From the NCBI RefSeq assembly GCF_030065535.1, contig NZ_JASJND010000006.1, positions 186,001 through 250,000 of the forward strand: 64,000 bases of DNA. Reading direction: 5' to 3'. Below the pieces are notes generated by a model. It was not told the DNA's origin. It did not search any database and saw only the letters and a program-made list of their open reading frames with translations. Below are positions 1 to 64,000 of the stretch, in pieces. This stretch comes from Microbacterium dauci (GTDB taxonomy: Bacteria > Actinomycetota > Actinomycetes > Actinomycetales > Microbacteriaceae). Within the stretch, counting starts at the first letter, position 1. Every line of letters begins with the position of its first letter. Made by a program: the position numbers and the translations under genes.

Positions 1-2175
1 CAGGCGGTCGAGCCAGCGCGGCATCCACCACGCCTTGTCGCCCAGCAGGGCCATGACCGCGGGGCCGAGCGTCATGCGGATGAGGAACGCGTCGACGGCG
101 ATGCCGACGGCGAGTCCGAGCGCGATCGGTTTGATCGAACTGTCGCCTTCGGGCACGAAGGCGGCGAACACCGCGAACATGATGACCGCGGCCGCGACGA
201 CGACGCGGGCGGACGCGCTGAAGCCGCTCCGGACTGCGCCGATCGCTGTCGCGCGCGCGTCGCCGTCGGGGTTCGCGCGGCGGGCGTGCACGAAGTCCTC
301 ACGCATGCGCGAGACGAGGAAGACCTCGTAATCCATTGCGAGTCCGAAGAGCACGCCCATGAGGATGATCGGCATGAAGCTGATGACCGGGCCGGTCTTC
401 GCGACGTGGAGTGCGTCGGCGAACCATCCCCACTCGAAGACGGCGGCGACGACACCGAACGCGGCGAGGATCGACAGCAGGTAGCCGAGCGTCGCCTTCA
501 GCGGCACCCAGATCGATCGGAACACGATCATGAGGAGCACGAACGAGAGCCCGACCACGAAGAGGCCGAAGGGCAGGAGGGCGGCGCCAAGCCGGTCGGA
601 GATGTCGATGCCGACAGCGGTGAACCCGGTGACGAGCAGGTCGACGCCGTACTCTTCCTCCCACTCGTCGTGGTGCGAGCGCAGCTCGCGTACGAGGTCG
701 GCGGTCTCGGGCGCGTCAGGCGCGGTCGTGGGGACGATCTGGATGAGGCCGGTGTCGGCGGTCTCGTTCGGGGTCGCGAGCAGCACGCGGTCGACGCCTG
801 GGATCTGCTCGACCTCGGCCTGCAGGTCCTCCATGAGGCCGAGCGGATCCGTCGACGTGACGATCGTCCCGGTCATGATGAGCGGGCCGTTGGCGCCTTC
901 GCCGAAGTGCTCGGCGTTGAGGTCGTACGCCTGGCGCGCCTGGCTCGACTCGGGCTGGACGCCCGCGTTCGGGAGGGCCAGGGCGAGGCTCGCGGCGGGG
1001 ATCGCCATCACGCCGAGGGTGACGACGACGGCGACGGTCGCGACGACCGGATGCCGCGTCACGAGGTTCACCCAGCGGTTGGTGCGCTGCGGCGCGGCCT
1101 CCGTCGTCGTGGCGGCCTTCGTTGACGCGGTCTTGGCAGCACGTCGGCGACGCCACCCGACGACGCGACCCTTCGAGAAGCCGAGCATTGCCGGGGTGAG
1201 CGTGACCGCGACGAGCACGGCGATGGCGACGGCGGCCGCCGCCGCGATGCCCATGGTGGTGAGGAACGGGATGCCGGCGAGGCTGAGTCCCACGAGCGCG
1301 ATGAGCACGGTGACGCCGGCGAAGACGACCGCCGAGCCGGCGGTACCGGTCGCGCGGGCGACGGACTCCTCGGGGTCCACGCCGCTGCGCACCTGGTCTT
1401 GATGTCGCGACACGATGAACAGTGCGTAGTCGATACCGACGGCGAGGCCGAGCATGACGGCGAGCATCGGCGTGGTCGACGAGACCGTGGTGAAGGCGGT
1501 CGCCACGTAGATGAGCGCCACCGCCAGGCCGACGCCGATGAGCGCGCTGACGAGCGGGAACCATGCCACCGCGATCGAGCGGAACGTGACGATGAGGACG
1601 AACAGTGCGACGAGGACGCCGATCGCCTCGGTGATCGTGAGTGCCGGGATCGACGTCGCGAACAGGTCGCCGCCGAGCGCGGAGGTCGTGCCCTCGGGGG
1701 CCGCGGTGCGGAAGTCGGCCGCGATCCGTTCGACCTCGTCGATGGTGGTCTGCTCGACGTCGGTCGACTGGCCGTCGAACTGCAGCTGGATGAGCGCGGC
1801 CTGTCCGTCGTCCGAGATCAGCCCGTCGACGAGGTCGTCGTAGGGGTCCGTCACGTTCGAGACGCCCTCGACGTCGCGGAACTCGTCAGCCGTCGCGGTG
1901 ACCGCCTCGGTCATGGCGTCGGACTCGACCGTCTCGCCGTCGGGAGCGACGATCACGAGCTGCGCGCTCGCGCCGCTCGCCTGCGGGAAGGTGCGCTCGA
2001 GGAGTGCGATGCCCTCCTGCGCCTCGGTGCCTGGAATCGTGAACGAGTTGTCGGTGCCCTTCATGAAGAGGGCGACGCTCCCGCCAGCGATGCCGAGGAT
2101 GAGCAGCCAGCCGACGAGCACGTGCCACGAGTGGCGGTACGACCAGCGGCCGAGCGAGTACAGCAGAGTGGACAC
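1..2175 (-). CDS. MMPL family RND-type transporter, 3' end outside window
   Basis: Large inner-membrane exporter of the MMPL/RND superfamily, which moves lipids or drugs with proton motive force. The frame is open for 725 codons from a GTG at 2175 to the window edge. It starts VSTLLYSLGRWSYRHSWHVL, runs into a first membrane helix, and near the edge shows MALLGDKAWWMPRWLDRL, typical of the end of the second MMPL membrane domain, so only a short C-terminal tail is missing. It diverges from a TetR gene across paired palindromes, so it is probably repressed by that protein. Family assignment is firm; the substrate is unknown. Confidence 0.9.
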   Translation of the reverse strand, partial: MSTLLYSLGRWSYRHSWHVLVGWLLILGIAGGSVALFMKGTDNSFTIPGTEAQEGIALLERTFPQASGASAQLVIVAPDGETVESDAMTEAVTATADEFRDVEGVSNVTDPYDDLVDGLISDDGQAALIQLQFDGQSTDVEQTTIDEVERIAADFRTAAPEGTTSALGGDLFATSIPALTITEAIGVLVALFVLIVTFRSIAVAWFPLVSALIGVGLAVALIYVATAFTTVSSTTPMLAVMLGLAVGIDYALFIVSRHQDQVRSGVDPEESVARATGTAGSAVVFAGVTVLIALVGLSLAGIPFLTTMGIAAAAAVAIAVLVAVTLTPAMLGFSKGRVVGWRRRRAAKTASTKAATTTEAAPQRTNRWVNLVTRHPVVATVAVVVTLGVMAIPAASLALALPNAGVQPESSQARQAYDLNAEHFGEGANGPLIMTGTIVTSTDPLGLMEDLQAEVEQIPGVDRVLLATPNETADTGLIQIVPTTAPDAPETADLVRELRSHHDEWEEEYGVDLLVTGFTAVGIDISDRLGAALLPFGLFVVGLSFVLLMIVFRSIWVPLKATLGYLLSILAAFGVVAAVFEWGWFADALHVAKTGPVISFMPIILMGVLFGLAMDYEVFLVSRMREDFVHARRANPDGDARATAIGAVRSGFSASARVVVAAAVIMFAVFAAFVPEGDSSIKPIALGLAVGIAVDAFLIRMTLGPAVMALLGDKAWWMPRWLDRL

Positions 2176-2207
2176 GGGCACTCCCTAGACGAGATTCAGA
2201 AGAGTTC

Positions 2208-2240
2208 GATACAGCGCTGTATCCGATACACAGGTGTATC
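2208..2240. promoter_or_regulatory. Tandem palindromic operator between MMPL and TetR genes
   Basis: Two 16-bp dyads sit one base apart: GATACAGCGCTGTATC (2208-2223, perfect) and GATACACAGGTGTATC (2225-2240, mismatched only at the centre). Their position between a TetR gene and a divergent exporter suggests paired binding sites for the TetR protein. Binding is inferred. Confidence 0.75.
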
Positions 2241-2283
2241 CTAAACCGGGTCACGACGTCAAAGTCTGGGGAGAGGGTGTGAG

Positions 2284-2877
2284 ATGGCGCGAAGTCGCGA
2301 ACAGACGCGGGCTCGGCTGCTCGCCGCCGCGCACGAGGTGTTCGGCGAGGTCGGCCTCGGCGCGGCATCCGTCGAGGAGATCTGCGAACGCGCCGGCTTC
2401 ACCCGCGGCGCGTTCTACTCGAACTTCGAGTCGAAGGACGAGTTGTTCCTCGCGCTGATCACCCAGCTCGCGTCCGAGAAGCTCGACGAGGTCGAGGGGC
2501 GCGTGCGTGTGCTCGACGCCGGCGACCCCGTCCAGCTCGTCCGCCAGATCGCTGACCTGTCGCTCGCCGAGCGGATGGAGCCGCAGCTGTTGAGCGAGAT
2601 CCGCACGCAAGCCCTCCGCGACGAGACGCTCGCGGCGGCCTTCCTCGCGTGGCGCGAGACGATGCGCGTGCGCGTCGAGGCGATCATCTCCGCGGTCACA
2701 GTCGCGCACGGGATCCGGCTGCGGATGCCGCTTCCCGACGCCGCGCAGCTCCTGCTCGACGTCTCCGAAGAGTGTTCGGTGCGGTCCTCGCTCGAGGGCA
2801 AGTCGAAGCGGCAGGCGAACGCGGCAATGCAGTCGCGGCTCGAGCAGCTTGTGCAGCTGCTCGTCGACGACCGCTGA
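2284..2877 (+). CDS. TetR family transcriptional regulator
   Basis: 197-residue TetR-type repressor. The N-terminal helix-turn-helix covers about residues 10-56, with the family-typical FTRGAFYSNFESKDELF; the rest is an all-helical ligand domain. The start follows a purine-rich stretch (GGAGAGG). It diverges from the MMPL exporter with two palindromes between them, so it likely represses both genes and releases on binding an exporter substrate. It is convergent with menC, with three bases between the stop codons. The ligand cannot be read from the sequence. Confidence 0.9.
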   Translation: MARSREQTRARLLAAAHEVFGEVGLGAASVEEICERAGFTRGAFYSNFESKDELFLALITQLASEKLDEVEGRVRVLDAGDPVQLVRQIADLSLAERMEPQLLSEIRTQALRDETLAAAFLAWRETMRVRVEAIISAVTVAHGIRLRMPLPDAAQLLLDVSEECSVRSSLEGKSKRQANAAMQSRLEQLVQLLVDDR

Positions 2878-2880
2878 GGC

Positions 2881-3864
2881 TCAGCCCGCGAGACGCGCGT
2901 GGCAGCGCTCGAGTCGAGCGAGCCACCACTCGCGCCGGTCATCGGATGCGGCGAGGCGGTCGAGTCGTGCCGCGCTGGGCGTGATGCGTCCGACGGACAC
3001 CGCGCCGGCCCGCGGTAGCAGCCGTGCGTCGGTGACGTCATCCGTGAACAGCGACGCCGTCCCGAGGCCGCAGTCGAATTCGAGGTCGGGGAGGGATGCC
3101 GCGAGCGTGACCCCCATCGACAGCCCGATCGACGTGTCGAGCGCACTCGAGACCACGGCGGGCAGCCCCGCTTCGGCGACGATTTCGAGCGCGCGACGCA
3201 CGCCGCCGAGCGGCTGCGCCTTGATGACGAGGAGGTCCGCGGCGCCCGCGCGCGCGACCGCCAGTGGGTCGGTCGCCTTCCGGACGCTTTCGTCGGCGGC
3301 GACCGAGATCCCCATGTAGGCGATGCGACGGCGCAATTCGGCGAGCTCGTCGACGGTCGCGCACGGCTGCTCGATGTACTCCAGGTCGAACTCGGCGAGC
3401 GCGTGCACCGCGTGCTCCGCCTCGTCGACGTTCCAGCCGCCGTTCGCGTCCACGCGGATGCGACCCTCGGGGCCCATCGCCGCGCGGACGGCGCGGACGC
3501 GGGCGATGTCGTCGTCGAGTCGCTGGCCGCGTTCGGCGACCTTGACCTTGGCGGTGCGGCATCCGTCGAATCGGGCGAGGATCTCGGGAACGGATGCCGC
3601 GGCCACAGCCGGCACCGTCGCATTGACCGGGACGGTGTCGCGCAGAGCCGCCGGCGTCGGCCTCCACCCGAACTCGATCGCCGCGGCGAGCCAGGTGGCG
3701 GCTTCGGCGTCGTCGTACTCGACGAACGGCGAGAACTCGCTCCAGCCTTCCGGTCCCTCGAAGAGCAGCGCCTCGCGGACCTCGACGCCTCGGAAGCGGG
3801 CCGCGAGGGGCAGCGCGACGACGCGGGCGGAATCGAGCAGGTCGCGCAGCGGTGGGACGTCCAT
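2881..3864 (-). CDS. menC: o-Succinylbenzoate synthase
   Basis: Enolase-superfamily enzyme that dehydrates SHCHC to o-succinylbenzoate in menaquinone synthesis. The 327-residue protein shows the expected catalytic set: the KVK pair (K106/K108), metal ligands D139 (in VDANGGW), E165 (in EYIEQP) and D191 (in ADES), and the second-base lysine K215 (in VIKAQPLGG). The ATG at 3864 was chosen because a CAGGAT hexamer lies exactly 6 nt upstream, a leaderless layout seen repeatedly here, although the frame is open further upstream. It is separated from the other men genes by about 4 kb of unrelated genes. Confidence 0.93.
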   Translation of the reverse strand: MDVPPLRDLLDSARVVALPLAARFRGVEVREALLFEGPEGWSEFSPFVEYDDAEAATWLAAAIEFGWRPTPAALRDTVPVNATVPAVAAASVPEILARFDGCRTAKVKVAERGQRLDDDIARVRAVRAAMGPEGRIRVDANGGWNVDEAEHAVHALAEFDLEYIEQPCATVDELAELRRRIAYMGISVAADESVRKATDPLAVARAGAADLLVIKAQPLGGVRRALEIVAEAGLPAVVSSALDTSIGLSMGVTLAASLPDLEFDCGLGTASLFTDDVTDARLLPRAGAVSVGRITPSAARLDRLAASDDRREWWLARLERCHARLAG

Positions 3865-3870
3865 GCGTCC

Positions 3871-3876
3871 ATCCTG
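3871..3876 (-). promoter_or_regulatory. Putative -10 element of menC (leaderless)
   Basis: CAGGAT on the minus strand with a 6-nt gap to the menC ATG. This would place the transcription start at or next to the start codon. Inferred from position only. Confidence 0.4.
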
Positions 3877-3953
3877 CCGCGCTGATGCGCGGACGCTCGA
3901 TATCCACCCGCGCGGCGTGCTGGTCACTACGCTGAGCCAGAGAACGGAGGCGC

Positions 3954-4739
3954 ATGGACGCGCAGGCAGAGTCGGGTCGGCTGCGCCGATTCCACGAGCG
4001 GTTCCTGATCGAAACCCGCGAGGTGTCGCCGCGCGGACGCGCGGTGTTGTACGCCACGGCTGCCGTCCTGATGGTCGGCGGTGTCGCGGCATTCCTCGTC
4101 GTCCTCGATGCGGTGGGCGAGGGGGACGATCTCGCCGTGATCGACGGCCCCATCCGGGACTGGTTCACGGGGCTGCAGTCGCCGCCGATGACGGTGTTCA
4201 TGGCGGTGATCGCCACCGTGTTCGGTCCGATCGCCATGCCGGTCATCGTGCTCGTGACGACCGTCTGGTGGGGAATCGCTGCGCGGCATGCGTGGCGGCC
4301 GCTGCTGCTCGCGGGCGGCATGGCGGTCGGTGTCGCGATCGTGCAGATCCTCGCACCGATCATCGGGCGTGAACGCCCACCGATCGCGACGATGCTGATG
4401 GGTGCCGATCACACCCCGTCGTTCCCGTCGGGGCATGTGATGGGCGCGACCGACTTCCTGTTGCTGACCGCCTACCTGGTCTTCTCGCGCCGCCGCAACC
4501 CGGTCAGCACCGTCGTCGCCTTGGTGGTGGCCGTCGTGCTGGTGGTGCTCACCGCGTCATGTCGCATCTACCTCGGGTACCACTGGCCGACCGACGTCCT
4601 GGCATCCCTGTCGCTGTCGATGGTCGTCGTGGGCGCCGTCGTCGGAGTCGACACGTGGCGCACGGTGCGGGTCGTCCCCGAGGTGTCGGACCCAACGCGG
4701 GCTCAGAGGCGGGCGAGGCGCGCGCGGACGAACGCGTAA
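3954..4739 (+). CDS. PAP2 superfamily membrane phosphatase
   Basis: 261-residue integral membrane protein of the type 2 phosphatidic acid phosphatase superfamily, which removes phosphate from lipid phosphates or polyprenyl pyrophosphates. The second and third family motifs are clear: FPSGH around residues 157-161 and CRIYLGYHWPTD at 203-214. The first motif (K-x6-RP) is incomplete: R141-P142 is present but the lysine seven residues earlier is alanine. A GGAGG ribosome site precedes the ATG. The 3' end overlaps the convergent DUF1206 gene by 37 bases. A second PAP2 gene lies 0.8 kb away. The substrate is unknown. Confidence 0.85.
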   Translation: MDAQAESGRLRRFHERFLIETREVSPRGRAVLYATAAVLMVGGVAAFLVVLDAVGEGDDLAVIDGPIRDWFTGLQSPPMTVFMAVIATVFGPIAMPVIVLVTTVWWGIAARHAWRPLLLAGGMAVGVAIVQILAPIIGRERPPIATMLMGADHTPSFPSGHVMGATDFLLLTAYLVFSRRRNPVSTVVALVVAVVLVVLTASCRIYLGYHWPTDVLASLSLSMVVVGAVVGVDTWRTVRVVPEVSDPTRAQRRARRARTNA

Positions 4740-5512
4740 ACCCCATACGCCATCCATCCTGCGCCGATCAGGATGAGGATGATCTTCCCGAACGGGAGGT
4801 CGGCGAACGATCGCAGCGCGCCGTCGAGCCCGGTGGAACGGTCTGGGTCGTGCGTGATCGCACCGACGAGGAACAGCACACCGACGGCGGCCAGCGCCAG
4901 GCCGCGGGCGATGTACCCGACGGTGCCCAACACGCGGACGCCCTTTGCTGCGGCGCCGGAGGGCATTCGGAGGTCGCGCTCGAAGCGTCGCGTCGCACCC
5001 TTGAACACGAGGTACCCCGCGATACCGAGCATCACCAGACCGATGCCGGCGACCGCGAGGACACCGCCGGGCGCGGCGAGCAGTTGCGCGGTGAGCGACT
5101 TCGTCGACCCCGAGGAACTCGCAGAACCGCCCGTCGCGAAGACGGTGCACGTGCCGGCGAGTGTCAGATAGACGACGCCTTTGCCGACGTTCTTCACGAT
5201 GTGCGAGACCCGATCACGGCCTGACGCGGTGCGGTCGAGGAAGGCGTCCAGAACATGCCAGACACCGAGCGCGGCGAGGCTGATCGCCGCGGCCCAGAGC
5301 AGGAACACACCGCCCGGCACTTCGGACAACCGGGCGAGCGCGCCGGACTGGTCGGCATTGTCGCCTCCAGAGCCGCCGGTCGCGACGGAGACCGCGATGA
5401 TGCCGATGAGGATGTGGACGATGCCGCTCGCGGCGAATCCCACCCGTGCGAGCGTCCTGACGGCGGTGCTGTTCTTCGCCGCGCGCGCCGCGGTCTTGGC
5501 TGAGTCGCTCAT
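4703..5512 (-). CDS. DUF1206 family membrane protein
   Basis: 269-residue membrane protein with three repeats of a two-helix unit beginning GFAASGIVHILIG, VGKGVVYLTLAG and VGYIARGLALAAVG, the DUF1206 pattern. Function is unknown. An in-frame ATG exists at 5524, but I prefer the ATG at 5512 (MSDSAKTAARAAK) because TATGCT lies 7 nt upstream, matching the leaderless layout of neighbours. The 3' end overlaps the convergent PAP2 gene. Confidence 0.85.
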   Translation of the reverse strand: MSDSAKTAARAAKNSTAVRTLARVGFAASGIVHILIGIIAVSVATGGSGGDNADQSGALARLSEVPGGVFLLWAAAISLAALGVWHVLDAFLDRTASGRDRVSHIVKNVGKGVVYLTLAGTCTVFATGGSASSSGSTKSLTAQLLAAPGGVLAVAGIGLVMLGIAGYLVFKGATRRFERDLRMPSGAAAKGVRVLGTVGYIARGLALAAVGVLFLVGAITHDPDRSTGLDGALRSFADLPFGKIILILIGAGWMAYGVYAFVRARLARL

Positions 5513-5519
5513 TTCGCTG

Positions 5520-5525
5520 AGCATA
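5520..5525 (-). promoter_or_regulatory. Putative -10 element of the DUF1206 gene (leaderless)
   Basis: TATGCT on the minus strand with 7 nt to the ATG at 5512. It overlaps the alternative upstream start codon, which argues against that start. Confidence 0.45.
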
Positions 5526-5541
5526 GTGTCGGGGCGAGCCC

Positions 5542-5547
5542 TACCAT
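5542..5547 (+). promoter_or_regulatory. Putative -10 element of the second PAP2 gene (leaderless)
   Basis: TACCAT followed by six bases and then the ATG at 5554. No ribosome-binding site fits in the gap. Confidence 0.5.
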
Positions 5548-5553
5548 CAGGGG

Positions 5554-6258
5554 ATGCGCGACGAGCTCTCCGATCTGGTAAAGGGAGCGCAGCCCGCCCC
5601 GGCCCGAGTCGCGCGATGGTGGTGGCTCGTATCGGGCGCGGTCGCCATCCTGTTGGTCGCCCTCCTCGGCGCCGTCATCTTCTATCGCGAGGCCGATAAG
5701 CCCTTCGGCTTCGAGTTGCAGTGGATGGACGAGCTCGTCGAATCGCGTACACCGTTCTGGACCGCGCCGGCGCTGGTCCTCGATGCGCTGGGTGGCGGCG
5801 TCGTCTCGACGTTCGTCGTTCCGGCCGTTATCGTGTGCGCGCTGCTCGTGTGGCGCCGTCCGTGGGCGGCGGGGTATTACCTCGCCGCGAGTGTCGCAAG
5901 TGCGGTGCTCACGACGGCGATCAAGCACCTCGTCGGTCGACCACGGCCGGACGAGATTCTCGTGACTCCCGACTTCGGGTCCTTCCCATCCGGGCACAGC
6001 GCGAACGCCGCCGTGATGGCGGTCGCACTCGGCATCGTCTTCCTCCGCACGGGCGTGTGGATCGCCGGCGCCGTCTACACCGTGACCATGATGCTCAGCC
6101 GCACCTACCTCGGCGCGCATTGGATCTCCGACACCGTCGGCGGGCTCCTCGTGGGTGCCGGGGTCGCGGTGATCGTGTGGGCACCGTTCGCGTTGCGCCT
6201 TGCGCGTGAGGCGCGGCGCCCGCATCGACCCATCTGGGTTCGCCCGGCCCCGCACTGA
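5554..6258 (+). CDS. PAP2 superfamily phosphatase, complete motif set
   Basis: 234-residue membrane phosphatase with all three PAP2 motifs: K124-x6-R131-P132, FPSGHS at 144-149, and SRTYLGAHWISD at 182-193 with the catalytic histidine pair (H148, H189) and the aspartate (D193). Several hydrophobic segments flank the motifs. Candidate roles are undecaprenyl-pyrophosphate or phosphatidate dephosphorylation; the sequence does not decide. Unlike the neighbouring paralogue it keeps the first-motif lysine. A hairpin made of the local heptamer follows the stop codon. Confidence 0.88.
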   Translation: MRDELSDLVKGAQPAPARVARWWWLVSGAVAILLVALLGAVIFYREADKPFGFELQWMDELVESRTPFWTAPALVLDALGGGVVSTFVVPAVIVCALLVWRRPWAAGYYLAASVASAVLTTAIKHLVGRPRPDEILVTPDFGSFPSGHSANAAVMAVALGIVFLRTGVWIAGAVYTVTMMLSRTYLGAHWISDTVGGLLVGAGVAVIVWAPFALRLAREARRPHRPIWVRPAPH

Positions 6259-6260
6259 CC

Positions 6261-6288
6261 GGATGCCGCCGCTCGCGCTGCGGCATCC
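6261..6288. terminator. Hairpin terminator built from GGATGCC/GGCATCC
   Basis: GGATGCCGC (6261-6269) and GCGGCATCC (6280-6288) form a perfect 9-bp stem around a 10-base loop. It lies between the convergent PAP2 and lipoprotein genes. There is no T-run. The arms are the heptamer that is abundant through the whole window. Confidence 0.55.
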
Positions 6289-6303
6289 ACCGTCGTCCCG
6301 GCG

Positions 6304-6714
6304 TCAGGGGCGCCAGCGCACCGCGTCGGCGCAGAGCTCGGTGTCGGCGGCCTCGGTCGACAGGCACGCGCCATCGACGAGGGTGCGCTCGCCGATCGGC
6401 TCGCCGAGGTCGACGGTGAGCGGCACGACATCGTTGCCCGGGCACTCACCGTCGTCGCTGCCGTTGTCGGCGACGGGCGTGGTGATGACGATCCGGTCGT
6501 CTTCCGCCGTCACGCGGGGTTCGCTGAGCTCTCCGGTGACGCCGCTCGCACACTCGAGGCGGCTGACGCCCACTTCGATCGACGTGCTCGACGGAGACGG
6601 GTCAGCCTCCAGTTCCCAGACGCCGGTCTCGCTCGGCGCCAACCCCATCGACGCGCACCCGGTCAGGGCGAGCGCCACGACGACCAGTCCGATCCCTGCA
6701 CGTCTGCTCCGCAT
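6304..6714 (-). CDS. Small secreted lipoprotein
   Basis: 136-residue protein with a lipoprotein signal: positive MRSRRAG, a hydrophobic stretch, and the lipobox LTGC near residue 20. The mature part is small and acidic with several cysteines (SRLECASG, DDGECPG, VDGACLS, ELCADA), which could form disulfides outside the cell. No domain recognised. Its neighbour at 6802 is also a lipoprotein, transcribed divergently. Confidence 0.75.
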   Translation of the reverse strand: MRSRRAGIGLVVVALALTGCASMGLAPSETGVWELEADPSPSSTSIEVGVSRLECASGVTGELSEPRVTAEDDRIVITTPVADNGSDDGECPGNDVVPLTVDLGEPIGERTLVDGACLSTEAADTELCADAVRWRP

Positions 6715-6801
6715 ACCGGGGAAGTGTCGGCGCCGCCGTGATCGTCTCGCGGTTGCCCGGATGCCGCGATGCCGCGAGACTGTGCAGCGGGGGAGGGCAG
6801 C

Positions 6802-7230
6802 ATGCGCCGAGCGCTCGGGGTCGTGGCATCCGTCATCGTCGTGTTCGCGCTCGCGGGGTGCTCGGGCTCGCTGTTCGGAACCGGCGTCTCGTGCGCCGGC
6901 TGGGTGTCGTACGAATCCGATGAGGACCGCGCGGCTGACGCGGACGCGGTCGTCGTCGTGACTGACATCCGCGAGGACGGCACGGTCGACATCCTCGGCT
7001 ACGCGGCGAACGCCTACCTCGTCAGCGTCACCGAGTCGGAGAAAGGTCCATTCGCCGTCGGCGAGGAGATCCGCGTCGGCTCGACCGCCGACAATTGCAG
7101 CAACCCGCCGTACGGCGACGGCGACGACATGCTGGACGGCGAGACGCTACGGCTGTACCTCACCGACGCCGAGGACTCGCCAGAATGGCGCACGATCACG
7201 CCGTTCGACGGCGTGCAGGTCGTGGACTGA
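6802..7230 (+). CDS. Small secreted lipoprotein
   Basis: 142-residue protein starting MRRALGVVASVIVVFALAGC, a clear lipoprotein signal with an LAGC lipobox. The ATG at 6802 follows GGGAGGG at good spacing, so I reject an upstream in-frame ATG at 6769. The mature part has cysteines (VSCAGW, DNCSN) and ends in an acidic half. It resembles small Actinobacteria lipoproteins of unknown role. No pathway can be inferred. Confidence 0.75.
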   Translation: MRRALGVVASVIVVFALAGCSGSLFGTGVSCAGWVSYESDEDRAADADAVVVVTDIREDGTVDILGYAANAYLVSVTESEKGPFAVGEEIRVGSTADNCSNPPYGDGDDMLDGETLRLYLTDAEDSPEWRTITPFDGVQVVD

Positions 7231-7231
7231 G

Positions 7232-7645
7232 TCAGCCGACGCGCTGGCCGCACATGCCGCAGACGCCCGTCGCCGAGACCTCGACGAAGCAGTCCGGGCA
7301 CATCGCGCGGACGACGTCGAGCGACGGCGCCGGGCGCTTCGGTGCGGTGGTCCGCTCAACGCGCGGCTTCGGGGCGGTGCCGCGGGGCTTGCCCGGGTTG
7401 GCGACCGAGGCGGGCGGCGGGGGCGGCGTCTTCGGCTTGTGCTCGGCGCAGTAGTAGCGCACGAAACCGGCGTGATTGTTCGGATGCCGGTGCTTCACGA
7501 CCCACAGCTCGGTGCGCTCACGCGGCTCGGCGGCGGCCGGGCATCCCACGCAGCGGGTCGGCTCGCCGGGGACGGCCTCTGCGGCAAGGAGCGGCACCTC
7601 GAACGGGAGCCCGTCCCGCCAGTCGTTCGATCGGGTGATCTTCAT
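7232..7645 (-). CDS. Zinc-ribbon protein of unknown function
   Basis: 137-residue protein starting MKITRSNDWRDGLPF. It has three cysteine groups: CVGC in the first third, YYCAEH in the middle, and a C-terminal CPDC...CGMCG zinc ribbon. A proline-rich linker (KTPPPPPASV) joins the middle and the end. The ATG at 7645 was preferred because upstream in-frame sequence looks non-coding. It is convergent with the lipoprotein gene, one base apart. A zinc-binding adaptor or nucleic-acid-binding role is only a guess. Confidence 0.65.
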   Translation of the reverse strand: MKITRSNDWRDGLPFEVPLLAAEAVPGEPTRCVGCPAAAEPRERTELWVVKHRHPNNHAGFVRYYCAEHKPKTPPPPPASVANPGKPRGTAPKPRVERTTAPKRPAPSLDVVRAMCPDCFVEVSATGVCGMCGQRVG

Positions 7646-7763
7646 GGCGGTCCTTCCGCGGCGTCCGAGTGGGGAGACGTCGCCCTTCAAGCTTCGCACG
7701 CCCGCCGGCCTCGCGGCGCCGCCCAGACCGTGAACGCCCGGCGAACGACACTCCCCACGCGCG

Positions 7764-7769
7764 TAGGCT
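7764..7769 (+). promoter_or_regulatory. Putative -10 element of menB (leaderless)
   Basis: TAGGCT with exactly 6 nt to the GTG start of menB at 7776. Confidence 0.5.
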
Positions 7770-7775
7770 GGCGGC

Positions 7776-8678
<903 letters not shown>

Positions 8679-8686
8679 GCGTCGCG

Positions 8687-9862
8687 ATGCGCGACCTCAT
8701 CACCGTCGGCGCCGAGCCGCGCGACGTCCTCCGCGGCCTCCGCGCGACGCTCGACGGCGCGGGTCCGGCGCTCGCGCTCGGTGACACCCGCCAGCCGGTC
8801 GAGCAGGTCCCCGGTGGGACGGCGCTCGTCGTGGCGACGTCCGGGTCGAGCGGCATCCCGAAGCGCGTCGTGCTCAGCCGCTCGGCGCTCATCGCGAGCG
8901 CGACGGCGACTGCCGGCCGCATCGGCGAGGGGGCATGGCTGCTCGCGCTGCCGCCGACGTACATCGCCGGAGCGCAGGTGCTCGTGCGCAGCCTCCTCGC
9001 CGGGCACGAACCCTCGCTGCTGTCGGGCGCGTTCTCTGTCGACGCGTTCACTGCCGTCGCCGCCTCCATGCGCTCGAGCGTGGGCGGCACCCCGGTGCCC
9101 CGCTTCACCTCACTCGTGCCGACGCAGCTGTCCGACCTCGTGACGGCGGGCGAAGCGGATGCCGCGGTCGCCGCCGAGCTGCGCGGCTTCGAGGCGATCC
9201 TCGTCGGCGGGCAGGCGCTGCCGCCCGCGCTCGCCGAGCGCGCCGCCGCACTGGGCGTTCGCGTGGTCCGCACCTACGGGTCGAGCGAGACGAGCGGCGG
9301 TTGCGTGTACGACGGCGTCCCGCTCGACGGTGTCGGGATCCGCGTCGTCGACGGTGAGCTGCAGCTGACCGGCGCGATGCTCGCCGACGGGTACCTCGGC
9401 GAGCCGGAACGCACCGACGAGGTGTTCGTCCGCGACGCGGAGGGCACGCGCTGGTACCGCACCGGCGACGCCGGCACGTTCGAGGCGGGCCTCGTGCGGG
9501 TGACCGGACGTCTCGACAACGTCATCGTCTCGGGCGGCGTGAACGTCTCGCTGGACCGCGTCGAACGGATCGTGCGGACGCTCCCCGGACTGGATGCCGC
9601 GGTCGTCATCCCCGTCGCGGACAAGCGCTGGGGTGAAGCATCCGTCGTCGTCATCGCGCGCAGCGCGCTCGCCGAGCGACACGTGTCGGACGTCCTCTCG
9701 GAGCTCCGCGACGCCGTCGGCGACGCCGCGGGTGCACCGGCGCGGCCGCGCGCCCTGCTCGTGGTCGACGAGATCCCGCGGCTGCCGAGCGGCAAGCCCG
9801 ACCGTGTGGCGCTGCGACAGGCCTGGGCCGACCGCATGGATGCGCGCACACGCGGGGAATAG
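8687..9862 (+). CDS. menE: o-Succinylbenzoate--CoA ligase
   Basis: Acyl-adenylate-forming enzyme that makes o-succinylbenzoyl-CoA for MenB. The 391-residue protein has the AMP-binding P-loop TSGSSGIPKR, the A5-type motif TYGSSETSGG, RTGDAG, and the C-terminal catalytic lysine in PSGKPDR. It is shorter than many AMP ligases, as usual for actinobacterial MenE. It starts 8 bases after the menB stop, so it is cotranscribed. Its TAG stop lies inside the -10 hexamer proposed for menA. Confidence 0.93.
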   Translation: MRDLITVGAEPRDVLRGLRATLDGAGPALALGDTRQPVEQVPGGTALVVATSGSSGIPKRVVLSRSALIASATATAGRIGEGAWLLALPPTYIAGAQVLVRSLLAGHEPSLLSGAFSVDAFTAVAASMRSSVGGTPVPRFTSLVPTQLSDLVTAGEADAAVAAELRGFEAILVGGQALPPALAERAAALGVRVVRTYGSSETSGGCVYDGVPLDGVGIRVVDGELQLTGAMLADGYLGEPERTDEVFVRDAEGTRWYRTGDAGTFEAGLVRVTGRLDNVIVSGGVNVSLDRVERIVRTLPGLDAAVVIPVADKRWGEASVVVIARSALAERHVSDVLSELRDAVGDAAGAPARPRALLVVDEIPRLPSGKPDRVALRQAWADRMDARTRGE

Positions 9863-9865
9863 GAT
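9860..9865 (+). promoter_or_regulatory. Putative -10 element of menA (leaderless)
   Basis: TAGGAT with 8 nt to the GTG start of menA at 9874. It overlaps the menE stop codon. Confidence 0.4.
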
Positions 9866-9873
9866 CACTGCTC

Positions 9874-10839
9874 GTGGCATCCCGAAAGCGCACTCCGTCC
9901 CGTCCCGTCCGCCGCTCCGGCAACCCCGCGAAGCCGAAGGTGACCGCAGCTCCGCAGAAGCTCGCGCCCGTCACGGCGCGAGATTGGATCGGTGCAGCGC
10001 GCCTGCGGACGCTGCCGCTCGCGATCAGCCCTGTCCTCGTGGGCACGGGCGCCGCGATGGTCATCGACGGGCTGTTCCACTGGGTGCTCGCGCTGTGCTG
10101 TCTCGTCGTCGCGGTGGCGCTGCAGATCGGCGTCAACTTCGCGAATGACTACAGCGACGGCATCCGCGGCACCGATGACCACCGCGTCGGGCCGGCCCGC
10201 CTGACCGCGTCGGGACGCGTGAAGCCTCGCGCGGTCCTGACCGCGGCGCTCATCTTCTTCGGCATCGCCGCGCTCGTCGGCGTCGCCGTCGTCATCCGCA
10301 CGCAGCACTGGTGGATGCTGCTCGTCGGCGCCGTCTGCATCGTCGCCGCCTGGTTCTACACCGGCGGCAAGCGTCCCTACGGGTACGCCGGTCTCGGTGA
10401 GCTGTTCGTCTTCGTGTTCTTCGGTCTCGTCGCGACGACCGGCACCACGTTCGTCCAGGTCGGCGCGGTGCCGTGGGAGTCGTGGCTCGCCGCGATCGCG
10501 GTCGGGTTCCTCGCCTGCGGCGTGCTCGTGACGAACAACCTCCGCGACATCGCGCAGGACAAGGTCGCCGGCAAGCGCACGCTGAGCGTGCTGATCGGCC
10601 GGCGCGGCTCGCAGGTGCTCTACACGGTGCTCATGCTGCTGCCGTTCGTGATCGCCGCGCTGATCGCGCAGTTCTACCCGATCGCATGGCTCAGCTTGCT
10701 CGTGCTGCTGGCCACGCTGTCGGCGACGCTCATCGTGTGGACGTACCGGACGCCGCGCGAACTCATCGTCGCGCTCCAGCTGAGCTCGCTCGCGTCGGTC
10801 GGCTACAGCGCGTTCCTGCTCTGGGCATACATCGGCTGA
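9874..10839 (+). CDS. menA: 1,4-Dihydroxy-2-naphthoate polyprenyltransferase
   Basis: UbiA-superfamily membrane prenyltransferase that attaches the polyprenyl chain to DHNA. The 321-residue protein has the first Asp-rich motif NDYSDGIRGTDD (residues 91-102), a second motif DIAQDKVAGKRT in the C-terminal half, and about eight hydrophobic helices. The N-terminus has a basic, unstructured stretch of about 30 residues. It lies downstream of menB-menE in the same direction; its lipid donor would come from the polyprenyl synthase at 16696. Confidence 0.94.
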   Translation: MASRKRTPSRPVRRSGNPAKPKVTAAPQKLAPVTARDWIGAARLRTLPLAISPVLVGTGAAMVIDGLFHWVLALCCLVVAVALQIGVNFANDYSDGIRGTDDHRVGPARLTASGRVKPRAVLTAALIFFGIAALVGVAVVIRTQHWWMLLVGAVCIVAAWFYTGGKRPYGYAGLGELFVFVFFGLVATTGTTFVQVGAVPWESWLAAIAVGFLACGVLVTNNLRDIAQDKVAGKRTLSVLIGRRGSQVLYTVLMLLPFVIAALIAQFYPIAWLSLLVLLATLSATLIVWTYRTPRELIVALQLSSLASVGYSAFLLWAYIG

Positions 10840-10862
10840 CCCGCCGCGCCCACTCGGGCGGG

Positions 10863-11123
10863 CTACTCCGAGGCGGCGTCCTCGACGGCCTCGTCGCTCG
10901 CGGCGCGACGACGCTCGTCGCGGCGCTCGGACAGGCCCGTCGAGACGTCGTCGAGCGGGCGGCGCAGGAACAGCATCGACAGGCTGAGGCCGATGAGCGC
11001 GGCGAAGATCGCCGCGAGCCAGTACTGCTCGCGCAGCACCGGGAACAGCATCATGATGCCGAACGGCACGAAGAAGGCGAGCAGCCGCAGCAGCGAGTAG
11101 ACGAAGGCTGACCGGGCACGCAT
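10863..11123 (-). CDS. DUF4229 family small membrane protein
   Basis: 86-residue protein with two membrane helices (about residues 9-27 and 34-52) and a charged C-terminal tail rich in Arg, Asp and Glu, matching DUF4229. Function is unknown. It is convergent with menA and often sits near men genes in Actinobacteria (recalled, not checked). The start is supported by TAGAAT six bases upstream. Confidence 0.8.
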   Translation of the reverse strand: MRARSAFVYSLLRLLAFFVPFGIMMLFPVLREQYWLAAIFAALIGLSLSMLFLRRPLDDVSTGLSERRDERRRAASDEAVEDAASE

Positions 11124-11129
11124 GCCGCC

Positions 11130-11135
11130 ATTCTA
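11130..11135 (-). promoter_or_regulatory. Putative -10 element of the DUF4229 gene (leaderless)
   Basis: TAGAAT on the minus strand, 6 nt from the ATG at 11123. This is the closest match to the TATAAT consensus in the window. Confidence 0.5.
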
Positions 11136-11176
11136 CGGCGGGCGCCGGTACACAGCCCACGCCCGGGAGCGGCACC

Positions 11177-11182
11177 TAGGAT
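11177..11182 (+). promoter_or_regulatory. Putative -10 element of the PLDc_N gene (leaderless)
   Basis: TAGGAT with 6 nt to the ATG at 11189. Confidence 0.5.
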
Positions 11183-11188
11183 GGGTGC

Positions 11189-11602
11189 ATGGCGCGCGTG
11201 TACCTTGTTCTGGCGCTGCTGCTGGCCGTCGTCTGGGTCTACAGCATCGTCGATTGTGCGTTGCAGCCGCCGACACGTCACCGCGGAGTGAGCAAGCCGA
11301 TCTGGCTGCTCATCGTCGTGCTGCTGCCGGTGCTCGGCGGCATCCTCTGGTTCGCCATCGGTCGCACCCGTCGCTCGACGGCCCCCCGGTTCCAGGCGCC
11401 CGACGACAACCCCGAGTTCCTCGGCAGCATCGCGCTCACCGCTGACCAGGACGAGCGCATCCGCCGCCTCGAGGAGGAGCTCGCCGCGCTCGACGCCGAC
11501 GCCGACGATCCCCGCGATCGGCCGCACGCCGCACCTGAACAGGACGACCCGACTCCCGGAGACGACGACAGCGACGAATCCGCCCGCGGCGGCCGCGCCT
11601 GA
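11189..11602 (+). CDS. PLDc_N domain membrane protein
   Basis: 137-residue protein with the two-helix phospholipase-D N-terminal (PLDc_N) domain: LVLALLLAVVWVYSIVDCAL then RGVSKPIWLLIVVLLPVLGG and WFAIGR. The catalytic HKD domains of cardiolipin synthases are absent; instead there is an acidic helical tail (EERIRRLEEELAAL-like, about residues 90-110) that may form a coiled coil. Function is unknown. It is one base upstream of menD and could be cotranscribed with it. Confidence 0.82.
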   Translation: MARVYLVLALLLAVVWVYSIVDCALQPPTRHRGVSKPIWLLIVVLLPVLGGILWFAIGRTRRSTAPRFQAPDDNPEFLGSIALTADQDERIRRLEEELAALDADADDPRDRPHAAPEQDDPTPGDDDSDESARGGRA

Positions 11603-11603
11603 C

Positions 11604-13394
11604 ATGACGACGCCCGCACCGGATCAGCGCGTTCCGGCCACCGATGCCGCGGCCGCGCTCCTGCAGCGGCTCGTCGCACGCGGCATCCGTCACCTCGTCC
11701 TCTCGCCCGGATCGCGTTCGCAGGCCCTCGCGCTGGTGGCCGCGGAGCTCGAGCGCCGCGGCGCGCTGCAGGTGCATGTCCGCATCGACGAGCGGGTCGC
11801 CGGTTTCACCGCCCTCGGTATCGCACGCGAGACGGGGCTGCCCGCGGCGGTCGTCTGCACGTCTGGCACCGCCGTCGCCAACCTGCTGCCCGCCGCGCTC
11901 GAAGCCCACCACGCAGGCGTGCCGCTGCTGCTGCTGACCGCCGATCGGCCGCCCGAACTCCGTGGCGTCGGCGCGAACCAGACCACGCGGCAGCCCGGCA
12001 TGTTCACGTCGTACGTGCGGTTCGAGGCCGACCTGCCCGTCCCCGAGACGACCGACGAGGACGGTGACGTCGTCGCTTCGCTCGCTGCGGTGGCGGATGC
12101 CGCGGTCGACGCCGCGCTCGGTGCCGGGAACCGTGCCGCCGGTCCTGCCCACCTCAACCTGCCGTACCGCGAGCCGCTCGCCGGGACGATCCCCGCGTGG
12201 CTGGCCGCACCGGAGCCCGCAGCGCCCGTCATCGAAGCGGACCCCGAGGCCGACGCAGACGCCCCGGATGAAGCCTGGGGCGCGCACTACCAGGGTGGTG
12301 GCGGTATCGGTGACGCCGACGTCCCCGACGACGCCGACGCGTCGACCCTCCTCCCGCGCGGCCCGCGCACCGTCGTCGTCGCGGGCGCTGACGCCGGCGC
12401 CGCGGCCGAGGTGCTCGCACACGCGGGCGCGTTCCCACTCATCGCCGAGATCGTCAGCGGAGCCCGGTACGGGCGTCACCTGGTCCACGGCTACCGCGAA
12501 CTGCTGCGCGAGCCCGCGCTCGGCGGCCGCGTCGAGCGTGCCGTCGTCTTCGGTCACCCGACGCTCAGCCGCGAGGTCACGGCCCTGTTGCGCCGCGACG
12601 ATATCGAGGTCATCGCCGTCCGCGGCCCCGGCGAACCGCTGAACCTGAACGGCGTGACGATCCCCGTCGACGCACTCGCGGTGGAGCCCGGCTCCGCCGA
12701 CCGAGAGTGGCTGGGGGAGTGGCTGCGCGCATCGCGCGACCTCGCCGTCGACCTCAGCCCGGCCGCGCCGGACGCCGACGGGCTGGCATCCACCGATCCG
12801 GCCGAACGGCAGGCGGCGATGACAGCGGAGCTCGGCGCGATCCGTGCGCCGATCGACCGTGCCGCGCTCGTCGATGCGGTGTGGCGTGCGACCTGGCCGC
12901 ACGACCGGCTCGTCTTCGGGTCGTCCCGCCTCGTGCGCGTCGCCGACCAGCTCCTCGGCGGCAAGAAGGTGCCGGTGCACGCGAACCGCGGCCTCGCCGG
13001 CATCGACGGCACGATCGCGACGAGTCTCGGTATCGCGGCGGCGTCGCAGGCCGCCGGGTCGCCCGGTGTGACGCGCGTGCTGCTCGGCGACCTCGCCTTC
13101 CTCCACGACGTCGGCGCGCTGCTGCTGCCGCCGGCCGAGGCCGAGCCGCGCATCCAGGTGGTGGTGGGCAACGACGGCGGTGGCACGATCTTCGACGGGC
13201 TCGAAGTGGCGCAGGTGGCAGATGCCGAGGCGTTCGACCGCGTGCTGTTCACGCCGCACACAGTGCGGCTCGAGGAGATCGCCCGTGCCTATGGCTGGGA
13301 GTACCTGCGGGTGACGACTCGCGGAGCACTCGACCAGGCGTTGACGTCGCCTGTCGGCGGACGCCAACTCATCGAGGTCCCGCTCGCACGCTGA
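11604..13394 (+). CDS. menD: 2-Succinyl-5-enolpyruvyl-6-hydroxy-3-cyclohexene-1-carboxylate synthase
   Basis: Thiamine-diphosphate enzyme that adds 2-oxoglutarate to isochorismate, the first committed menaquinone step. The 596-residue protein shows LSPGSRSQAL near the N-terminus, the catalytic-glutamate region HVRIDERVAGF, TSGTAVANLLPA, and LLTADRPPELRGVGANQT, all MenD hallmarks. The C-terminal TPP domain carries NRGLAGIDG and LGDLAFLHDV, with NDGGGTIFDGLE. It begins two bases after the PLDc_N gene. A 140-bp imperfect inverted repeat follows. Confidence 0.95.
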   Translation: MTTPAPDQRVPATDAAAALLQRLVARGIRHLVLSPGSRSQALALVAAELERRGALQVHVRIDERVAGFTALGIARETGLPAAVVCTSGTAVANLLPAALEAHHAGVPLLLLTADRPPELRGVGANQTTRQPGMFTSYVRFEADLPVPETTDEDGDVVASLAAVADAAVDAALGAGNRAAGPAHLNLPYREPLAGTIPAWLAAPEPAAPVIEADPEADADAPDEAWGAHYQGGGGIGDADVPDDADASTLLPRGPRTVVVAGADAGAAAEVLAHAGAFPLIAEIVSGARYGRHLVHGYRELLREPALGGRVERAVVFGHPTLSREVTALLRRDDIEVIAVRGPGEPLNLNGVTIPVDALAVEPGSADREWLGEWLRASRDLAVDLSPAAPDADGLASTDPAERQAAMTAELGAIRAPIDRAALVDAVWRATWPHDRLVFGSSRLVRVADQLLGGKKVPVHANRGLAGIDGTIATSLGIAAASQAAGSPGVTRVLLGDLAFLHDVGALLLPPAEAEPRIQVVVGNDGGGTIFDGLEVAQVADAEAFDRVLFTPHTVRLEEIARAYGWEYLRVTTRGALDQALTSPVGGRQLIEVPLAR

Positions 13395-13405
13395 TCGCCG
13401 TCACC

Positions 13406-13545
13406 GCATCCCCTCGCCGACGCGGCATCCACACGCCTGCAACATCCACCCACTGTCGAGATCATGTCCTCTCGTCGAACGCACACGTCGTGCGCGCGCA
13501 GATCGTGTCGCTTCGGCGAGAGCACATGATGTCGGCAGGGGATGC
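13406..13545. repeat. Nested imperfect inverted repeat between menD and PPK2 gene
   Basis: Outer arms GCATCCCCT-C-GCCGAC (13406-13421) and GTCGGCAGGGGATGC (13531-13545) pair apart from one bulged base. Inner arms ATCATGTCCTCTCG (13461-13474) and CGAGAGCACATGAT (13517-13530) pair with one mismatch. The right arms are contiguous; the left arms are split by 39 bases. It looks like a palindromic intergenic element or an RNA structure at the end of the menD transcript. No open frame worth calling lies in it. Confidence 0.6.
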
Positions 13546-13671
13546 CGCCCCGCGCGCACGCCGCACATGCGGACCACCCGCACCACCAGCACCTGCGCAC
13601 CGCACCACCCGCACCGTCCGTGCGCCGCCCGGATCTTCCGCGCAGGGCGAGGCCGCGCCAGGATGGGGTGC

Positions 13672-14535
13672 ATGACAGCGACGAGTCAGCACCACTGGTC
13701 CGCCGATCCCGCGGAGGTGCTGCGCGTCGGCCCCGGCTTCCGCCTCAGCGACGTCGATCCCGATTCGACACCCGGATACGAGGGTGGCAAGAAGGCGGGG
13801 GAGAAGGACCTTGCGTCGGGCGCCGCGCAGTTCGATGAGCTGCAGGAACGGCTCTTCGCGCAGAGCCGTCTTGACGACGGTGCGCCGTCGCTGCTGCTCG
13901 TGCTCCAGGCGATGGACTCGGCAGGCAAGGGCGGCATCGTCCGGCACGTGATCGGGGCGACCGATCCGCAGGGCGTGCACCTGAAGGCGTTCAAGAAGCC
14001 GAGCGACGAGGAACTCGCGCACGACTTCCTGTGGCGCATCGAGAAGGAGGTGCCGAAGGCGGGGTACATCGGCGTCTTCGACCGCTCGCACTACGAAGAC
14101 GTGCTCATCGGACGGGTGCGCGAGCTCGCCGCGCCTGACGAGATCGAACGGCGGTACGGCGCGATCGCCGACTTCGAGCGGCGGCTGACCGAGGGCGGCG
14201 TCCACATCGTCAAGGTGATGCTGCACATCTCGCACGACGAGCAGAAGACGCGCCTGCAGGAACGGCTCGACCGGCCCGACAAGCACTGGAAGTACAACCC
14301 CGGTGACGTCGACGAGCGGCAGCGCTGGCCGCAGTACATGGACGCCTACCAGGCGGTGTTCGACCGCACCGCGACCGAGGCCGCGCCGTGGTTCGTCGTT
14401 CCCGCGAACGCGAAGTGGTACGCCCGCCTCGCCGTCCAGGCGCTCTTGCTCGACGCGCTCGAGCGGATCGATCCGCAGTGGCCCGCCGCGGACTTCGACG
14501 TCGAGGCCGAGAAGGCCCGCCTCGCCGCGACCTGA
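13672..14535 (+). CDS. Polyphosphate kinase 2 family protein
   Basis: 287-residue PPK2 enzyme, which transfers phosphate between polyphosphate and nucleotides. Walker A is MDSAGKGG (81-88); the Walker B/lid region is FDRSHYEDV (136-144). The basic stretch RPDKHWKYNPGD is typical of the family. Length fits a single-domain class; whether it makes NDPs from NMPs or NTPs from NDPs is not decided by sequence. The ATG follows CAGGAT by 7 nt. It is convergent with menF, the two stop codons abutting. Confidence 0.92.
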   Translation: MTATSQHHWSADPAEVLRVGPGFRLSDVDPDSTPGYEGGKKAGEKDLASGAAQFDELQERLFAQSRLDDGAPSLLLVLQAMDSAGKGGIVRHVIGATDPQGVHLKAFKKPSDEELAHDFLWRIEKEVPKAGYIGVFDRSHYEDVLIGRVRELAAPDEIERRYGAIADFERRLTEGGVHIVKVMLHISHDEQKTRLQERLDRPDKHWKYNPGDVDERQRWPQYMDAYQAVFDRTATEAAPWFVVPANAKWYARLAVQALLLDALERIDPQWPAADFDVEAEKARLAAT

Positions 14536-15786
14536 TCAGGCCAGGGCGTCAACGATCGGGCGGAATTTCACCCGGGTCTCAAGCATCTCGGTCTCGGGGT
14601 CGCTGCCAGCGACGATGCCCGCGCCGGCATGCGCCACGAACGGGATGCCGCCGTCGCCCCGGCCGTGCACGTCGAACTGTGCGCAACGCAGCGCGATCGC
14701 CCACTCGCCGTCGCCGTTCGCGTCGATCCAGCCCACGGGTCCGGCGTAGCGACCGCGGTCGAAGGGCTCGATGCGTCGGATGACCTCGAGCGCCGTCTGG
14801 GTCGGGGTGCCGGCCACGGCGGCCGTCGGGTGCAGCACGCCGACGAGGTCGAGCGACGATGCGTGCCCCGACAGGGTGCCCTCGACGTCCGTCGCCAGGT
14901 GCCAGACGTTCGGCAGCTTGAGCATGAACGGCTCGGGTTCCGCGACGAGCGCCGTGGTGTGGTCGCGCAGCGCCACGAGCACGCTCTGCACGGCGTACCG
15001 GTGCTCGTCGAGGTCCTTCGTGCTGGTCGCGAGGGCGACGGATGCCGCGGTGTCCGCGTCCGCGTCGGCGCCGCGCGCGGCCGTGCCGGCGAGCACGCGC
15101 GCCGTCACAGTGCCGCCCGAGACGGTCACGAGCGTTTCGGGGCTCGCGCCGATCAGGCCGTCGACCGCGAAGGTCCAGGTGTCGGGGTAGGCCGAGGCGA
15201 GCGTGCGGACGAGTCGGCGGAGGTCGGCGTCCGCTGGGACGGAGCCGACGAGGTCGCGGGCGAGGACGACCTTCGCGACCTCTCCTGACGTGATCGCGTC
15301 GAGTCCGGCGCGCACCTCCGCCTCGTAGTCGTCGGGCGTGCAGGCGCCGGGGCCGACGGTCGCCGACCAGTGGGGGCCGAACGGGATGGACTGTGGTTCG
15401 GCGCGTTCGGGCTCTCCGTCGGTGAAGACATGCGTGACCCAGCTCGTTTCGCCGCGGCGACCGATGATCATCTGCGGCACGGTCAGCGACGCGCTCGCAG
15501 TGCTGTGAGCCGGGTCGAACGGCAGTGCGCCGAAGGCGACGAGCCCCGACCCCGGCAGTCGCACCTTGTCGTCGACGGTGGCGGCTGCGGCCAGCGCGCG
15601 CCACCACTCGGCGGCGTCGGCACCGGCCGGAAGGTCGGCCGCGCGACCCCAGCCGACGAGCATGTCACCGCGGCGTGACCAGACGGTCGGGTCATCGGCG
15701 GGAGCGTACGAGAGGGGGTCTTCGACCGGCTCGATCCGGCGGGTGACGGCGCGCAGTCGGGGGGCGTCGAGCGCGGGCGAGGTCAC
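14536..15786 (-). CDS. menF: Isochorismate synthase
   Basis: Chorismate-utilising enzyme that converts chorismate to isochorismate for MenD. The 416-residue protein carries the family core SGEVAKVVLARDLVG, GASPETLVTVSGG, LAGTAARGAD, HLATDVEGTL, LHPTAAVAGTPT and YAGPVGWIDANGDGEW. A salicylate or siderophore role (EntC-like) is possible, but the men neighbourhood favours MenF. The start is a GTG at 15786 with TAGGCT six bases upstream. The promoter and first codons are tandemly duplicated just upstream. Confidence 0.9.
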   Translation of the reverse strand: MTSPALDAPRLRAVTRRIEPVEDPLSYAPADDPTVWSRRGDMLVGWGRAADLPAGADAAEWWRALAAAATVDDKVRLPGSGLVAFGALPFDPAHSTASASLTVPQMIIGRRGETSWVTHVFTDGEPERAEPQSIPFGPHWSATVGPGACTPDDYEAEVRAGLDAITSGEVAKVVLARDLVGSVPADADLRRLVRTLASAYPDTWTFAVDGLIGASPETLVTVSGGTVTARVLAGTAARGADADADTAASVALATSTKDLDEHRYAVQSVLVALRDHTTALVAEPEPFMLKLPNVWHLATDVEGTLSGHASSLDLVGVLHPTAAVAGTPTQTALEVIRRIEPFDRGRYAGPVGWIDANGDGEWAIALRCAQFDVHGRGDGGIPFVAHAGAGIVAGSDPETEMLETRVKFRPIVDALA

Positions 15787-15880
15787 CGTCCCAGCCTAAT
15801 CCGCCGCCGAGCGCCGGCATCGAGCGCGGGCGTCGGGCGCGGGCGAGGTCACGGTCCCAGCCTCATCCGCCGCCGATCGC
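15771..15880. repeat. 66-bp-period tandem duplication of the menF 5' end
   Basis: About 44 bases covering the first menF codons, the GTG, the gap and the -10 (15771-15813) recur at 15837-15879 with only a few substitutions. In the distal copy the -10 counterpart has changed from TAGGCT to GAGGCT on the minus strand, so that copy is probably inactive. The start-codon copy is still GTG and in frame, but a TAG stop separates it from menF. Confidence 0.8.
15793..15798 (-). promoter_or_regulatory. Putative -10 element of menF (leaderless)
   Basis: TAGGCT on the minus strand, 6 nt from the GTG at 15786. It is the same hexamer and spacing as menB. Confidence 0.5.
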
Positions 15881-15907
15881 GCACGACTCGGCTCAGCCCC
15901 CGCGGCA

Positions 15908-15913
15908 TAGACT
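15908..15913 (+). promoter_or_regulatory. Putative -10 element of menG (leaderless)
   Basis: TAGACT with 6 nt to the GTG at 15920. Confidence 0.5.
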
Positions 15914-15919
15914 CGTCGG

Positions 15920-16699
15920 GTGACCGAACAGTCCTCCCGTGCGTCCACCCGAGCCGATCTGGGCAAAGATCCCGCGAAGGTCAGCGGCATGTTCGACGAG
16001 GTCGCCGCGGGGTACGACCGCACCAACACCGTCCTGAGCCTCGGGCAGGACAAGCTCTGGCGGATCGCCGCGACCCGTGCGATCGCGCCGCGCGCCGGTC
16101 AACGCATCCTCGACCTCGCCGCCGGTACCGGTGCGAGCTCGGTCTCGCTCGCGCGCTCGGGCGCCGAGGTCGTGGCCGCCGACTTCTCGGCGGGGATGAT
16201 CGCCGAGGGTCGTCGCCGGCACGGTGGCATCCCGAACCTGACGTTCGCCGAAGCGGATGCCACGGCACTGCCGTTCGCCGACGCCGAGTTCGACACCGTG
16301 ACCATCTCGTTCGGCCTGCGAAACGTGAACGACCCCGACCAGGCGCTGCGCGAGATGCTCCGCGTGACCAAGCCTGGCGGCACGCTCGTGATCAGCGAGT
16401 TCTCGCACCCGCAGGCGCCGCTCATGCGCGGGCTTTACTCGTTCTACAACGACCGCGTGCTGCCGATCGTCGCCAAGACGGTCAGCACCAATGCCGACGC
16501 GTACGACTACCTGAACGAGTCGATCCGCGACTGGCCCGACCAGGTCGCCCTGGCACGGCGCATCCGTGACGCCGGGTGGGTGTCGGTCGAGCACCGCGAC
16601 CTCAGCTTCGGGATCGTCGCGCTGCACCGGGCACGCAAGTCCTGGAGCGGCATCTCGCCGAACCCGTCCGAGGGCGAGCCGGGTACGCTGGAGGCATGA
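15920..16699 (+). CDS. menG: Demethylmenaquinone methyltransferase
   Basis: SAM-dependent UbiE/COQ5-family methyltransferase that performs the last menaquinone step. The 259-residue protein has [15 protein letters not shown] near the N-terminus, motif [12 protein letters not shown], and [17 protein letters not shown] with [12 protein letters not shown], all typical of UbiE/MenG. The GTG start is supported by the adjacent -10. Its TGA overlaps the ATG of the polyprenyl synthase (ATGA), so the two are translationally coupled: one makes the side chain and the other finishes the quinone. Confidence 0.94.
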
Positions 16700-17757
16700 C
16701 CCCCCGTCCCGCGACGCCGGGCTCGCAGCTCGCGAGCCGCCTCGGTGTCACCGAGCGCATCTTCGCGGGTCCGCGACTGCGAAAGCTCCTCACGGCGGTG
16801 GAGGAAGGCCTCGACCTCGTCGAGGTGCGACTGGCCGAAGAGCTGAAGGTCGGCGACGCGCTTGCCGACGTCACCTCGCGCTACCTGTACGAAGCGGGCG
16901 GCAAGCGGCTGCGCCCGATGCTGTCGATCCTGACCGCGCAGCTCGGGTCCGGCGTCACCGACCACGTCATCGCCGGTGCCGTCGCGCTCGAGATGACCCA
17001 CCTCGGGTCGCTGTACCACGACGACGTCATGGACGAAGCCGATCGCCGTCGCGGTGTGCCGAGCGCCCACGCGGTGTGGGGCAACAACGTCGCGATCCTC
17101 ACCGGCGATCTGCTGTTCTCGCGCGCAAGCCAGCTCATGGCGTCGATCGGCGAGCAGGCGATCCGCATGCAGGCCGACACGTTCGAACGACTCGTCCTCG
17201 GTCAGATGCACGAGACCGTCGGCGCCCAGGCGGGCGACGACCCGGTCGAGTTCTACCTGCAGGTCCTCAGCGACAAGACCGGCTCGCTCATCGCCGCGGC
17301 CGCCGAGGCGGGCGTCGTCTTCTCTGACGCGCCCGACGAGTACGCGGCATCCGTCCGCGAGTTCGGCGAGCGGGTGGGCGTCGCCTTCCAGCTGCTCGAC
17401 GACGTCATCGACCTGTCGGCAGACCCCGAAGAGACCGGCAAGGTGCCCGGCACCGACCTGCGCGCCGGGGTGCCGACCATGCCGTACCTGCTGCTCGGGC
17501 GCGCCGCCGACCCGGCGTCGCGCGCGCTCAAGGCCTCGATCGACGACGGCGTCGCCCGCATCGCGGACGGTGCCGACCCGGCGATCCTCGACCAGCCGCT
17601 GGCGGCACTCCGCGAGCACCCCGTCACCGAGGCGACGCGCGCGCTCGCCCACGAGTGGGCCGACCGTGCGGTTGCCGCCCTCGCCGCGCTGCCCGACGGC
17701 GTCGTCCGTGAGTCGCTGACCCGCTTCGCGCAGGTCATGGTCGACCGCTCCAGCTGA
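16696..17757 (+). CDS. trans-Polyprenyl diphosphate synthase (menaquinone side chain)
   Basis: 353-residue trans-isoprenyl diphosphate synthase. The first Asp-rich motif is HDDVMD (D109, D110, D113) in [18 protein letters not shown]; the second is LLDDVID (D235, D236, D239). GGKRLRPM binds diphosphate. It likely makes the octa- or nonaprenyl chain used by MenA. Chain length is not readable with certainty. The start overlaps the menG stop by four bases with GGAGG just upstream. Confidence 0.92.
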
Positions 17758-17818
17758 TCTTCTCGGCGCCACGCCGACCTTCATCACGCTCGCGGTGCGG
17801 GCTTCGGAAAGGACACCC

Positions 17819-19192
17819 ATGACCAAGCTCCGGCTGGCCATCGTCGGCGCGGGACCCGCCGGCATCTACGCGGCGGACATCCTGCTCAAAGCAGAGCGCA
17901 AGTTCGACGTCTCGATCGACCTGTTCGACCACCTCCCCGCCCCGTACGGCCTCGTCCGCTACGGCGTCGCCCCCGACCACCCGCGCATCAAGGGCATCAT
18001 CAATGCGCTCCGCGACGTGCTCGACCGCGGCGACATCCGCATCTTCGGCAACGTCCGCTTCGGCACCGACATCACCCTCGCCGATCTCAAGAAGCACTAC
18101 AACGCGGTCATCTTCGCGACCGGTGCGATCAAGGACGCCGAACTCGACATCCCGGGCATCGACGCCGAGGGCTCGTTCGGCGCGGCCGACTTCGTGAGCT
18201 GGTACGACGGGCACCCCGACTTCCCGCGCGAATGGCCGCTCGACGCGGCATCCGTCGCCGTGCTCGGCAACGGCAACGTCGCGCTCGACGTTGCCCGCGT
18301 GCTCGCGAAGCACGCCGACGACCTGCTCTCGACCGAGATTCCGGCGAACGTGTACGACGGGCTCAAGGCCTCGCCAATCACCGATGTCCACGTGTTCGGT
18401 CGCCGCGGTCCCGCACAGGTGAAGTTCACCCCGCTCGAGCTCCGCGAGCTCGGCGAGCTGCGCGACGTCGACATGGTCGTCTACGACGAGGACTTCGACT
18501 ACGACGAGGCGTCGAAGGCGGCGATCGCGTCGAACAAACAGGTCATGGTCATCGACCGCGTGCTGCAGTCGTGGCGCCAGCGCCCGAGCGTCAACAACGC
18601 CGGCGGCGAGGCGAGCCGCCGGCTGCACCTGCACTTCTACGCGCGTCCGGTCGAAGTGAAGACGGATGCCGAGGGTCGCACTGCCGCGATCGTCTACGAG
18701 CGGACGCGTCCCGACGGCTCGGGCGGCGTCGAGGGCACCGGCGAGCTCCGCGAGATCGAGGTCGGCCAGGTGTACCGGGCGATCGGCTACTTCGGTTCGC
18801 CGCTGCCGGACGTGCCGTTCGACAAGCGTCATGGCGTGATCCCGAACCACGAGGGCCAGGTCCTGCACAAGGACTCGAACGAGCGTGTCCCCGGCGTCTA
18901 CGCGACGGGCTGGATCAAGCGCGGTCCGGTGGGCCTCATCGGCCACACGAAGTCGGACGCGATGGAGACCGTGCGTCACCTCATCAACGACCAGGGGTCG
19001 TGGTGGACGCCCGAGGACCCGTCCGAAGACGCGATCGTCTCACTCCTCGCCGAGCGCCAGGTCGCCTGGACCGATCTCGATGGCTGGCACCGCCTCGATG
19101 AGCACGAGATCGCGCTCGGTGCGCCGACCGAGCGTGCGCGCATCAAGGTCGTCGACCGCGACGAGATGGTGCGGGTCTCGCGCGGGGAGTGA
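17819..19192 (+). CDS. Ferredoxin--NADP reductase, FprA/adrenodoxin-reductase type
   Basis: 457-residue flavoprotein that passes electrons between NADPH and ferredoxin. The FAD motif is VGAGPAG (9-15), followed by FDHLPAPYGLVRYGVAPDHPR, which is diagnostic of the adrenodoxin reductase/FprA group. The NADP-binding motif is VLGNGNVALDVAR. GVYATGWIKRGPVGLIGHTK lies near the C-terminus. The ATG at 17819 follows AAAGGA at good spacing. It sits 61 bases after the polyprenyl synthase, same strand. Confidence 0.94.
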   Translation: MTKLRLAIVGAGPAGIYAADILLKAERKFDVSIDLFDHLPAPYGLVRYGVAPDHPRIKGIINALRDVLDRGDIRIFGNVRFGTDITLADLKKHYNAVIFATGAIKDAELDIPGIDAEGSFGAADFVSWYDGHPDFPREWPLDAASVAVLGNGNVALDVARVLAKHADDLLSTEIPANVYDGLKASPITDVHVFGRRGPAQVKFTPLELRELGELRDVDMVVYDEDFDYDEASKAAIASNKQVMVIDRVLQSWRQRPSVNNAGGEASRRLHLHFYARPVEVKTDAEGRTAAIVYERTRPDGSGGVEGTGELREIEVGQVYRAIGYFGSPLPDVPFDKRHGVIPNHEGQVLHKDSNERVPGVYATGWIKRGPVGLIGHTKSDAMETVRHLINDQGSWWTPEDPSEDAIVSLLAERQVAWTDLDGWHRLDEHEIALGAPTERARIKVVDRDEMVRVSRGE

Positions 19193-19202
19193 CCCAGCGC
19201 GG

Positions 19203-20408
19203 TCAGCGGCGGTGGAGCGCCGCGTTCGACCGGAGCGCGAGCACGAGCGCGCCGCCGATGCCGACGAGCATCGCGCACGCCATCGGCAGTGCGGTGTGCT
19301 CGCCCCAGAGCCCGACGATCGGCGTGACCGCCGCGCCGCCGGCGAACTGTGCCGCGCCCATGAGTGCGGCGCCCGCGCCGCGGTTGCGCTGCGTCGCGCG
19401 CGAAAGGCCGAGGGCGCTCGTATTGCCGAAGGTCAAACCGGCCGACCCCATCGTGGTGAACGCGCACACGAGGAACAGCGGGATCGACAGGAATCCGAAG
19501 ACGGATGCCGCGACGAGCACGACCGCCGCGGTCGTCCCGATTGACGCCCCGATGACGAGCATCCGCTCCGGACCGTAGCGCGGGGCGAGGCGCGCGTTGG
19601 TGAGGTTCGCGAACAGCAGCGCCGACCCACCGGCCGCGAAGCCGAGGCCGTACAGCAGCGGCGACATGCCGAGGATCGACTGGCCGACGAACGGCGACGC
19701 CGAAACGTAGGCCATGAGGCCCGCGAATCCGCAGGCGTAGGCGGCGGTGTAGCCGAGGTACACGCGGTCGCGCAGGAAGTGGGCGAACGAGGCGGCGGTG
19801 GTCCGCATCCCGCCGGTGTGCCGGTGCTCGTGCGGCAGCGACTCGGGCACGGCGAACCAGGCGAACGCGACCATCGCGACGGCGATCGCCGCGAGTGCCG
19901 CGAGGACGCCGCGCCAGTCGCCGAGACTGGCGACGATGCCGCCGATCGGCGGGGCGATGAGCGGACCGAGTCCGCCGACGGTCGCGATGAGGCTCAGCGC
20001 ACGGACCGCAGTGCGGCCCTCGCTGAGGTCGACGGCGATCGCTCGCGCGATGACGACGCCGGCGGCACCCGACAGGCCCTGCAGCAGCCGCAACGCGATG
20101 AAGGTCTCGATGTTCGGCGAGAAAACGAGCGCGATGCTCGCCGCAGCGAAGACAGCGGTCGAGAGCACGAGCACCGGGCGGCGACCCCACGTGTCGGACA
20201 GCGGGCCGAGCACGAGCTGGCCCGTCCCGAGGCCCGCGAGGAAGGCGGTGAGGGTGAGCTGGACGCTCGCCGGTGCGGCATCCAAGTCCCGAGCGATCTG
20301 CGTGAACGACGCGAGGTACATGTCGATCGCGAACGGGCCGACCGCCGAGAGGAAGCCCAGCACGACGACCAGGCCGCGGGTGAGACGGGGCGACGAGGGC
20401 GCGGTCAT
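19203..20408 (-). CDS. Bcr/CflA family MFS multidrug exporter
   Basis: 401-residue MFS transporter with about 12 helices. VGPFAIDMYLASFTQI at the N-terminus and GPLSDTWGRRPVL (motif A) are characteristic of the Bcr/CflA drug-resistance subfamily, as is LLQGLSGAAGVVIARAI. It would export drugs with protons. The ATG at 20408 (MTAPSSPRL) is preferred over an upstream in-frame start. It is convergent with the ferredoxin reductase gene. No dedicated regulator adjoins it. Confidence 0.9.
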   Translation of the reverse strand: MTAPSSPRLTRGLVVVLGFLSAVGPFAIDMYLASFTQIARDLDAAPASVQLTLTAFLAGLGTGQLVLGPLSDTWGRRPVLVLSTAVFAAASIALVFSPNIETFIALRLLQGLSGAAGVVIARAIAVDLSEGRTAVRALSLIATVGGLGPLIAPPIGGIVASLGDWRGVLAALAAIAVAMVAFAWFAVPESLPHEHRHTGGMRTTAASFAHFLRDRVYLGYTAAYACGFAGLMAYVSASPFVGQSILGMSPLLYGLGFAAGGSALLFANLTNARLAPRYGPERMLVIGASIGTTAAVVLVAASVFGFLSIPLFLVCAFTTMGSAGLTFGNTSALGLSRATQRNRGAGAALMGAAQFAGGAAVTPIVGLWGEHTALPMACAMLVGIGGALVLALRSNAALHRR

Positions 20409-20494
20409 GCAGGGACTCCCGTATGGATCGGTGGGTGCGCCCCGCGAGACCGCGGCGCTAGCATGTTGCGCACACGGGGACGGGGGATGCACTC

Positions 20495-20686
20495 ATGGTG
20501 GAGCGCGTGGTCTACGAGCGACCGGATGGCCGATGGGGATGGCTGTTGCGCGAGAAGGAGCAGGTCATCGCCGCCGACGGCAGCGCGGGCTACCTGAGTG
20601 AAGCCTACGCCCGGCAGATGTCCGACCGTGTCCTGTCGGGGTCGTACGCGAGCGCGCGGGTGTCGGTGCGTCGCATCCACCGCTGA
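20495..20686 (+). CDS. Small DUF1508-like protein
   Basis: 63-residue protein. The core RPDGRWGWLLREKEQVIAAD resembles the short DUF1508/YegP repeat (a beta hairpin with a tryptophan followed by a helix), but the match is judged by eye. It has no signal or membrane segment. It stands alone between divergent and convergent genes. Could also be an unrelated small protein. Confidence 0.55.
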   Translation: MVERVVYERPDGRWGWLLREKEQVIAADGSAGYLSEAYARQMSDRVLSGSYASARVSVRRIHR

Positions 20687-20697
20687 TCCCAGAGCGG

Positions 20698-21297
20698 TCA
20701 CTCGGGAGGGTGCAGCAGCGCCCCGAACGCGCGGAGCGTCGACTCGAGCCCGACCGAAGGATCGAGCAGCCACTGGATCTGCAGACCATCGGATGCCGCG
20801 ATGAGCAGCGCCGCGAGGTGCTCTGCTGACACGTCGGTGCGGACCGTGCCTTCCTCCTGTTGCGCTCGGAGGCTGGTGGTGAGCTCGCCGCGCAACCGCT
20901 CGAAACGGTTAGTGAAGAACTCGCGTCCAACCTCGTTGCGACTCTCGAGCGATGCCGCGAGCAATGTGGAGTAGAGCGTGACGAGGCCGGGGACCTCGAC
21001 GTTGCGGGTCGCCGCGTGCACCATCGTGTCGATACCGGCGACGAGCTCGGGCGGATCGATGTGGTGATGCTCCGCGTGCGCATACACGGCGACGAGCAAT
21101 TGCTCGCGGGAGTCGAAGTAGTGGAGGAGTGCGGCGTGCGAGACGCCGATCGCCTCCGCGATCTTGCGGAGCGATGTACCGTCGGCCCCGCGATCGCGAA
21201 ACACCTCGATGGCGCGATCGAGGATCTCCTGACGTCGCGCCACGCCTTTCGGCTGCAACCCGCGGCGCCCGATGACGGCATCCTCTTCGACTCCCAC
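20698..21297 (-). CDS. TetR family regulator of the adjacent sugar genes
   Basis: 199-residue TetR protein. The helix-turn-helix is in TSLRKIAEAIGVSHAALLHYF (about residues 29-49). A GTG at 21297 was chosen because it opens directly into conserved sequence; an ATG at 21420 would read through the operator and is rejected. It diverges from a sugar isomerase/dehydrogenase pair and a 20-bp palindrome lies between them, so it probably represses that pair and itself. The inducer is unknown. Confidence 0.86.
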   Translation of the reverse strand: MGVEEDAVIGRRGLQPKGVARRQEILDRAIEVFRDRGADGTSLRKIAEAIGVSHAALLHYFDSREQLLVAVYAHAEHHHIDPPELVAGIDTMVHAATRNVEVPGLVTLYSTLLAASLESRNEVGREFFTNRFERLRGELTTSLRAQQEEGTVRTDVSAEHLAALLIAASDGLQIQWLLDPSVGLESTLRAFGALLHPPE

Positions 21298-21324
21298 GGC
21301 GACAGGGTAACCCGAATCCGGGAT

Positions 21325-21344
21325 AAACCTCCACATGGAGGTTT
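21325..21344. promoter_or_regulatory. Palindromic TetR operator
   Basis: AAACCTCCA (21325-21333), CA, TGGAGGTTT (21336-21344): a perfect 9-bp inverted repeat between the divergent TetR and isomerase genes. Confidence 0.75.
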
Positions 21345-21407
21345 TTCGTGTTATCGTCGTGCCATGCCGCACTGCGGCATCCGACAACGACGTACGAAGG
21401 AAGTTCC

Positions 21408-22232
21408 ATGGCTCTGCCACTCGCTTCAGTGCAGCTGTACTCCCTGGCGAAGGAGTTCAGCGCCGACATGTCCGGTTCGCTCGACAAGCTGGCGGCGATC
21501 GGCCTGCGCAACGTCGAAGCGTTCGACTTCGTCGGCCGGCCCGCTGAGATCCGCGCGGCGCTCGACGCCAGCGGCCTCGCCTCGCCCACCGGCCACGCCC
21601 CGCTCCTCTCCGACGAGCTGTGGACGCCGGACGGTGCGATCCCCACCCCCGCTCCCGAGGTCGTGTTCGCAGCAGCCGCCGAGATCGGCATCAAGACGGT
21701 CATCGACCCGTTCGTCGCCCCCGAGCGCTGGCTCACCGAAGACGGTGTCGCCGACATCGCCGAGCGCCTCAACCGCGCCGCCGAGAAGGCCGCCGAGTTC
21801 GGCCTCACCGTCGGCTACCACAACCACGCGCAGGAGTTCGTCGCGGACTTCGGCGGCCAGAGTGCCTACGAGCGCTTCATCGAGCTGACCGACGACCGCG
21901 TCGAGATCGAGCTCGACCTGTTCTGGGCCCTCACCGGCGGCCAGGACGTGCCCGCGCTCGTCAGCTCGCTCGGACAGCGCCTCGTCGCCGTGCACGTCAA
22001 GGACGGCATCGTCCCGACGTCGAACCCCTGGGCTCCCGGCGCCGAGAGCTTCGGCTCCGACACGCTCGACCAGCGCCGCGCCGGCACCGGCGAGGTTCCG
22101 CTCGCCGCCGCGCTGCAGGCGAACGACGCGATCAAGTTCGCCGTCATCGAGTACGACAAGGCTCCGGGCGACGTGTTCGAGGACATCGCCGCGTCGTACG
22201 CCTTCCTCCGCGAGGGTGGGTTCATCGCATGA
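21408..22232 (+). CDS. Sugar phosphate isomerase/epimerase family protein
   Basis: 274-residue TIM-barrel protein of the AP-endonuclease-2-like sugar isomerase/epimerase family. It begins MALPLASVQLYSL and contains GYHNHAQEF (metal-binding His), ELDLFWALTGG and VHVKDG, conserved for this family. AAGGAAG precedes the ATG at 21408. Its stop overlaps the start of the Gfo/Idh/MocA gene (ATGA), so the two act as a pair, probably in myo-inositol or related sugar/polyol breakdown. Substrate is not determined. Confidence 0.88.
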   Translation: MALPLASVQLYSLAKEFSADMSGSLDKLAAIGLRNVEAFDFVGRPAEIRAALDASGLASPTGHAPLLSDELWTPDGAIPTPAPEVVFAAAAEIGIKTVIDPFVAPERWLTEDGVADIAERLNRAAEKAAEFGLTVGYHNHAQEFVADFGGQSAYERFIELTDDRVEIELDLFWALTGGQDVPALVSSLGQRLVAVHVKDGIVPTSNPWAPGAESFGSDTLDQRRAGTGEVPLAAALQANDAIKFAVIEYDKAPGDVFEDIAASYAFLREGGFIA

Positions 22233-23359
22233 CCGGTCCCGTCGGAGTCGGCATCGTCGGTGCCGGTGTCATCAGCCAGACTTATCTCGAGAACCTCACG
22301 TCGTTCCCCGACGTGAAGGTCGTCGCCATCGGTGACGTCATCCCCGAGCGTGCCAAGGCGAAGGCCGAAGAGCACGGCGTGCCCGCGTGGGGCACGCTCG
22401 AGGACGTCCTCTCGAACCCCGACGTCGAGCTCGTCGTCAACCTGACGATCCCGCAGGTGCACATCGAGGTCTCGTCGGCCGCGATCGCCGCGGGCAAGCA
22501 CGTCTGGACCGAGAAGCCGCTCGGCCTCGACCGCGAGGGCGCTCGTCAGCTGCTCGCCGACGCCGCCGCCAAGGGCGTCCGCGTCGGCTCGGCGCCCGAC
22601 ACGATCCTCGGCCCGGGGTTCCAGACCGCCAAGCGTGCGATCAACGAGGGTGTCATCGGACAGCCGCTGTTCGTGCAGACCGCGTTCCAGACGCAGGGGC
22701 CCGACCTGTGGCATCCCGAGCCCGCGTTCCTCTTCGCGAACGGCGCCGGTCCGCTGCTCGACATGGGGCCGTACTACTTCTCGGCCCTCGTCAGCCTGCT
22801 CGGCCCGATCGCCGGTGTGGCCGCGCGCGGGTCGCGCTTCCGCACCGAGCGGACGATCCACACGGGTCCCCGCGCGGGTGAGACCTTCCCGGTCGAGGTT
22901 CCCTCGTCGGTGCAGGTGCTCTCGAGCTTCGAGGGTGGCCAGCACGGCACGCACCTCGTGAGCTTCGACTCGGCGCTCGAGCGTCACGGCGTGGTCGAGA
23001 TCCACGGCACCGAGGGCTCGATCGTCCTGCCCGACCCGAACATGTTCGCCGGTCGCACCGCCTACGTGAAGCCGCTCGGTGTGCTCCGCGACGGCATGAA
23101 GACCGAGCAGGAGTGGATCGAGGTCGAGCAGCAGGGCACGGTCGTCGGCCGCGGTCTCGGTGTGCTCGACATGGTCCGCGCCATCGCCGAGGACCGCCCG
23201 CACGTGGCGACCGGCGAGCTCGGCTTCCACGTCCTCGACGTGCTGCTGTCGGCGCAGGCTTCGGCCGAGACCGGCGCGTACCTCGAGATCGAGAGCACCG
23301 TCGCACCGGTGCCCGCCGTCCCGGCGGACTTCGACCCGTTCGCGCAGACGCTCGTCTGA
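22229..23359 (+). CDS. Gfo/Idh/MocA family oxidoreductase
   Basis: 376-residue NAD(P)-dependent sugar dehydrogenase. The Rossmann motif GIVGAGVISQTYL is at the N-terminus, and the catalytic lysine lies in WTEKPLGLDREG. The C-terminal alpha/beta domain is complete. It is translationally coupled to the isomerase upstream and sits under the same TetR operator. A strong bidirectional hairpin ends the transcript. The substrate is likely a sugar or inositol derivative. Confidence 0.9.
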   Translation: MTGPVGVGIVGAGVISQTYLENLTSFPDVKVVAIGDVIPERAKAKAEEHGVPAWGTLEDVLSNPDVELVVNLTIPQVHIEVSSAAIAAGKHVWTEKPLGLDREGARQLLADAAAKGVRVGSAPDTILGPGFQTAKRAINEGVIGQPLFVQTAFQTQGPDLWHPEPAFLFANGAGPLLDMGPYYFSALVSLLGPIAGVAARGSRFRTERTIHTGPRAGETFPVEVPSSVQVLSSFEGGQHGTHLVSFDSALERHGVVEIHGTEGSIVLPDPNMFAGRTAYVKPLGVLRDGMKTEQEWIEVEQQGTVVGRGLGVLDMVRAIAEDRPHVATGELGFHVLDVLLSAQASAETGAYLEIESTVAPVPAVPADFDPFAQTLV

Positions 23360-23371
23360 TCCCGCACGCAT

Positions 23372-23402
23372 GATGCCCCCGGCCGTTTCGGTCGGGGGCA
23401 TC
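23372..23402. terminator. Bidirectional hairpin terminator
   Basis: A 14-bp stem (23372-23385 with 23389-23402, one G-T wobble) closes on a TTT loop between convergent genes. It has no clear T-run. Confidence 0.75.
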
Positions 23403-23419
23403 GTCGTGTTCGCGGGGTG

Positions 23420-23815
23420 TCAGGCGAGGCTGGCGATGAGCGCCTCGACCCGACCCTTGATCTCGTCGCGGATGCGGCGGACCGTGTCGACGTCCTGTCC
23501 GGCGGGGTCGTCGAGCTCCCAGTCCTCGTAGCGCTTGCCGGGGAAGATCGGGCACGCGTCGCCGCAGCCCATCGTGATGACGGCGTCCGACTCGCGGACG
23601 GCGTCGACGGTCAGCACCTTGGGCTGTTCGTTCGCGATGTCGATGCCCTCTTCGGCCATCACCGCGATCGCGACCGGGTTGATCGCATCTTTCGGCGCTG
23701 AGCCGGCGGATCGGACGTCGATGCGGTCGCCGGCGAGGTGCTGCAAGTAGCCGGCGGCGATCTGGGACCGTCCGGCGTTGTGCACGCAGACGAACAGCAC
23801 GGTGGGTCGGGTCAT
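23420..23815 (-). CDS. arsC: Arsenate reductase, LMW-phosphatase fold, three-cysteine type
   Basis: 131-residue protein that reduces arsenate to arsenite. The P-loop is CVHNAGR (C10-R16). Two more cysteines, C84 and C88 in MGCGDACP, and DDP (102-104) match thioredoxin-linked ArsC proteins of Actinobacteria. The C-terminal KRYEDWELDDPAGQ is typical. The start at 23815 is preferred over a longer frame. The gene lies 22 bases downstream of the ArsR-ArsC fusion, same strand, so they form an operon. A general LMW phosphatase is the alternative. Confidence 0.88.
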   Translation of the reverse strand: MTRPTVLFVCVHNAGRSQIAAGYLQHLAGDRIDVRSAGSAPKDAINPVAIAVMAEEGIDIANEQPKVLTVDAVRESDAVITMGCGDACPIFPGKRYEDWELDDPAGQDVDTVRRIRDEIKGRVEALIASLA

Positions 23816-23837
23816 GGTTGTTCCTGTCGGGTTGGGG

Positions 23838-24500
23838 TCACGCGGCGGTGACGAAGGGTGCGAACACGTCGATGCGTCGGCGGAGGTCCGTGAATGCGGC
23901 TTCGAACGCCCGGTCGGTGCCGGATGCCGCCGGGTCGGGGACCGACCAGTGCAGGTCGCCGTCCCCGAGCAGCTCGTGCGCGTTGTCGCAGACCGCGATG
24001 CGCAGGTCGTCATCGTGGGCGACCTCGTCGATCAGGCGTGGCACTGCATGGGAGAGATCGAGGCCGTGCGCAGCGGCGACACGGACAGCGCCCGGGGCCA
24101 CACGCTCGGCGGGGACGGTGCCGGCGGATGCTGCGGGGATGTCGCTCCGGTCGCGCCACAGGTGCTCGGCCAGCTGCGAGCGTGCCGAGTTGGCGGTGCA
24201 GACGAACAGGACACGCCGGACGGAGATGGGGGCGCCGACGACGTCGGTCGCGGCGGACATGAGGTGCAGGTAGCTGCGACGACGGTCGCCTTCGGAGCGG
24301 GAGCGGCTCGTGAGTCCCGCCTCTGCCAGCACGCCGAGGTGGTGTGCCAGCAGGTTCGAGCTGATATCGAGTCGGTGCTGGAGCTCGCTCGGCGAGCGGT
24401 CGCCGAGCCGCAACAGGTCGATGATCCGAAGTCGCGTGGGGTCGCCGAGCGCCGCGTGCCGTGCGGCGCGCGCGTGCAGGTCGTCGAGTTCGCTGGTCAT
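23838..24500 (-). CDS. ArsR-type regulator fused to an LMW-phosphatase (ArsC-like) domain
   Basis: 220-residue two-domain protein. Residues about 8-80 form an ArsR winged helix (LGDPTRLRIIDLL, NLLAHHLGVLAEAGL). Residues about 96-220 form a low-molecular-weight phosphatase/ArsC domain with P-loop CTANSAR (C101-R107) and a WSVPDP acid motif. It probably represses the locus, while the fused domain may sense or reduce arsenate. It diverges from the aquaglyceroporin gene over an 18-bp palindrome. A paralogue with the same layout lies in the island at 45487. Confidence 0.9.
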   Translation of the reverse strand: MTSELDDLHARAARHAALGDPTRLRIIDLLRLGDRSPSELQHRLDISSNLLAHHLGVLAEAGLTSRSRSEGDRRRSYLHLMSAATDVVGAPISVRRVLFVCTANSARSQLAEHLWRDRSDIPAASAGTVPAERVAPGAVRVAAAHGLDLSHAVPRLIDEVAHDDDLRIAVCDNAHELLGDGDLHWSVPDPAASGTDRAFEAAFTDLRRRIDVFAPFVTAA

Positions 24501-24502
24501 TG

Positions 24503-24520
24503 CCTCAATCTTCGTTGAGG
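24503..24520. promoter_or_regulatory. ArsR operator between fusion gene and aquaglyceroporin gene
   Basis: CCTCAA (24503-24508), six bases, TTGAGG (24515-24520): a perfect dyad with the CAA-N6-TTG core usual for ArsR-family sites, in the 50-base divergent intergenic region. Confidence 0.7.
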
Positions 24521-24550
24521 TACTGTGAGGGCGTCAACCTGAGGAGCACG

Positions 24551-25210
24551 ATGTCCACCAGATCCCGCATCAGAGCAGCCGCGGCTGAGGCCCTCGGCAC
24601 GGGCCTGCTCGTCGCGATCGTCGTGGGTTCGGGCGTCGCGGCATCCCGATTGTCCGACGATGTCGGTGTGCAACTGCTCGCCAACAGCCTCGCCACGGCG
24701 TTCGGGTTGACCGTGCTGATTCTGGTGTTCGGCCCTGTCTCGGGCGCCCACTTCAACCCCGTGGTCACGCTGGTCGATGCGGTCCGCGGCGGCCGTGGTC
24801 GTGATGCGGGAGCCTTCGTCGGCGCGCAGCTTGTCGGCGGTGTCGGGGGAGCGGTGCTCGCGAACCTCATGTTCGAGGTGCCGACCGCGTTCTCGACGAC
24901 GGGGCGGGGCGGGTGGGGTGTGTTGCTCGCCGAGGTGGTCGCGACCGCCGGGCTCGTGCTCGTCGCCTTCGCGCTCACTCCGCGAGGAGCGATCGTCGCG
25001 CCCGCGGTCGGGGCGTACATCGGTGCCGCGTACTGGTTCACGAGCTCGACTTCGTTCGCCAACCCGGCGGTGACCGTCGGGCGGATGTTCACCGACACCT
25101 TCGCCGGCATCTCGCCGGCATCCGTCCTCCCGTTCGTCGCAGCGCAGCTCGTCGGCGCTGCGATCGGACTGGGGCTCGTGCGTGCGTTCGTCCCGCGCCG
25201 CCAGGCCTGA
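24551..25210 (+). CDS. Aquaglyceroporin (MIP family) of the arsenic locus
   Basis: 219-residue channel protein with six helices and both MIP half-loops: GAHFNPVVTL (NPV in place of the first NPA) and FANPAVTVGRMF (NPA). The second half contains AYIGAAYWFTSSTSF. In Sinorhizobium meliloti the homologous AqpS lets arsenite leave the cell within an ars operon; the ArsR/ArsC neighbours here suggest the same. No ArsB or Acr3 pump is present. GAGGAG precedes the ATG. Export of arsenite is inferred from context. Confidence 0.85.
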   Translation: MSTRSRIRAAAAEALGTGLLVAIVVGSGVAASRLSDDVGVQLLANSLATAFGLTVLILVFGPVSGAHFNPVVTLVDAVRGGRGRDAGAFVGAQLVGGVGGAVLANLMFEVPTAFSTTGRGGWGVLLAEVVATAGLVLVAFALTPRGAIVAPAVGAYIGAAYWFTSSTSFANPAVTVGRMFTDTFAGISPASVLPFVAAQLVGAAIGLGLVRAFVPRRQA

Positions 25211-25212
25211 GA

Positions 25213-25725
25213 TCAGTCGCGACCGTTGAGGGGGCTGCGGCGTTCGATGAGGATCGTGTCGCGCCAGGTACCGGCGTGCGGTCCGGCGGCGGCGCGCGCG
25301 ATGCGTTCGCGGCGACCGACCTCACGGAAGCCCGCGGTTGCGTGCAGGTGCAGGCTCGCTGCATTCTCGGCGAAGACGCTCGACTGGATCGTCCAGACGC
25401 CGTGCAGCTCGGACACGGCGATGAACGCGGACAGCAGGGCGCGCCCGACGCCGCGGCCGTGCGCCCGCTCGGCGACGTACACCGAGTGTTCGACGACGCC
25501 GCGGTAGACCTCGCGGGTCGAGACGGCGGATGCCGCGACCCAGCCGACCACGCCGCCCGTGTCGTCGACGGCGACGAGTCGCCCGAACCGCAGTTTGCCC
25601 GCATCGAAGGCGTCCCACGTCGGCGTCGCCGATTCGAAGGTCGCGTTGCCTGCCTCGATGCCTTCGCGGTAGATGTCCTCGACGGCCGCCCAGTCTGCCC
25701 GTGTCATCTCCCGCACCTGCGTCAC
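25213..25725 (-). CDS. GNAT acetyltransferase, phosphinothricin-acetyltransferase-like
   Basis: 170-residue GNAT enzyme. IYREGIEAGNATFE near the N-terminus and the acetyl-CoA loop ERAHGRGVGRALL resemble PAT/Pat-like N-acetyltransferases that act on amino acids such as methionine sulfoximine or phosphinothricin. GGGAGG lies 8 bases before the GTG at 25725 but directly touches an ATG at 25734, so I prefer the GTG. It is convergent with the aquaglyceroporin gene, two bases apart. Substrate unknown. Confidence 0.82.
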   Translation of the reverse strand: MTQVREMTRADWAAVEDIYREGIEAGNATFESATPTWDAFDAGKLRFGRLVAVDDTGGVVGWVAASAVSTREVYRGVVEHSVYVAERAHGRGVGRALLSAFIAVSELHGVWTIQSSVFAENAASLHLHATAGFREVGRRERIARAAAGPHAGTWRDTILIERRSPLNGRD

Positions 25726-25789
25726 GAGCAGCATCCTCCCACGGTCTCGAGGGGTGGACGATCGGCACGGGCGCGTCATCCGACCCACG

Positions 25790-25795
25790 TATAGT
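25790..25795 (+). promoter_or_regulatory. Putative -10 element of the DUF7882-like gene
   Basis: TATAGT, close to consensus, followed by a leader that carries AAGGGGA just before the ATG at 25822, so this mRNA is leadered. Confidence 0.4.
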
Positions 25796-25821
25796 CGATG
25801 GCGGGAACAAGGGGACACCAC

Positions 25822-26112
25822 ATGGCGCGATTGATCTATCACGGGAGCAACGTCCTCGAGATGAGTGACCGCACCCTCGCGCACGTCGAGGCGGTCGTGT
25901 CGTCGAAGCTCCGTCGTGGGGAGTCCTTCATGCTCACCGCCGCGACGAGTGCGCACGAGGGGAGCGGGCGGACGACGATTTGGGTCAATGCCGCCAGCAA
26001 CCTCGCGTATCGGTACCGACGCGACCGCCCCGCGCTTGACCGGACGTGGCTGGAGGAGTTGCGTACTTCGGCGAATTCCCCGGGCGGCATGCACCTGCCG
26101 GAAGAACGGTGA
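25822..26112 (+). CDS. DUF7882-like small protein
   Basis: 96-residue protein starting MARLIYHGSNVLEMSDRTLA, with SSKLRRGESFML in the middle and ANSPGGMHL near the end. This pattern matches a small family common in Microbacteriaceae (DUF7882; some members are mislabelled as ATP-dependent DNA ligase). No catalytic motif is visible. The function is unknown. Ribosome site AGGGGA supports this start over an upstream ATG at 25798. Confidence 0.75.
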   Translation: MARLIYHGSNVLEMSDRTLAHVEAVVSSKLRRGESFMLTAATSAHEGSGRTTIWVNAASNLAYRYRRDRPALDRTWLEELRTSANSPGGMHLPEER

Positions 26113-26119
26113 GTCGGGC

Positions 26120-27079
26120 CTAGGTTCGTTGCTTTCGTCGCCGCACGAGCGTGTCGACGAACGTCAGCTTTTCGATCACGCGGTCAGGCAACGTGAACGG
26201 GTAGAAGTCGGGCTGACCGAGCGAGCGGTTCATGACGTTCATCGATGTCGCGAGCGGGAGCCACGTGCTGCGCACGACCTCGTCGAACGCCGCGCCCGCT
26301 TGCGGAGGCCCGATGAGCCCGAACGCCTTCGCGGTCTCCATCGCGTCCTGCAGGTGGAGATAGTGGGCCCACGTCTCCGCGAAGTCCTCGTACGGATGCA
26401 TCGTCGCGTACTCGCTCAGGTATTCCGACTCCCAGCCTGCCGGTGCGCCGTCGCCGTAATGCGCGTCGATCGCCGATTGATAGTCGGCTCGCTCGTCGCC
26501 GAAGAGGTCGCGCACTTCGGCGATGAGCCCGGTCCGTTCGAGCAGGGACCATTCGAAGTAGTGACCGCTCTCGTGTCGGAAGTGGCCGAGCATCGTGCGA
26601 TACGGCTCCGCCAAGCGGGAGCGGATGTCCTCTCGACGGCTGTGGTTGCCTTCCGCGACATCGATCGTGATGATTCCCTGCGCATGTCCGATCGTGACGT
26701 CCTCATTCGTGCTCGAGAGGAGGTCAAACCGCAGACCCGGGTCGCCATCGGCGGCACCGTCGAGCGAGAGCCCCAGGCGGGTGAGGTCCCGGATGAGATG
26801 ACGCTTGGCGCGCTCCGCTGCCGGGTAGATGGTCATTCCATCGAGATCTACGTCGTTCGGTCGCGTCCGAGTGCGTGCACAACTTGCGCAATCTCCAGGC
26901 GCAGCTACGAGCCAGTTGCAGCCGGAGATCGTCGCCTGAGCACACCGGCGGTGCCCGCCAGTGACGATGGCCATCGTGTCTGTGGCGAGGTCGTAACCGA
27001 TCTCAGTTCCGCACCGCTCGCACGTCGTCGAGTCGAAGAACACTTCGGCGGCGCAGGTACCGCACGCGAATCGTCGCAT
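26120..27079 (-). CDS. Zinc-ribbon plus zincin-type metallopeptidase
   Basis: 319-residue cytoplasmic protein. An N-terminal zinc ribbon has two CxxC pairs (C6/C9 and C20/C23), with further cysteines up to about residue 67. The catalytic motif is HFRHESGHYFE with HExxH-like H169-E170-x2-H173, and a distal YEDFAETWAHYLH may supply the third ligand. This fits the putative zinc-binding metallopeptidase family (Peptidase_Mx-like). There is no signal peptide. The target is unknown. GGAGAGAGG precedes the ATG. Confidence 0.82.
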   Translation of the reverse strand: MRRFACGTCAAEVFFDSTTCERCGTEIGYDLATDTMAIVTGGHRRCAQATISGCNWLVAAPGDCASCARTRTRPNDVDLDGMTIYPAAERAKRHLIRDLTRLGLSLDGAADGDPGLRFDLLSSTNEDVTIGHAQGIITIDVAEGNHSRREDIRSRLAEPYRTMLGHFRHESGHYFEWSLLERTGLIAEVRDLFGDERADYQSAIDAHYGDGAPAGWESEYLSEYATMHPYEDFAETWAHYLHLQDAMETAKAFGLIGPPQAGAAFDEVVRSTWLPLATSMNVMNRSLGQPDFYPFTLPDRVIEKLTFVDTLVRRRKQRT

Positions 27080-27099
27080 GTCGTCCTCTCTCCGTCCTC

Positions 27100-27128
27100 G
27101 CCGGGTCCGTCGCAGCGACGGACCCGGC
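27100..27128 (-). terminator. Hairpin terminator after the SDR gene
   Basis: GCCGGGTCCGTCGC (27100-27113) and its exact complement (27115-27128) form a very strong stem just downstream of the minus-strand SDR gene ending at 27141. Confidence 0.7.
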
Positions 27129-27140
27129 TGACCCGACTGG

Positions 27141-28028
27141 TCAGTGCGTCGGCATCCCGCCGGTCACGGCGATCGTCTCACCGACGACGTAGCTCGACTC
27201 CTGTGAGGCGAGGAACACGAACGGCGGCGCGAGTTCGACCGGCTGCCCGGCGCGACCGATCGGGGTCTGCTCGCCGAAGTGCTCGATCTTCTCGTTCGGC
27301 ACGAATGCCGGCTGCAGCGGCGTCCAGATCGGTCCCGGTGCGACGCCGTTGACGCGGATGCCACGCTCGATGAGCTGCTGCGACAGCGCGCGCGTCCAGT
27401 TCGCGATCCCGGCCTTCGACACCGCATACTCGGCGAGCGACGGTGACGGGACGAATCCCTGGATCGACGAGGTCGTGATGATCGCGGCGCCGGGCGGGAG
27501 GTGCTTCGAGGCCGCCTTCGTCAGCCAGAACAGCGGGTAGATGTTGGCGCCGAGCACATGGTCGAGGGTCTTCGTCTCGAAGTCGTCGATGCTGTCGACC
27601 GTCGGCATCGTGCCCGCGTTGATCACGAGGATGTCGAGGCCGCCGAGCGCCTCGACCGTCTTCGTGACGATGTCGATGTTCGTCTGCTCGTCCTGCAGGT
27701 CACCGGGGAGCAGGACCGCGGTGCGTCCTTCGGCCTCTATGAGTGCGGCCACCTCTTCCGCTTGCGACTGCTCCTCAGGAAGGTAGCTGAGGGCGACGTC
27801 GGCGCCCTCGCGCGCGTAGGCGATCGCGACCGCACGGCCGATGCCGGAGTCGGCGCCGGTGACGAGCGCCTTGCGTCCGGGCAGACGACCGAAGCCGACG
27901 TATGACGTCTCGCCATGGTCGGGTGCCGGATCCATCTTGTGGATGTCGCCGGGTCCCTTCTGCTGCTGCGGCGGGAACGGTGGACGCGGGAACTGGGTCG
28001 TCGGGTCCTGCATCGTGTACATGTCCAT
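27141..28028 (-). CDS. SDR family oxidoreductase, general-stress type
   Basis: 295-residue short-chain dehydrogenase with an N-terminal extension of about 45 residues rich in Pro and Gln (FPRPPFPPQQQKGPGDIH), as in the Bacillus YhdG/YdaD stress group. NAD(P) motif is VTGADSGIG; the NAG motif is VINAG (N-A-G); catalytic residues are the Ser in TTSSIQG and YAVSK. Substrate unknown. A paralogue with the same long N-terminus is at 32966. No obvious promoter was found. Confidence 0.88.
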   Translation of the reverse strand: MDMYTMQDPTTQFPRPPFPPQQQKGPGDIHKMDPAPDHGETSYVGFGRLPGRKALVTGADSGIGRAVAIAYAREGADVALSYLPEEQSQAEEVAALIEAEGRTAVLLPGDLQDEQTNIDIVTKTVEALGGLDILVINAGTMPTVDSIDDFETKTLDHVLGANIYPLFWLTKAASKHLPPGAAIITTSSIQGFVPSPSLAEYAVSKAGIANWTRALSQQLIERGIRVNGVAPGPIWTPLQPAFVPNEKIEHFGEQTPIGRAGQPVELAPPFVFLASQESSYVVGETIAVTGGMPTH

Positions 28029-28190
28029 CGAGGATTCCTCTCGGTCGTCGTCGGCGACGGTACGCGGCCGACCGGCCTGTCAGAGGGGGCTTGCTCCGCG
28101 GCATCCGCATTGCTAACCGTCCCGGCGCACGTGTGCGTACCGATCGGGCGCGGAACGCGCAAGCCCCGGCCACCAGTCGCGCCGCGGACA

Positions 28191-28196
28191 TAACGT
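28191..28196 (+). promoter_or_regulatory. Putative -10 element of the GH15 gene (leaderless)
   Basis: TAACGT with 6 nt to the ATG at 28203. No ribosome site is present. Confidence 0.45.
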
Positions 28197-28202
28197 GACA
28201 AC

Positions 28203-30002
28203 ATGCCGACTTCGGATGCCACCGCCCTTCGCGACTACGCACCGATCGGCGACGGCCGCACGATCGCACTCATCTCGCGAAACTGTCGGGTCGATTGGAT
28301 GCCGCTGCCGAACCTCGATTCCACGCCGGTGTTCGCGCGACTGCTCGACGACCGGACCGGCGGGTGCGTCGATCTCGAACCGACCGATCCGTATGAGGTG
28401 ACGCGCCGGTACGCGGCGCGGACGAACGTCCTCGTGACGACGTTCACGACAGCGAGGGGGCGCGCCCGTGTCACCGATGCACTCGTGAGCGGCGTGGCGG
28501 GACGCCTGCCGTGGGCGGAGTTCGCACGTCGCGTCGAGGGTGTCGACGGTGAGGTCGAGTTCACATGGCGGGTGCGGCCGGGAACCAGGCTGCAGACCGC
28601 GAGTCCTTGGCTCGAGAGCGTGGGTGGCCACCGCATCCTGCGGGTCGGCTCGACGACGCTCGCGGTCGTCGGAGATGCGCACGGGGAAGCACGCACCGAC
28701 GACGGCGACGACGGTCCCGCCATCCACGGCACGTTCACGACCGCAGCAGGATCGTCGCATCTCGTTGTCGTCGTCGCGACCGACGGTGAGCCCCTCCATT
28801 TGCCCGATCCCGACAACGTGTACCGCAGTGTCGAGCGCACGATCTCGGGCTGGCGCGAGTGGTCGCGAGAGTTCGGCTACGAGGGGCCGTGGGCAGACGC
28901 CGTCCAGCGCAGCGCCCTCGCGCTCAAGCTCCTCGTGTACGCGCCGACCGGCGCGATCGCCGCGGCAGCCACAACGTCGCTTCCCGAGAATCCGCGCGGT
29001 GGGAAGAACTGGGAGTACCGCCTGGCCTGGGTGCGCGACCTCGCCTACACCGCGCATGCCCTCGTGCGCTTCGGGCTCCGAGAGGAGACGCACGCAGCGA
29101 TTTCGTGGATGCTCCGCACGATCCGCGACCATGGTCCCGATCTCGAGGTCATGTACGACCTGCGCGGTGATTCGGTGACCGGCGTGCACCACTACGAGGT
29201 CGACGGTTGGAAGGGCATCGGTCCCGTTGTCACCGGTAACCCCGCGCACGATCAGCTGCAGCTCGGCGTCTACGGTGATCTCTTCGCCATCTGCCGCACG
29301 TACGTCGACGCCGGCAATGTGCTCGACATCGCGACCGGCCGCATGCTCGCCGACATGGCTGACCGCGTGTGCGATCTGTGGCGCAACCCCGACTCCGGCA
29401 TGTGGGAGCTCCCCGAGATTCGCCATTACACCTCGTCGAAGATGGGCTGCTGGCAGGCGCTCCGCGATGCCGTGCACCTCGCGGAGCAGGGTGCCATCCC
29501 GGGGAGCTCGGCGCGATGGGCGTCCGAGCAGGAACGCGTCGCCGACTGGATCCACACCGAGGGGTGGTCGGACGAGGTCGGCGCGTACGTGATGTTCCCG
29601 GGGTCGAACGACCTCGACGCGTCGGTGCTGCTGCACGCGGAGAGCGGCTTCGACCGGGGCGAGCGGATGTCGCGCACGATCGATGCGCTGACCGGCCGCC
29701 TCGGGTCCGGCGCACTCCTCTATCGCTACACGGGGATGGAGCAGGAGGAGCACACCTTCGTGGCCTGTGCATTCTGGCGGGTCGGCGCGTTGGCCTGTGT
29801 CGGCCGCCACGACGAAGCGCTCGCCGCAATGGACGAACTGATCGGGCAAGCGAATGACGTCGGCATCTACGCCGAGATGATCTCGGCCGAGGACGGGTCG
29901 TTCTGGGGCAATCTGCCGCAGGCGCTCAGCCACCTCGCCCTCGTGAGCGCCGCGCTGACGATCCGCGACCTCGTGCCCGAGCAGGCGCTCGACGGGCGCT
30001 GA
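28203..30002 (+). CDS. Glycoside hydrolase family 15 protein
   Basis: 599-residue cytoplasmic GH15 protein (glucoamylase, glucodextranase or trehalase). The N-terminal beta domain opens APIGDGRTIALISRNCRVDW, typical of bacterial GH15. The (alpha/alpha)6 barrel has NWEYRLAWVRDLAYT, GDSVTGVHHYEVDGW-like sequence, and YTSSKMGCWQAL. Actinobacterial members with this N-terminus include trehalases, so trehalose breakdown is plausible. There is no signal peptide. It diverges from the stress SDR gene. Confidence 0.9.
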   Translation: MPTSDATALRDYAPIGDGRTIALISRNCRVDWMPLPNLDSTPVFARLLDDRTGGCVDLEPTDPYEVTRRYAARTNVLVTTFTTARGRARVTDALVSGVAGRLPWAEFARRVEGVDGEVEFTWRVRPGTRLQTASPWLESVGGHRILRVGSTTLAVVGDAHGEARTDDGDDGPAIHGTFTTAAGSSHLVVVVATDGEPLHLPDPDNVYRSVERTISGWREWSREFGYEGPWADAVQRSALALKLLVYAPTGAIAAAATTSLPENPRGGKNWEYRLAWVRDLAYTAHALVRFGLREETHAAISWMLRTIRDHGPDLEVMYDLRGDSVTGVHHYEVDGWKGIGPVVTGNPAHDQLQLGVYGDLFAICRTYVDAGNVLDIATGRMLADMADRVCDLWRNPDSGMWELPEIRHYTSSKMGCWQALRDAVHLAEQGAIPGSSARWASEQERVADWIHTEGWSDEVGAYVMFPGSNDLDASVLLHAESGFDRGERMSRTIDALTGRLGSGALLYRYTGMEQEEHTFVACAFWRVGALACVGRHDEALAAMDELIGQANDVGIYAEMISAEDGSFWGNLPQALSHLALVSAALTIRDLVPEQALDGR

Positions 30003-30033
30003 GGTCTCCGCTTCGCGCCGGCTCGCGAGGGCG

Positions 30034-31581
30034 TCAGCGACCGGCGAGCATCGCGTCTGCCGTCCGCAGGCCGAGCGCCATCTGGGTGAGGCCCGGGTTC
30101 GCGGACAGCGCGCTCGGGAAGGTCGAGTTGTCGCAGATCCAGAGGTTGTCGATGTCGTGACTGCGCCCGATCCCGTCGACGACGCCGTCTGCAGGATCGG
30201 CGCTCATCCGGCAGGTGCCGAGCGTGTGCGCGGTGCGCGCGAACACACGGGTGCTGCGCGCGCCGGCCGCCTCGAGGATGCGGGTCATCGTCCCGATCGC
30301 GTGCGTCTCGATCGCCTTCTCGTTCTCGCCCGCCGAGAACAAGATCGAGGCCCTCGGCATGCCCCATTCGTCGACCTCGTCGGTGAGCTCGAGTCGATTG
30401 CGGTCGGCGGGCAGGCATTCCGCGTTCATCCCGATACCCGCGCTGTACCGGTAGGCATCGAGCTCATCCATCAGCTCCGAACCCCACAGCCCCCCACCGC
30501 GGACGAGGAGGGTGGCATACATGAGCGGCATCACGCCGAGACTCTGCAGCAGGTAACCACCCGCGAACGGCGCTCCCTCAGGCCGCACGAAGTCCTCGGT
30601 GATGAGCGCCGACGGATATCCCCGGTATCCGCGGATCTGCTCGTCGAAGCGCCCCCAGACCTGTACCGAGCCATGCGCGAGGAAGTTGCGGCCCACCTGC
30701 CCGCTGCTGTTCGCGAGGTCGTTGTGCAGCAGCAGTCTGGGTGTCTCGACACCCCCACCGGCGAGCACCAACGCGGCGCACCGCTGGCGCACGTCGCGCC
30801 CGGCCTGGCGGTAGACGACGGCCGACACGCGTCCGTGCCGATCGCGCTCGATCGTGTGCGCGAATGCCTCGGTCCGGATCTCGGCACCCGCGGCGACCGC
30901 CGCAGGGAGGTACGTGATCGCTGTCGTCGCCTTCGCGCCGTGCCGCTCGCCTTGGTGGATCGATCCGACGTTCGTCGTGGCGTGCCGCCGACCGTGGTGC
31001 GGCTGCTCGTGGTCGCGCGTGATGATCGCGGCAGGGGCATCGGCGGCACGGATGCCGAGGTCGCGGCATCCGTCTGCCATCAGTGCCGCGGGGGCGTTCC
31101 GGCTCGGTGGCGCGTACCCGTACGACCGTGACGGGTCCCACGGATACGGGGTTGGACCTGATACCCCGATGTCGGATTCGACGATGCGCACGTACCTCAG
31201 CAGCTCGTCGGGATCGAGGGGCCAGTCGCGACCCACGCCGCGTTCCGTGCGCAGGCGCAGGTCGCGGGGGTCGGGGCGCGGGGTGAACGCGCCCCAGTGC
31301 AGCGTGCTCCCGCCGAGGCCGAAGCCGCTGTTGTTCGAGCCGAACGCGGTCGGCGTCTCGCCGCCGCTCAGTCGCTCCGACATCCAGTTGATGTCGGTCG
31401 CGTCGACCTCGTCGGGGGTGAAGCCTTCGGGGTCGTGGTCAGGTCCCGCCTCGAGCGCGACAACGCGCAGGCCGTGTTCGGCGAGCCGCGCGAGCACTGG
31501 TGCCCCGCCAGCTCCGGTTCCGACGACGACCACATCGACGAGGTCATCGACGTCGTACCGGCGCATCGATGTCAGGTTCAT
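30034..31581 (-). CDS. GMC family oxidoreductase
   Basis: 515-residue FAD enzyme of the GMC family, oxidising an alcohol or sugar. The FAD motif is VVGTGAGGAPVL (about 20-30) with VVALEAG; LGGSTLHWGAF and the C-terminal HTLGTCRM are family signatures. The last segment NLWICDNSTFPSALSANPG is conserved in GMC members partnered with gluconate 2-dehydrogenase subunit 3. It overlaps the upstream fusion gene by four bases and is the last gene of a three-gene operon. Substrate unknown. Confidence 0.9.
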   Translation of the reverse strand: MNLTSMRRYDVDDLVDVVVVGTGAGGAPVLARLAEHGLRVVALEAGPDHDPEGFTPDEVDATDINWMSERLSGGETPTAFGSNNSGFGLGGSTLHWGAFTPRPDPRDLRLRTERGVGRDWPLDPDELLRYVRIVESDIGVSGPTPYPWDPSRSYGYAPPSRNAPAALMADGCRDLGIRAADAPAAIITRDHEQPHHGRRHATTNVGSIHQGERHGAKATTAITYLPAAVAAGAEIRTEAFAHTIERDRHGRVSAVVYRQAGRDVRQRCAALVLAGGGVETPRLLLHNDLANSSGQVGRNFLAHGSVQVWGRFDEQIRGYRGYPSALITEDFVRPEGAPFAGGYLLQSLGVMPLMYATLLVRGGGLWGSELMDELDAYRYSAGIGMNAECLPADRNRLELTDEVDEWGMPRASILFSAGENEKAIETHAIGTMTRILEAAGARSTRVFARTAHTLGTCRMSADPADGVVDGIGRSHDIDNLWICDNSTFPSALSANPGLTQMALGLRTADAMLAGR

Positions 31582-32969
31582 TCGGTGGGTGCTCCGATTC
31601 GGGTTCGTGCTGCGTCGTCGCCGAGCTCGGCGGGTTCCCAGTCGTCCCGAGACCCTGCAGCGAGTGATGCGTAGCCGGCGGTCGCGGGATCTGCCGACCC
31701 GGTCGCGAAGCCGGAGTACCCGATCCGTGCGAGCGAGGCCGGATGGATGAGCCACACCCGGGCGAGGTCGAACCGCACGTCCTCGAACCAGCGCCGCATC
31801 CCGTCCGGGTCTGTCACTCCGGCCACAGGCTCCCCGGCGATCACGGCTGCGATGAGGGTGTCCTGCGCGTGGCTCTCAGACGGCCAGACGTGACGGAGCA
31901 CGTCGAGCCCGCGTCTATACGCCTCGCCGTCCGTCGGTGCGCCGGCAGGGCGCCACCCGTCGCCGCCACCCGTGGCGAGCGTGGCGTCGACCCGCGCCGC
32001 GAGGTCGAGGGTTGATCCCTCGGGCTGGGGAACGAGACGGGCTGCGATCTCGCGCAGGAGTTGTAGGTGAGGGTCGTCTAGCACGCGAGGCTCGTAGTGC
32101 GGGTCATCCGGGACGGCCCGCGCCGCGAGCGCACGCCGCGCCCGCGCGACGGTGCGCTCCGATGCGATGAGGCGGGCCCATGCGTCCGGCACGGCAGCAG
32201 CCTGCAAGCACGCTTCCGACCAGAGATCGACGATCGCCTCGGCCACCGCGCCGGCGCGCTCGTACGAGAGCAGGTGCCCCGCACTGGAGAGCGTACGAAA
32301 GCGCGCCCGCGGGTACACGCCGCTCAGCAGCTGCGGTTGCGCCGCCGCGCCGAGCGCTTCGTCCTGATCGCCGGCGACGACGATGCAGGGCAGGTCGAGC
32401 GCACCGATGCCTTCGCGGAGATCCTCCAGGCTGCCTTCCTCGAGCCAGCGAGCCCACGCGAGGGGAGACGTCGCGCGAACGGATGCCACGAGGCGGTCCT
32501 CGTCCGCCATGGATAGGGGCGCACCGACGTTGTCGTGCACGAACGTGCGAGCGTCGGCTTCGCCGATGGGCCCGCGTTCGATCCACGATCGCATCTGCTC
32601 ACGCTTCTCATCGGGCATTGGTTCCGGGCCCGGGGGAGACGGTGCGAGGAGCACGACTCCCATGAGCCCGAAGACGGGGACGCCACCTGCCAGAGCCCGC
32701 GCGGCGAGACGGGTCGCGACCTTGCCGCCCATGCTGTGCCCGCACAAGAGCCACCGCTCACCCTGCAGATGCGCCTGGATCTTCGTGAGCGCGGCATCCA
32801 CCTGTGCATCGACAGAGCCGTCGTCCGCGTCGGGAGCGCCCCCGTGGCCGGGGAGCTCAACCGGGACGACGCGGAACCGGTCGTCGAGCGCTGCGGCGAC
32901 GGGCGCCGCGGCGGCGGCATCCAATCCCAGACCGGGCAGGAAGAAGACGGTGCATTCGGGAGCCGTCAC
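31578..32969 (-). CDS. Fusion: alpha/beta hydrolase plus gluconate-2-dehydrogenase subunit 3-like domain
   Basis: 463-residue protein. Residues about 1-250 are an alpha/beta hydrolase with GHSMGG (nucleophile S79), D201 in AGDQDEA and H232 in SAGHLL. Residues about 265-460 resemble the small subunit 3 of FAD gluconate 2-dehydrogenases: RVLDDPHLQLLREIAARLVP, and near the end DVRFDLARVWLIHP. The GTG start overlaps the SDR stop (GTGA), and its stop overlaps the GMC start (ATGA). The second domain is probably the partner of the GMC enzyme. The fusion is unusual. Confidence 0.82.
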   Translation of the reverse strand: MTAPECTVFFLPGLGLDAAAAAPVAAALDDRFRVVPVELPGHGGAPDADDGSVDAQVDAALTKIQAHLQGERWLLCGHSMGGKVATRLAARALAGGVPVFGLMGVVLLAPSPPGPEPMPDEKREQMRSWIERGPIGEADARTFVHDNVGAPLSMADEDRLVASVRATSPLAWARWLEEGSLEDLREGIGALDLPCIVVAGDQDEALGAAAQPQLLSGVYPRARFRTLSSAGHLLSYERAGAVAEAIVDLWSEACLQAAAVPDAWARLIASERTVARARRALAARAVPDDPHYEPRVLDDPHLQLLREIAARLVPQPEGSTLDLAARVDATLATGGGDGWRPAGAPTDGEAYRRGLDVLRHVWPSESHAQDTLIAAVIAGEPVAGVTDPDGMRRWFEDVRFDLARVWLIHPASLARIGYSGFATGSADPATAGYASLAAGSRDDWEPAELGDDAARTRIGAPTE

Positions 32970-33865
32970 GGCGTGACCATGCCGCCGTTCACGCTCAGCG
33001 TCGAGCCCGAGACGTAGCTCGCCTCGGCCGAGGCGAGGTAGACGTAGGCGGATGCCAACTCGGCGGGCTGTCCGGCGCGCTGATACGTGTTCTCGTCGTC
33101 GAAGTGCGTCATCTGCTCGTCGGAGACGCCGTCCGACACCTGCAGCGCCGTCCACACCGGTCCGGGAGCGACGACGTTGACACGGATGCCACGCGGCGCC
33201 AACTGCACTGCGAGGCCCTTCGAGAGGTTGTTGATCGCCGCTTTCGACGCGGCGTAGTCGAGGCGGTCGGGCGACGGCTCGTACGCCTCGAACGAGGCGG
33301 TGTTGACGATGCAGGATCCGGGCTGCAGGTGCGGAAGTGCCGCTTTGGTGATCGCGAAGTTCGCGAACAGGTTCACGCGGAACGTGGCTTCGAATTGGTC
33401 CTCGTCGAGGTCTTCCACCCGTGCGATCGCGATCTGCTTGCCGGCGTTGTTCACCAGGATGTCGAGTCCGCCGAGCGCGTCGACCGTCTCGGCGACGAGG
33501 CGGTGGCACGCCGCGCGATCGGAGATGTCGACGGCGATCGCCGTGCCGAGGCGGCCGGCGTCGGAGATCAGTCCGAGAACGTGCGCCGCGTCTTCTTCTT
33601 CGCCCGGCAGGTGCGCGATGACGACGTCGGCGCCCTCGCGCGCGAACGCGATGGCGACCGCCGCGCCGATGCCCGAGTCGCCGCCGGTGATCAGGGCCTT
33701 CCGCCCCTCGAGGCGGCCTGAACCGACGTAGGACTGTTCACCGAGGTCGGGCACCGGCGTCATGCGGCTCTGGAGCCCCGGCTCGGGTTGATGTTGCAGC
33801 GGCGGCTCGACTCGCGCGTACTTCGTGATCGGATCTTCGAGGGCGGGGTTCTCACTGGAAGGCAT
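32966..33865 (-). CDS. SDR family oxidoreductase
   Basis: 299-residue SDR with a long N-terminal extension (about 50 residues, ending DLGEQSYVGSGRLEGRKALI), similar in layout to the SDR at 27141. NAD(P) motif is ITGGDSGIG; NNAG and YAASK are present. It is the first gene of an operon with the hydrolase-subunit-3 fusion and the GMC oxidoreductase, each joined by four-base overlaps. The three together suggest sequential oxidation of a common substrate. Substrate unknown. Confidence 0.88.
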   Translation of the reverse strand: MPSSENPALEDPITKYARVEPPLQHQPEPGLQSRMTPVPDLGEQSYVGSGRLEGRKALITGGDSGIGAAVAIAFAREGADVVIAHLPGEEEDAAHVLGLISDAGRLGTAIAVDISDRAACHRLVAETVDALGGLDILVNNAGKQIAIARVEDLDEDQFEATFRVNLFANFAITKAALPHLQPGSCIVNTASFEAYEPSPDRLDYAASKAAINNLSKGLAVQLAPRGIRVNVVAPGPVWTALQVSDGVSDEQMTHFDDENTYQRAGQPAELASAYVYLASAEASYVSGSTLSVNGGMVTP

Positions 33866-33972
33866 GCGCTCACGCTAGGTGCGATCGGGCGCTTCCGAAT
33901 GGGGCTGGCGTTCGACGCGAATCCGATCTAAGCGACGGCGGGATGGTCGCCCACCTATCGGGATCGCATCGC

Positions 33973-34014
33973 GATGTAAAGGGTCGCGCGATGGCGTCCC
34001 GAGGTGCATAGCGT
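33973..34014 (+). promoter_or_regulatory. Long promoter block shared with 40053-40094
   Basis: GATGTAAAGGGTCGCG (33973-33988), 16 unrelated bases, then TGCATAGCGTCGC, whose TAGCGT (34009-34014) can serve as -10. Both blocks and their spacing are identical to those before the SDR gene at 40101. Here it is followed by a 25-nt leader with GGAGGA. Confidence 0.7.
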
Positions 34015-34039
34015 CGCACTGCATCGATCGGAGGAACAT

Positions 34040-35227
34040 ATGCAGACGCAGACGTACGAGTACCTCATCATTGGCGGTGGCATGGTCGCGGATGCCGCAG
34101 CCCGCGGCATCCGCGAACGAGACCAGACCGGCACGATCGGCATCCTGAGTGCCGACGTCGACCCGCCGTACACACGGCCCGCGCTGTCGAAGAAGCTCTG
34201 GACCGACCCCGACTTCACGTGGGAACAGGTGCCGCTCGACACGGAAGCGGCGACCGGCGCCGAGATTCGGCTCTCGACGCTCGTGACCGCGATCGACCGC
34301 TCCGCGCAGACCGTGACCACAGCCGAGGACGAGGTCTTCGGATACCGCCGGTTGCTGCTCGCGACCGGTTCGACGCCGAAGACGATCTCCGCACCCGATG
34401 ACGAGCGCGTGCTGTTCTTCCGCTCGGCGGAGGACTACCGCACGCTCCGCGAGCTCGCGGGTCGCGGTGGGCACTTCGTCGTGGTCGGTGGCGGCTACAT
34501 CGGCACCGAGATCGCGGCGGCGCTCGCCGGGAACGGTGTCGAGACGGAGCTGGTGTTCCCGGCAGAGGTGCTGGGCGACGACACGTTCCCGTCGGGCCTC
34601 GCACGCCGATACGAGGACCTCTTCCGGAACGGCGGCGTTCAGCTCACGTCGCGCTCTCGGGTGAGCGAGGTGCGCGAGGAGGGCAACGCCTTCCACGTCG
34701 TGCTCGACAGCGGAGAGGAACTGCGCGCGGACGTCGTCGTGATCGGCCTCGGTGCCGATCCGGTGATCGCGTTGGCGGATGCCGTAGGACTCGCGACCGA
34801 TGACGGCGTCCTCGTCGACGAGCACCTCGTCACGAACGATCCCGCGATCTGGGCTGCGGGCGACATCGCCGAGTACCCCGACCCGATCCTCGGCCGCACC
34901 CGCGTGGAGCACGTCGACAACGCGGAGGAAATGGGAGCCGCCGCCGGGCGCTCGATGGCCGGGGAGGACGTGCCGTACGCGCACACGCCGTACTTCTACT
35001 CGCAGGTGTTCGGGACGCGCTGGGAAGCCGTCGGCACCCTCGACCCCTCGAAGGACCCGCTCGTGGTCGAGCTCGACGAAGACCGGAGCGTTGTGTACTA
35101 CCGCGACGAGTCCGGGGCACCGGTCGGAGTGCTGCTGTGGAACGTCGAAAAGGCCCGCGACCTGGCGCGTGCCGTGCTCACCGACCGGGTCACCGATCCC
35201 GAGCGACTCCGCCTGCGGATCACCTGA
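34040..35227 (+). CDS. FAD/NAD-dependent reductase (ferredoxin/rubredoxin reductase or AIF-like)
   Basis: 395-residue flavoprotein. FAD motif IIGGGMVADAAARGIRE is at the N-terminus, the NAD motif VVVGGGYIGTEIAAAL in the middle, and WAAGDIAEYPDP before a C-terminal reductase domain. YTRPALSKKLW is typical of AIF/monodehydroascorbate-reductase-like enzymes. It likely passes electrons from NAD(P)H to a small carrier or quinone. GGAGGA precedes the ATG at 34040. It has the shared promoter block, so it is probably coregulated with the SDR at 40101. Confidence 0.88.
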   Translation: MQTQTYEYLIIGGGMVADAAARGIRERDQTGTIGILSADVDPPYTRPALSKKLWTDPDFTWEQVPLDTEAATGAEIRLSTLVTAIDRSAQTVTTAEDEVFGYRRLLLATGSTPKTISAPDDERVLFFRSAEDYRTLRELAGRGGHFVVVGGGYIGTEIAAALAGNGVETELVFPAEVLGDDTFPSGLARRYEDLFRNGGVQLTSRSRVSEVREEGNAFHVVLDSGEELRADVVVIGLGADPVIALADAVGLATDDGVLVDEHLVTNDPAIWAAGDIAEYPDPILGRTRVEHVDNAEEMGAAAGRSMAGEDVPYAHTPYFYSQVFGTRWEAVGTLDPSKDPLVVELDEDRSVVYYRDESGAPVGVLLWNVEKARDLARAVLTDRVTDPERLRLRIT

Positions 35228-35247
35228 TCGTGCGCCGTGGGGCGGGC

Positions 35248-35736
35248 TCAACCGGCCCGACCCCGCGGCCCGACCAGCAGCGAGAAGAGCCCGGCGCTGA
35301 AGACGAGCGCCGCGCCGAGCGCGACGAGTCCTGCCGTCCGGTCGAGCGCGAAGTCGACGATGAGGCTTGTGACGCCTGCCGTGAGCACCACGACGATGGC
35401 CATGTTCGCGACAAGAATGCGGCCGCCGTCCCGCACGAGGCGGGACTTCACGTGTTTCGCGAAGTGCAGCCGATGGACGACCACCACCGCCAGCCCGAGG
35501 AACGTCGAGGCGGCGGCGAGTGCCACGAGAGTGACGTATAGCCCGAGCTGCCACTCGTCGAGTTCAGGGAAGCGCGACTGAAAGGCGACCGCGAGGAGGA
35601 ACCCGCTGATGAGCTGCGTCCCGGTCTGCGTGACGCGGAGCTCTTGCAGCAGGTCGTTCCAGTTGCGGTCGGCGCGCTCGTTCGCCGTTTCGTTGCGACC
35701 GTCGTCCGGAGCGACGTCGCCTGCGGCGCCGCTCAA
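35248..35736 (-). CDS. DUF6328 family membrane protein
   Basis: 162-residue protein with a charged N-terminus (about residues 1-36, ending NDLLQELRVTQTGTQ) and four membrane helices. LLQELRVTQTGTQLISGFLL is characteristic of DUF6328. Function is unknown. Its ATG overlaps the stop of the DUF7218 gene by four bases, so the two are coupled. Convergent with the flavin reductase. Confidence 0.82.
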   Translation of the reverse strand: MSGAAGDVAPDDGRNETANERADRNWNDLLQELRVTQTGTQLISGFLLAVAFQSRFPELDEWQLGLYVTLVALAAASTFLGLAVVVVHRLHFAKHVKSRLVRDGGRILVANMAIVVVLTAGVTSLIVDFALDRTAGLVALGAALVFSAGLFSLLVGPRGRAG

Positions 35737-36005
35737 TGCGTCCGCAGCGAGCTGATCAGCTCGCTCTTCTTCAGCTTTGAGTACCCGGTCAGGCCGAGCT
35801 CCTTCGCGCGCGAGCGGAGTTCGGGGACCGTCCAGTCCTCGTAGTTGCCCGACTCGCCGCCCTTTCGCCCCACCCGCTTCCGCCCGGCTTTCGTCCCGCC
35901 GGTGGCATTCGAGATTCGTGCGGCCTTCTCCTTCGAAGCCCCGCCCTTTCGGAGCTCCTCGTACAGCTCGGGGTCCTTCAGACTCGAGGTGCGATTCTGC
36001 GGCAT
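35733..36005 (-). CDS. DUF7218 / Rho N-terminal (SAP-like) domain protein
   Basis: 90-residue basic protein. The first half (LKDPELYEELRKGGASKEKAARISN) matches DUF7218; the second half (WTVPELRSRAKELGLTGYSKLKKSELISSL) is a Rho N-terminal/SAP-like helix-extended-loop-helix that binds nucleic acid. The middle is Lys/Arg/Gly rich. It may be a stress or nucleoid-associated protein. Start at 36005 (MPQNRTSSL) follows GGAAGGAG. Confidence 0.82.
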   Translation of the reverse strand: MPQNRTSSLKDPELYEELRKGGASKEKAARISNATGGTKAGRKRVGRKGGESGNYEDWTVPELRSRAKELGLTGYSKLKKSELISSLRTH

Positions 36006-36102
36006 GTCGTGTCTCCTTCCGGCCGGAACGGAGCGGGAGGGTGCTCCATCGAAGCCATTCCGAGCCCAGCGAAGTCTGCCGAGCTCCTCCCGCAAAACCC
36101 CA

Positions 36103-36131
36103 TTGACAACGACGCAGCGACGGCGGACATT
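36103..36131 (+). promoter_or_regulatory. Putative promoter of the lipoprotein-CDF pair (leaderless)
   Basis: TTGACA (36103-36108), 17-base spacer, GACATT (36126-36131), then 6 nt to the GTG at 36138. The -35 is a perfect consensus match. Confidence 0.5.
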
Positions 36132-36137
36132 CTCATC

Positions 36138-36611
36138 GTGCGACGTCTTCTCTCCGCCCTCGTGGTTGCGCTGATCACGGCGCTCACGGTGACGGGGTGC
36201 GGCATCCGGATCCCCACCGACCCTGATGGCACGCTCGATCGCGTCCGCGATACCGGAGTCCTGCGGGCCGGTGCTTCACCCGCCGGCGATGCACTGACGG
36301 TGGCGGATGCCACGCCGTCGGGGCCGCTCGTCGAGCTCGTGGACCGCTTCGCGGCGTCTGAGGGGGCCGAGGTCGAGTGGACCGTCGGCGGTGAAGAGGA
36401 ACTCGTCGGCCGGCTCGAGGCGGGAGCGCTCGACCTGGTGATCGGTGACTTCAGCGAGCAGACGCCGTGGGCCGACCGGGTCTCGGTGACGCGTGGCATC
36501 CGCGGCGTCGACGGACTCGGCGATCGCCCGGTGGCCATCCTGCTGCCACTCGGTGAGAATGCGATGCAGGCCGCGCTCGAGGTGTTCATCGACGGCGAGG
36601 TCGAGCCGTGA
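36138..36611 (+). CDS. Lipoprotein with a fragment of a periplasmic-binding-protein fold
   Basis: 157-residue lipoprotein: VRRLLSALVVALITALTVTGC ends in a lipobox. The mature part contains RVRDTGVLRAGASP, LVELVDRFAASEGAEVEW and LEAGALDLVIGDF, which resemble the start of type-2 solute-binding proteins, but it is shorter than a full binding protein. It may be a minimal or degenerate binding protein. The GTG at 36138 is supported by the promoter; a longer frame exists upstream. Its stop overlaps the CDF start (GTGA). Confidence 0.72.
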   Translation: MRRLLSALVVALITALTVTGCGIRIPTDPDGTLDRVRDTGVLRAGASPAGDALTVADATPSGPLVELVDRFAASEGAEVEWTVGGEEELVGRLEAGALDLVIGDFSEQTPWADRVSVTRGIRGVDGLGDRPVAILLPLGENAMQAALEVFIDGEVEP

Positions 36612-37588
36612 AACGCGGCGGGATCGAGCGCGTCGGACGGACCGACCTGCCGCCGGAGCAGCGCCGCGCCCTGCGAAGCGCCATCCGGTGGGAGTGGTTC
36701 ACGATCGGCTACACGGTGGTGACCATCGCGCTGATCGCGTTCGTCGTCGGCGGTTCGCAGGCGATGAAGACCGCGTGGATCGAAGACATGCTGTCGTTGA
36801 TCCCGCAGATCGCCTTCCTCATCGCGTTGCTGTTCATCCGTCGACCGCCGTCGCGGTCGTTTCCGTTCGGACTCCATCGCGTGATGGGCGTCGGTCATCT
36901 CGTCGCGGGTGTCGCGCTGTTAGCCGTCGGCGGCAGCCTGGCGGTCGAATCGGCGATCGGACTGATCCGAGCGGAGCATCCGGCGATCGGCACCGTCCGG
37001 ATCTGGGGGCAGACCGTCTGGCTCGGCTGGTTCATGGTCGCCGTGATGAGCGTCATCGTGATCGGACCATTCATCTACGGGCACGCCAAGTCGAAGCTCG
37101 CACCGGTCCTGCACAACAAGGTGCTGTACGCCGACGCCGACATGGCGAAAGCGGACTGGACGACCACCGTGGCATCCATCGTCGGCGTCCTCGGCGTCGG
37201 CGTAGGGCTGTGGTGGCTCGACGGTGCGGCGGCGATCTTCATCTCGCTCGGAATCATCTGGGACGGGTACCGCAACGCGCGTGCGGCGATCTTCGACCTG
37301 ATCGACCAGCGTGCGCGCACGCACGACGACGCGCGCGAGGATCCGCTGGGGGAGCGCATCGTCCGCCGCGTTCGGCGCGAGCGGTGGGTGCGCGACGGCG
37401 GTGTGCGGATGCGCGACATGGGACAGGTGTTCCATGTCGAGGTGTTCGTCGTCCCCCGCCGACGCTTCGTCACCGTTCGCAGGATCGAGACGTTGAAGCG
37501 GACGGTTGTGGTGCTGGACTGGCGAATGCAGGACGTGTCGATCGTCGTGGTCGCTTCGCTTCCCGAAGAGATCCGCGATCGCTCGTAG
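36608..37588 (+). CDS. Cation diffusion facilitator family transporter
   Basis: 326-residue CDF-type metal transporter with about six helices. FPFGLHRVMGVGHL and DADMAKADWTTTVASIVGV are the family landmarks: the second contains the DxxxAD-type metal site region on helix 5. A C-terminal cytoplasmic domain follows (about residues 205-326). It likely exports divalent metal such as Zn or Mn. Translationally coupled to the lipoprotein upstream by a GTGA overlap, which suggests joint function at the envelope. Confidence 0.83.
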   Translation: MKRGGIERVGRTDLPPEQRRALRSAIRWEWFTIGYTVVTIALIAFVVGGSQAMKTAWIEDMLSLIPQIAFLIALLFIRRPPSRSFPFGLHRVMGVGHLVAGVALLAVGGSLAVESAIGLIRAEHPAIGTVRIWGQTVWLGWFMVAVMSVIVIGPFIYGHAKSKLAPVLHNKVLYADADMAKADWTTTVASIVGVLGVGVGLWWLDGAAAIFISLGIIWDGYRNARAAIFDLIDQRARTHDDAREDPLGERIVRRVRRERWVRDGGVRMRDMGQVFHVEVFVVPRRRFVTVRRIETLKRTVVVLDWRMQDVSIVVVASLPEEIRDRS

Positions 37589-37651
37589 CTCCGTGGCGCG
37601 ATGGCCGCAACCCCGTCACGGACCGGCCTCGGTGCCTGCACGATGGGCGGC

Positions 37652-40024
37652 ATGGACGACGCACGCGCACTCGACGACGACACGCTCGACGCCCTCGACC
37701 TGTGGTGCCGCGCAGCCGACTATCTCAGCGTCGGACAGATCTACCTCCTCGAGAACCCGCTCCTTCGGGAGCCGCTGACAGCGGAGCAGGTCAAACCGCG
37801 GTTGCTCGGGCACTTCGGTACCGTCCCGGGGTTGAACCTCATCTACGCGCATGCGAATCGGGCCATCCGTGATCGCGACCTCGATGCGCTGTACATCGCG
37901 GGTCCCGGCCACGGTGGACCGGGCATGGTCGCGAACGCGTGGCTGGAAGGCACGTACACCGAGCGCTACCCCGAGATCACGACGGATGCCGCGGGCATGC
38001 AGCGCCTCTTCCGGCAGTTCTCCTTCCCCGGCGGCATCCCCTCGCATGCCGCACCCGAGACGCCGGGGTCGATCCACGAAGGCGGTGAACTCGGCTACTC
38101 GCTGAGTCACGCGTACGGCGCCGCGTTCGACAATCCCGACCTGACGGTGTTCTGCGTCATCGGTGACGGCGAGGCAGAGACGGGACCGCTCGCGACGGCG
38201 TGGCATTCGAATAAGTTCCTGAACCCGACCACCGACGGCTCGGTGCTCCCGATCCTGCATCTCAACGGGTGGAAGATCGCGAACCCGACGGTGCTGTCGC
38301 GGATCCCGGAGGCGGAGCTGGTCTCGCTGCTGCGCGGGTTCGGTCACGAGCCGATCCTGGTGACGGTGGATGCCGCCGACGAGGCGCGCGACGTGCACCG
38401 CCGGTTCGCCGAGGCGATGGACACCGCGCTCGACGCGATCGCAGGCATCCGTGCCGCCGCCGCCGATGGGGACACAGGACGGCCGATCTGGCCGATGATC
38501 GTCCTGCGTTCACCGAAGGGCTGGCGCGGTCCTGCAGTCGTCGACGGGCACCCGGTCGAAGGGACCTGGCGTGCGCATCAAGTTCCCGTGAGCGGTGCGC
38601 GGGACGATGCCGAGCATCGGGCGGTCCTCGAGGAATGGCTCCGGTCGTACCGCCCCGCGGAACTGTTCGACGAGACCGGCCGGCCGATCGCGCCGATTCG
38701 CGCGCTCGCACCCGAAGGCGAGCGGCGGATGTCGGCGACGCCGCGCGCGAACGGCGGTCTGCTGCGAGCCGATCTCCGGCTGCCCGACATCGAATCGTTC
38801 GCACAGCACGTCAACCGGCCCGGCGCGGTCGACGCGGGCGCGATGTCGGTGCTCGGCGAGTGGCTGCGGCAGGTGATCGACGACAATCCGCAGACCTTCC
38901 GCCTGTTCGGGCCCGACGAGGTGGCATCGAACCGGCTCGCCCCGGCGGTGTACGAGGCGAGCCCGCGTCAGTGGGTCGCGGCATCCGATCCACTCGACGA
39001 GCACCTCGCGAGAGCCGGACGGATCATGGAGGTGCTGAGCGAGCACCAGTGTCAGGGTTGGCTCGAGGGATACCTGCTCACTGGGCGGCACGGCGTCTTC
39101 ACGTCGTACGAGGCCTTCGTTCACATCGTCGATTCGATGTTCAACCAGCACGCGAAATGGCTCGAATCTGCGGCCGAGGTCGAGTGGCGCGCGTCCATCG
39201 CCAGCCTGAACTACTTACTGTCGAGCCACGTCTGGCAGCAGGACCACAACGGCTTCACGCACCAGGACCCGGGCTTCCTCGATGTGGTGCTCAACAAAAG
39301 CCCCGACGTCGTCCGTGCGTATCTGCCCATCGACGCGAACACCCTGCTCGCGACGATGGCGCACTGTCTGCAGACCACGGATTGCGTGAACGTCGTGGTC
39401 GCGGGAAAGCAGCCGACCCCGCAATGGCTCGACATGGATGCCGCCGTCGCGCACGTCGAACGCGGCATCGGCGTCTTCGACTGGGCCGGCACGGACGGCG
39501 ACCCCGATGTGGTGCTCGCGGCCGCGGGGGACGTGCCGACCACCGAGGTCATCGCGGCCGCGGACCTCCTGAGGACGGTCGCGCCGGATGTCGCTGTGCG
39601 CGTGGTCAACGTCGTCGACCTCTTCCGGCTGCAGCCGCCCGACCTTCACCCGCACGGCCTCCCCGAGGCGGAGTTCGACGCGCTCTTCCCGCCAGGTGTG
39701 CCGACCGTCTTCGCGTATCACGGCTATCCGTGGACCATCCACCGGCTCGCTTACCGTCGCGCGGCGCATGCAGATCTGCACGTGCACGGGTATCGGGAGC
39801 GTGGGACGACGACGACCCCGTTCGACATGCTCATGCTGAACGATCTCGACCGGTTCTCGCTCGCGACGGACGCGTTGCAGCGGCTGCCGGGCGGCGGTGA
39901 GCGATTCGCGGACGCGATCGACGATCTGGCCGAGCGTCGCGACCGTGCGGGTGCGCACACGCGGGAGTTCGGCGTCGACCACGCCGAGATCACCGAATGG
40001 CGGCTGGGCGACGAACGGCGGTGA
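37652..40024 (+). CDS. Phosphoketolase (XFP)
   Basis: 790-residue TPP enzyme that cleaves xylulose-5-phosphate and/or fructose-6-phosphate to acetyl phosphate. [56 protein letters not shown] and [11 protein letters not shown] are diagnostic. Three in-frame ATGs are possible (37601, 37643, 37652); no clear ribosome site separates them and I use the one that starts nearest the conserved region. The gene stands alone in a redox/stress region and gives a carbon-conserving route to acetyl phosphate. Confidence 0.93.
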
Positions 40025-40052
40025 GCGTCGCGCGTTATCGGCTCAGGCGCGG

Positions 40053-40094
40053 GATGTAAAGGGTCGCGAAGTTGTGGGTGGGACTGCATAGCGT
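40053..40094 (+). promoter_or_regulatory. Long promoter block shared with 33973-34014
   Basis: GATGTAAAGGGTCGCG (40053-40068), 16 bases, then TGCATAGCGTCGC with TAGCGT at 40089-40094. Six bases separate TAGCGT from the ATG at 40101, so this mRNA would be leaderless. Sequence and spacing are the same as the block before 34040. Confidence 0.7.
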
Positions 40095-40100
40095 CGCGGC

Positions 40101-40901
40101 ATGAGCGATTTCTCCCCGAAGCATGCCATCGTGACCGCCTCGGACTCCGGCATCGGTGCGGCGACCGCCATCGCGCTCGCCGAAGCCGGAATGGACGTCG
40201 GGGTCACGTGGCATTCGGACGACGAGGGTGCTGCGCGCACGGCGGACGCCGTCCGCGCTCGCGGGCAGCGGGCCGTGGTCGCACAGTTCGACGCGACCGA
40301 CTTCGACGCAGTCCCCGGTGTGATCGACGGTCTCGCAGACGAGCTGGGCGGGCTGGACGTGCTCGTGAACAACGCGGGTGGCGGCGCGGGCGGCCCGTTC
40401 CTCGACCTCGACCTCGACGCGTGGCGCAAAGACATCGCGCTCAACCTCGACGGTGCGTTCCTCACGCTCCACACGGCGGCGAAGCGGATGGTGTCGGCAG
40501 GGCGTGGTGGTCGACTGATCGCGGTGACGAGCGTCCACGAACACCAACCGCGGACGGGGTCGGCCGCGTACGTCGCGGCGAAGCACGGGCTCGGCGGCCT
40601 CATCAAGACGATGGCGCAGGAGCTCGGCGCGCACGGCATCACCGCGAACTCGGTCGCGCCTGGCGAGATCGCGACGCCGATCAACGACATGGATGCCGAC
40701 GACGCGGCGAACACGCACCGGCCCGGCATCCCGCTCGCCCGCCCCGGTCACCCGGACGAGATCGCCGACGTCATCCGCTTCTTGGCCTCGGCGCGGTCGT
40801 CGTACGTGACCGGCGCGAGCTGGGTCGTCGACGGCGGCATGCTGCAGATGGGGCCGCAAGCGGGCTCGCACCTCGAGTCGGACGAATGGCGGAACGGATG
40901 A
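40101..40901 (+). CDS. SDR family oxidoreductase
   Basis: 266-residue SDR, probably NADP(H)-dependent. Cofactor motif VTASDSGIGAAT has TAS in place of TGx; NNAGGG is present; catalytic residues are the Ser in VTSVHEH and YVAAK. C-terminal VTGASWVVDGGM is family-typical. First gene of a tightly overlapped operon with a 57-residue protein and an SQR-like flavoprotein. It shares its promoter block with the reductase at 34040. Confidence 0.88.
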   Translation: MSDFSPKHAIVTASDSGIGAATAIALAEAGMDVGVTWHSDDEGAARTADAVRARGQRAVVAQFDATDFDAVPGVIDGLADELGGLDVLVNNAGGGAGGPFLDLDLDAWRKDIALNLDGAFLTLHTAAKRMVSAGRGGRLIAVTSVHEHQPRTGSAAYVAAKHGLGGLIKTMAQELGAHGITANSVAPGEIATPINDMDADDAANTHRPGIPLARPGHPDEIADVIRFLASARSSYVTGASWVVDGGMLQMGPQAGSHLESDEWRNG

Positions 40902-41071
40902 GCGAGAAGCGGTCGCGCGAGCGGCATGAAGAATTGACTGCCGCGCCGAAGGCCACGGAGGACGACGCCGCGCCTCGTATCGACGTCACCAAGCGCGGCG
41001 ACGTGACCCGGATCGACGTGCGTGACGATGCCGCAGTGCGGCCCGGTCGAGGACAGGAGGGGAGCTCGTGA
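40898..41071 (+). CDS. 57-residue charged protein in an SDR/flavoprotein operon
   Basis: Small acidic-basic protein (MSEKRSRERHEELTAAPKA...). Its ATG overlaps the SDR stop by four bases and its stop overlaps the GTG of the next gene by four bases, so it is translated as part of the operon. It contains a near repeat, RIDVTKRGDV then RIDVRDD, and no hydrophobic core, so it is probably disordered. No family recognised. It may bridge or regulate the two enzymes. Confidence 0.7.
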   Translation: MSEKRSRERHEELTAAPKATEDDAAPRIDVTKRGDVTRIDVRDDAAVRPGRGQEGSS

Positions 41072-42261
41072 GCGGATCACGCGCGGACCGCCGCATCGTC
41101 GTCATCGGTGGCGGCAACGCCGGGCTGTCGATTGCAGGGCGGCTGCAGCGACGTCGCCGCGGTGAGGTCATCGTCATCGAACCCCGGATTTCGCACGTGT
41201 ACGCGCCGCTGCAGTCGCACATCGCTGGTGGCGTCGCGCGTGTGTCCGAGGCGACCCGCCCGCAGTCGCGCGTGACGCCGAAGGGCGTTCGGTGGGTGCA
41301 GGACACGGTGACCGCGGTCGCCCCTGAGCGCAGTGCCGTGGTGCTCGCCTCGGGCGTGACGATCGGGTACGACGACCTGGTCATCGCCGCCGGCATCGAG
41401 CAGAACTGGGACAGCGTGCCCGGACTCGCCGCCGCGATGGCGGACGAGCGAGGCGTGTCGAACTACACCCTCGAGCTCGCGGCGAAGGCGTCGCGTGCCC
41501 TCCGCGATCTGACGAGCGGAACCGTCGTCTTCACCCAGCCACCTGAGCCGGCCTCGGCTGCCGGCGTCGCGCAGAAGCCCATGTATCTGGCCGCGCAGTG
41601 GTGGCGGTCGAAGGGGGTCGCGCGCGACATCCGGATGGTCTTCGTGTCACCCGAGCCCACCGCATTCGCGAATCCGTCGGTGTCCGCGGAGTTGCAGCGC
41701 AAACTGGATGAGTATGGCATCGAGACGCGGTTCTCGTCTGACCTGCTCGAGGTGGATGCGGACCGTCGCGAGGTGACGATCGGCCGTGGCATCCACCGGG
41801 AAACCATCGCCTACGACCTGCTGCACGCGGCGCCGCCGCAGCGCGCCGCGGGCTGGATCGCCGAGAGCGGGCTGGCCGATGCGGACGGGTTCGTCGACAT
41901 CGACCCGCGGACGTTGCGCCATCGCACGCACCAGAACGTGTGGGCGCTGGGGGATGCGGCAGGCGTGCACACCCGCCGTTCCGGCGGTGCCATCCGGAAG
42001 CAGGCGCAGACACTGGCGAAGAATCTCGCGGATGCCACTGCCGGTCGCCCGCTTAGCGCGGCTTATGACGGGTACACCGTGACCCCGTTCACAGTCAGTC
42101 GGCGCACGGTCGTCTTCGCGGAGTTCGACGGCGACGACCGTCTGCAGACGACCGTCCCGTTCTGGAAGACGCTGTATCGCGAACGTCGCCTGACCTGGAT
42201 CTTCGACCGACACATCCTGCCGAAGGTGTACTGGCACCTCATCCTGCGAGGGCTCGCGTGA
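41068..42261 (+). CDS. SQR-like FAD oxidoreductase lacking cysteine
   Basis: 397-residue flavoprotein related to sulfide:quinone oxidoreductases: IVVIGGGNAGLSIAGRLQRR, YAPLQSHIAGGV, FTQPPEPASAAGVAQKPMYL, and NVWALGDAAGVHTRRSGGAI. The region that in SQR reads CAGAPQK has alanine (A164) in place of the catalytic cysteine, and the whole protein has no cysteine. It therefore cannot oxidise sulfide by the usual route. It may be an NADH or other donor:quinone oxidoreductase. The C-terminal amphipathic helix YRERRLTWIFDRHILPKVYW is kept, suggesting membrane contact. Confidence 0.85.
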   Translation: MSGSRADRRIVVIGGGNAGLSIAGRLQRRRRGEVIVIEPRISHVYAPLQSHIAGGVARVSEATRPQSRVTPKGVRWVQDTVTAVAPERSAVVLASGVTIGYDDLVIAAGIEQNWDSVPGLAAAMADERGVSNYTLELAAKASRALRDLTSGTVVFTQPPEPASAAGVAQKPMYLAAQWWRSKGVARDIRMVFVSPEPTAFANPSVSAELQRKLDEYGIETRFSSDLLEVDADRREVTIGRGIHRETIAYDLLHAAPPQRAAGWIAESGLADADGFVDIDPRTLRHRTHQNVWALGDAAGVHTRRSGGAIRKQAQTLAKNLADATAGRPLSAAYDGYTVTPFTVSRRTVVFAEFDGDDRLQTTVPFWKTLYRERRLTWIFDRHILPKVYWHLILRGLA

Positions 42262-42274
42262 GAAAGGACGAAAC

Positions 42275-42484
42275 ATGACGTTGTCGAAGGGTGACCGGGT
42301 GAGCTGGTCGACGTCGCAAGGACGCACGCGCGGGAAGGTCGTCGAAGAACGGACGCGCGACTTCCAGTTCGAGGGCCAAAGGTTCACCGCTTCGGCCGAC
42401 GAGCCGGCCTACATCGTCGAGTCGGAGAAGACCGGCGCAAGGGCCGCGCACAAAGGCTCGGCCCTCCGCAAACTGAAGTCCTGA
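42275..42484 (+). CDS. DUF2945 (HVA1 tudor-like) small protein
   Basis: 69-residue basic protein. SKGDRVSWSTSQGRTRGKV, then the charged KLKS end, match the DUF2945/HVA1 TUDOR family of small beta-barrel proteins. It starts 13 bases after the SQR-like gene with AAAGGA just upstream, so it belongs to the same transcript. Function unknown; relatives are linked to stress. Confidence 0.85.
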   Translation: MTLSKGDRVSWSTSQGRTRGKVVEERTRDFQFEGQRFTASADEPAYIVESEKTGARAAHKGSALRKLKS

Positions 42485-42587
42485 TCCGCCCGGTGCTCGA
42501 GCGGCCAGGATGTTGTCAACCCCCGCGGCGGCTCGGCCGCGACGCGTTCAGATAGGACCTCCAACCGATTACGTGAGGAGCACACCC

Positions 42588-43043
42588 ATGGGTCAGATCA
42601 TCGAGACCATCGACGTCGCCGTCCCTGTCCGGACCGCGTACAACCAGTGGACGCAGTTCGAGTCGTTCCCGGCGTTCCTCGACGAGGTGAAGTCGATCAC
42701 ACAGACTGATGACACGCACACCCGTTGGACGGTCAACGTCGGCGGTGTCGAGCGCGAGTTCGACGCCGAGATCACGGAGCAGCACCCGGACGAGCGCGTC
42801 GCATGGAACAGCGTCGGCGGTGACACCGAGCATGCGGGCGTCGTAACGTTCCACAAGCTGAGCGACACCGAGACCCGCGTGACCGTGCAGCTGGACTGGG
42901 AACCCGAGGGACTGGCCGAGAAGATCGGGTCCCTCATCGGCGCCGGCGGTCATGCCGTCAAGAAAGACCTCAAGAACTTCAAGCAGTTCATCGAGACGCG
43001 AGGCGACGCGACGGGCGCGTGGCGAGACGACGTCGACGCGTGA
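42588..43043 (+). CDS. SRPBCC family (START/cyclase-like) protein
   Basis: 151-residue protein of the SRPBCC fold, usually a lipid or polyketide binding module. MGQIIETIDVAVPVRTAYNQWTQFESFP is the typical start of the cyclase/dehydrase type. No catalytic residues stand out. GAGGAG precedes the ATG at 42588. In the ancestor without the island this gene would have ended 15 bases before the yajQ stop, convergent with it; the island begins 16 bases after its stop. Confidence 0.88.
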   Translation: MGQIIETIDVAVPVRTAYNQWTQFESFPAFLDEVKSITQTDDTHTRWTVNVGGVEREFDAEITEQHPDERVAWNSVGGDTEHAGVVTFHKLSDTETRVTVQLDWEPEGLAEKIGSLIGAGGHAVKKDLKNFKQFIETRGDATGAWRDDVDA

Positions 43044-43058
43044 CCCTCGCGGTCGCGC

Positions 43059-43080
43059 TCAGCGGTAGTTGACGAACTGC
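43059..43080. repeat. Left attachment site (attL), duplicate of yajQ 3' end
   Basis: 22 bases starting TCAGCGGTAG and ending GAACTGC, identical to 48341-48362. A small dyad (AGTT-CGTC-AACT on the minus strand) lies inside, as expected for recombinase core sites. Confidence 0.85.
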
Positions 43081-43150
43081 CCCGGGGTGGTTGAGGCTCT
43101 CGGGCCCACGTAGAGATCCCCGGATTTCCGCGGATGTTCGAGAGCCAACT

Positions 43151-43209
43151 GATCGGGTGGAAACCACCAGATCGGGCATGTTGCGGACTTTTTGCGGACT
43201 TCGCGGACT
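43151..43209. repeat. Inverted repeat and GCGGACT direct repeats next to attL
   Basis: GGTGG-AAA-CCACC flanked by GATC on both sides (43151-43173), followed by three GCGGACT copies starting at 43183, 43194 and 43203. They could be accessory binding sites for a recombinase. The 43081-43259 stretch has no convincing gene. Confidence 0.45.
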
Positions 43210-43259
43210 CGCTCCGGTCTCCAGAACGGGCCGGGGTCCGGCAGACCTCCCGGTCGCGA

Positions 43260-43607
43260 CTATCCCCGGAGCGCTGCCGCGGCGGTGTCGAGTGCCTCGG
43301 TCGCCACGCGGTAGTACGCCCAGCGTCCTCGCTGTTCGCGAGTCGCGAGCCCTGCATCGACGAGCTGTTTCATGTGATGTGACACCGTCGGCTGTGACAG
43401 GCCCACGGGCTCGGTGAGATCGCACACACACGCTTCACCGTCGGGGGACGCGGCGATCAACGACAGCAGCCGGATTCGTGTCGGATCGCCGAGGGCCTTG
43501 AAGGTCTTGGCGGTCCGCTCGGCATCTTCGGCAGAAATGACGCCGCTGATGACGGTGCCACAGCAGCCGTCGAGGGCCTCGGGTAGGAGGGGCAGCGTCG
43601 TGGACAT
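43260..43607 (-). CDS. arsR: ArsR-family arsenite-responsive repressor
   Basis: 115-residue winged-helix repressor. It has cysteines C15 and C16 (DGCCG) in the N-terminal arm, the position known for As(III) binding in Corynebacterium glutamicum ArsR, and C60/C62 (ACVCDLTEPVGLSQPTVSHH) at the start of the DNA-binding helices. This set fits a thiolate site linking the two subunits. It diverges from the ArsO-like gene and probably controls it and itself. Ribosome site AGAGGA precedes the ATG. Confidence 0.92.
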   Translation of the reverse strand: MSTTLPLLPEALDGCCGTVISGVISAEDAERTAKTFKALGDPTRIRLLSLIAASPDGEACVCDLTEPVGLSQPTVSHHMKQLVDAGLATREQRGRWAYYRVATEALDTAAAALRG

Positions 43608-43698
43608 GGGTCGATCCTCTCACGTCATATTGACATCTGTCGATACATCGATCAGTCTCTATCCATTGATTGTCGTCGATGTGAGATTGGAGGCCACG

Positions 43699-45009
43699 GT
43701 GGACGCAATGTTGCCAGTGGTGGTGATCGGTGCAGGGCCGCAGGGGCTCGCTGCGGCGGCGCATCTGGTCGAGAGGAACGTGCCTGTCGTCGTGCTTGAG
43801 GCGGGGGACACCGCCGCGTCTGCCGTCCGCGAGTGGGGACACGTTCGGTTGTTCTCGGAATGGCCCGAACTGATCGACGGCGCCAGCGCGCGGCTGCTGT
43901 CACAGACGGGCTGGGAGGCGCCGACGTCAGGGTTCCCGACCGGTGCGCAGTGGATCGAGCAGTACCTCGCCCCGCTCGCTACCGCGCTGGGTGATCGTGT
44001 CCGGTTCGGAGCTCGTGTAACGGGTGTGTCGCGGCGAGGTCGGGATCGACTTGTCGACGCCGATCGAGGATCGCATCCATTCACAGTCCATGTCCGTGAC
44101 GCGGCAGGGGACGAACATCGGCTCGAGGCGCGTGCGGTTCTCGACGCGTCCGGCACGTGGTCCACTCCGAATCCTGCCGGCGCGAATGGGCTCCCCGCAC
44201 TTGGAGAGGCACGCGCCGCCGATGTCCTGTCATACCGGATCCCCGATTTCCGTGATCGGAGCGGATTCGAGGGCAAGCACACGATCGTCGTCGGGTCCGG
44301 GCACTCAGCGGTGACGGCCGTGCTCGCGCTGGCGCGCATGGTTCGCAGGGACCCGTCCACGTCGGTGACGTGGGTGCTGCGTCGGGTAACAGCCGATAAC
44401 GCGTTCGGCGGTGGGGACGCGGATGACCTTCCCGCACGCGGCGCGCTCGGGATGCGAGCCAAGGAGTTCGTCGACGCGGGACTTGTCACGATCGCCACCG
44501 GCTTCCGCGTAGAGCGTGTTGAGCGGAACGAAGACCGCGCCATCCTGACCGCCGAGGACGGTCGCAAGCTCGAAGCGGACCGCGTCGTCGTTCTGACCGG
44601 ATTCCGTCCGGACCTCTCTTTCCTGTCAGAGATTCGACTCGAACTGGATCCGACGTTGCAAGCGCCCGTGAGGGTGGCGGTCGAGATCGACCCGAATATT
44701 CACTCGTGTGGTTCCGTCGCGGCGACCGGCGCCGCTGATCTCGCGCAACCCGAACCCGCCTTCTACCTTGTGGGCGCGAAGTCCTACGGACGCGCCCCGA
44801 CATTCCTTGCTCTCACCGGGTACGAGCAGGTGCGCAGCGTCGTTGCCGAACTCGCCGGCGACCATGAAGCCGCGCGCCGGGTGGAATTGTCGCTCCCAGA
44901 GACCGGGGTCTGCGGAGGCGCCGGGCTGTTCGACGCCGCCGGGCCCATCGGGGGAGCATGCTGCGCGCCCCCGGTCCTGCAGATCGGAAGGATGCCGGCA
45001 GCTGTGTAA
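43699..45009 (+). CDS. ArsO-like flavin-dependent monooxygenase of the arsenic cluster
   Basis: 436-residue FAD/NADPH flavoprotein: VVVIGAGPQGLAAAAHL near the N-terminus and VVGSGHSAVTAVLAL as the NADPH motif. The C-terminal tail is cysteine-rich (GVCGGAGLF and GGACCAPPV), a feature remembered for ArsO-type proteins in actinobacterial ars operons. Its exact reaction is unsettled. GGAGG lies 5 bases before the GTG at 43699, so that start is preferred to ATG 43708 and to a long upstream extension. It faces ArsR divergently. Confidence 0.82.
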   Translation: MDAMLPVVVIGAGPQGLAAAAHLVERNVPVVVLEAGDTAASAVREWGHVRLFSEWPELIDGASARLLSQTGWEAPTSGFPTGAQWIEQYLAPLATALGDRVRFGARVTGVSRRGRDRLVDADRGSHPFTVHVRDAAGDEHRLEARAVLDASGTWSTPNPAGANGLPALGEARAADVLSYRIPDFRDRSGFEGKHTIVVGSGHSAVTAVLALARMVRRDPSTSVTWVLRRVTADNAFGGGDADDLPARGALGMRAKEFVDAGLVTIATGFRVERVERNEDRAILTAEDGRKLEADRVVVLTGFRPDLSFLSEIRLELDPTLQAPVRVAVEIDPNIHSCGSVAATGAADLAQPEPAFYLVGAKSYGRAPTFLALTGYEQVRSVVAELAGDHEAARRVELSLPETGVCGGAGLFDAAGPIGGACCAPPVLQIGRMPAAV

Positions 45010-45025
45010 GCCCGCCGTTCAAACA

Positions 45026-45061
45026 AGTGTGGGCGCCACCTGGTCTGGTGGCGCCCACACT
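45026..45061. terminator. Bidirectional hairpin terminator inside the island
   Basis: A perfect 15-bp stem (45026-45040 with 45047-45061; left arm AGTGTGGGCGCCACC) with a 6-base loop lies between the convergent arsO-like and arsC genes. Confidence 0.85.
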
Positions 45062-45068
45062 CGTTTCG

Positions 45069-45467
45069 TCAGCGGTTGAGAAGCGTTGCCTCGATCTTCT
45101 CGGCAACGGCTTCACGAAGGGGACGGACCGCATCCGCGTCCCATGCCGCCGGATTGGGGAACGACCACTCCAGCACCTCACCGCGCGGGCGCGACGGGAG
45201 CTCAAGCCCGGGCTTCATGAGGACCACGACGTCGGCCTCATCGAGATCCGACTCGGTCACCGCGCGCGGGACGCGGTCGGTGATGTCCATGCCAAGCTCG
45301 GCGACCGTCGCTGCGACCGCGGGGTTCACGGCGTCAGCCGGTGCAAGTCCGGCGGAGGTCGCGGTGAACCGGTCTCCCGCGAGGTGCTCGAGCAGCGCTG
45401 CACCCAGCTGTGAGCGGCCGGCGTTGTGCTGGCAGATGAACAGGACGGTCGGGGCTGTGGTGGTCAT
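45069..45467 (-). CDS. arsC: Arsenate reductase, single-cysteine (mycothiol-type) ArsC
   Basis: 132-residue LMW-phosphatase-fold arsenate reductase. The P-loop is CQHNAGR; no other cysteine is present, which fits the arsenate-mycothiol transferase type that uses mycothiol and mycoredoxin. The usual Asp-Pro acid motif reads FPNP, with Asn in place of Asp. It differs from the three-cysteine ArsC at 23420. It lies 19 bases downstream of the ArsR-ArsC fusion on the same strand. ATG 45467 is preferred to a long upstream frame. Confidence 0.87.
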   Translation of the reverse strand: MTTTAPTVLFICQHNAGRSQLGAALLEHLAGDRFTATSAGLAPADAVNPAVAATVAELGMDITDRVPRAVTESDLDEADVVVLMKPGLELPSRPRGEVLEWSFPNPAAWDADAVRPLREAVAEKIEATLLNR

Positions 45468-45486
45468 GCGTGATTCTCGTTTCGGG

Positions 45487-46161
45487 TCAGGTGGTAGCGA
45501 GTCTGGTGGCGAGGTCGGAGATGCGGCGCTCGAGCTCGTCGTATGCGGTGTCGAAGGCGTCGTCGCTTCCTGTACGGACAGGATCAGGAATGGACCAATG
45601 CAAGTCACCGCTGACCCCGAGCTCCTCGTGCGCACTGTCGCACACCGTGATGACGAAGTCGGACTCGGTCAGCACCGACTCGAGCGGCTGGGGCTTCCCC
45701 TCGGCGAGGGGCAGCGAATGGCGCTCGGCGGTCGCCACAGCGCCGGAGGCAATGTGCTCCGCAGGGTGCGTGCCCGCCGACGTGGCAGGAATGCTGCTGC
45801 GGGTGGCCCACAATGCCGCGGCGAGTTGAGAGCGCGCCGAGTTCGCCGTGCAGACAAAGACCACGCGCTGTGCGCGCTCGGTACGGCCCGGGATCAAGTC
45901 GGCCAGCGCGGACGCAGTCAGATGCACGTAGCTCCGCCGCTTGTCCGCCTCCGAGCGTGACCGGGCGACCATGCCCACCGTCTCGAGAACGTTCAAGTGG
46001 TGCGACACCAAATTCGAGTTCATCCCCATAGCGACCGCGATCTCCGTCGGCGACAGATCGCCGAGCGTGAGGAGATCCACGATTTGCAAACGCGACGGAT
46101 CGCCGAGTGCGGAATGCCGCGCGGCACGCATCTCCAGGTCTTGATTTTGCTCAACTTTCAT
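45487..46161 (-). CDS. ArsR-type regulator fused to an LMW-phosphatase (ArsC-like) domain, island copy
   Basis: 224-residue protein with the same two-domain plan as the one at 23838: winged helix in about residues 10-82 (LGDPSRLQIVDLL, NLVSHHLNVLETVG) and an ArsC/LMW-phosphatase domain from about residue 99 with P-loop CTANSAR (C104-R110) and WSIPDP. It diverges from the aquaglyceroporin gene. The two fusion proteins are clearly homologous but well diverged, so the island copy is not a recent duplicate of the chromosomal one. Confidence 0.9.
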   Translation of the reverse strand: MKVEQNQDLEMRAARHSALGDPSRLQIVDLLTLGDLSPTEIAVAMGMNSNLVSHHLNVLETVGMVARSRSEADKRRSYVHLTASALADLIPGRTERAQRVVFVCTANSARSQLAAALWATRSSIPATSAGTHPAEHIASGAVATAERHSLPLAEGKPQPLESVLTESDFVITVCDSAHEELGVSGDLHWSIPDPVRTGSDDAFDTAYDELERRISDLATRLATT

Positions 46162-46210
46162 TGACTCAATCTTGACTGAACAATATTTCGGCCGTCAAGA
46201 TGGGGCTGCC
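46162..46210. promoter_or_regulatory. Divergent regulatory region of fusion and aquaglyceroporin genes
   Basis: 49 bases with repeated TCAA/TTGA elements; CATTG-CTCAATCTT is shared with the equivalent region at 24499-24512. The dyad here is imperfect, unlike the chromosomal one. Confidence 0.5.
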
Positions 46211-46966
46211 ATGAACGACGCATCACCCACTTCCGCCGCCCAGCCGCACCTGATCCGCCGACTCCTCGCAGAGTTCATCGGCACCGGCGTCCTTGTTGCC
46301 GTCGTCGTTGGATCCGGGATCGCGGCGCAGCGACTGTCGCCGGATGATGTCGGGCTCCAGCTCCTGCAGAACAGCCTCACGACGGCGCTCGGGCTCTCCG
46401 TCCTGATCCTGATGCTCGGCCCTGTTTCCGGCGCGCACTTCAACCCGGTCATCTCGCTGGCCGACTGGTTCCTCGGTCGTCGCGCTCGTGCTGGACTCTT
46501 GCCTCGCGTTGCGTTGGCGTATCTCGCAGCTCAGGTCGTCGGCGGCGTTGTCGGGACTCTTCTCACATCCGCGATGTTCGAGGTGGCGCCTTCGTTTTCT
46601 GGCAACGACCGCGCAACAGTCGGTCACCTCGTGGGTGAGGTCGTTGCCACCGCGGGACTGGTGCTGCTCATCTTCGCGCTCGCGCGGACGTCCACCGCCG
46701 CGGTCACGGCGGCCGCCGTCGGCGCCTACATCGGAGCGGCGTACTGGTTCACCGGCTCCACATCATTCGCGAATCCTGCCGTGACGATCGCCCGGATGTT
46801 CACCGACACGTTCGCCGGCATCGCCCCAATCGCAGTCCTCCCGTTCCTCATGGCCCAGATTCTGGGGGCTGCGCTCGGCATCGCCCTCCTGCTTGCTCTC
46901 TACCCGACGGCTACTCGCACTGCTGGCGACGCCGTGATCCCCACGCAACCCGACTCCCAGCACTGA
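46211..46966 (+). CDS. Aquaglyceroporin (MIP family), island copy
   Basis: 251-residue channel with the MIP half-loops GAHFNPVISL (NPV) and FANPAVTIARMF (NPA), plus AYIGAAYWFTGSTSF shared with the chromosomal copy at 24551. As there, the ArsR/ArsC neighbours suggest arsenite exit, since no pump gene is present. ATG 46211 was chosen; an upstream in-frame ATG at 46172 would lie in the operator. The downstream flavoprotein starts 11 bases later, so both are in one transcript. Confidence 0.84.
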   Translation: MNDASPTSAAQPHLIRRLLAEFIGTGVLVAVVVGSGIAAQRLSPDDVGLQLLQNSLTTALGLSVLILMLGPVSGAHFNPVISLADWFLGRRARAGLLPRVALAYLAAQVVGGVVGTLLTSAMFEVAPSFSGNDRATVGHLVGEVVATAGLVLLIFALARTSTAAVTAAAVGAYIGAAYWFTGSTSFANPAVTIARMFTDTFAGIAPIAVLPFLMAQILGAALGIALLLALYPTATRTAGDAVIPTQPDSQH

Positions 46967-46977
46967 AAGGCACACCC

Positions 46978-48354
46978 ATGCACCTTGTCGCCATCGGCGG
47001 AAGCGACGCCGGCATCTCGACAGCTCTCCGCGCCCGCGAACTCGACCCGTCCGTCGACGTCACCGTCGTCGTCGCCGACGCCTATCCGAACTTCTCCATC
47101 TGCGGAATCCCCTACTACTTCTCCCGCGAAGTACAACCGTGGCAGTCCCTGGCCCACCGGACCCACGCCGACCTCGAAGCAACCGGCATGAACCTGCGCC
47201 TGAACACCCTCGCGACCGGCATCGACGTCGCTGCGCGCACCCTCACGGTCCGGGACGAGCACGGCACCGAATCGACGATCCCGTACGACGCGCTCATGGT
47301 CGGCACTGGGGCATCCCCGTCAACCGCCGGAATCGCCGGTCTCGACGAACTCGGCCCCGCGGACGGTGTGCACCTCCTGCACTCGATGGGAGACACCTTC
47401 GCACTCGAGCAGTTCCTCGACACCCGCCAGCCCGAGAGCGCGATCATCGTCGGCGCGGGCTACGTCGGACTCGAAATGGCCGAAGCGCTCACCGTCCGTG
47501 GATTGAAAGTCACGCAACTGCAACGCGGACCCGAAGTCCTCTCCACCCTCGACCCCGAACTCGGCGCCCTCGTCCACGACGAACTGACACGTCACGATGT
47601 GAGCGTCTACACGGACACCCTGGTCGACGCAGTCAGTCGAGACGGCGCGCAGCTCACGGTCACCGGCACCCGCCACGGTGACCCGATCGCGCACACCGCG
47701 GACCTTGTGCTCGTCGTCGTAGGGGTCCGACCCAACACGAGCCTCCTCACCGCCGCTGGCGCACAGACCGGTGCGGGCGGCGCGGTCCTCGTCGACGAGC
47801 AAATGCGCACCGGACTCCCCAACTTGTGGGCAGCGGGTGACGGCATCGTCACCCACCACCGACTCCTCGGCGTCACGTACCTTCCCCTCGGCACCACCTC
47901 TCACAAACAGGGCCGCGTCGCCGGCGAGAACGCGATCGGCGGGAACGCCACCTTCGGCGGCAGCCTCGGCACCCAAGTCGTGAAGGTCTTCGACCTCGTC
48001 GCTGCCCGCACCGGCCTCCGCGACCACGAAGCTGCCGCAGCAGGATTTGCGCCCCACAGTCACACCGCGATCGCCGATGACCACAAGCGCTACTACCCCG
48101 GCGCAACACCGATCAGCATTCGCATCACCGGGGACACCCGCGACGGCCGACTCCTCGGCGCACAACTCGTCGGTACCCGAGGTGCCGAGATCTCCAAGCG
48201 CGTCGACACATACGCCACCGCGCTCCACCACGAGATGACCGTGCCGGCGATGAGCGACCTTGACCTCTCCTACACGCCCCCGCTCGGATCGCCCTGGGAT
48301 GCGGTGCAGATGGCGACCCAGGCGTGGGAGCAGGCGCGCGTCAGCGGTAGTTGA
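46978..48354 (+). CDS. CoA-disulfide-reductase-like FAD oxidoreductase
   Basis: 458-residue flavoprotein. FAD motif [17 protein letters not shown]; active cysteine C42 in [10 protein letters not shown], as in CoA-disulfide reductases and NADH peroxidases; NAD motif [22 protein letters not shown]. It likely reduces a low-molecular-weight disulfide or peroxide during arsenic stress. Its last codons and stop fall inside the right attachment repeat, antisense to the yajQ 3' end. The partner thiol is unknown. GAAAGG precedes the ATG. Confidence 0.88.
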
Positions 48355-48362
48355 CGAACTGC
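48341..48362. repeat. Right attachment site (attR) in yajQ
   Basis: 22 bases identical to 43059-43080. They encode the last residues and stop of YajQ on the minus strand and the last residues and stop of the CoA-disulfide-reductase-like protein on the plus strand. Confidence 0.85.
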
Positions 48363-48829
48363 AGGTCGACGTCGAGGTCGGCGGCCTTCAGCAGGCGCTG
48401 GACCTCCTGCAGGTCGTCGCGGGACTTCGACTGCACGCGCAGCTCGTCGCCCTGGATCTGCGACTTGACCGACTTCGGGCCCTCGTCGCGGATCATCTTG
48501 CTGATCTTCTTGGCGTCCTCGCTCGAGATGCCCTCTTTGAGGGTCGAGACGATGCGGAACTCCTTGCCCGAGGCCTGCGGCTCGCCCGAGTCGAGGCTCT
48601 TCAGCGAGATGCCGCGCTTGATGATCTTCGACTGGAACACGTCGAGCACGGCCTTCGCCCGCTCGTCGCTGTTCGCCTTGATGAGGATCGACTCGCCGCT
48701 CCACTCGATCGAGGCGCCGGTGCCCTTGAAGTCGTAGCGCTGCTCGACCTCCTTGCGCGCCTGGTTGAGCGCGTTGTCCGCCTCCTGGCGGTCGATCTTG
48801 GAGACGATGTCGAATGAGCTGTCAGCCAT
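48341..48829 (-). CDS. yajQ: YajQ family nucleotide-binding protein
   Basis: 162-residue YajQ protein: [16 protein letters not shown] at the start and [10 protein letters not shown]...FVNYR at the end, with length usual for the family. Relatives bind cyclic-di-GMP or RNA. The gene is intact. Its conserved 3' end is the integration site of the arsenic island, which keeps the coding sequence whole. TAGACT 6 nt before the ATG suggests a leaderless mRNA. Confidence 0.93.
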
Positions 48830-48835
48830 GCGCCG

Positions 48836-48841
48836 AGTCTA
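48836..48841 (-). promoter_or_regulatory. Putative -10 element of yajQ (leaderless)
   Basis: TAGACT on the minus strand with 6 nt to the ATG at 48829. Confidence 0.5.
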
Positions 48842-48865
48842 CCGAGGTGGCATCCGGTGCGCCCC

Positions 48866-48871
48866 TATGCT
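48866..48871 (+). promoter_or_regulatory. Putative -10 element of the small membrane protein gene (leaderless)
   Basis: TATGCT with 7 nt to the GTG at 48879. It overlaps the alternative ATG at 48867, so the GTG is the likelier start. Confidence 0.5.
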
Positions 48872-48878
48872 GACGAGC

Positions 48879-49199
48879 GTGACGACCACCGCACCCGTGT
48901 CCACCACCGCCCAGCGAGCCTGGGGGATCGGTGCCGTCGTCGTCGAGATCGTCGCGATCGTGCCGGCGCTGCTGACGCTCCTCCTCGCGATCACGGTCGA
49001 TGCGAACTACGGCTGGCTCATGCTCATCGCCATCCCGATCGTCGTCGTGGGCGGGCTGCTCGGCATGCTCGCCGGCATCGTCGGCATCATCTACGCCGGC
49101 ATCCGTCGTCGTGCGTTCGTGTGGCCGATCGTGGGCATCGTGCTCGGCGTCGTCCTGGTCGCCGCGCTGTCGCTCATCCTCGGGCTCGGTAGCGTCTGA
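48879..49199 (+). CDS. Small membrane protein of unknown function
   Basis: 106-residue protein with a Thr/Ala-rich N-terminus (VTTTAPVSTTAQRAW) and three hydrophobic helices that include Gly-rich stretches (GGLLGMLAGIVGIIYAG). It looks like a DUF4190-type membrane protein, but the match is weak. The GTG start follows from the -10 element. Divergent from yajQ. Confidence 0.65.
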   Translation: MTTTAPVSTTAQRAWGIGAVVVEIVAIVPALLTLLLAITVDANYGWLMLIAIPIVVVGGLLGMLAGIVGIIYAGIRRRAFVWPIVGIVLGVVLVAALSLILGLGSV

Positions 49200-49221
49200 C
49201 CCTCGGCATCCGCGCCGTTCA

Positions 49222-49227
49222 TACAAT
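49222..49227 (+). promoter_or_regulatory. Putative -10 element of the FBP gene (leaderless)
   Basis: TACAAT with 6 nt to the ATG at 49234. Confidence 0.5.
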
Positions 49228-49233
49228 GGCGGG

Positions 49234-49722
49234 ATGAGGCCGCTGACCGAAGACCAGCTGCGCGGCGTGCTCGTCAACGCGACGCGCGACGAGCGCGAGC
49301 GTCTCGAACCGCCGCACGACTTCCCCATTCTCGAGTGGGACCACCTCGACTTCCTCGCCTGGCGCGACCCGACGACCCGGAGCCGTGGCTACGTGGTCGC
49401 CGAGATCGACGGCGAGCCGACCGGCATCGTCCTGCGCGCGGCGAGCGGCTCCAGCGGCGGGCGCTCGGCGATGTGCAACATCTGCCACACGATGCAGCCG
49501 GGCAATCAGGTCACGATGTTCACGGCTCGGAAGTCGGGGGATGCCGGTGACCGGGGCGACAGCGTGGGCACGTACGTCTGCGCCGATCTGACCTGTCACG
49601 AGAACGTCCGCTTGGCCGGGCCGCTGGCTCCGAGCGAGATTCGCGCGAGCGTCGATCGCCGCATCGACGGGACGCGGCACCGCCTCGAGTCGTTCGTCGA
49701 GCGGGTGGCATCCGCCGCCTGA
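49234..49722 (+). CDS. FBP domain (EF-G-binding, treble-clef zinc) protein
   Basis: 162-residue protein of the FBP family. A four-cysteine zinc site is formed by C81/C84 (CNIC) and C116/C121 (YVCADLTC), as in the treble-clef C-terminal domain of FusB-type elongation-factor-G-binding proteins. TEDQLRGVLVNAT and EWDHLDFLAWRDP are also typical. It may bind EF-G and assist ribosome release. The start is set by the -10 element. Confidence 0.86.
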   Translation: MRPLTEDQLRGVLVNATRDERERLEPPHDFPILEWDHLDFLAWRDPTTRSRGYVVAEIDGEPTGIVLRAASGSSGGRSAMCNICHTMQPGNQVTMFTARKSGDAGDRGDSVGTYVCADLTCHENVRLAGPLAPSEIRASVDRRIDGTRHRLESFVERVASAA

Positions 49723-49807
49723 GGCGATGGTTTTCGGTCGCCCGATTCGGAGGGTAGGATAGGTGATCGCGCCTCCGGTCGACTGTACAAGCCGGGCGGG
49801 TGCGCCT

Positions 49808-49889
49808 GGCGAGTTACCCAAGCGGCCAAAGGGATCTGACTGTAAATCAGACTGCATTGCATTCGGGGGTTCGAATCCCTCACTCGCCA
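49808..49889 (+). tRNA. tRNA-Tyr (GTA)
   Basis: Acceptor stem GGCGAGT/ACTCGCC, D arm CCCAAGCGGCCAAAGGG, anticodon stem TCTGA/TCAGA with GTA at 49842-49844, a long variable arm typical of tRNA-Tyr, and T loop GTTCGAATC. No CCA is encoded. Confidence 0.95.
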
Positions 49890-49898
49890 CACTTGAAC

Positions 49899-49926
49899 GA
49901 AAGCCCCCGCTCCTGCGGGGGCTTTC
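49899..49926 (+). terminator. Terminator after tRNA-Tyr
   Basis: Perfect 12-bp stem GAAAGCCCCCGC with its complement around TCCT. Confidence 0.85.
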
Positions 49927-49951
49927 GTTGTTGGAAGCACGGGGGAGACAG

Positions 49952-50482
49952 ATGGGCAACGCGCAAAGGTGGAAGCCGCTGATCGCGGTCTTCGCGAATC
50001 CTGAGACGCGTCGGGCTGCGGCGATGCTGCTGCTCGGCGAGACGCTCGAACAGTCGACCGCGCACCTGTCCCCGTCCAAGCGGAGTCGTGTGCTCGGCGC
50101 GCTGCGCACCAGCGGCCTCGTTACGGGCGACGATGTCGACCCGGAGGTCTTCCGGCGGGTCCTCGAGGCGACAGCCACGCCGAGACGGGAAGGGATCGAT
50201 CGGTTCCTCGAAGGGAAGCGCATCGCGCAGTACCCGGCCGACCTGACGACGCGGGCGGGACTCCTCGCCTGGGTGGCGCGTGATGCGCTCGCGCCCGACG
50301 AAGTGCTGACCGAGCCTGAGATCAACGAACGGCTCTTGCCGTACGCCGAGGATGTCGCAGTGCTTCGCAGATACCTCGTCGACCACGAGCTCGTCGAGCG
50401 CACGCCCGACGGCGCCGAATACGCGCTGGTCGCACCGGGAGATTCATCCACGGGAATGGATGCCGCTTGGCCGCGGTTGTAG
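49952..50482 (+). CDS. DUF2087 domain protein
   Basis: 176-residue protein. The N-terminal half looks like a winged-helix domain (ETRRAAAMLLLGETLEQ, LSPSKRSRVLGALRTSGLV). The C-terminal half is DUF2087: RFLEGKRIAQYPADLTTRAGLLAWV, then EPEINERLLPYAEDVAVLRRYLVDHELVER. It may be a transcription regulator. GGGGGAGA precedes the ATG at 49952. Confidence 0.82.
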   Translation: MGNAQRWKPLIAVFANPETRRAAAMLLLGETLEQSTAHLSPSKRSRVLGALRTSGLVTGDDVDPEVFRRVLEATATPRREGIDRFLEGKRIAQYPADLTTRAGLLAWVARDALAPDEVLTEPEINERLLPYAEDVAVLRRYLVDHELVERTPDGAEYALVAPGDSSTGMDAAWPRL

Positions 50483-50515
50483 CTGCTGCTCACACACCAA
50501 CTCCCGGAAGCCGAC

Positions 50516-51424
50516 ATGACCGCACCCGACCGCACCCTCAGCGCCGACACCGGCATGGACGCCGTGACGCTCCGCGTCGGCGACCTCGAACTGATGTCGA
50601 CCTACTACGCGAACGCGCTCGCGCTCGAGCCGATCGAAGAGCGTTCGCGTGGCGCCGAGGTGCACCGTGTGCTGGGCCGTGGCAGCACGCCGATGGTCCG
50701 CCTCATCGGCACCCCCGGACTCCCGGCAGTCGACCCCCGCCAGGCCGGCCTCTTCCACACGGCGTTCCTCTTCGACGACGCGCCGTCGCTCGCCGCAACG
50801 GTCTACCGCGCCGCGCAGGACCCACGAAGCCGCTTCGCGGGGTCGAGCGACCACCTTGTCAGCGAGGCCTTCTATTTCACCGACCCCGAAGGCAACGGCA
50901 TCGAGCTCTACGTCGACCGCTCCCGCGACCAATGGAGTTATGCGGCCGGCGAGCTCCAGATGTCGACGCTGTACCTCGACCCGAACGCCTACCTGCGCGA
51001 GCACCTCACCGAAGACGCAATGACCGGCGTGACGAAGGCGTCCGGCAAGGTCGGCCACGTCCACCTGCAGGTCGGCGACATCGCCACGGCTCGCGCCTTC
51101 TACGTCGACGCGCTCGGCTTCGAAACGACGGTCGCCAGCTACCCCGGCGCACTGTTCGCCGCCGCCGGTGGCTACCACCACCACGTCGCGATGAACACGT
51201 GGAACAGCGCCGGCGCCGGCCCGCGTGCCGCCGGGCTCGGACTCGGCGACGTCGCGATCACCGTGCCGGGTCGCGACGACCTCGACGCACTGGCATCCCG
51301 ACTCCGGCACCACGGTCTGCAGTTCGCCGACCGCGGCCGCGACATCGTGCTCGCCGATCCGTGGGGCACGCAGGTCACCGTCGCGACGCCCGGCGCGGAC
51401 GCCGACGAGCTTCTCCACAGATAG
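50516..51424 (+). CDS. VOC family protein with two glyoxalase-like domains
   Basis: 302-residue protein with two VOC modules (about residues 10-140 and 160-300). Each carries the beta-alpha-beta-beta-beta pattern: LRVGDLELMSTYYANALAL...HTAFLF...GNGIELYVDR, and HVHLQVGDIATARAFYVDALGFE...HHHVAMNTW. It resembles CatE-type catechol 2,3-dioxygenases, so metal-dependent ring cleavage or glyoxalase activity is possible. Substrate unknown. A stem-loop follows. Confidence 0.86.
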   Translation: MTAPDRTLSADTGMDAVTLRVGDLELMSTYYANALALEPIEERSRGAEVHRVLGRGSTPMVRLIGTPGLPAVDPRQAGLFHTAFLFDDAPSLAATVYRAAQDPRSRFAGSSDHLVSEAFYFTDPEGNGIELYVDRSRDQWSYAAGELQMSTLYLDPNAYLREHLTEDAMTGVTKASGKVGHVHLQVGDIATARAFYVDALGFETTVASYPGALFAAAGGYHHHVAMNTWNSAGAGPRAAGLGLGDVAITVPGRDDLDALASRLRHHGLQFADRGRDIVLADPWGTQVTVATPGADADELLHR

Positions 51425-51449
51425 CTCGCTGACGGCCGCCTGTCCACAC

Positions 51450-51470
51450 CCGACCCGCGTCGGGGGTCGG
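51450..51470 (+). terminator. Hairpin after the VOC gene
   Basis: CCGACCC (51450-51456) pairs with GGGTCGG (51464-51470); flanking CCTGTC (51439-51444) and GACAGG (51474-51479) extend the stem. Confidence 0.55.
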
Positions 51471-51519
51471 TCTGACAGGATGGGGGCGAGCGCGGGGCCA
51501 CCCGCGGAAGGGACCGACG

Positions 51520-52497
51520 ATGAGCGAACCGATCACCGCCCCCGGATCGACGAAGATCTTCCGCGCCGCCATCTGGGTCGCCATCGGTGCACTCATCGCC
51601 GCCGCCCTCGTGTGCGTCGTATGGGTCCTGATCGGCGACGCGAACGGCCTCGTCGGCCGAGCCTTCCTCACGATCTTCCTGCTCGCAGCCTTCGCCGGAG
51701 TGGCGATCCTCGAGGCGGCATTGGCGCCGCGGCGCGCGGCATGGTTCTCGCTCGCGAGCATGGTCTCGTGGGTCGCGGCGCTCATCGTCGGCGCCTTCAT
51801 GATCTGGATGCCGGAGGCGTTCGGCGCCTACGACGTCGGCATCGCGCGATTCTTCAAGTTCCTCCTGATCGTGCTGATCCTGCAGGGCGTGCTTCTGCAC
51901 ATCCGCCTCTACTCCAAGGCGTTCGGTCGCTACCAGACCACCTTCACCAGCGTCGTCGCCTACGTGACGATGGGGCTGCTCGTGATCCTCGCGATCATGC
52001 TCACCGTCTCGCTGATGTTCTCGGAGTTCGTGGACTTCCTGCCGATCTACTGGCGCGTGGTCGTCGCGCTCGCGATCCTCGTCGCAGTCGGCACCGCACT
52101 CGTGCCGCTCGTGAACGCGCTGTTCGCGCCGAAGCGGCCGCGCCCGGCCGCGCCGCTGTCCGGATACGGCGCCGCCCCGCAGCACGCAGCGCCGCAGCCG
52201 CATGCCACGCAGCACGCGGGGCAGTACACGCAGGCGCAGCAGCCACCGGCCCCGCAGCAGGGCTGGCCGACGTTCGCCGACGGTCGCACCCCGCTCCCGG
52301 TCATGCCCGACGGCTCGCCGGACTGGAACGCGTACTACACCGGGTGGCCGACCTACCCGCAGCAGCCGTCTGCGCCGGTCGCCGACACCGCCGCGCCGAT
52401 CCCTGACGACACCGCTCCCTCGGCGCGGCACGCCGCGCCCGAGCAGCCCGCGCCGCCGGTCTACCCGCCTGCGCCGCCGGCGCCGCCGCAGCCCTAA
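51520..52497 (+). CDS. Six-helix membrane protein with a Pro/Ala-rich cytoplasmic tail
   Basis: 325-residue protein. Six hydrophobic helices lie at about 15-38, 45-67, 73-95, 108-127, 140-165 and 176-200, followed by a tail of about 120 residues rich in Ala, Pro, Gln and His (HAAPQPHATQHAGQYTQAQQ). No transport or enzyme motif was recognised. AAGGGA precedes the ATG. It may be a membrane scaffold or a stress protein; function is unknown. Confidence 0.7.
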   Translation: MSEPITAPGSTKIFRAAIWVAIGALIAAALVCVVWVLIGDANGLVGRAFLTIFLLAAFAGVAILEAALAPRRAAWFSLASMVSWVAALIVGAFMIWMPEAFGAYDVGIARFFKFLLIVLILQGVLLHIRLYSKAFGRYQTTFTSVVAYVTMGLLVILAIMLTVSLMFSEFVDFLPIYWRVVVALAILVAVGTALVPLVNALFAPKRPRPAAPLSGYGAAPQHAAPQPHATQHAGQYTQAQQPPAPQQGWPTFADGRTPLPVMPDGSPDWNAYYTGWPTYPQQPSAPVADTAAPIPDDTAPSARHAAPEQPAPPVYPPAPPAPPQP

Positions 52498-52501
52498 CGG
52501 C

Positions 52502-54055
52502 TCAGCTGCCGAGCAACTCCAGCGCGGCCATCGCCGCGTTGTGGCCGCCGATGCCGCTGACCGCGCCACCGCGCTGTGCGCCGGCACCGCACACCAACAC
52601 CCGGTCGTGCGCGGTCGCGACACCCCACCGCTGCGCGGGGGTCTCGAGCTCAGCGTCGTCCTGTGCCCACGGCCACGAGAGATCGCCGTGGAAGATGTCG
52701 CCGCCGCGCATGCCGAGTGACGCCTCGAGGTCGGCTGTCGTCCGCGCCTCGATACACGGCGTGCCGTCGGGCGCCTCGAACACGACGTCCGCGATCGGCT
52801 CCGCGAGCACCGAGTCGAGCGAGCGTTGGGCGGCCGCGAGCAGGGCATCGCGGTCGATGCCACCGGCGTCGACCAGACGGTGCGGCACCTGCAGGCCGAA
52901 CAGCGTCAGCGTCTGCGCGCCCGACTCCCGCAGCTCCGGCCCCAGAATCGACGGGTCGGTCAGAGAGTGGCAGTAGATCTCGGCCGGCAGGGGATCCGGG
53001 ATGCCGCCGGCCGCAGCGCTCGCGTGCGCGGCATCCAACTGGGTCAGGGTCTCATTGATGTGGAACGTCCCTGCGAACGCGGCCTCGGGAGCGACCGTCG
53101 TGTCGTGCAGGCGCGGGAGTCGGCGCAGCAGCATGTTGACCTTCACCTGCGCACCCTCGGGGGCTTCGAGAGCACCCTCGCTCCCGAGCAGGCCGTCGAG
53201 GACCGCAGGACCGACGCCGCTCAGCACGAGCTTCGCCGCGAGTGTCTCGCCGGAGTCGAGCGTGACCTCGCCGTCGGGGGTGATCGCGGTGACCGTCGCG
53301 CCGGTACGGAGGTGCGCACCGGCGTCACGCGCGGCGCGCTCGAGCGCGCCGCTGACGGTGCCCATGCCGCCGATCGGCACGTCCCAGTCCCCGGTCCCGC
53401 CGCCGATCACGTGGTAGAGGAAGCAGCGGTTCTGTCGGAGTGACGCATCATCTGCAGTCGCGAACGTGCCGATGAGGCCGTCGGTCAGCGCGATACCCCG
53501 CGCGACATCAGTGGACAGTGACGCACGGATCAGGTCGCCGAGCGGGCGTGCGGTCACCGCGTCCCACAGGTCGTCGTCACCGACCGCCGCACGCACGTCG
53601 CGCTCGCGGCGGAGCGGGGAGGTGACAGTCGGGAACAGGGTCTGCGCGAGGGGGAGGAGTCGCTCGCCGAATCGTTCGTAGCGGGTCGACTCGGCGGCAT
53701 CCCCCGTCGTCCGGAGGAAACTGTCGGCGGTCGCGTCGGCGTCGCCACGATCCACGAGGATCCCGCGGGCGGGATCGCCCGGCAGTGGGGTGTACGACGA
53801 GTACCGACGACGCTTGAGGCGGATGTCGAGGTTGAGGTCGCGGATGATCGAGACCGGCAACAGGCTCACGAGGTAGGAGTAGCGCGAGAGCCGGGCGTCG
53901 ACGCCGTCCCAGGGGCGCTCAGACACCGCAGCGCCGCCGACGCGGTCGAGCCGCTCGAGCACGGTCACCGCCTTTCCGGCACGGGCGAGGTACGCGGCGG
54001 CGACGAGCGCATTGTGCCCACCGCCGACGATGATGACGTCCTGGAGCGCTGACAT
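52502..54055 (-). CDS. PYROXD2-like FAD oxidoreductase (phytoene-desaturase superfamily)
   Basis: 517-residue flavoprotein. VIIVGGGHNALVAAAYLARAG and VLERLDRVGGAAVSERPW at the N-terminus, GGMGTVSGALERAARDAGA in the middle, and VLVCGAGAQRGGAVSGIGGHNAA at the C-terminus match the PYROXD2/CrtI-like group. There are no carotenoid genes nearby, so a carotenoid role is unsupported. TAGGTT six bases before the ATG suggests a leaderless mRNA. Divergent from the inositol-monophosphatase-family gene. Confidence 0.87.
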   Translation of the reverse strand: MSALQDVIIVGGGHNALVAAAYLARAGKAVTVLERLDRVGGAAVSERPWDGVDARLSRYSYLVSLLPVSIIRDLNLDIRLKRRRYSSYTPLPGDPARGILVDRGDADATADSFLRTTGDAAESTRYERFGERLLPLAQTLFPTVTSPLRRERDVRAAVGDDDLWDAVTARPLGDLIRASLSTDVARGIALTDGLIGTFATADDASLRQNRCFLYHVIGGGTGDWDVPIGGMGTVSGALERAARDAGAHLRTGATVTAITPDGEVTLDSGETLAAKLVLSGVGPAVLDGLLGSEGALEAPEGAQVKVNMLLRRLPRLHDTTVAPEAAFAGTFHINETLTQLDAAHASAAAGGIPDPLPAEIYCHSLTDPSILGPELRESGAQTLTLFGLQVPHRLVDAGGIDRDALLAAAQRSLDSVLAEPIADVVFEAPDGTPCIEARTTADLEASLGMRGGDIFHGDLSWPWAQDDAELETPAQRWGVATAHDRVLVCGAGAQRGGAVSGIGGHNAAMAALELLGS

Positions 54056-54061
54056 GGGCCC

Positions 54062-54067
54062 AACCTA
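54062..54067 (-). promoter_or_regulatory. Putative -10 element of the PYROXD2-like gene (leaderless)
   Basis: TAGGTT on the minus strand with 6 nt to the ATG at 54055. Confidence 0.5.
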
Positions 54068-54074
54068 GCCGGGA

Positions 54075-54080
54075 TAGCGT
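54075..54080 (+). promoter_or_regulatory. Putative -10 element of the inositol-monophosphatase-family gene
   Basis: TAGCGT with 7 nt to the ATG at 54088. GGGGAG also lies in the gap, so the layout is ambiguous. Confidence 0.35.
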
Positions 54081-54087
54081 GGGGAGC

Positions 54088-54876
54088 ATGGATGCCGCCG
54101 CGCTCGCCGACCTCGCCCTCGACATCGCCCGCGAAGCCGGTGCGCTCGCGCGCCGCCGACGCGCCGAGGGCGTGGCGATCGCCGCGACGAAGTCGGCGCT
54201 CGCCGACATCGTCACCGAAGCGGACCGCGAGGTCGAGACGCTGATCCGCGCCCGGCTCGACGAGGCGCGACCCGACGACGGATTCCTCGGCGAGGAGTCG
54301 GGGGCCGAGCGCGGCACGTCGGGGATCACCTGGGTCGTCGACCCGATCGACGGCACGGTGAACTATGCCTACGGGATGCCGCACTACGCGGTGAGCATCG
54401 CGGCGGTCGAGGGTGAGCCCGAGCCGAGCGCGTGGTCGTGGCTCGTAGGCGTCGTCCACAACCCCGCGGTCGGCGAGACCTTCACGGCGACCCGCGGCGA
54501 GGGAGCCTTCCTCGATGGTCAGCGCATCGCAGTGTCGGAGGTCGGTGCGGCCGGTGCGTTGCTGGCGACCGGGTTCGGCTACGACCCAGCGACCCACGCC
54601 GGCGACCTGGCCCGCCTCGCTCGGGTGATGCCCCTTGCGCGCGATATCCGCCGTGCCGGCGCCGCCTCACTCGACCTCGCGTACGTCGCCGCCGGTCGGC
54701 TCGACGGCTACTTCGAGCGGGGCCTGCACCCCTGGGATCATGCGGCGGGTGCGCTGCTCGTCGAAGAGGCCGGGGGAGTCGTCTCGGGGCTGCCCGGCGG
54801 GCGTCCCGGACGGGCGATGACGGTCGCGGCATCCGTTTCGTTGCACGCACGTCTGCTCGACGCGATCGGGGAGTGA
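54088..54876 (+). CDS. Inositol monophosphatase family protein
   Basis: 262-residue Mg-dependent phosphatase. Metal-site motifs are FLGEESGAERG, WVVDPIDGTVNYAYG and HPWDHAAGALLVEEAGG, as in inositol-1-phosphatase and histidinol-phosphatase (HisN) of Actinobacteria. The substrate may be inositol phosphate, histidinol phosphate or a nucleotide derivative; sequence does not decide. ATG 54088 (MDAAAL) was chosen over an upstream GTG. Confidence 0.88.
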   Translation: MDAAALADLALDIAREAGALARRRRAEGVAIAATKSALADIVTEADREVETLIRARLDEARPDDGFLGEESGAERGTSGITWVVDPIDGTVNYAYGMPHYAVSIAAVEGEPEPSAWSWLVGVVHNPAVGETFTATRGEGAFLDGQRIAVSEVGAAGALLATGFGYDPATHAGDLARLARVMPLARDIRRAGAASLDLAYVAAGRLDGYFERGLHPWDHAAGALLVEEAGGVVSGLPGGRPGRAMTVAASVSLHARLLDAIGE

Positions 54877-55004
54877 TCGCACATGGCTTTTCCAGCGCCG
54901 TCGTGTACCGTGGTTATCTGATCGTTACCAACGCTTGCCCGAGCGTGAGATCGTGAAGCCCAAGCCCGCGGCATCAGCCGCATGATCCCGAGAGCCCTGC
55001 GCGT

Positions 55005-56231
55005 TTGACCCTCGACACCCCTGCGACCGACGCCTCCGGCGGCCGTCGCGATCGGCGCACCCGCGCGGCGTCCGACGCGACGCTGACGCGCTCGGAATAC
55101 CGCCGTCGCGCGGCTGAGGCAGCAGCGCTCGCGGCGGCGCAGGAGCCCGCGGCGTCCATCGTCGAGCAGGTCGTCGTCGAGACGGCCGTCACGCTTCCGC
55201 TCCGTCGCCGCGACCGCAGTGCGCGTCACGCTGCGACGCCGGTCGAGGCGCCTGAGGTTCCCACCGCGCCCGCGGGGCAGATCTTCCTGGACGAGACGAT
55301 CGTCCTGCCCTCCGCCTCGTCCACGCACATTCCCGCCGCGGCGACACTCGTCGACGAGTTCGCGCTGGCCGCCGAGGCGTTCGCCTTCACCGGCGAGACG
55401 CCGATTCAGGTTGCGCGCGCCGCGCACGAGGGACAGCACGTGCCGACCTCACGTGCGGGGGCTGCTGCCCTCACCGCGCCGAAGCCGCGCCGCGGACGCG
55501 TCGTCTTCAAGCGCGTCGCTGCGGCATCGTTCTCGGTCGGCGTCGTCGGTGTCGTCGGCGCGCTGGCCTTCGCGACCACGACGCCCGTGTCGGCCGTCAC
55601 CGCGTTCGGCTCGGCCGTCTCGGGCGACATCTCGATCGTCGCGCCGGAGAGCACGAACGCGAAGAGCGAGATCCAGGCGTACGTCGCGGCATCCGACATG
55701 AAGGCATCGGATCTCGTCCGTTCGGAGTCCTACGACATCGAGTCGATGGCGGATGTCGCCGCCGACTCGGGAGTCACACAGTTCGCCGGCACCTGGGTCA
55801 ATGACACCGGTGCCGACATCCAGTGGCCCTTCCCGGTCGGCGTTCCGATCTCGGCTGCGTACGGCTCGACGTCGTACCTGTCGAAGTTCTCGACGCCGCA
55901 CCGTGGCGTCGACCTGACGCCGGGACGCGGCGCGGAGATCCACGCGGTCGCCGCCGGAACCGTCCGGATCGCGACCGAAGGCGGCGGTGACTACGGCGTG
56001 ACCGTCGTCATCGACCACATCATCGACGGCCAGCTCGTCTCGACCCGCTACGGCCACATGGAGTACGGCTCGCTGCGGGTGTCGCCGGGCGACACCGTCG
56101 AAGTCGGCGACGTGATCGGCACGGTCGGCTCGACCGGCAAGGCGACGGGTCCGCATCTGCACCTCGAGGTCCTCCTCGGCGGCACGCAGCGGGTCGACCC
56201 GATGGCGTGGCTGTACGAGCACACGGACTGA
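55005..56231 (+). CDS. M23 family metallopeptidase (LytM domain)
   Basis: 408-residue cell-wall peptidase. The first ~160 residues are Arg/Ala-rich and probably cytoplasmic; a membrane helix (about 170-195) follows, then a linker and a C-terminal LytM/M23 domain with HRGVDLTPG and GPHLHLEV, which supply the zinc ligands. It likely cleaves peptidoglycan cross-bridges. The start appears to be TTG; no better start codon fits. The 128-base upstream region holds no clear c-di-AMP riboswitch. Confidence 0.85.
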   Translation: MTLDTPATDASGGRRDRRTRAASDATLTRSEYRRRAAEAAALAAAQEPAASIVEQVVVETAVTLPLRRRDRSARHAATPVEAPEVPTAPAGQIFLDETIVLPSASSTHIPAAATLVDEFALAAEAFAFTGETPIQVARAAHEGQHVPTSRAGAAALTAPKPRRGRVVFKRVAAASFSVGVVGVVGALAFATTTPVSAVTAFGSAVSGDISIVAPESTNAKSEIQAYVAASDMKASDLVRSESYDIESMADVAADSGVTQFAGTWVNDTGADIQWPFPVGVPISAAYGSTSYLSKFSTPHRGVDLTPGRGAEIHAVAAGTVRIATEGGGDYGVTVVIDHIIDGQLVSTRYGHMEYGSLRVSPGDTVEVGDVIGTVGSTGKATGPHLHLEVLLGGTQRVDPMAWLYEHTD

Positions 56232-56295
56232 TCCGCGTTCGGTGGGATGCCGCGGCTCTGGTATCCTCTTCTAGTTGCCTGCTCGCAGGCAGCAC

Positions 56296-56367
56296 GCCCC
56301 GATAGCTCAGTGGCAGAGCACTTCCATGGTAAGGAAGGGGTCGTCAGTTCAATCCTGACTCGGGGCT
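56296..56367 (+). tRNA. tRNA-Thr (GGT)
   Basis: Acceptor GCCCCGA/TCGGGGC, D arm GCTCAGTGGCAGAGC, anticodon stem CTTCC/GGAAG with GGT at 56338-56340, T arm GTTCAATCC. No CCA encoded. Confidence 0.93.
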
Positions 56368-56392
56368 CGCAAGACACCTTCGGGTGATTCGC

Positions 56393-56466
56393 GGCGGGGT
56401 AGCTCAGCTGGTCAGAGCGCACGACTCATAATCGTGAGGTCGCGGGTTCAAGCCCCGCTCCCGCTA
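56393..56466 (+). tRNA. tRNA-Met (CAT), elongator type
   Basis: Acceptor GGCGGGG/TCCCGCT (two G-T pairs), D arm GCTCAGCTGGTCAGAGC, anticodon stem CACGA/TCGTG with CAT at 56427-56429, T loop GTTCAAGCC. The G1-T72 start and overall sequence fit elongator Met; a tRNA-Ile2 (lysidine) is less likely. Confidence 0.9.
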
Positions 56467-56473
56467 CGCAAAG

Positions 56474-56500
56474 CCCCCGGCTCCACCCGGGGGTTTTGTT
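56474..56500 (+). terminator. Rho-independent terminator after the tRNA pair
   Basis: CCCCCGG (56474-56480) and CCGGGGG (56487-56493) with a T-run TTTTGTT (56494-56500). Confidence 0.85.
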
Positions 56501-56530
56501 GCGTCTGGGCGCGCGTCGCGCCGCGGCATC

Positions 56531-56613
56531 CGCTCGCGAGAAACCACTCCTGCGCGAGAAACCATGCGCGCGGTGGGGTTTCGCGCCCAGGATGGTTTCT
56601 GGCGGTCCGAGCG
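56531..56613. repeat. Four-armed AGAAACCA repeat, copy 1
   Basis: Two direct AGAAACCA arms (56539-56546, 56557-56564) are followed by a partial GGTTTC arm near 56577 and a full TGGTTTCT arm (56593-56600); outer CGCTCG (56531-56536) and CGAGCG (56608-56613) also pair. Spacing of the arms is identical in the copy at 58944. It lies between the tRNA-Met terminator and a convergent TetR gene. Confidence 0.75.
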
Positions 56614-56640
56614 TCGCCACGCGGTCCGCTCCGTCCGTGC

Positions 56641-57297
56641 TCAGCCCTCGAGGTCGTCGGTGAGCTGCGCGGCGAGCGAGCCCAAGCCTCGCCGCAGGCC
56701 GAGGTAGGTCTCACGGACGCGGATCGACTCGCCCTGCTCGGCGCGGATCGCCCACTCCTCGAACGCGAGGCGGACAAGCAGTGAGGTCGCAGCGACGGCC
56801 GCGCGGATCGTGAGGAGATCGGCGCCCGGCCCCGTGGCATCCGCTGCGGCATCGGTGAGCCGGTCGGCGTGCTCTGCCTCGATGCGCAGCGCGAGCGCCA
56901 GGATCGTCGGCTCGGCGCCGACGAGGCGGCGCACGCGCAGCGCCCGCGCGTGCTCGGCGGGCGTCTCGTCGAACTCCGTCAGGATCGTCAGCCAGTTCGC
57001 CTCGATGGCGCGGATCAGCGACTCACCCCGCGCGATGGCGTCGGCGACCGCGGCGATTTGCGACTCGGTGTCTTCAGTGGACGGGAGGACCGCCGCCTCC
57101 TTCGTCGCGTAGTAGCGGAAGAAGGTGCGCGGCGACGTGCCCGCCCGGCGGGTGATGTCGTCGACCGTCGTGCCGTCGACGCCCTGCTCCTCGAACAGGT
57201 CGAGCGCGGCATCCGAAAGCTCCCGCAGGGTCTCGCGCCGACGTCGCTCCCGCAACCCGGGCGCAGGAGCGTCGACGGGGTCTTCTCCTGGAGTCAC
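56641..57297 (-). CDS. TetR family regulator of the adjacent exporter
   Basis: 218-residue TetR protein. Helix-turn-helix about residues 20-65: RETLRELSDAALDLFEEQGVD, TTVDDITRRAGTSPRTFFRYY, the last being a well-known TetR segment. The start is a GTG at 57297. It diverges from a DHA2 drug exporter across a 21-bp perfect palindrome, so it very likely represses that gene and itself. The ligand is unknown. Confidence 0.9.
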   Translation of the reverse strand: MTPGEDPVDAPAPGLRERRRRETLRELSDAALDLFEEQGVDGTTVDDITRRAGTSPRTFFRYYATKEAAVLPSTEDTESQIAAVADAIARGESLIRAIEANWLTILTEFDETPAEHARALRVRRLVGAEPTILALALRIEAEHADRLTDAAADATGPGADLLTIRAAVAATSLLVRLAFEEWAIRAEQGESIRVRETYLGLRRGLGSLAAQLTDDLEG

Positions 57298-57322
57298 AGG
57301 TAAATTCTTGCATAACGCGCCA

Positions 57323-57343
57323 AAGTGGCAGTGACTGCCACTT
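57323..57343. promoter_or_regulatory. Palindromic TetR operator
   Basis: AAGTGGCAGT (57323-57332), G, ACTGCCACTT (57334-57343): perfect 10-bp arms around one base. TTATGAT overlapping its right edge may be the exporter's -10. Confidence 0.8.
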
Positions 57344-57423
57344 ATGATGGTGACGTCGGCTCATCGTCGCGTCGGCGCCCGCATCGGAACGCCGACGCGC
57401 CCCGTACGACGAAGGACACTCCC

Positions 57424-58899
57424 GTGACGCTCAGCGACTCCCGCCCCGACACCGCCTCGGTCCCCACGACCGCCGCCGCACCCCGCACCGGCCCCGTCAT
57501 CGCCCTGCTGGTCGCTGCCGCATTCGTGGTCATTCTGAACGAGACGATCATGGGCGTCGCGTTGCCACGCCTCATGGCCGACCTCGAGATCACCGCCGCG
57601 ACTGCGCAGTGGCTCACGACGGGGTTCCTGCTCACCATGGCGATCGTGATCCCGCTCACGGGGTACCTTCTTGCCCGGTTCCCGCTGCGGAATGTCTTCC
57701 TCACCGCGATGAGCCTTTTCGCGCTCGGCACGCTCGTCGCCGCACTCGCACCGGGCTTCGGTGTCCTGCTCGCCGGCCGCATCATTCAGGCATCCGGCAC
57801 CGCGATCATGATGCCGTTGCTCATGACGACGGTCCTCAACATCGTCCCCGCGACCCACCGCGGTCGGATGATGGGCGTCATCAGCATCGTCATCGCGGTC
57901 GCACCGGCGGTCGGTCCGACCGTGTCGGGGCTCATCCTGTCGGTGCTCGACTGGCGCTGGATGTTCTGGCTCGTGCTGCCGATCGCGCTCCTGTCGCTCG
58001 CACTCGGTGCGCTCTGGGTCCGCAACGTCACCGAGACCCGCGAGGCGCACTTCGACCTCCTCTCCGTCGTCCTCTCGGCCCTCGGCTTCGGCGGCCTCAT
58101 CTTCGGGCTCAGCTCGATCGGCGAGTCGGCATCCGGCCACGCGCCCGTCCCGGTCTGGATTCCGCTCGTCATCGGCGCTGTGTCGCTCGCCGCGTTCGTC
58201 GCGCGACAGCTGTTCCTCCAGCGGACGGATGCCGCGCTGCTCGATCTCCGCGTGTTCCGCTCGCGTTCGTTCAGCCTCGCGGTCACGCTCGTCGTCGTCG
58301 TGATGTCGGCGCTGTTCGGATCGCTCATCCTGCTGCCGATCTACCTGCAGCAGGTGCTCGGCATGGACGTGCTGGCAGTCGGCTTGCTGCTCCTGCCCGG
58401 CGGCATCCTCATGGGTGTCATCGCGCCCATCGTCGGCTCGCTGTTCGACCGGTTCGGCCCGACGCCACTCGTTGTTCCGGGCATGATCGTCGCCGCGCTC
58501 GCGCTCTGGGGGATGACCACCTTCGACGCCGCGACCACCACCGGCTGGATCATCGCCATCCACATCACCCTGAACCTCGGGCTCGGCTTCGTCTTCACGC
58601 CGCTGCTGACGTCGGCGCTCGGCTCACTGCCGCAGAAGCTCTACTCGCACGGCAGCGCGACGGTCGGCACGATGCAGCAGGTCGCGGGTGCCGCCGGAAC
58701 GGCCCTGTTCGTGACGCTGATGTCAGTCGGTGCCGCCGCTGCGGCCGCCGATGGAGCGGATGCCACGGCCGCAACGGCCTCCGGCACGCACACCGCGTTC
58801 CTCGTCGGTGCGATCGTCGCCTCGGCGGCCGTCGCGCTCGCCTGCTTCGTCCGGAGGCCGCAGAACGCGGAGGCGTCTGCCGGGATGCCGGTGCACTGA
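57424..58899 (+). CDS. DHA2 family MFS multidrug exporter
   Basis: 491-residue MFS transporter with about 14 helices, as in DHA2 drug:H+ antiporters (EmrB/QacA group). LNETIMGVALPRLMADLEI, QWLTTGFLLTMAIVIPLTGYL, and MPLLMTTVLNIVPATHRGRMMG are family-typical. GTG 57424 follows GAAGGA; an ATG at 57325 lies in the operator and is rejected. The last part is Ala-rich. Substrates unknown; regulated by the divergent TetR. Confidence 0.92.
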   Translation: MTLSDSRPDTASVPTTAAAPRTGPVIALLVAAAFVVILNETIMGVALPRLMADLEITAATAQWLTTGFLLTMAIVIPLTGYLLARFPLRNVFLTAMSLFALGTLVAALAPGFGVLLAGRIIQASGTAIMMPLLMTTVLNIVPATHRGRMMGVISIVIAVAPAVGPTVSGLILSVLDWRWMFWLVLPIALLSLALGALWVRNVTETREAHFDLLSVVLSALGFGGLIFGLSSIGESASGHAPVPVWIPLVIGAVSLAAFVARQLFLQRTDAALLDLRVFRSRSFSLAVTLVVVVMSALFGSLILLPIYLQQVLGMDVLAVGLLLLPGGILMGVIAPIVGSLFDRFGPTPLVVPGMIVAALALWGMTTFDAATTTGWIIAIHITLNLGLGFVFTPLLTSALGSLPQKLYSHGSATVGTMQQVAGAAGTALFVTLMSVGAAAAAADGADATAATASGTHTAFLVGAIVASAAVALACFVRRPQNAEASAGMPVH

Positions 58900-58943
58900 C
58901 GGCGCGGCGGGCGCTTCTCGTCCGTGCTCTGACGCCGCGGGGC

Positions 58944-59013
58944 CGCTCGCGAGAAACCATTCGGGCGCGAGAAACCAGCGCTGCGGTGGTGTTTCGGAGC
59001 GATCGTGGTTTCT
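58944..59013. repeat. Four-armed AGAAACCA repeat, copy 2
   Basis: AGAAACCA at 58952-58959 and 58970-58977, a partial GTTTC arm near 58991, and TGGTTTCT at 59006-59013. Arm-to-arm distances (18 and 36 bases) equal those of copy 1, while the loops differ. It lies between convergent exporter and LysR genes. Confidence 0.75.
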
Positions 59014-59058
59014 CAGTGGCGGATGCCGCGCGTGCACTCGCGCCGGCGAGTGGCTACC

Positions 59059-59949
59059 TCACTCCACGCGGGCGTCGTCGAACGCGGTCTGCAGGGCGTC
59101 TCGAACCGCTCGGATGCCGGGGCGATCGGCCGCCCCCGACCGCGTCGCGACGAACACGTCGCGACGCGGGGCTCCCGGCAGGTCGGCGAGGCGCACCGGG
59201 GCGGGGGCGCCGGCGAACACCAGGGTGGGCAGCATCCCGACCGCGACGCCCGCGCCGATCAGCGTCACGTGCGCGGTGAGGTCGGCGAGCTCGAAGGGCA
59301 CGTCGGGTTCGAAGCCCGCAGCCCGGCACTGCTGCGTCGTCCACTCCCGCGCGGCGGTTCCCACCGGCTCCATGACCCAGGGGCGGTCCGCGAGGTCGGC
59401 CAACGCGACCGCCGCCGCACCGGCGGCGGTCGCGAGCCGGATGCTGTCGTGGCCGAGCAGCGTGCGGGCGATGCCCGCCCGATGCGCTCTCGTGTGGCCG
59501 GGATACTGCTCGGCGACGACGAGGTCGAATCCGCGGGCGGCGAGCTCGAAGAGCCCTTCCTCGGGCGGTAGTTCGACGATCTCGACGCGCAGGTCGGGCA
59601 CGCTCGCGTGCAGCGCGGTCAGCGCGCGGGGGATGAGTCCCAGCACCGCCGACTGCATCGCGGCGACGCGCACGGGCGCGAGCGAGGGGCGCATCCGTTC
59701 GAGCTCGGCGCGGACGAGCTCGTCCTCGTCCAGCATGCGGGCAGCGTGGGCCGCGAGCGCCTGACCGTGCGCGGTCAGGCGCACGCGGCGGCCGTCCGGT
59801 TCGAGGAGCGGCACGCCCGCCTCGGCTTCGAGGCGGGCGAGTTGCTGCGAGACGGACGAGGGGCTGTAGCTGAGCGCGTCGGCCACGGCGGCGAGGGTGC
59901 CGCGGACGGCGAGTTCGTGGAGCAGTCGCAGGCGACGGAGCTCGAACAT
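59059..59949 (-). CDS. LysR family regulator, probably of putA
   Basis: 296-residue LysR protein. The helix-turn-helix is near the N-terminus (LRLLHELAVRGTLAAVADALSYSPSSVSQQ), followed by a substrate-binding domain. ATG 59949 (MFELRRL) is preferred to 59961. It diverges from putA across a 16-bp palindrome, so it probably controls putA in response to proline or a breakdown product. Family members of this kind often repress and activate from one site. Confidence 0.88.
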   Translation of the reverse strand: MFELRRLRLLHELAVRGTLAAVADALSYSPSSVSQQLARLEAEAGVPLLEPDGRRVRLTAHGQALAAHAARMLDEDELVRAELERMRPSLAPVRVAAMQSAVLGLIPRALTALHASVPDLRVEIVELPPEEGLFELAARGFDLVVAEQYPGHTRAHRAGIARTLLGHDSIRLATAAGAAAVALADLADRPWVMEPVGTAAREWTTQQCRAAGFEPDVPFELADLTAHVTLIGAGVAVGMLPTLVFAGAPAPVRLADLPGAPRRDVFVATRSGAADRPGIRAVRDALQTAFDDARVE

Positions 59950-59974
59950 GGCGGCATCCATTCATCGCTCAGGG

Positions 59975-59990
59975 TGATGAGTACTCATCA
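59975..59990. promoter_or_regulatory. Palindromic operator between LysR gene and putA
   Basis: TGATGAGTACTCATCA is a perfect 16-bp dyad. It matches the size of LysR-type recognition sites; the AT-rich TCATAAACG stretch follows. Confidence 0.7.
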
Positions 59991-60052
59991 TAAACGTTCG
60001 CTTTTGTCGATGGGTCGCGCGCCGCACACTGATCCTGACCCCGAGGAGCGCA

Positions 60053-63000
60053 ATGACCGACACCGACACCGACGTCACCCCCGCCGAGCTCGCCGACGAG
60101 GCGGTCGCGCTCGTGCGTACGTGGCTCGAGCAGAGCCGCGACGAGCCCGTCGACGCCGCCGCCGAGCGGCTCGCAGGGGTGCTCCGCGACCCGCGCGGTC
60201 TCGACTTCACGGTCGGCTTCGTCGACGGCGTCGTCCGCCCCGAAGACACCCGCGTCGCCGCCCGGAATCTCGCCGCGCTCGCGCCGCTCGTCCCTGCATT
60301 CCTGCCGTGGCATCTGAAGGCCGCGATCCGCCTCGGTACGACCTTCGCGCCGGTGCTCCCCGGCATCGTCGTCCCTGCAGCACGGGTCGCGCTGCGCTCG
60401 ATGGTGCGCCACCTCATCGTCGACGCGACCGACTCGCGTCTCGGCCCGGCAATCACCAAGATCCGCGGCACCAACGACAGCGGCATCCGCCTCAACGTCA
60501 ACCTCCTCGGCGAGGCGATTCTCGGCAAGAAGGAGGCGGCGCGCCGACTCGCCGGCACACGCCGCCTGCTCGAGCGCGAGGACGTCGACTACGTGTCGAT
60601 CAAGGTGTCGTCGACCGTCGCACCGCACACCCCCTGGGCGTTCGATGCGGCGGTCGCCGACGCCGTCGAGGCGCTCCGCCCGCTGTACCGCGTCGCGCGC
60701 GACCAGCGCACCTTCGTGAACCTCGACATGGAGGAGTACAAAGACCTCGACCTCACCCTCGCCGTCTTCACGACGGTGCTGGACGAGCCGGAGTTCCAGG
60801 ATCTCGAGGCCGGCATCGTCCTGCAGGCGTATCTGCCCGACGCGCTCGCGGCGATGATCCGCCTGCAGGAGTGGGCCGCGGCACGCGTCGCGGCCGGGGG
60901 AGCGCCCATCAAGGTGCGCGTCGTGAAGGGTGCGAACTTGCCGATGGAGCGGGTGGATGCCGACGTCCACGACTGGCCGCTCGCGACCTGGCACTCCAAG
61001 CTCGCGTCCGACGCGTCGTACAAGGCCGTGCTCGACTACGCGCTGCGCCCGGAGCACACGCGCAACGTGCGCATCGGTGTCGCGGGACACAACCTGTTCG
61101 ACATCGCGCTCGCCTGGTTGCTCGCCACCCGTCGCGGGGTCACCGAGGGCATCGACGTCGAGATGCTGCTCGGCATGGCCACCGCGCAGGCCGCCGTCGT
61201 CCGCCGGACCGTCGGCTCGATCCTGCTCTACACCCCGGTCGTGCACCCCGGCGAGTTCGACGTCGCCATCGCCTACTTGATCCGGCGTCTCGAGGAGGGT
61301 GCCTCGAGTGAGAACTTCATGTCGGCGGTGTTCGACCTCGACGACGACGCGAGCCTCTTCGCCCGTGAGGAGCAGCGCTTCCGCGCGGCGGTCGCCGCGA
61401 TGCCGGACGGCGTCCCCGCCCCGCACCGCGTCCAGGACCGTACGGTCGCTCCTGAACCGGCACCGACGAACGGCTTCGTGAACCGGCCCGACTCCGACCC
61501 GGCCATCGCCGTGAACCGCGCCTGGGCCGACGGGATCATCGCCCGCATGGAACACTCCGACCTCGGTGTCGCGACGGCGGATGCCGCCGTCATCACGGAC
61601 GTCGACGACCTCGACGATCTGCTCGTCGGCGCGTCAGAGGCCGCCGCGTCCTGGCGTGCGCTCGGCCCCGACGCTCGTGCCGAGATCCTGCACCGTGCCG
61701 GCGATGTGCTCGAGCGCCGCCGCGCCGAGCTGCTCGAGGTCATGGGCGCCGAGTGCGGCAAGGTGATCGAGCAGTCCGACCCTGAGGTGAGCGAAGCCAT
61801 CGACTTCGCCCACTACTACGCCGAGCAGGGCCGTCGACTGGCTGACGTCGACGGCGCGACGTTCACACCCGTGGGACTCACCGTCGTCACGCCGCCGTGG
61901 AACTTCCCCGTCGCGATCCCCGCGGGCTCGACGCTCGCCGCACTCGCCGCGGGGAGCGCCGTCGTCATCAAGCCCGCCGCACTCGCGCGTCGCTCGGGTT
62001 CGGTCATGGTCGAGGCGCTGTGGGAGGCAGGGGTCCCGCGCGACGTGCTGCGACTCGTGCAGGTGTCGGAGCGCGACCTCGGTGCGCGGCTCATCTCGCA
62101 CCCCGCCGTCGAACGGGTTGTGCTGACCGGGTCGTACGAGACCGCCGAATTGTTCCGCTCGTTCCGGCCTGACCTGCCCCTGCTGGCCGAGACCAGCGGC
62201 AAGAACGCGGTCATCGTGACGCCCTCTGCCGACCTCGACCTCGCCGCGAAGGACGTGGCGTTCTCGGCGTTCGGGCATGCCGGCCAGAAGTGCTCCGCGG
62301 CATCGCTCGTCATCCTCGTCGGCTCGGTCGCCACGAGCCGCCGCTTCCGCGCCCAGCTCATCGACGCGGTCACGTCGCTCGAGGTCGGCCTCCCGTGGGA
62401 GCCCGCGTCGCGCATCGGGCCGCTCATCGAACCCGCGGCCGGCAAGCTGTTGCGCGCACTCACGACGCTCGAGCCGGGGCAGCGGTGGGTCGTCGAGCCG
62501 CGCAGGCTCGACGACGAGGGCGCACGGTGGACGCCCGGCATCCGCGACGGCGTGCAGGCGGGGAGCGAGTTCCACCTGACCGAGTACTTCGGCCCGGTGC
62601 TCGGCATCATGACCGCGGCGACCCTGGACGAGGCGATCGCGCTCGTGAACCGCATCGACTACGGCCTCACCTCGGGGCTGCACGCCCTCGACCCCGACGA
62701 GATCCAGACCTGGCTCGCCGGTGTCGAGGCCGGCAACGCCTACGTGAACCGTGGGACGACCGGTGCGATCGTGCAGCGCCAGCCGTTCGGCGGCTGGAAG
62801 AAGTCGGTCGTCGGCCCCACGACGAAGGCCGGCGGACCGCACTACCTCTTCGGCTTCGGTTCGTGGGCGGATGCCGCGCCCGCGGCGCGCGTCCGCACCG
62901 ACGCCTTCGGCGACGCGGCGCTCGCCGCCGTCGCGCCGGACCGCCGCGCGTGGCTTGCGGCAGCGCTCACGAGCGACCGCGCCGCGTGGCACACGACCTT

Positions 63001-63484
63001 CGGGACGGCACAGGACGTCACGGGGCTCGCCGTCGAGCAGAACGTCCTCCGGTACGCACCCGTACCCGTCACCGTGCGTGTCGAGGACGCCGACGAGGCG
63101 GCACTCGTCCGCGTCGTCGCGGCCGGTCGACTCGCGGCATCCGAGGTGACCGTCAGCACAACGACCCCGCCGACCGCTGCGGTCCGCGCGTGGCTCGACG
63201 GCGTCGGCGTCCGCTCGCACGTCGAAGACGATGACGCGTGGGCGCGGCGAGCCCGCGCGCTCGCGCGCACGGGAGGACGCGTGCGTCTGCTCGGCGGCAC
63301 GCTCGCGGACGTCACGGTGCTCTCCGACGCGTCGCCGTCGCTCGCGGTCTACGTCGGTGACGTCGTCAGCGCCGGCGAGGTCGAGCTGCTGACGTTCCTG
63401 CGCGAGCAGGCGGTCTCGATCACGGCGCACCGCTTCGGCACGCCGCGGCAGTACGAGGTGCCGGCGGCGACCGCCGGGCACTGA
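60053..63484 (+). CDS. putA: Bifunctional proline dehydrogenase / glutamate-semialdehyde dehydrogenase
   Basis: 1143-residue PutA that oxidises proline to glutamate in two steps. The proline dehydrogenase barrel covers about residues 90-440 (DYVSIKVSST, QAYLPDALA, RVVKGANLPMER). The aldehyde dehydrogenase domain covers about 500-960: PPWNFPVAIPAGS, SGKNAVIVTPSADLD, and the catalytic cysteine in GHAGQKCSAAS (about residue 747). About 180 residues follow. GAGGAG precedes the ATG. Controlled presumably by the divergent LysR. Confidence 0.94.
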   Translation: MTDTDTDVTPAELADEAVALVRTWLEQSRDEPVDAAAERLAGVLRDPRGLDFTVGFVDGVVRPEDTRVAARNLAALAPLVPAFLPWHLKAAIRLGTTFAPVLPGIVVPAARVALRSMVRHLIVDATDSRLGPAITKIRGTNDSGIRLNVNLLGEAILGKKEAARRLAGTRRLLEREDVDYVSIKVSSTVAPHTPWAFDAAVADAVEALRPLYRVARDQRTFVNLDMEEYKDLDLTLAVFTTVLDEPEFQDLEAGIVLQAYLPDALAAMIRLQEWAAARVAAGGAPIKVRVVKGANLPMERVDADVHDWPLATWHSKLASDASYKAVLDYALRPEHTRNVRIGVAGHNLFDIALAWLLATRRGVTEGIDVEMLLGMATAQAAVVRRTVGSILLYTPVVHPGEFDVAIAYLIRRLEEGASSENFMSAVFDLDDDASLFAREEQRFRAAVAAMPDGVPAPHRVQDRTVAPEPAPTNGFVNRPDSDPAIAVNRAWADGIIARMEHSDLGVATADAAVITDVDDLDDLLVGASEAAASWRALGPDARAEILHRAGDVLERRRAELLEVMGAECGKVIEQSDPEVSEAIDFAHYYAEQGRRLADVDGATFTPVGLTVVTPPWNFPVAIPAGSTLAALAAGSAVVIKPAALARRSGSVMVEALWEAGVPRDVLRLVQVSERDLGARLISHPAVERVVLTGSYETAELFRSFRPDLPLLAETSGKNAVIVTPSADLDLAAKDVAFSAFGHAGQKCSAASLVILVGSVATSRRFRAQLIDAVTSLEVGLPWEPASRIGPLIEPAAGKLLRALTTLEPGQRWVVEPRRLDDEGARWTPGIRDGVQAGSEFHLTEYFGPVLGIMTAATLDEAIALVNRIDYGLTSGLHALDPDEIQTWLAGVEAGNAYVNRGTTGAIVQRQPFGGWKKSVVGPTTKAGGPHYLFGFGSWADAAPAARVRTDAFGDAALAAVAPDRRAWLAAALTSDRAAWHTTFGTAQDVTGLAVEQNVLRYAPVPVTVRVEDADEAALVRVVAAGRLAASEVTVSTTTPPTAAVRAWLDGVGVRSHVEDDDAWARRARALARTGGRVRLLGGTLADVTVLSDASPSLAVYVGDVVSAGEVELLTFLREQAVSITAHRFGTPRQYEVPAATAGH

Positions 63485-63545
63485 CGGGATCCGGGCCGAG
63501 CACGCGAACTACGATCGAAGGACACCCCCTCCCGGAAGGTTCGCT

Positions 63546-64000
63546 GTGCCCGTCGACTCCCTCGCCCACGCCACCGATCTCGCGGATTTCGTCGCCGCGT
63601 CGCCCTCGAGCTTTCACGCGGCGGCTGAGGTCGCGCGCCGCCTGCGCGAGGTGGGCTTCGTCGAGCTGTCCGAGCAGGACGCCTGGCCGGCACAGCCCGG
63701 CGGCACGTTCTTCGTCGTCCGAGACGGTGCGGTGCTGGCGTGGGTCGTGCCGACGGATGCCGGGCCCTCGACCGGCGTCCACATCTTCGGCGCCCATAGC
63801 GACTCGCCCGCGTTCAAGCTGAAGCCGCGTCCCACGACCGGCTCGCTCGGCTGGCTGCAGGCCGGCGTCGAGGTGTACGGCGGGCCGCTGCTGAACTCGT
63901 GGCTCGACCGCGAGCTGCGCCTCGCCGGGCGGCTCGTGCTCGACGACGGCACGCAGGTGCTCGCCGCCACCGGGCCGCTGCTGCGTCTGCCGCAGCTCGC
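63546..64000 (+). CDS. M18 family aminopeptidase, 5' part only
   Basis: The first 151 residues of an M18 (aspartyl-type) metallo-aminopeptidase. VDSLAHATDLADFVAASPSSFHAAAEVA is the usual start; FGAHSDSPAFKLKP holds the first zinc His/Asp, and LLNSWLDRELRLAGR the second region. It probably trims peptides in the cytosol. The GTG start at 63546 follows GGAAGG. The gene runs off the window edge, so its end is not seen. Confidence 0.9.
   Translation, partial: MPVDSLAHATDLADFVAASPSSFHAAAEVARRLREVGFVELSEQDAWPAQPGGTFFVVRDGAVLAWVVPTDAGPSTGVHIFGAHSDSPAFKLKPRPTTGSLGWLQAGVEVYGGPLLNSWLDRELRLAGRLVLDDGTQVLAATGPLLRLPQL

Follow-up and report, generated by a model that had tools for sequence, protein, structure and literature searches.

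Arsenic genes in a likely remnant of a tyrosine-integrase island at the 3′ end of yajQ in Microbacterium dauci

INTRODUCTION

How did a compact set of arsenic genes come to lie directly against the end of yajQ, an ordinary protein-coding gene? The window analysed here is a stretch of 64,000 nucleotides from the Microbacterium dauci assembly GCF_030065535.1 (contig NZ_JASJND010000006.1, positions 186,001 to 250,000). The original prediction, based on these letters alone, took the arsenic block for an island inserted site-specifically between two perfect repeats. We have followed it up by profile searches and by comparison with other genomes.

RESULTS

Repeats and cargo

The two copies of an exact 22-bp repeat, TCAGCGGTAGTTGACGAACTGC, start 5282 bp from each other and delimit a 5.28-kb segment (Table 1); the yajQ stop-codon end is indeed duplicated exactly, as had been predicted. 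These copies are the sole matches at up to three mismatches in the 2.88-Mb, 13-contig genome, and the chance expectation for a given 22-mer, with base composition assumed, is about 6e-6 copies. A tRNA target was considered and set aside: the nearest tRNA gene (Tyr, 49808) lies about 1 kb upstream of yajQ. Six genes are found between the cores, none of them for integration or transfer according to Pfam and NCBIfam profiles. The predicted arsenic cargo was recovered as an ArsR regulator, an ArsC, an ArsR-ArsC fusion, a MIP channel, which presumably plays an AqpS-like role, and two flavoprotein-like ORFs.

The right repeat encodes the last residues and the stop codon of the second flavoprotein, whose tail is 7 residues long after AWE. 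We considered whether this gene is truncated and rejected the idea, as the short tail falls in the natural range of 4-15 residues seen in 29 homologues. Decay of the island, discussed below, is no less likely without such a truncation, because it rests on the absent integrase and arms. One homologue (L103) has a similar C-terminal end, ARVSA.

Table 1. Features of the yajQ locus (window coordinates)
Feature	Position	Strand	Basis
Further block, patchwork of accessory genes, outside the 5.28-kb element	23360..43058		apart from yajQ in 8 near relatives
SRPBCC (polyketide cyclase-like) gene, present left flank	42588..43043	+	PF03364
Left core repeat (attL core; duplicated yajQ 3′ end)	43059..43080	+	exact repeat; with arms fits yajQ-island attL pattern
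Integrase arm-type repeats GCGGACT (putative P′ arms) at 43183, 43194, 43203	43183..43209	+	pair pattern and spacing
ArsR/SmtB-family regulator	43260..43607	-	PF01022; NF033788 above cut-off
FAD-dependent monooxygenase-like protein	43699..45009	+	weak ArsO-family similarity, 60 bits vs cut-off 425
LMWP-type arsenate reductase-like protein (ArsC)	45069..45467	-	PF01451; NCBIfam arsenate reductase models below cut-off
ArsR-ArsC fusion protein	45487..46161	-	PF01022 and PF01451
MIP/aquaporin-family channel	46211..46966	+	PF00230
CoA-disulfide-reductase-like flavoprotein	46978..48354	+	TIGR03385, 329 bits, below curated cut-off 579
Right core repeat = yajQ 3′ end	48341..48362	+	exact repeat; no GCGGAC within 300 bp on island side
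yajQ, target gene, open, ends ...VNYR-stop	48341..48829	-	NCBIfam NF003819/PRK05412, 205 bits vs cut-off 146

A group of integrases at yajQ

The yajQ-targeting tyrosine-integrase islands form a group that we delineated in the present analysis. The earlier suggestion to look for recombinases beside duplicated yajQ ends proved productive: when 361 genomes were searched, 29 gave a profile match of 385 bits or more, and in 25 of these, all in the same genus, that integrase lay at the yajQ end; the adjacent ORFs that were scanned all belonged to PF00589 (10/10). In G114 the occupied site can be set against empty sites in relatives; the yajQ stop codon differs and the protein end is the same. One or two stop codons interrupt the integrase match in 8 of the 25 islands, so that some of these enzymes may be broken. 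For G155 and G322 the stop simply closes an ORF of 366 residues, and the match in G114 and G104 covers the C-terminal two thirds only. Two viral contigs carry P arms, core and P′ arms within one stretch, and a tblastn search of cultured phages with one group integrase returned only matches below 60% identity.

Among the loci examined, yajQ is a target common to integrases of eight actinobacterial families; the loci assigned to families are the best 80 of 242 relatives, picked by similarity to Microbacterium integrases, and the proportion of them at yajQ should not be read as a general frequency. The integrase tree was built by a quick method and includes one row translated out of frame, with an absurd branch (L228); its label ‘yajQ’ denotes YajQ within 2 kb or a reversed core after the integrase, and its 16 ‘ychF’ labels rest on a 12-bp motif, Pfam-confirmed for one (L261).

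Two core matches were present in 14 of 366 genomes, 11 of which were followed, leaving aside the window's own genome, G097 and G180. The second match in G364 looks like chance; in the ten other followed genomes an integrase lies beside yajQ, against none of 30 comparison loci, which were the first listed rather than a random draw and include one read on the wrong side (L010) and one from G364 (L053), the Fisher value being indicative only. G097 also bears a yajQ island. Literature searches of main texts, largely from outside the subscription journals, found no paper joining yajQ and an integrase, which fits the remark in the original prediction that this target is little described.

A left end with arms and a right end without

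Next to the left repeat, GCGGACT arms are situated at offsets 107 and 118 from the core. The window contains such a pair a single time (0.00 expected from 100 shuffles), and all 20 far half-sites read in the group have GCGGACT/C arms 107-109 and 118-120 bp from the core. The window thus shares the group signature of a core duplicated at the yajQ 3′ end and attL arms within these ranges and, judged by this spacing, its left repeat is a true attL. Together with the 25 same-genus integrase islands and the occupied site of G114 set against empty ones in relatives, this half-site upholds the claim of site-specific insertion into a protein gene, the yajQ 3′ end, rather than a tRNA gene.

The right end is different. 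The 25 integrase-bearing islands have arms before the core at 55 and 44 bp (23/25), at 56 and 45 bp (G114) or at 55 bp only (G144). The window lacks the attR arms expected at about 55 and 44 bp, and GCGGAC is absent from the 300 bp left of 48341, the island side of the right core. Nor does the window contain a tyrosine integrase convergent with yajQ, the last gene being the flavoprotein, and none of the nine PF00589 matches in this genome is on the window's contig (C10).

The left flank

The SRPBCC gene ends (43043) 15 bp from the left repeat, and the empty site had been expected to read SRPBCC stop, 15 bases, yajQ stop. It was not found in the genomes compared, which represent other species; another stretch adjoins yajQ in 8 of 15 compared genomes, which were chosen mainly for similarity around yajQ. 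In these eight, sequence from about 23.35 kb of the window sits 840-864 bp from yajQ, and therefore 23.4-43.06 kb is also non-ancestral there. The SRPBCC region is matched in 242 of 361 genomes. The best 29 SRPBCC loci outside this genome, read with about 1.5 kb per side, contain no YajQ; among the other matches, those listed together with a yajQ place, in about 40 genomes, were compared by eye, and the least distant pair noted (G091) was separated by about 87 kb. We also sought an outer att site where the non-ancestral block begins, at about 23.4 kb, and discarded the idea, no core being present there at up to 3/15 or up to 6/22 mismatches. The arsenic block is embedded in a larger non-ancestral stretch (23.4-48.3 kb), which suggests that DNA was added here more than once.

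Comparable islands

G155 and G322 have integrase-bearing yajQ islands with arsenic cargo. Like the window, they combine the yajQ target, the core, attL arms and arsenic genes inside attL; unlike the window, they have an integrase and a complete right end, and G155 additionally has a Pfam TrwC relaxase, a cadmium transporter and P-type ATPases. The two islands are 98.5-99.2% identical where shared, compared with 87.8% for their yajQ ends, and their first alignment begins at the core. The arsenic genes of the window align with theirs at a DNA identity of only 64-74%, and the arrangement differs. Two integrase-less islands, in G320 (4.6 kb) and G062 (8.3 kb), have kept attL arms and have no near-yajQ arms. 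The same island with an integrase was present in no genome compared, and a deletion is therefore something that we infer rather than see.

DISCUSSION

Based on these comparisons, we propose that the arsenic block was very probably inserted at the yajQ end by an integrase family that uses the same spot in many relatives. Sequence comparison establishes that these integrases form a group, that they lie at yajQ and how their arms are spaced from the core, and the window displays a duplicated core, attL arms and arsenic cargo with neither integrase nor right-hand arms. The group integrase would recombine the core (about CGGTAGTTGAYGAAC) in an element with the same sequence at the yajQ end, and this event presumably took place here. 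The incoming element would bring with it a yajQ end of its own, leaving the protein whole. The integrase and the right arms would then have been lost through a deletion lying between the core and the end of the last cargo gene. The 5.28-kb segment is in all likelihood what remains of a tyrosine-integrase genomic island: it is a decayed derivative of the yajQ-targeting group, not a complete member, because integrase and right arms are missing. The complete mobile unit that had been envisaged is not borne out. The island is probably immobile at present and, given the lack of a recombinase and the armless right end, a PCR for its circular form would likely be negative.

Could the repeat instead reflect chance or ordinary segmental duplication, with the ars genes brought in by homologous or illegitimate recombination and no integrase involved? 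The block has no recombinase, its left flank is non-ancestral and similar ars modules occupy other genomic places in relatives, but the two arms next to the left repeat, spaced as in the group, and the minute chance expectation for the 22-mer make this extremely unlikely. A non-autonomous yet mobile satellite, served in trans by the integrase of a co-resident or incoming yajQ element, would account for the identical cores and the attL arms, and the same configuration recurs in G320 and G062. However, at least one near-yajQ arm is retained in each of the 25 integrase-bearing islands and both are missing here, and the highest-scoring match in this genome reaches only 206 bits with the integrase profile, where the yajQ group scores 385 or more; we consider a satellite improbable.

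A further possibility is a fuller version of the remnant explanation, not its opposite. The arsenic block may have been the outer one of two yajQ elements arranged in tandem and have lost its integrase before the younger inner element excised. Sequences like the arm end of a second element were seen by eye left of the far core in G231, G307, G144 and G304, with arms at 41 and 53 bp in G304 and G144, and no second group integrase was detected in the left stretches of G144, G304 and G307. Tandem accretion and decay are also described for other islands (PMC5704250). The window has no third core or further arm set, and we regard such a history as less likely than not.

How does a remnant of this kind compare with known systems? 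A CIME is a cis-mobilizable element, a decayed ICE or IME with attL and attR kept (PMC5704250). The block resembles one in its duplicated core at a gene 3′ end, its retained cargo and its loss of integration genes; integration and transfer genes are absent, and would once have been present. Its attL has kept core and arms, whereas its right site is a core without arms, which makes even cis mobilisation doubtful. An IME has an integrase plus relaxase or mobilisation functions, and neither is among the genes of the block. The arsenic block that remains is CIME-like, and its genes still appear intact. The dusA-associated islands (PMC4482086) likewise couple one integrase group and one protein gene with very variable cargo, but they enter the 5′ end of dusA in Proteobacteria, not the 3′ end of yajQ in Actinobacteria. 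Closer in host are two actinobacterial islands at protein-gene 3′ ends. PAISt at bacA of Streptomyces turgidiscabies (PMC4057263) uses a tyrosine recombinase and is modular, with several att copies; it differs in its 8-bp palindrome core, its 674-kb size and its working integrase. BreLI (PMC5719810), which is probably an ICE, occupies the end of a ribonucleotide reductase gene in Brevibacterium; it has a short perfect repeat (12 bp) and differs in target gene, size (about 96 kb) and lanthipeptide cargo.

What are the implications of such a remnant? An orphan metal-resistance block becomes linked with one particular group of mobile elements, and the core and arms at fixed spacing provide an exact signature for finding both complete and decayed members. 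With this signature it becomes testable how often the loss of an integrase fixes resistance genes permanently. We tentatively speculate that yajQ might be a widespread, unnamed integration hot spot of Actinobacteria with its own tyrosine integrases and near-invariant att sites, where decay is stereotyped and leads to ‘one-armed’ islands. If so, loss of the integrase end with retention of attL would fix resistance genes in the chromosome, and such ‘one-armed’ islands may be recaptured when a new yajQ element inserts alongside.

The yajQ-end duplication and its gene block

The original prediction of an exact duplication of the yajQ end about 5.28 kb away was confirmed: the two copies of the 22-bp repeat, hereafter the core, match at 22/22 bp and lie 5282 bp apart, the right one being the yajQ end itself. 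With up to three mismatches allowed, the repeat occurs at two places only in the 2.88-Mb genome. The arsenic/thiol-redox content proposed for the interval also holds, in the form of six genes that make up a cluster of arsenic and flavoprotein genes. For the monooxygenase, the two kinds of ArsC protein and the CoA-disulfide-reductase-like protein of the block, scores stay under the curated NCBIfam cut-offs, so that we infer their exact roles.

Positions of repeats, arm-type sequences and neighboring segments in the window
Feature	Position	Remark
Left copy of the core	43059-43080	SRPBCC gene ends 15 bp to its left
Arm	43183	offset 107
Arm	43194	offset 118
Third arm	43203	beside the left copy
Right copy of the core	48341-48362	yajQ end
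Segment left of the block	23.36-43.06 kb	non-ancestral here, judged by alignment to relatives
ORF set at the left edge of that segment	23420-25210	second ArsC, ArsR-ArsC fusion, MIP-channel-like (named by resemblance)
Paired stretches	23.6-25.2 kb; 45.3-46.9 kb	~64% DNA identity

A group of tyrosine integrases at yajQ

A search of 366 genomes of the genus returned 14 with two core matches, of which 11 were followed. In ten of these an ORF convergent with yajQ lies near or touches its end; the ten belong to one homologous group and all are PF00589 tyrosine recombinases. A profile built from them (A1) and run against 361 genomes found matches in 98 at E <=1e-40, 29 of which reach 385 bits. Of these 29 genomes, 25 carry the integrase gene of at least 385 bits at the yajQ end (in G319, one of the 25, the contig breaks off within yajQ); for the other four (G237, G271, G092 and G309) the stretch read around the integrase contained no YajQ. 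The profile match crosses one or two stops in 8 of the 25 yajQ islands and covers only the C-terminal two thirds of the integrase in G104 and G114, and judging by these reading frames some of the enzymes may be broken. In G154 a C-terminal integrase match of 113 positions is all that is left at the yajQ end.

A scan of named genomes yielded 242 relatives, of which the 80 best loci were classified by place of integration: 38 are at yajQ (in 36 the integrase is beside the gene, in two it is at the island's far end), 16 are at a ychF-end motif, and the other 26 received neither assignment. On a quick tree of the integrases the yajQ label can be placed with 3 changes, whereas shuffled labels need 26.9 on average. 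The 16 loci at which relatives of the yajQ integrase stand at the ychF 3'-end motif are L261, L253 and 14 others; at one of the 16, L261, YchF was identified by Pfam. At L239 (Oerskovia) and L241 (Luteimicrobium, where yajQ itself is outside the locus) the integrase apparently stands at the distal end of the island, adjoining the distal core and not yajQ. Locus L224 (genome G231), on a contig whose record names Stenotrophomonas maltophilia P13, carries a Microbacterium-type yajQ island; a wrong name or a mixed record is probable. Viral-contig records L304, L305, L306, L309, L310 and L329 present an integrase relative with yajQ directly downstream, a prophage-like integrated arrangement.

In the literature searched, which leaves out most subscription journals and supplements, we found no paper containing both yajQ and integrase, nor one naming yajQ with an integration or attachment site plus a genomic island or integrase; a prior description of this target elsewhere is possible. 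A looser search named other target genes, and a term search of PMC12884075 gave no yajQ.

Anatomy of the attachment sites

On the yajQ side, 23 of the 25 islands have arm-type repeats (GCGGACT/C) that precede the core by 55 and 44 bp; in the remaining two they lie at 56 and 45 (G114) or as a single arm at 55 (G144). All 20 islands with a far half-site in the stretches read have far arms with offsets of 107-109 and 118-120; the assignment of the far site in G307 presupposes a circular contig. Viral contigs L307 and L308, which agree over the stretch read, encode an integrase and, near 7164, combine in one stretch P arms that precede the core by 66 and 55 bp, the core and P' arms (107 and 118). 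An attP should have this layout, and so would a junction between tandem elements; one or the other is likely. The site in G114 is occupied. To the left of its far core lies sequence similar to that flanking yajQ on the left in island-free relatives (G310, G010, G113 and others), and the yajQ of G114 has a different stop codon with the same protein end.

The window's block as a probable remnant

Because arms follow the window's left repeat at exactly 107 and 118, this repeat is very probably a true attL half-site. On the island side of the right repeat there is no GCGGAC within 300 bp, and no integrase is found at the right end. The flavoprotein ORF enters the right repeat, which supplies its stop codon; its tail length is inside the natural range of 29 homologues and therefore does not fix the exact position of the break. 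The genome has nine PF00589 hits, none of them on the window's contig, and its best match to A1 is 206 bits. With a right end devoid of arms and integrase and a best profile match of this size, the arsenic block is most likely an island that has decayed and become immobile.

Similar states were encountered elsewhere. A strict attL signature, which allows zero mismatches and misses some islands (G117), so that counts are lower bounds, is present in at least 14 of 159 genomes: the one containing the window, eight that carry a yajQ integrase (G140, G157, G163, G204, G267, G307, G319 and G322) and five others. G320 and G062 are in the same state as the window, with attL arms and the yajQ core present, no near-yajQ arms and, in the stretch, no tblastn match to the 80 integrases; none of ten scanned ORFs (five per genome) is PF00589, and one G062 ORF matches a different type of recombinase (rve) at a score under the threshold. 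G334 has kept its right arms plus short integrase matches (28-50 residues, six shown), and the short contig stretches read in G107 and G284 contain no yajQ. Just left of the yajQ core, L018 (G022) and L023 (G028) display sequences that by eye look like worn near-yajQ arms, with no integrase nearby; these are possibly older remnants.

The ancestral neighborhood of yajQ

The original prediction took the SRPBCC gene stop, 15 bases and the yajQ stop as the empty site. The comparison with 15 genomes argues against this. In eight of them the match to window 20.7-23.35 kb stops 840-864 bp from yajQ, and G114 shares this order, interrupted by its own island; in G330, G145, G309 and G111 the match stops close to window 19.2 kb, at a distance of 2.1-3.4 kb from yajQ, and in G091 and G172 yajQ alone is matched. 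Since the stretch matching ~23.35 kb sits near yajQ in relatives, the segment from there to the left repeat is, on these alignments, also non-ancestral at this place, and the SRPBCC-yajQ junction is consequently not the ancestral one. Pieces of this segment are scattered in relatives, and a search of its left edge, where a second set of arsenic-related ORFs was noticed, revealed no att site.

Arsenic cargo and its probable movement

Parts of the window's block occur on seven plasmid records at 71-77% identity, covering 4-66% of it, and near full-length relatives at 75-76% are present in three genomes (G018, G349 and G290). The plasmids include ones of Herbiconiux, Agreia, Cnuibacter and Frondihabitans, which carry parts of the same ars module. 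The yajQ islands of G155 and G322 hold ArsC, ArsR, monooxygenase and ArsC genes inside attL, in a version different from that of the window (64-74% DNA identity where aligned). By Pfam the G155 island encodes an ArsR-ArsC fusion, a TrwC relaxase, a cadmium transporter and P-type ATPases, and G322 has ORFs equal in length and start at the places corresponding to the relaxase and integrase. Across the loci read for the pair (L442, L425, L423 and L444), the G322 island has ~13.5 kb extra inside. Where the two genomes share DNA, identity is 98.5% in a first alignment of 15,057 bp, which begins at the core, and 99.2% in another of 10,035 bp, whereas their yajQ ends agree at 87.8% over 493 bp and the left flanks give no significant match. 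This disparity is good evidence that the metal-resistance island of G155 and G322 was recently transferred between species.
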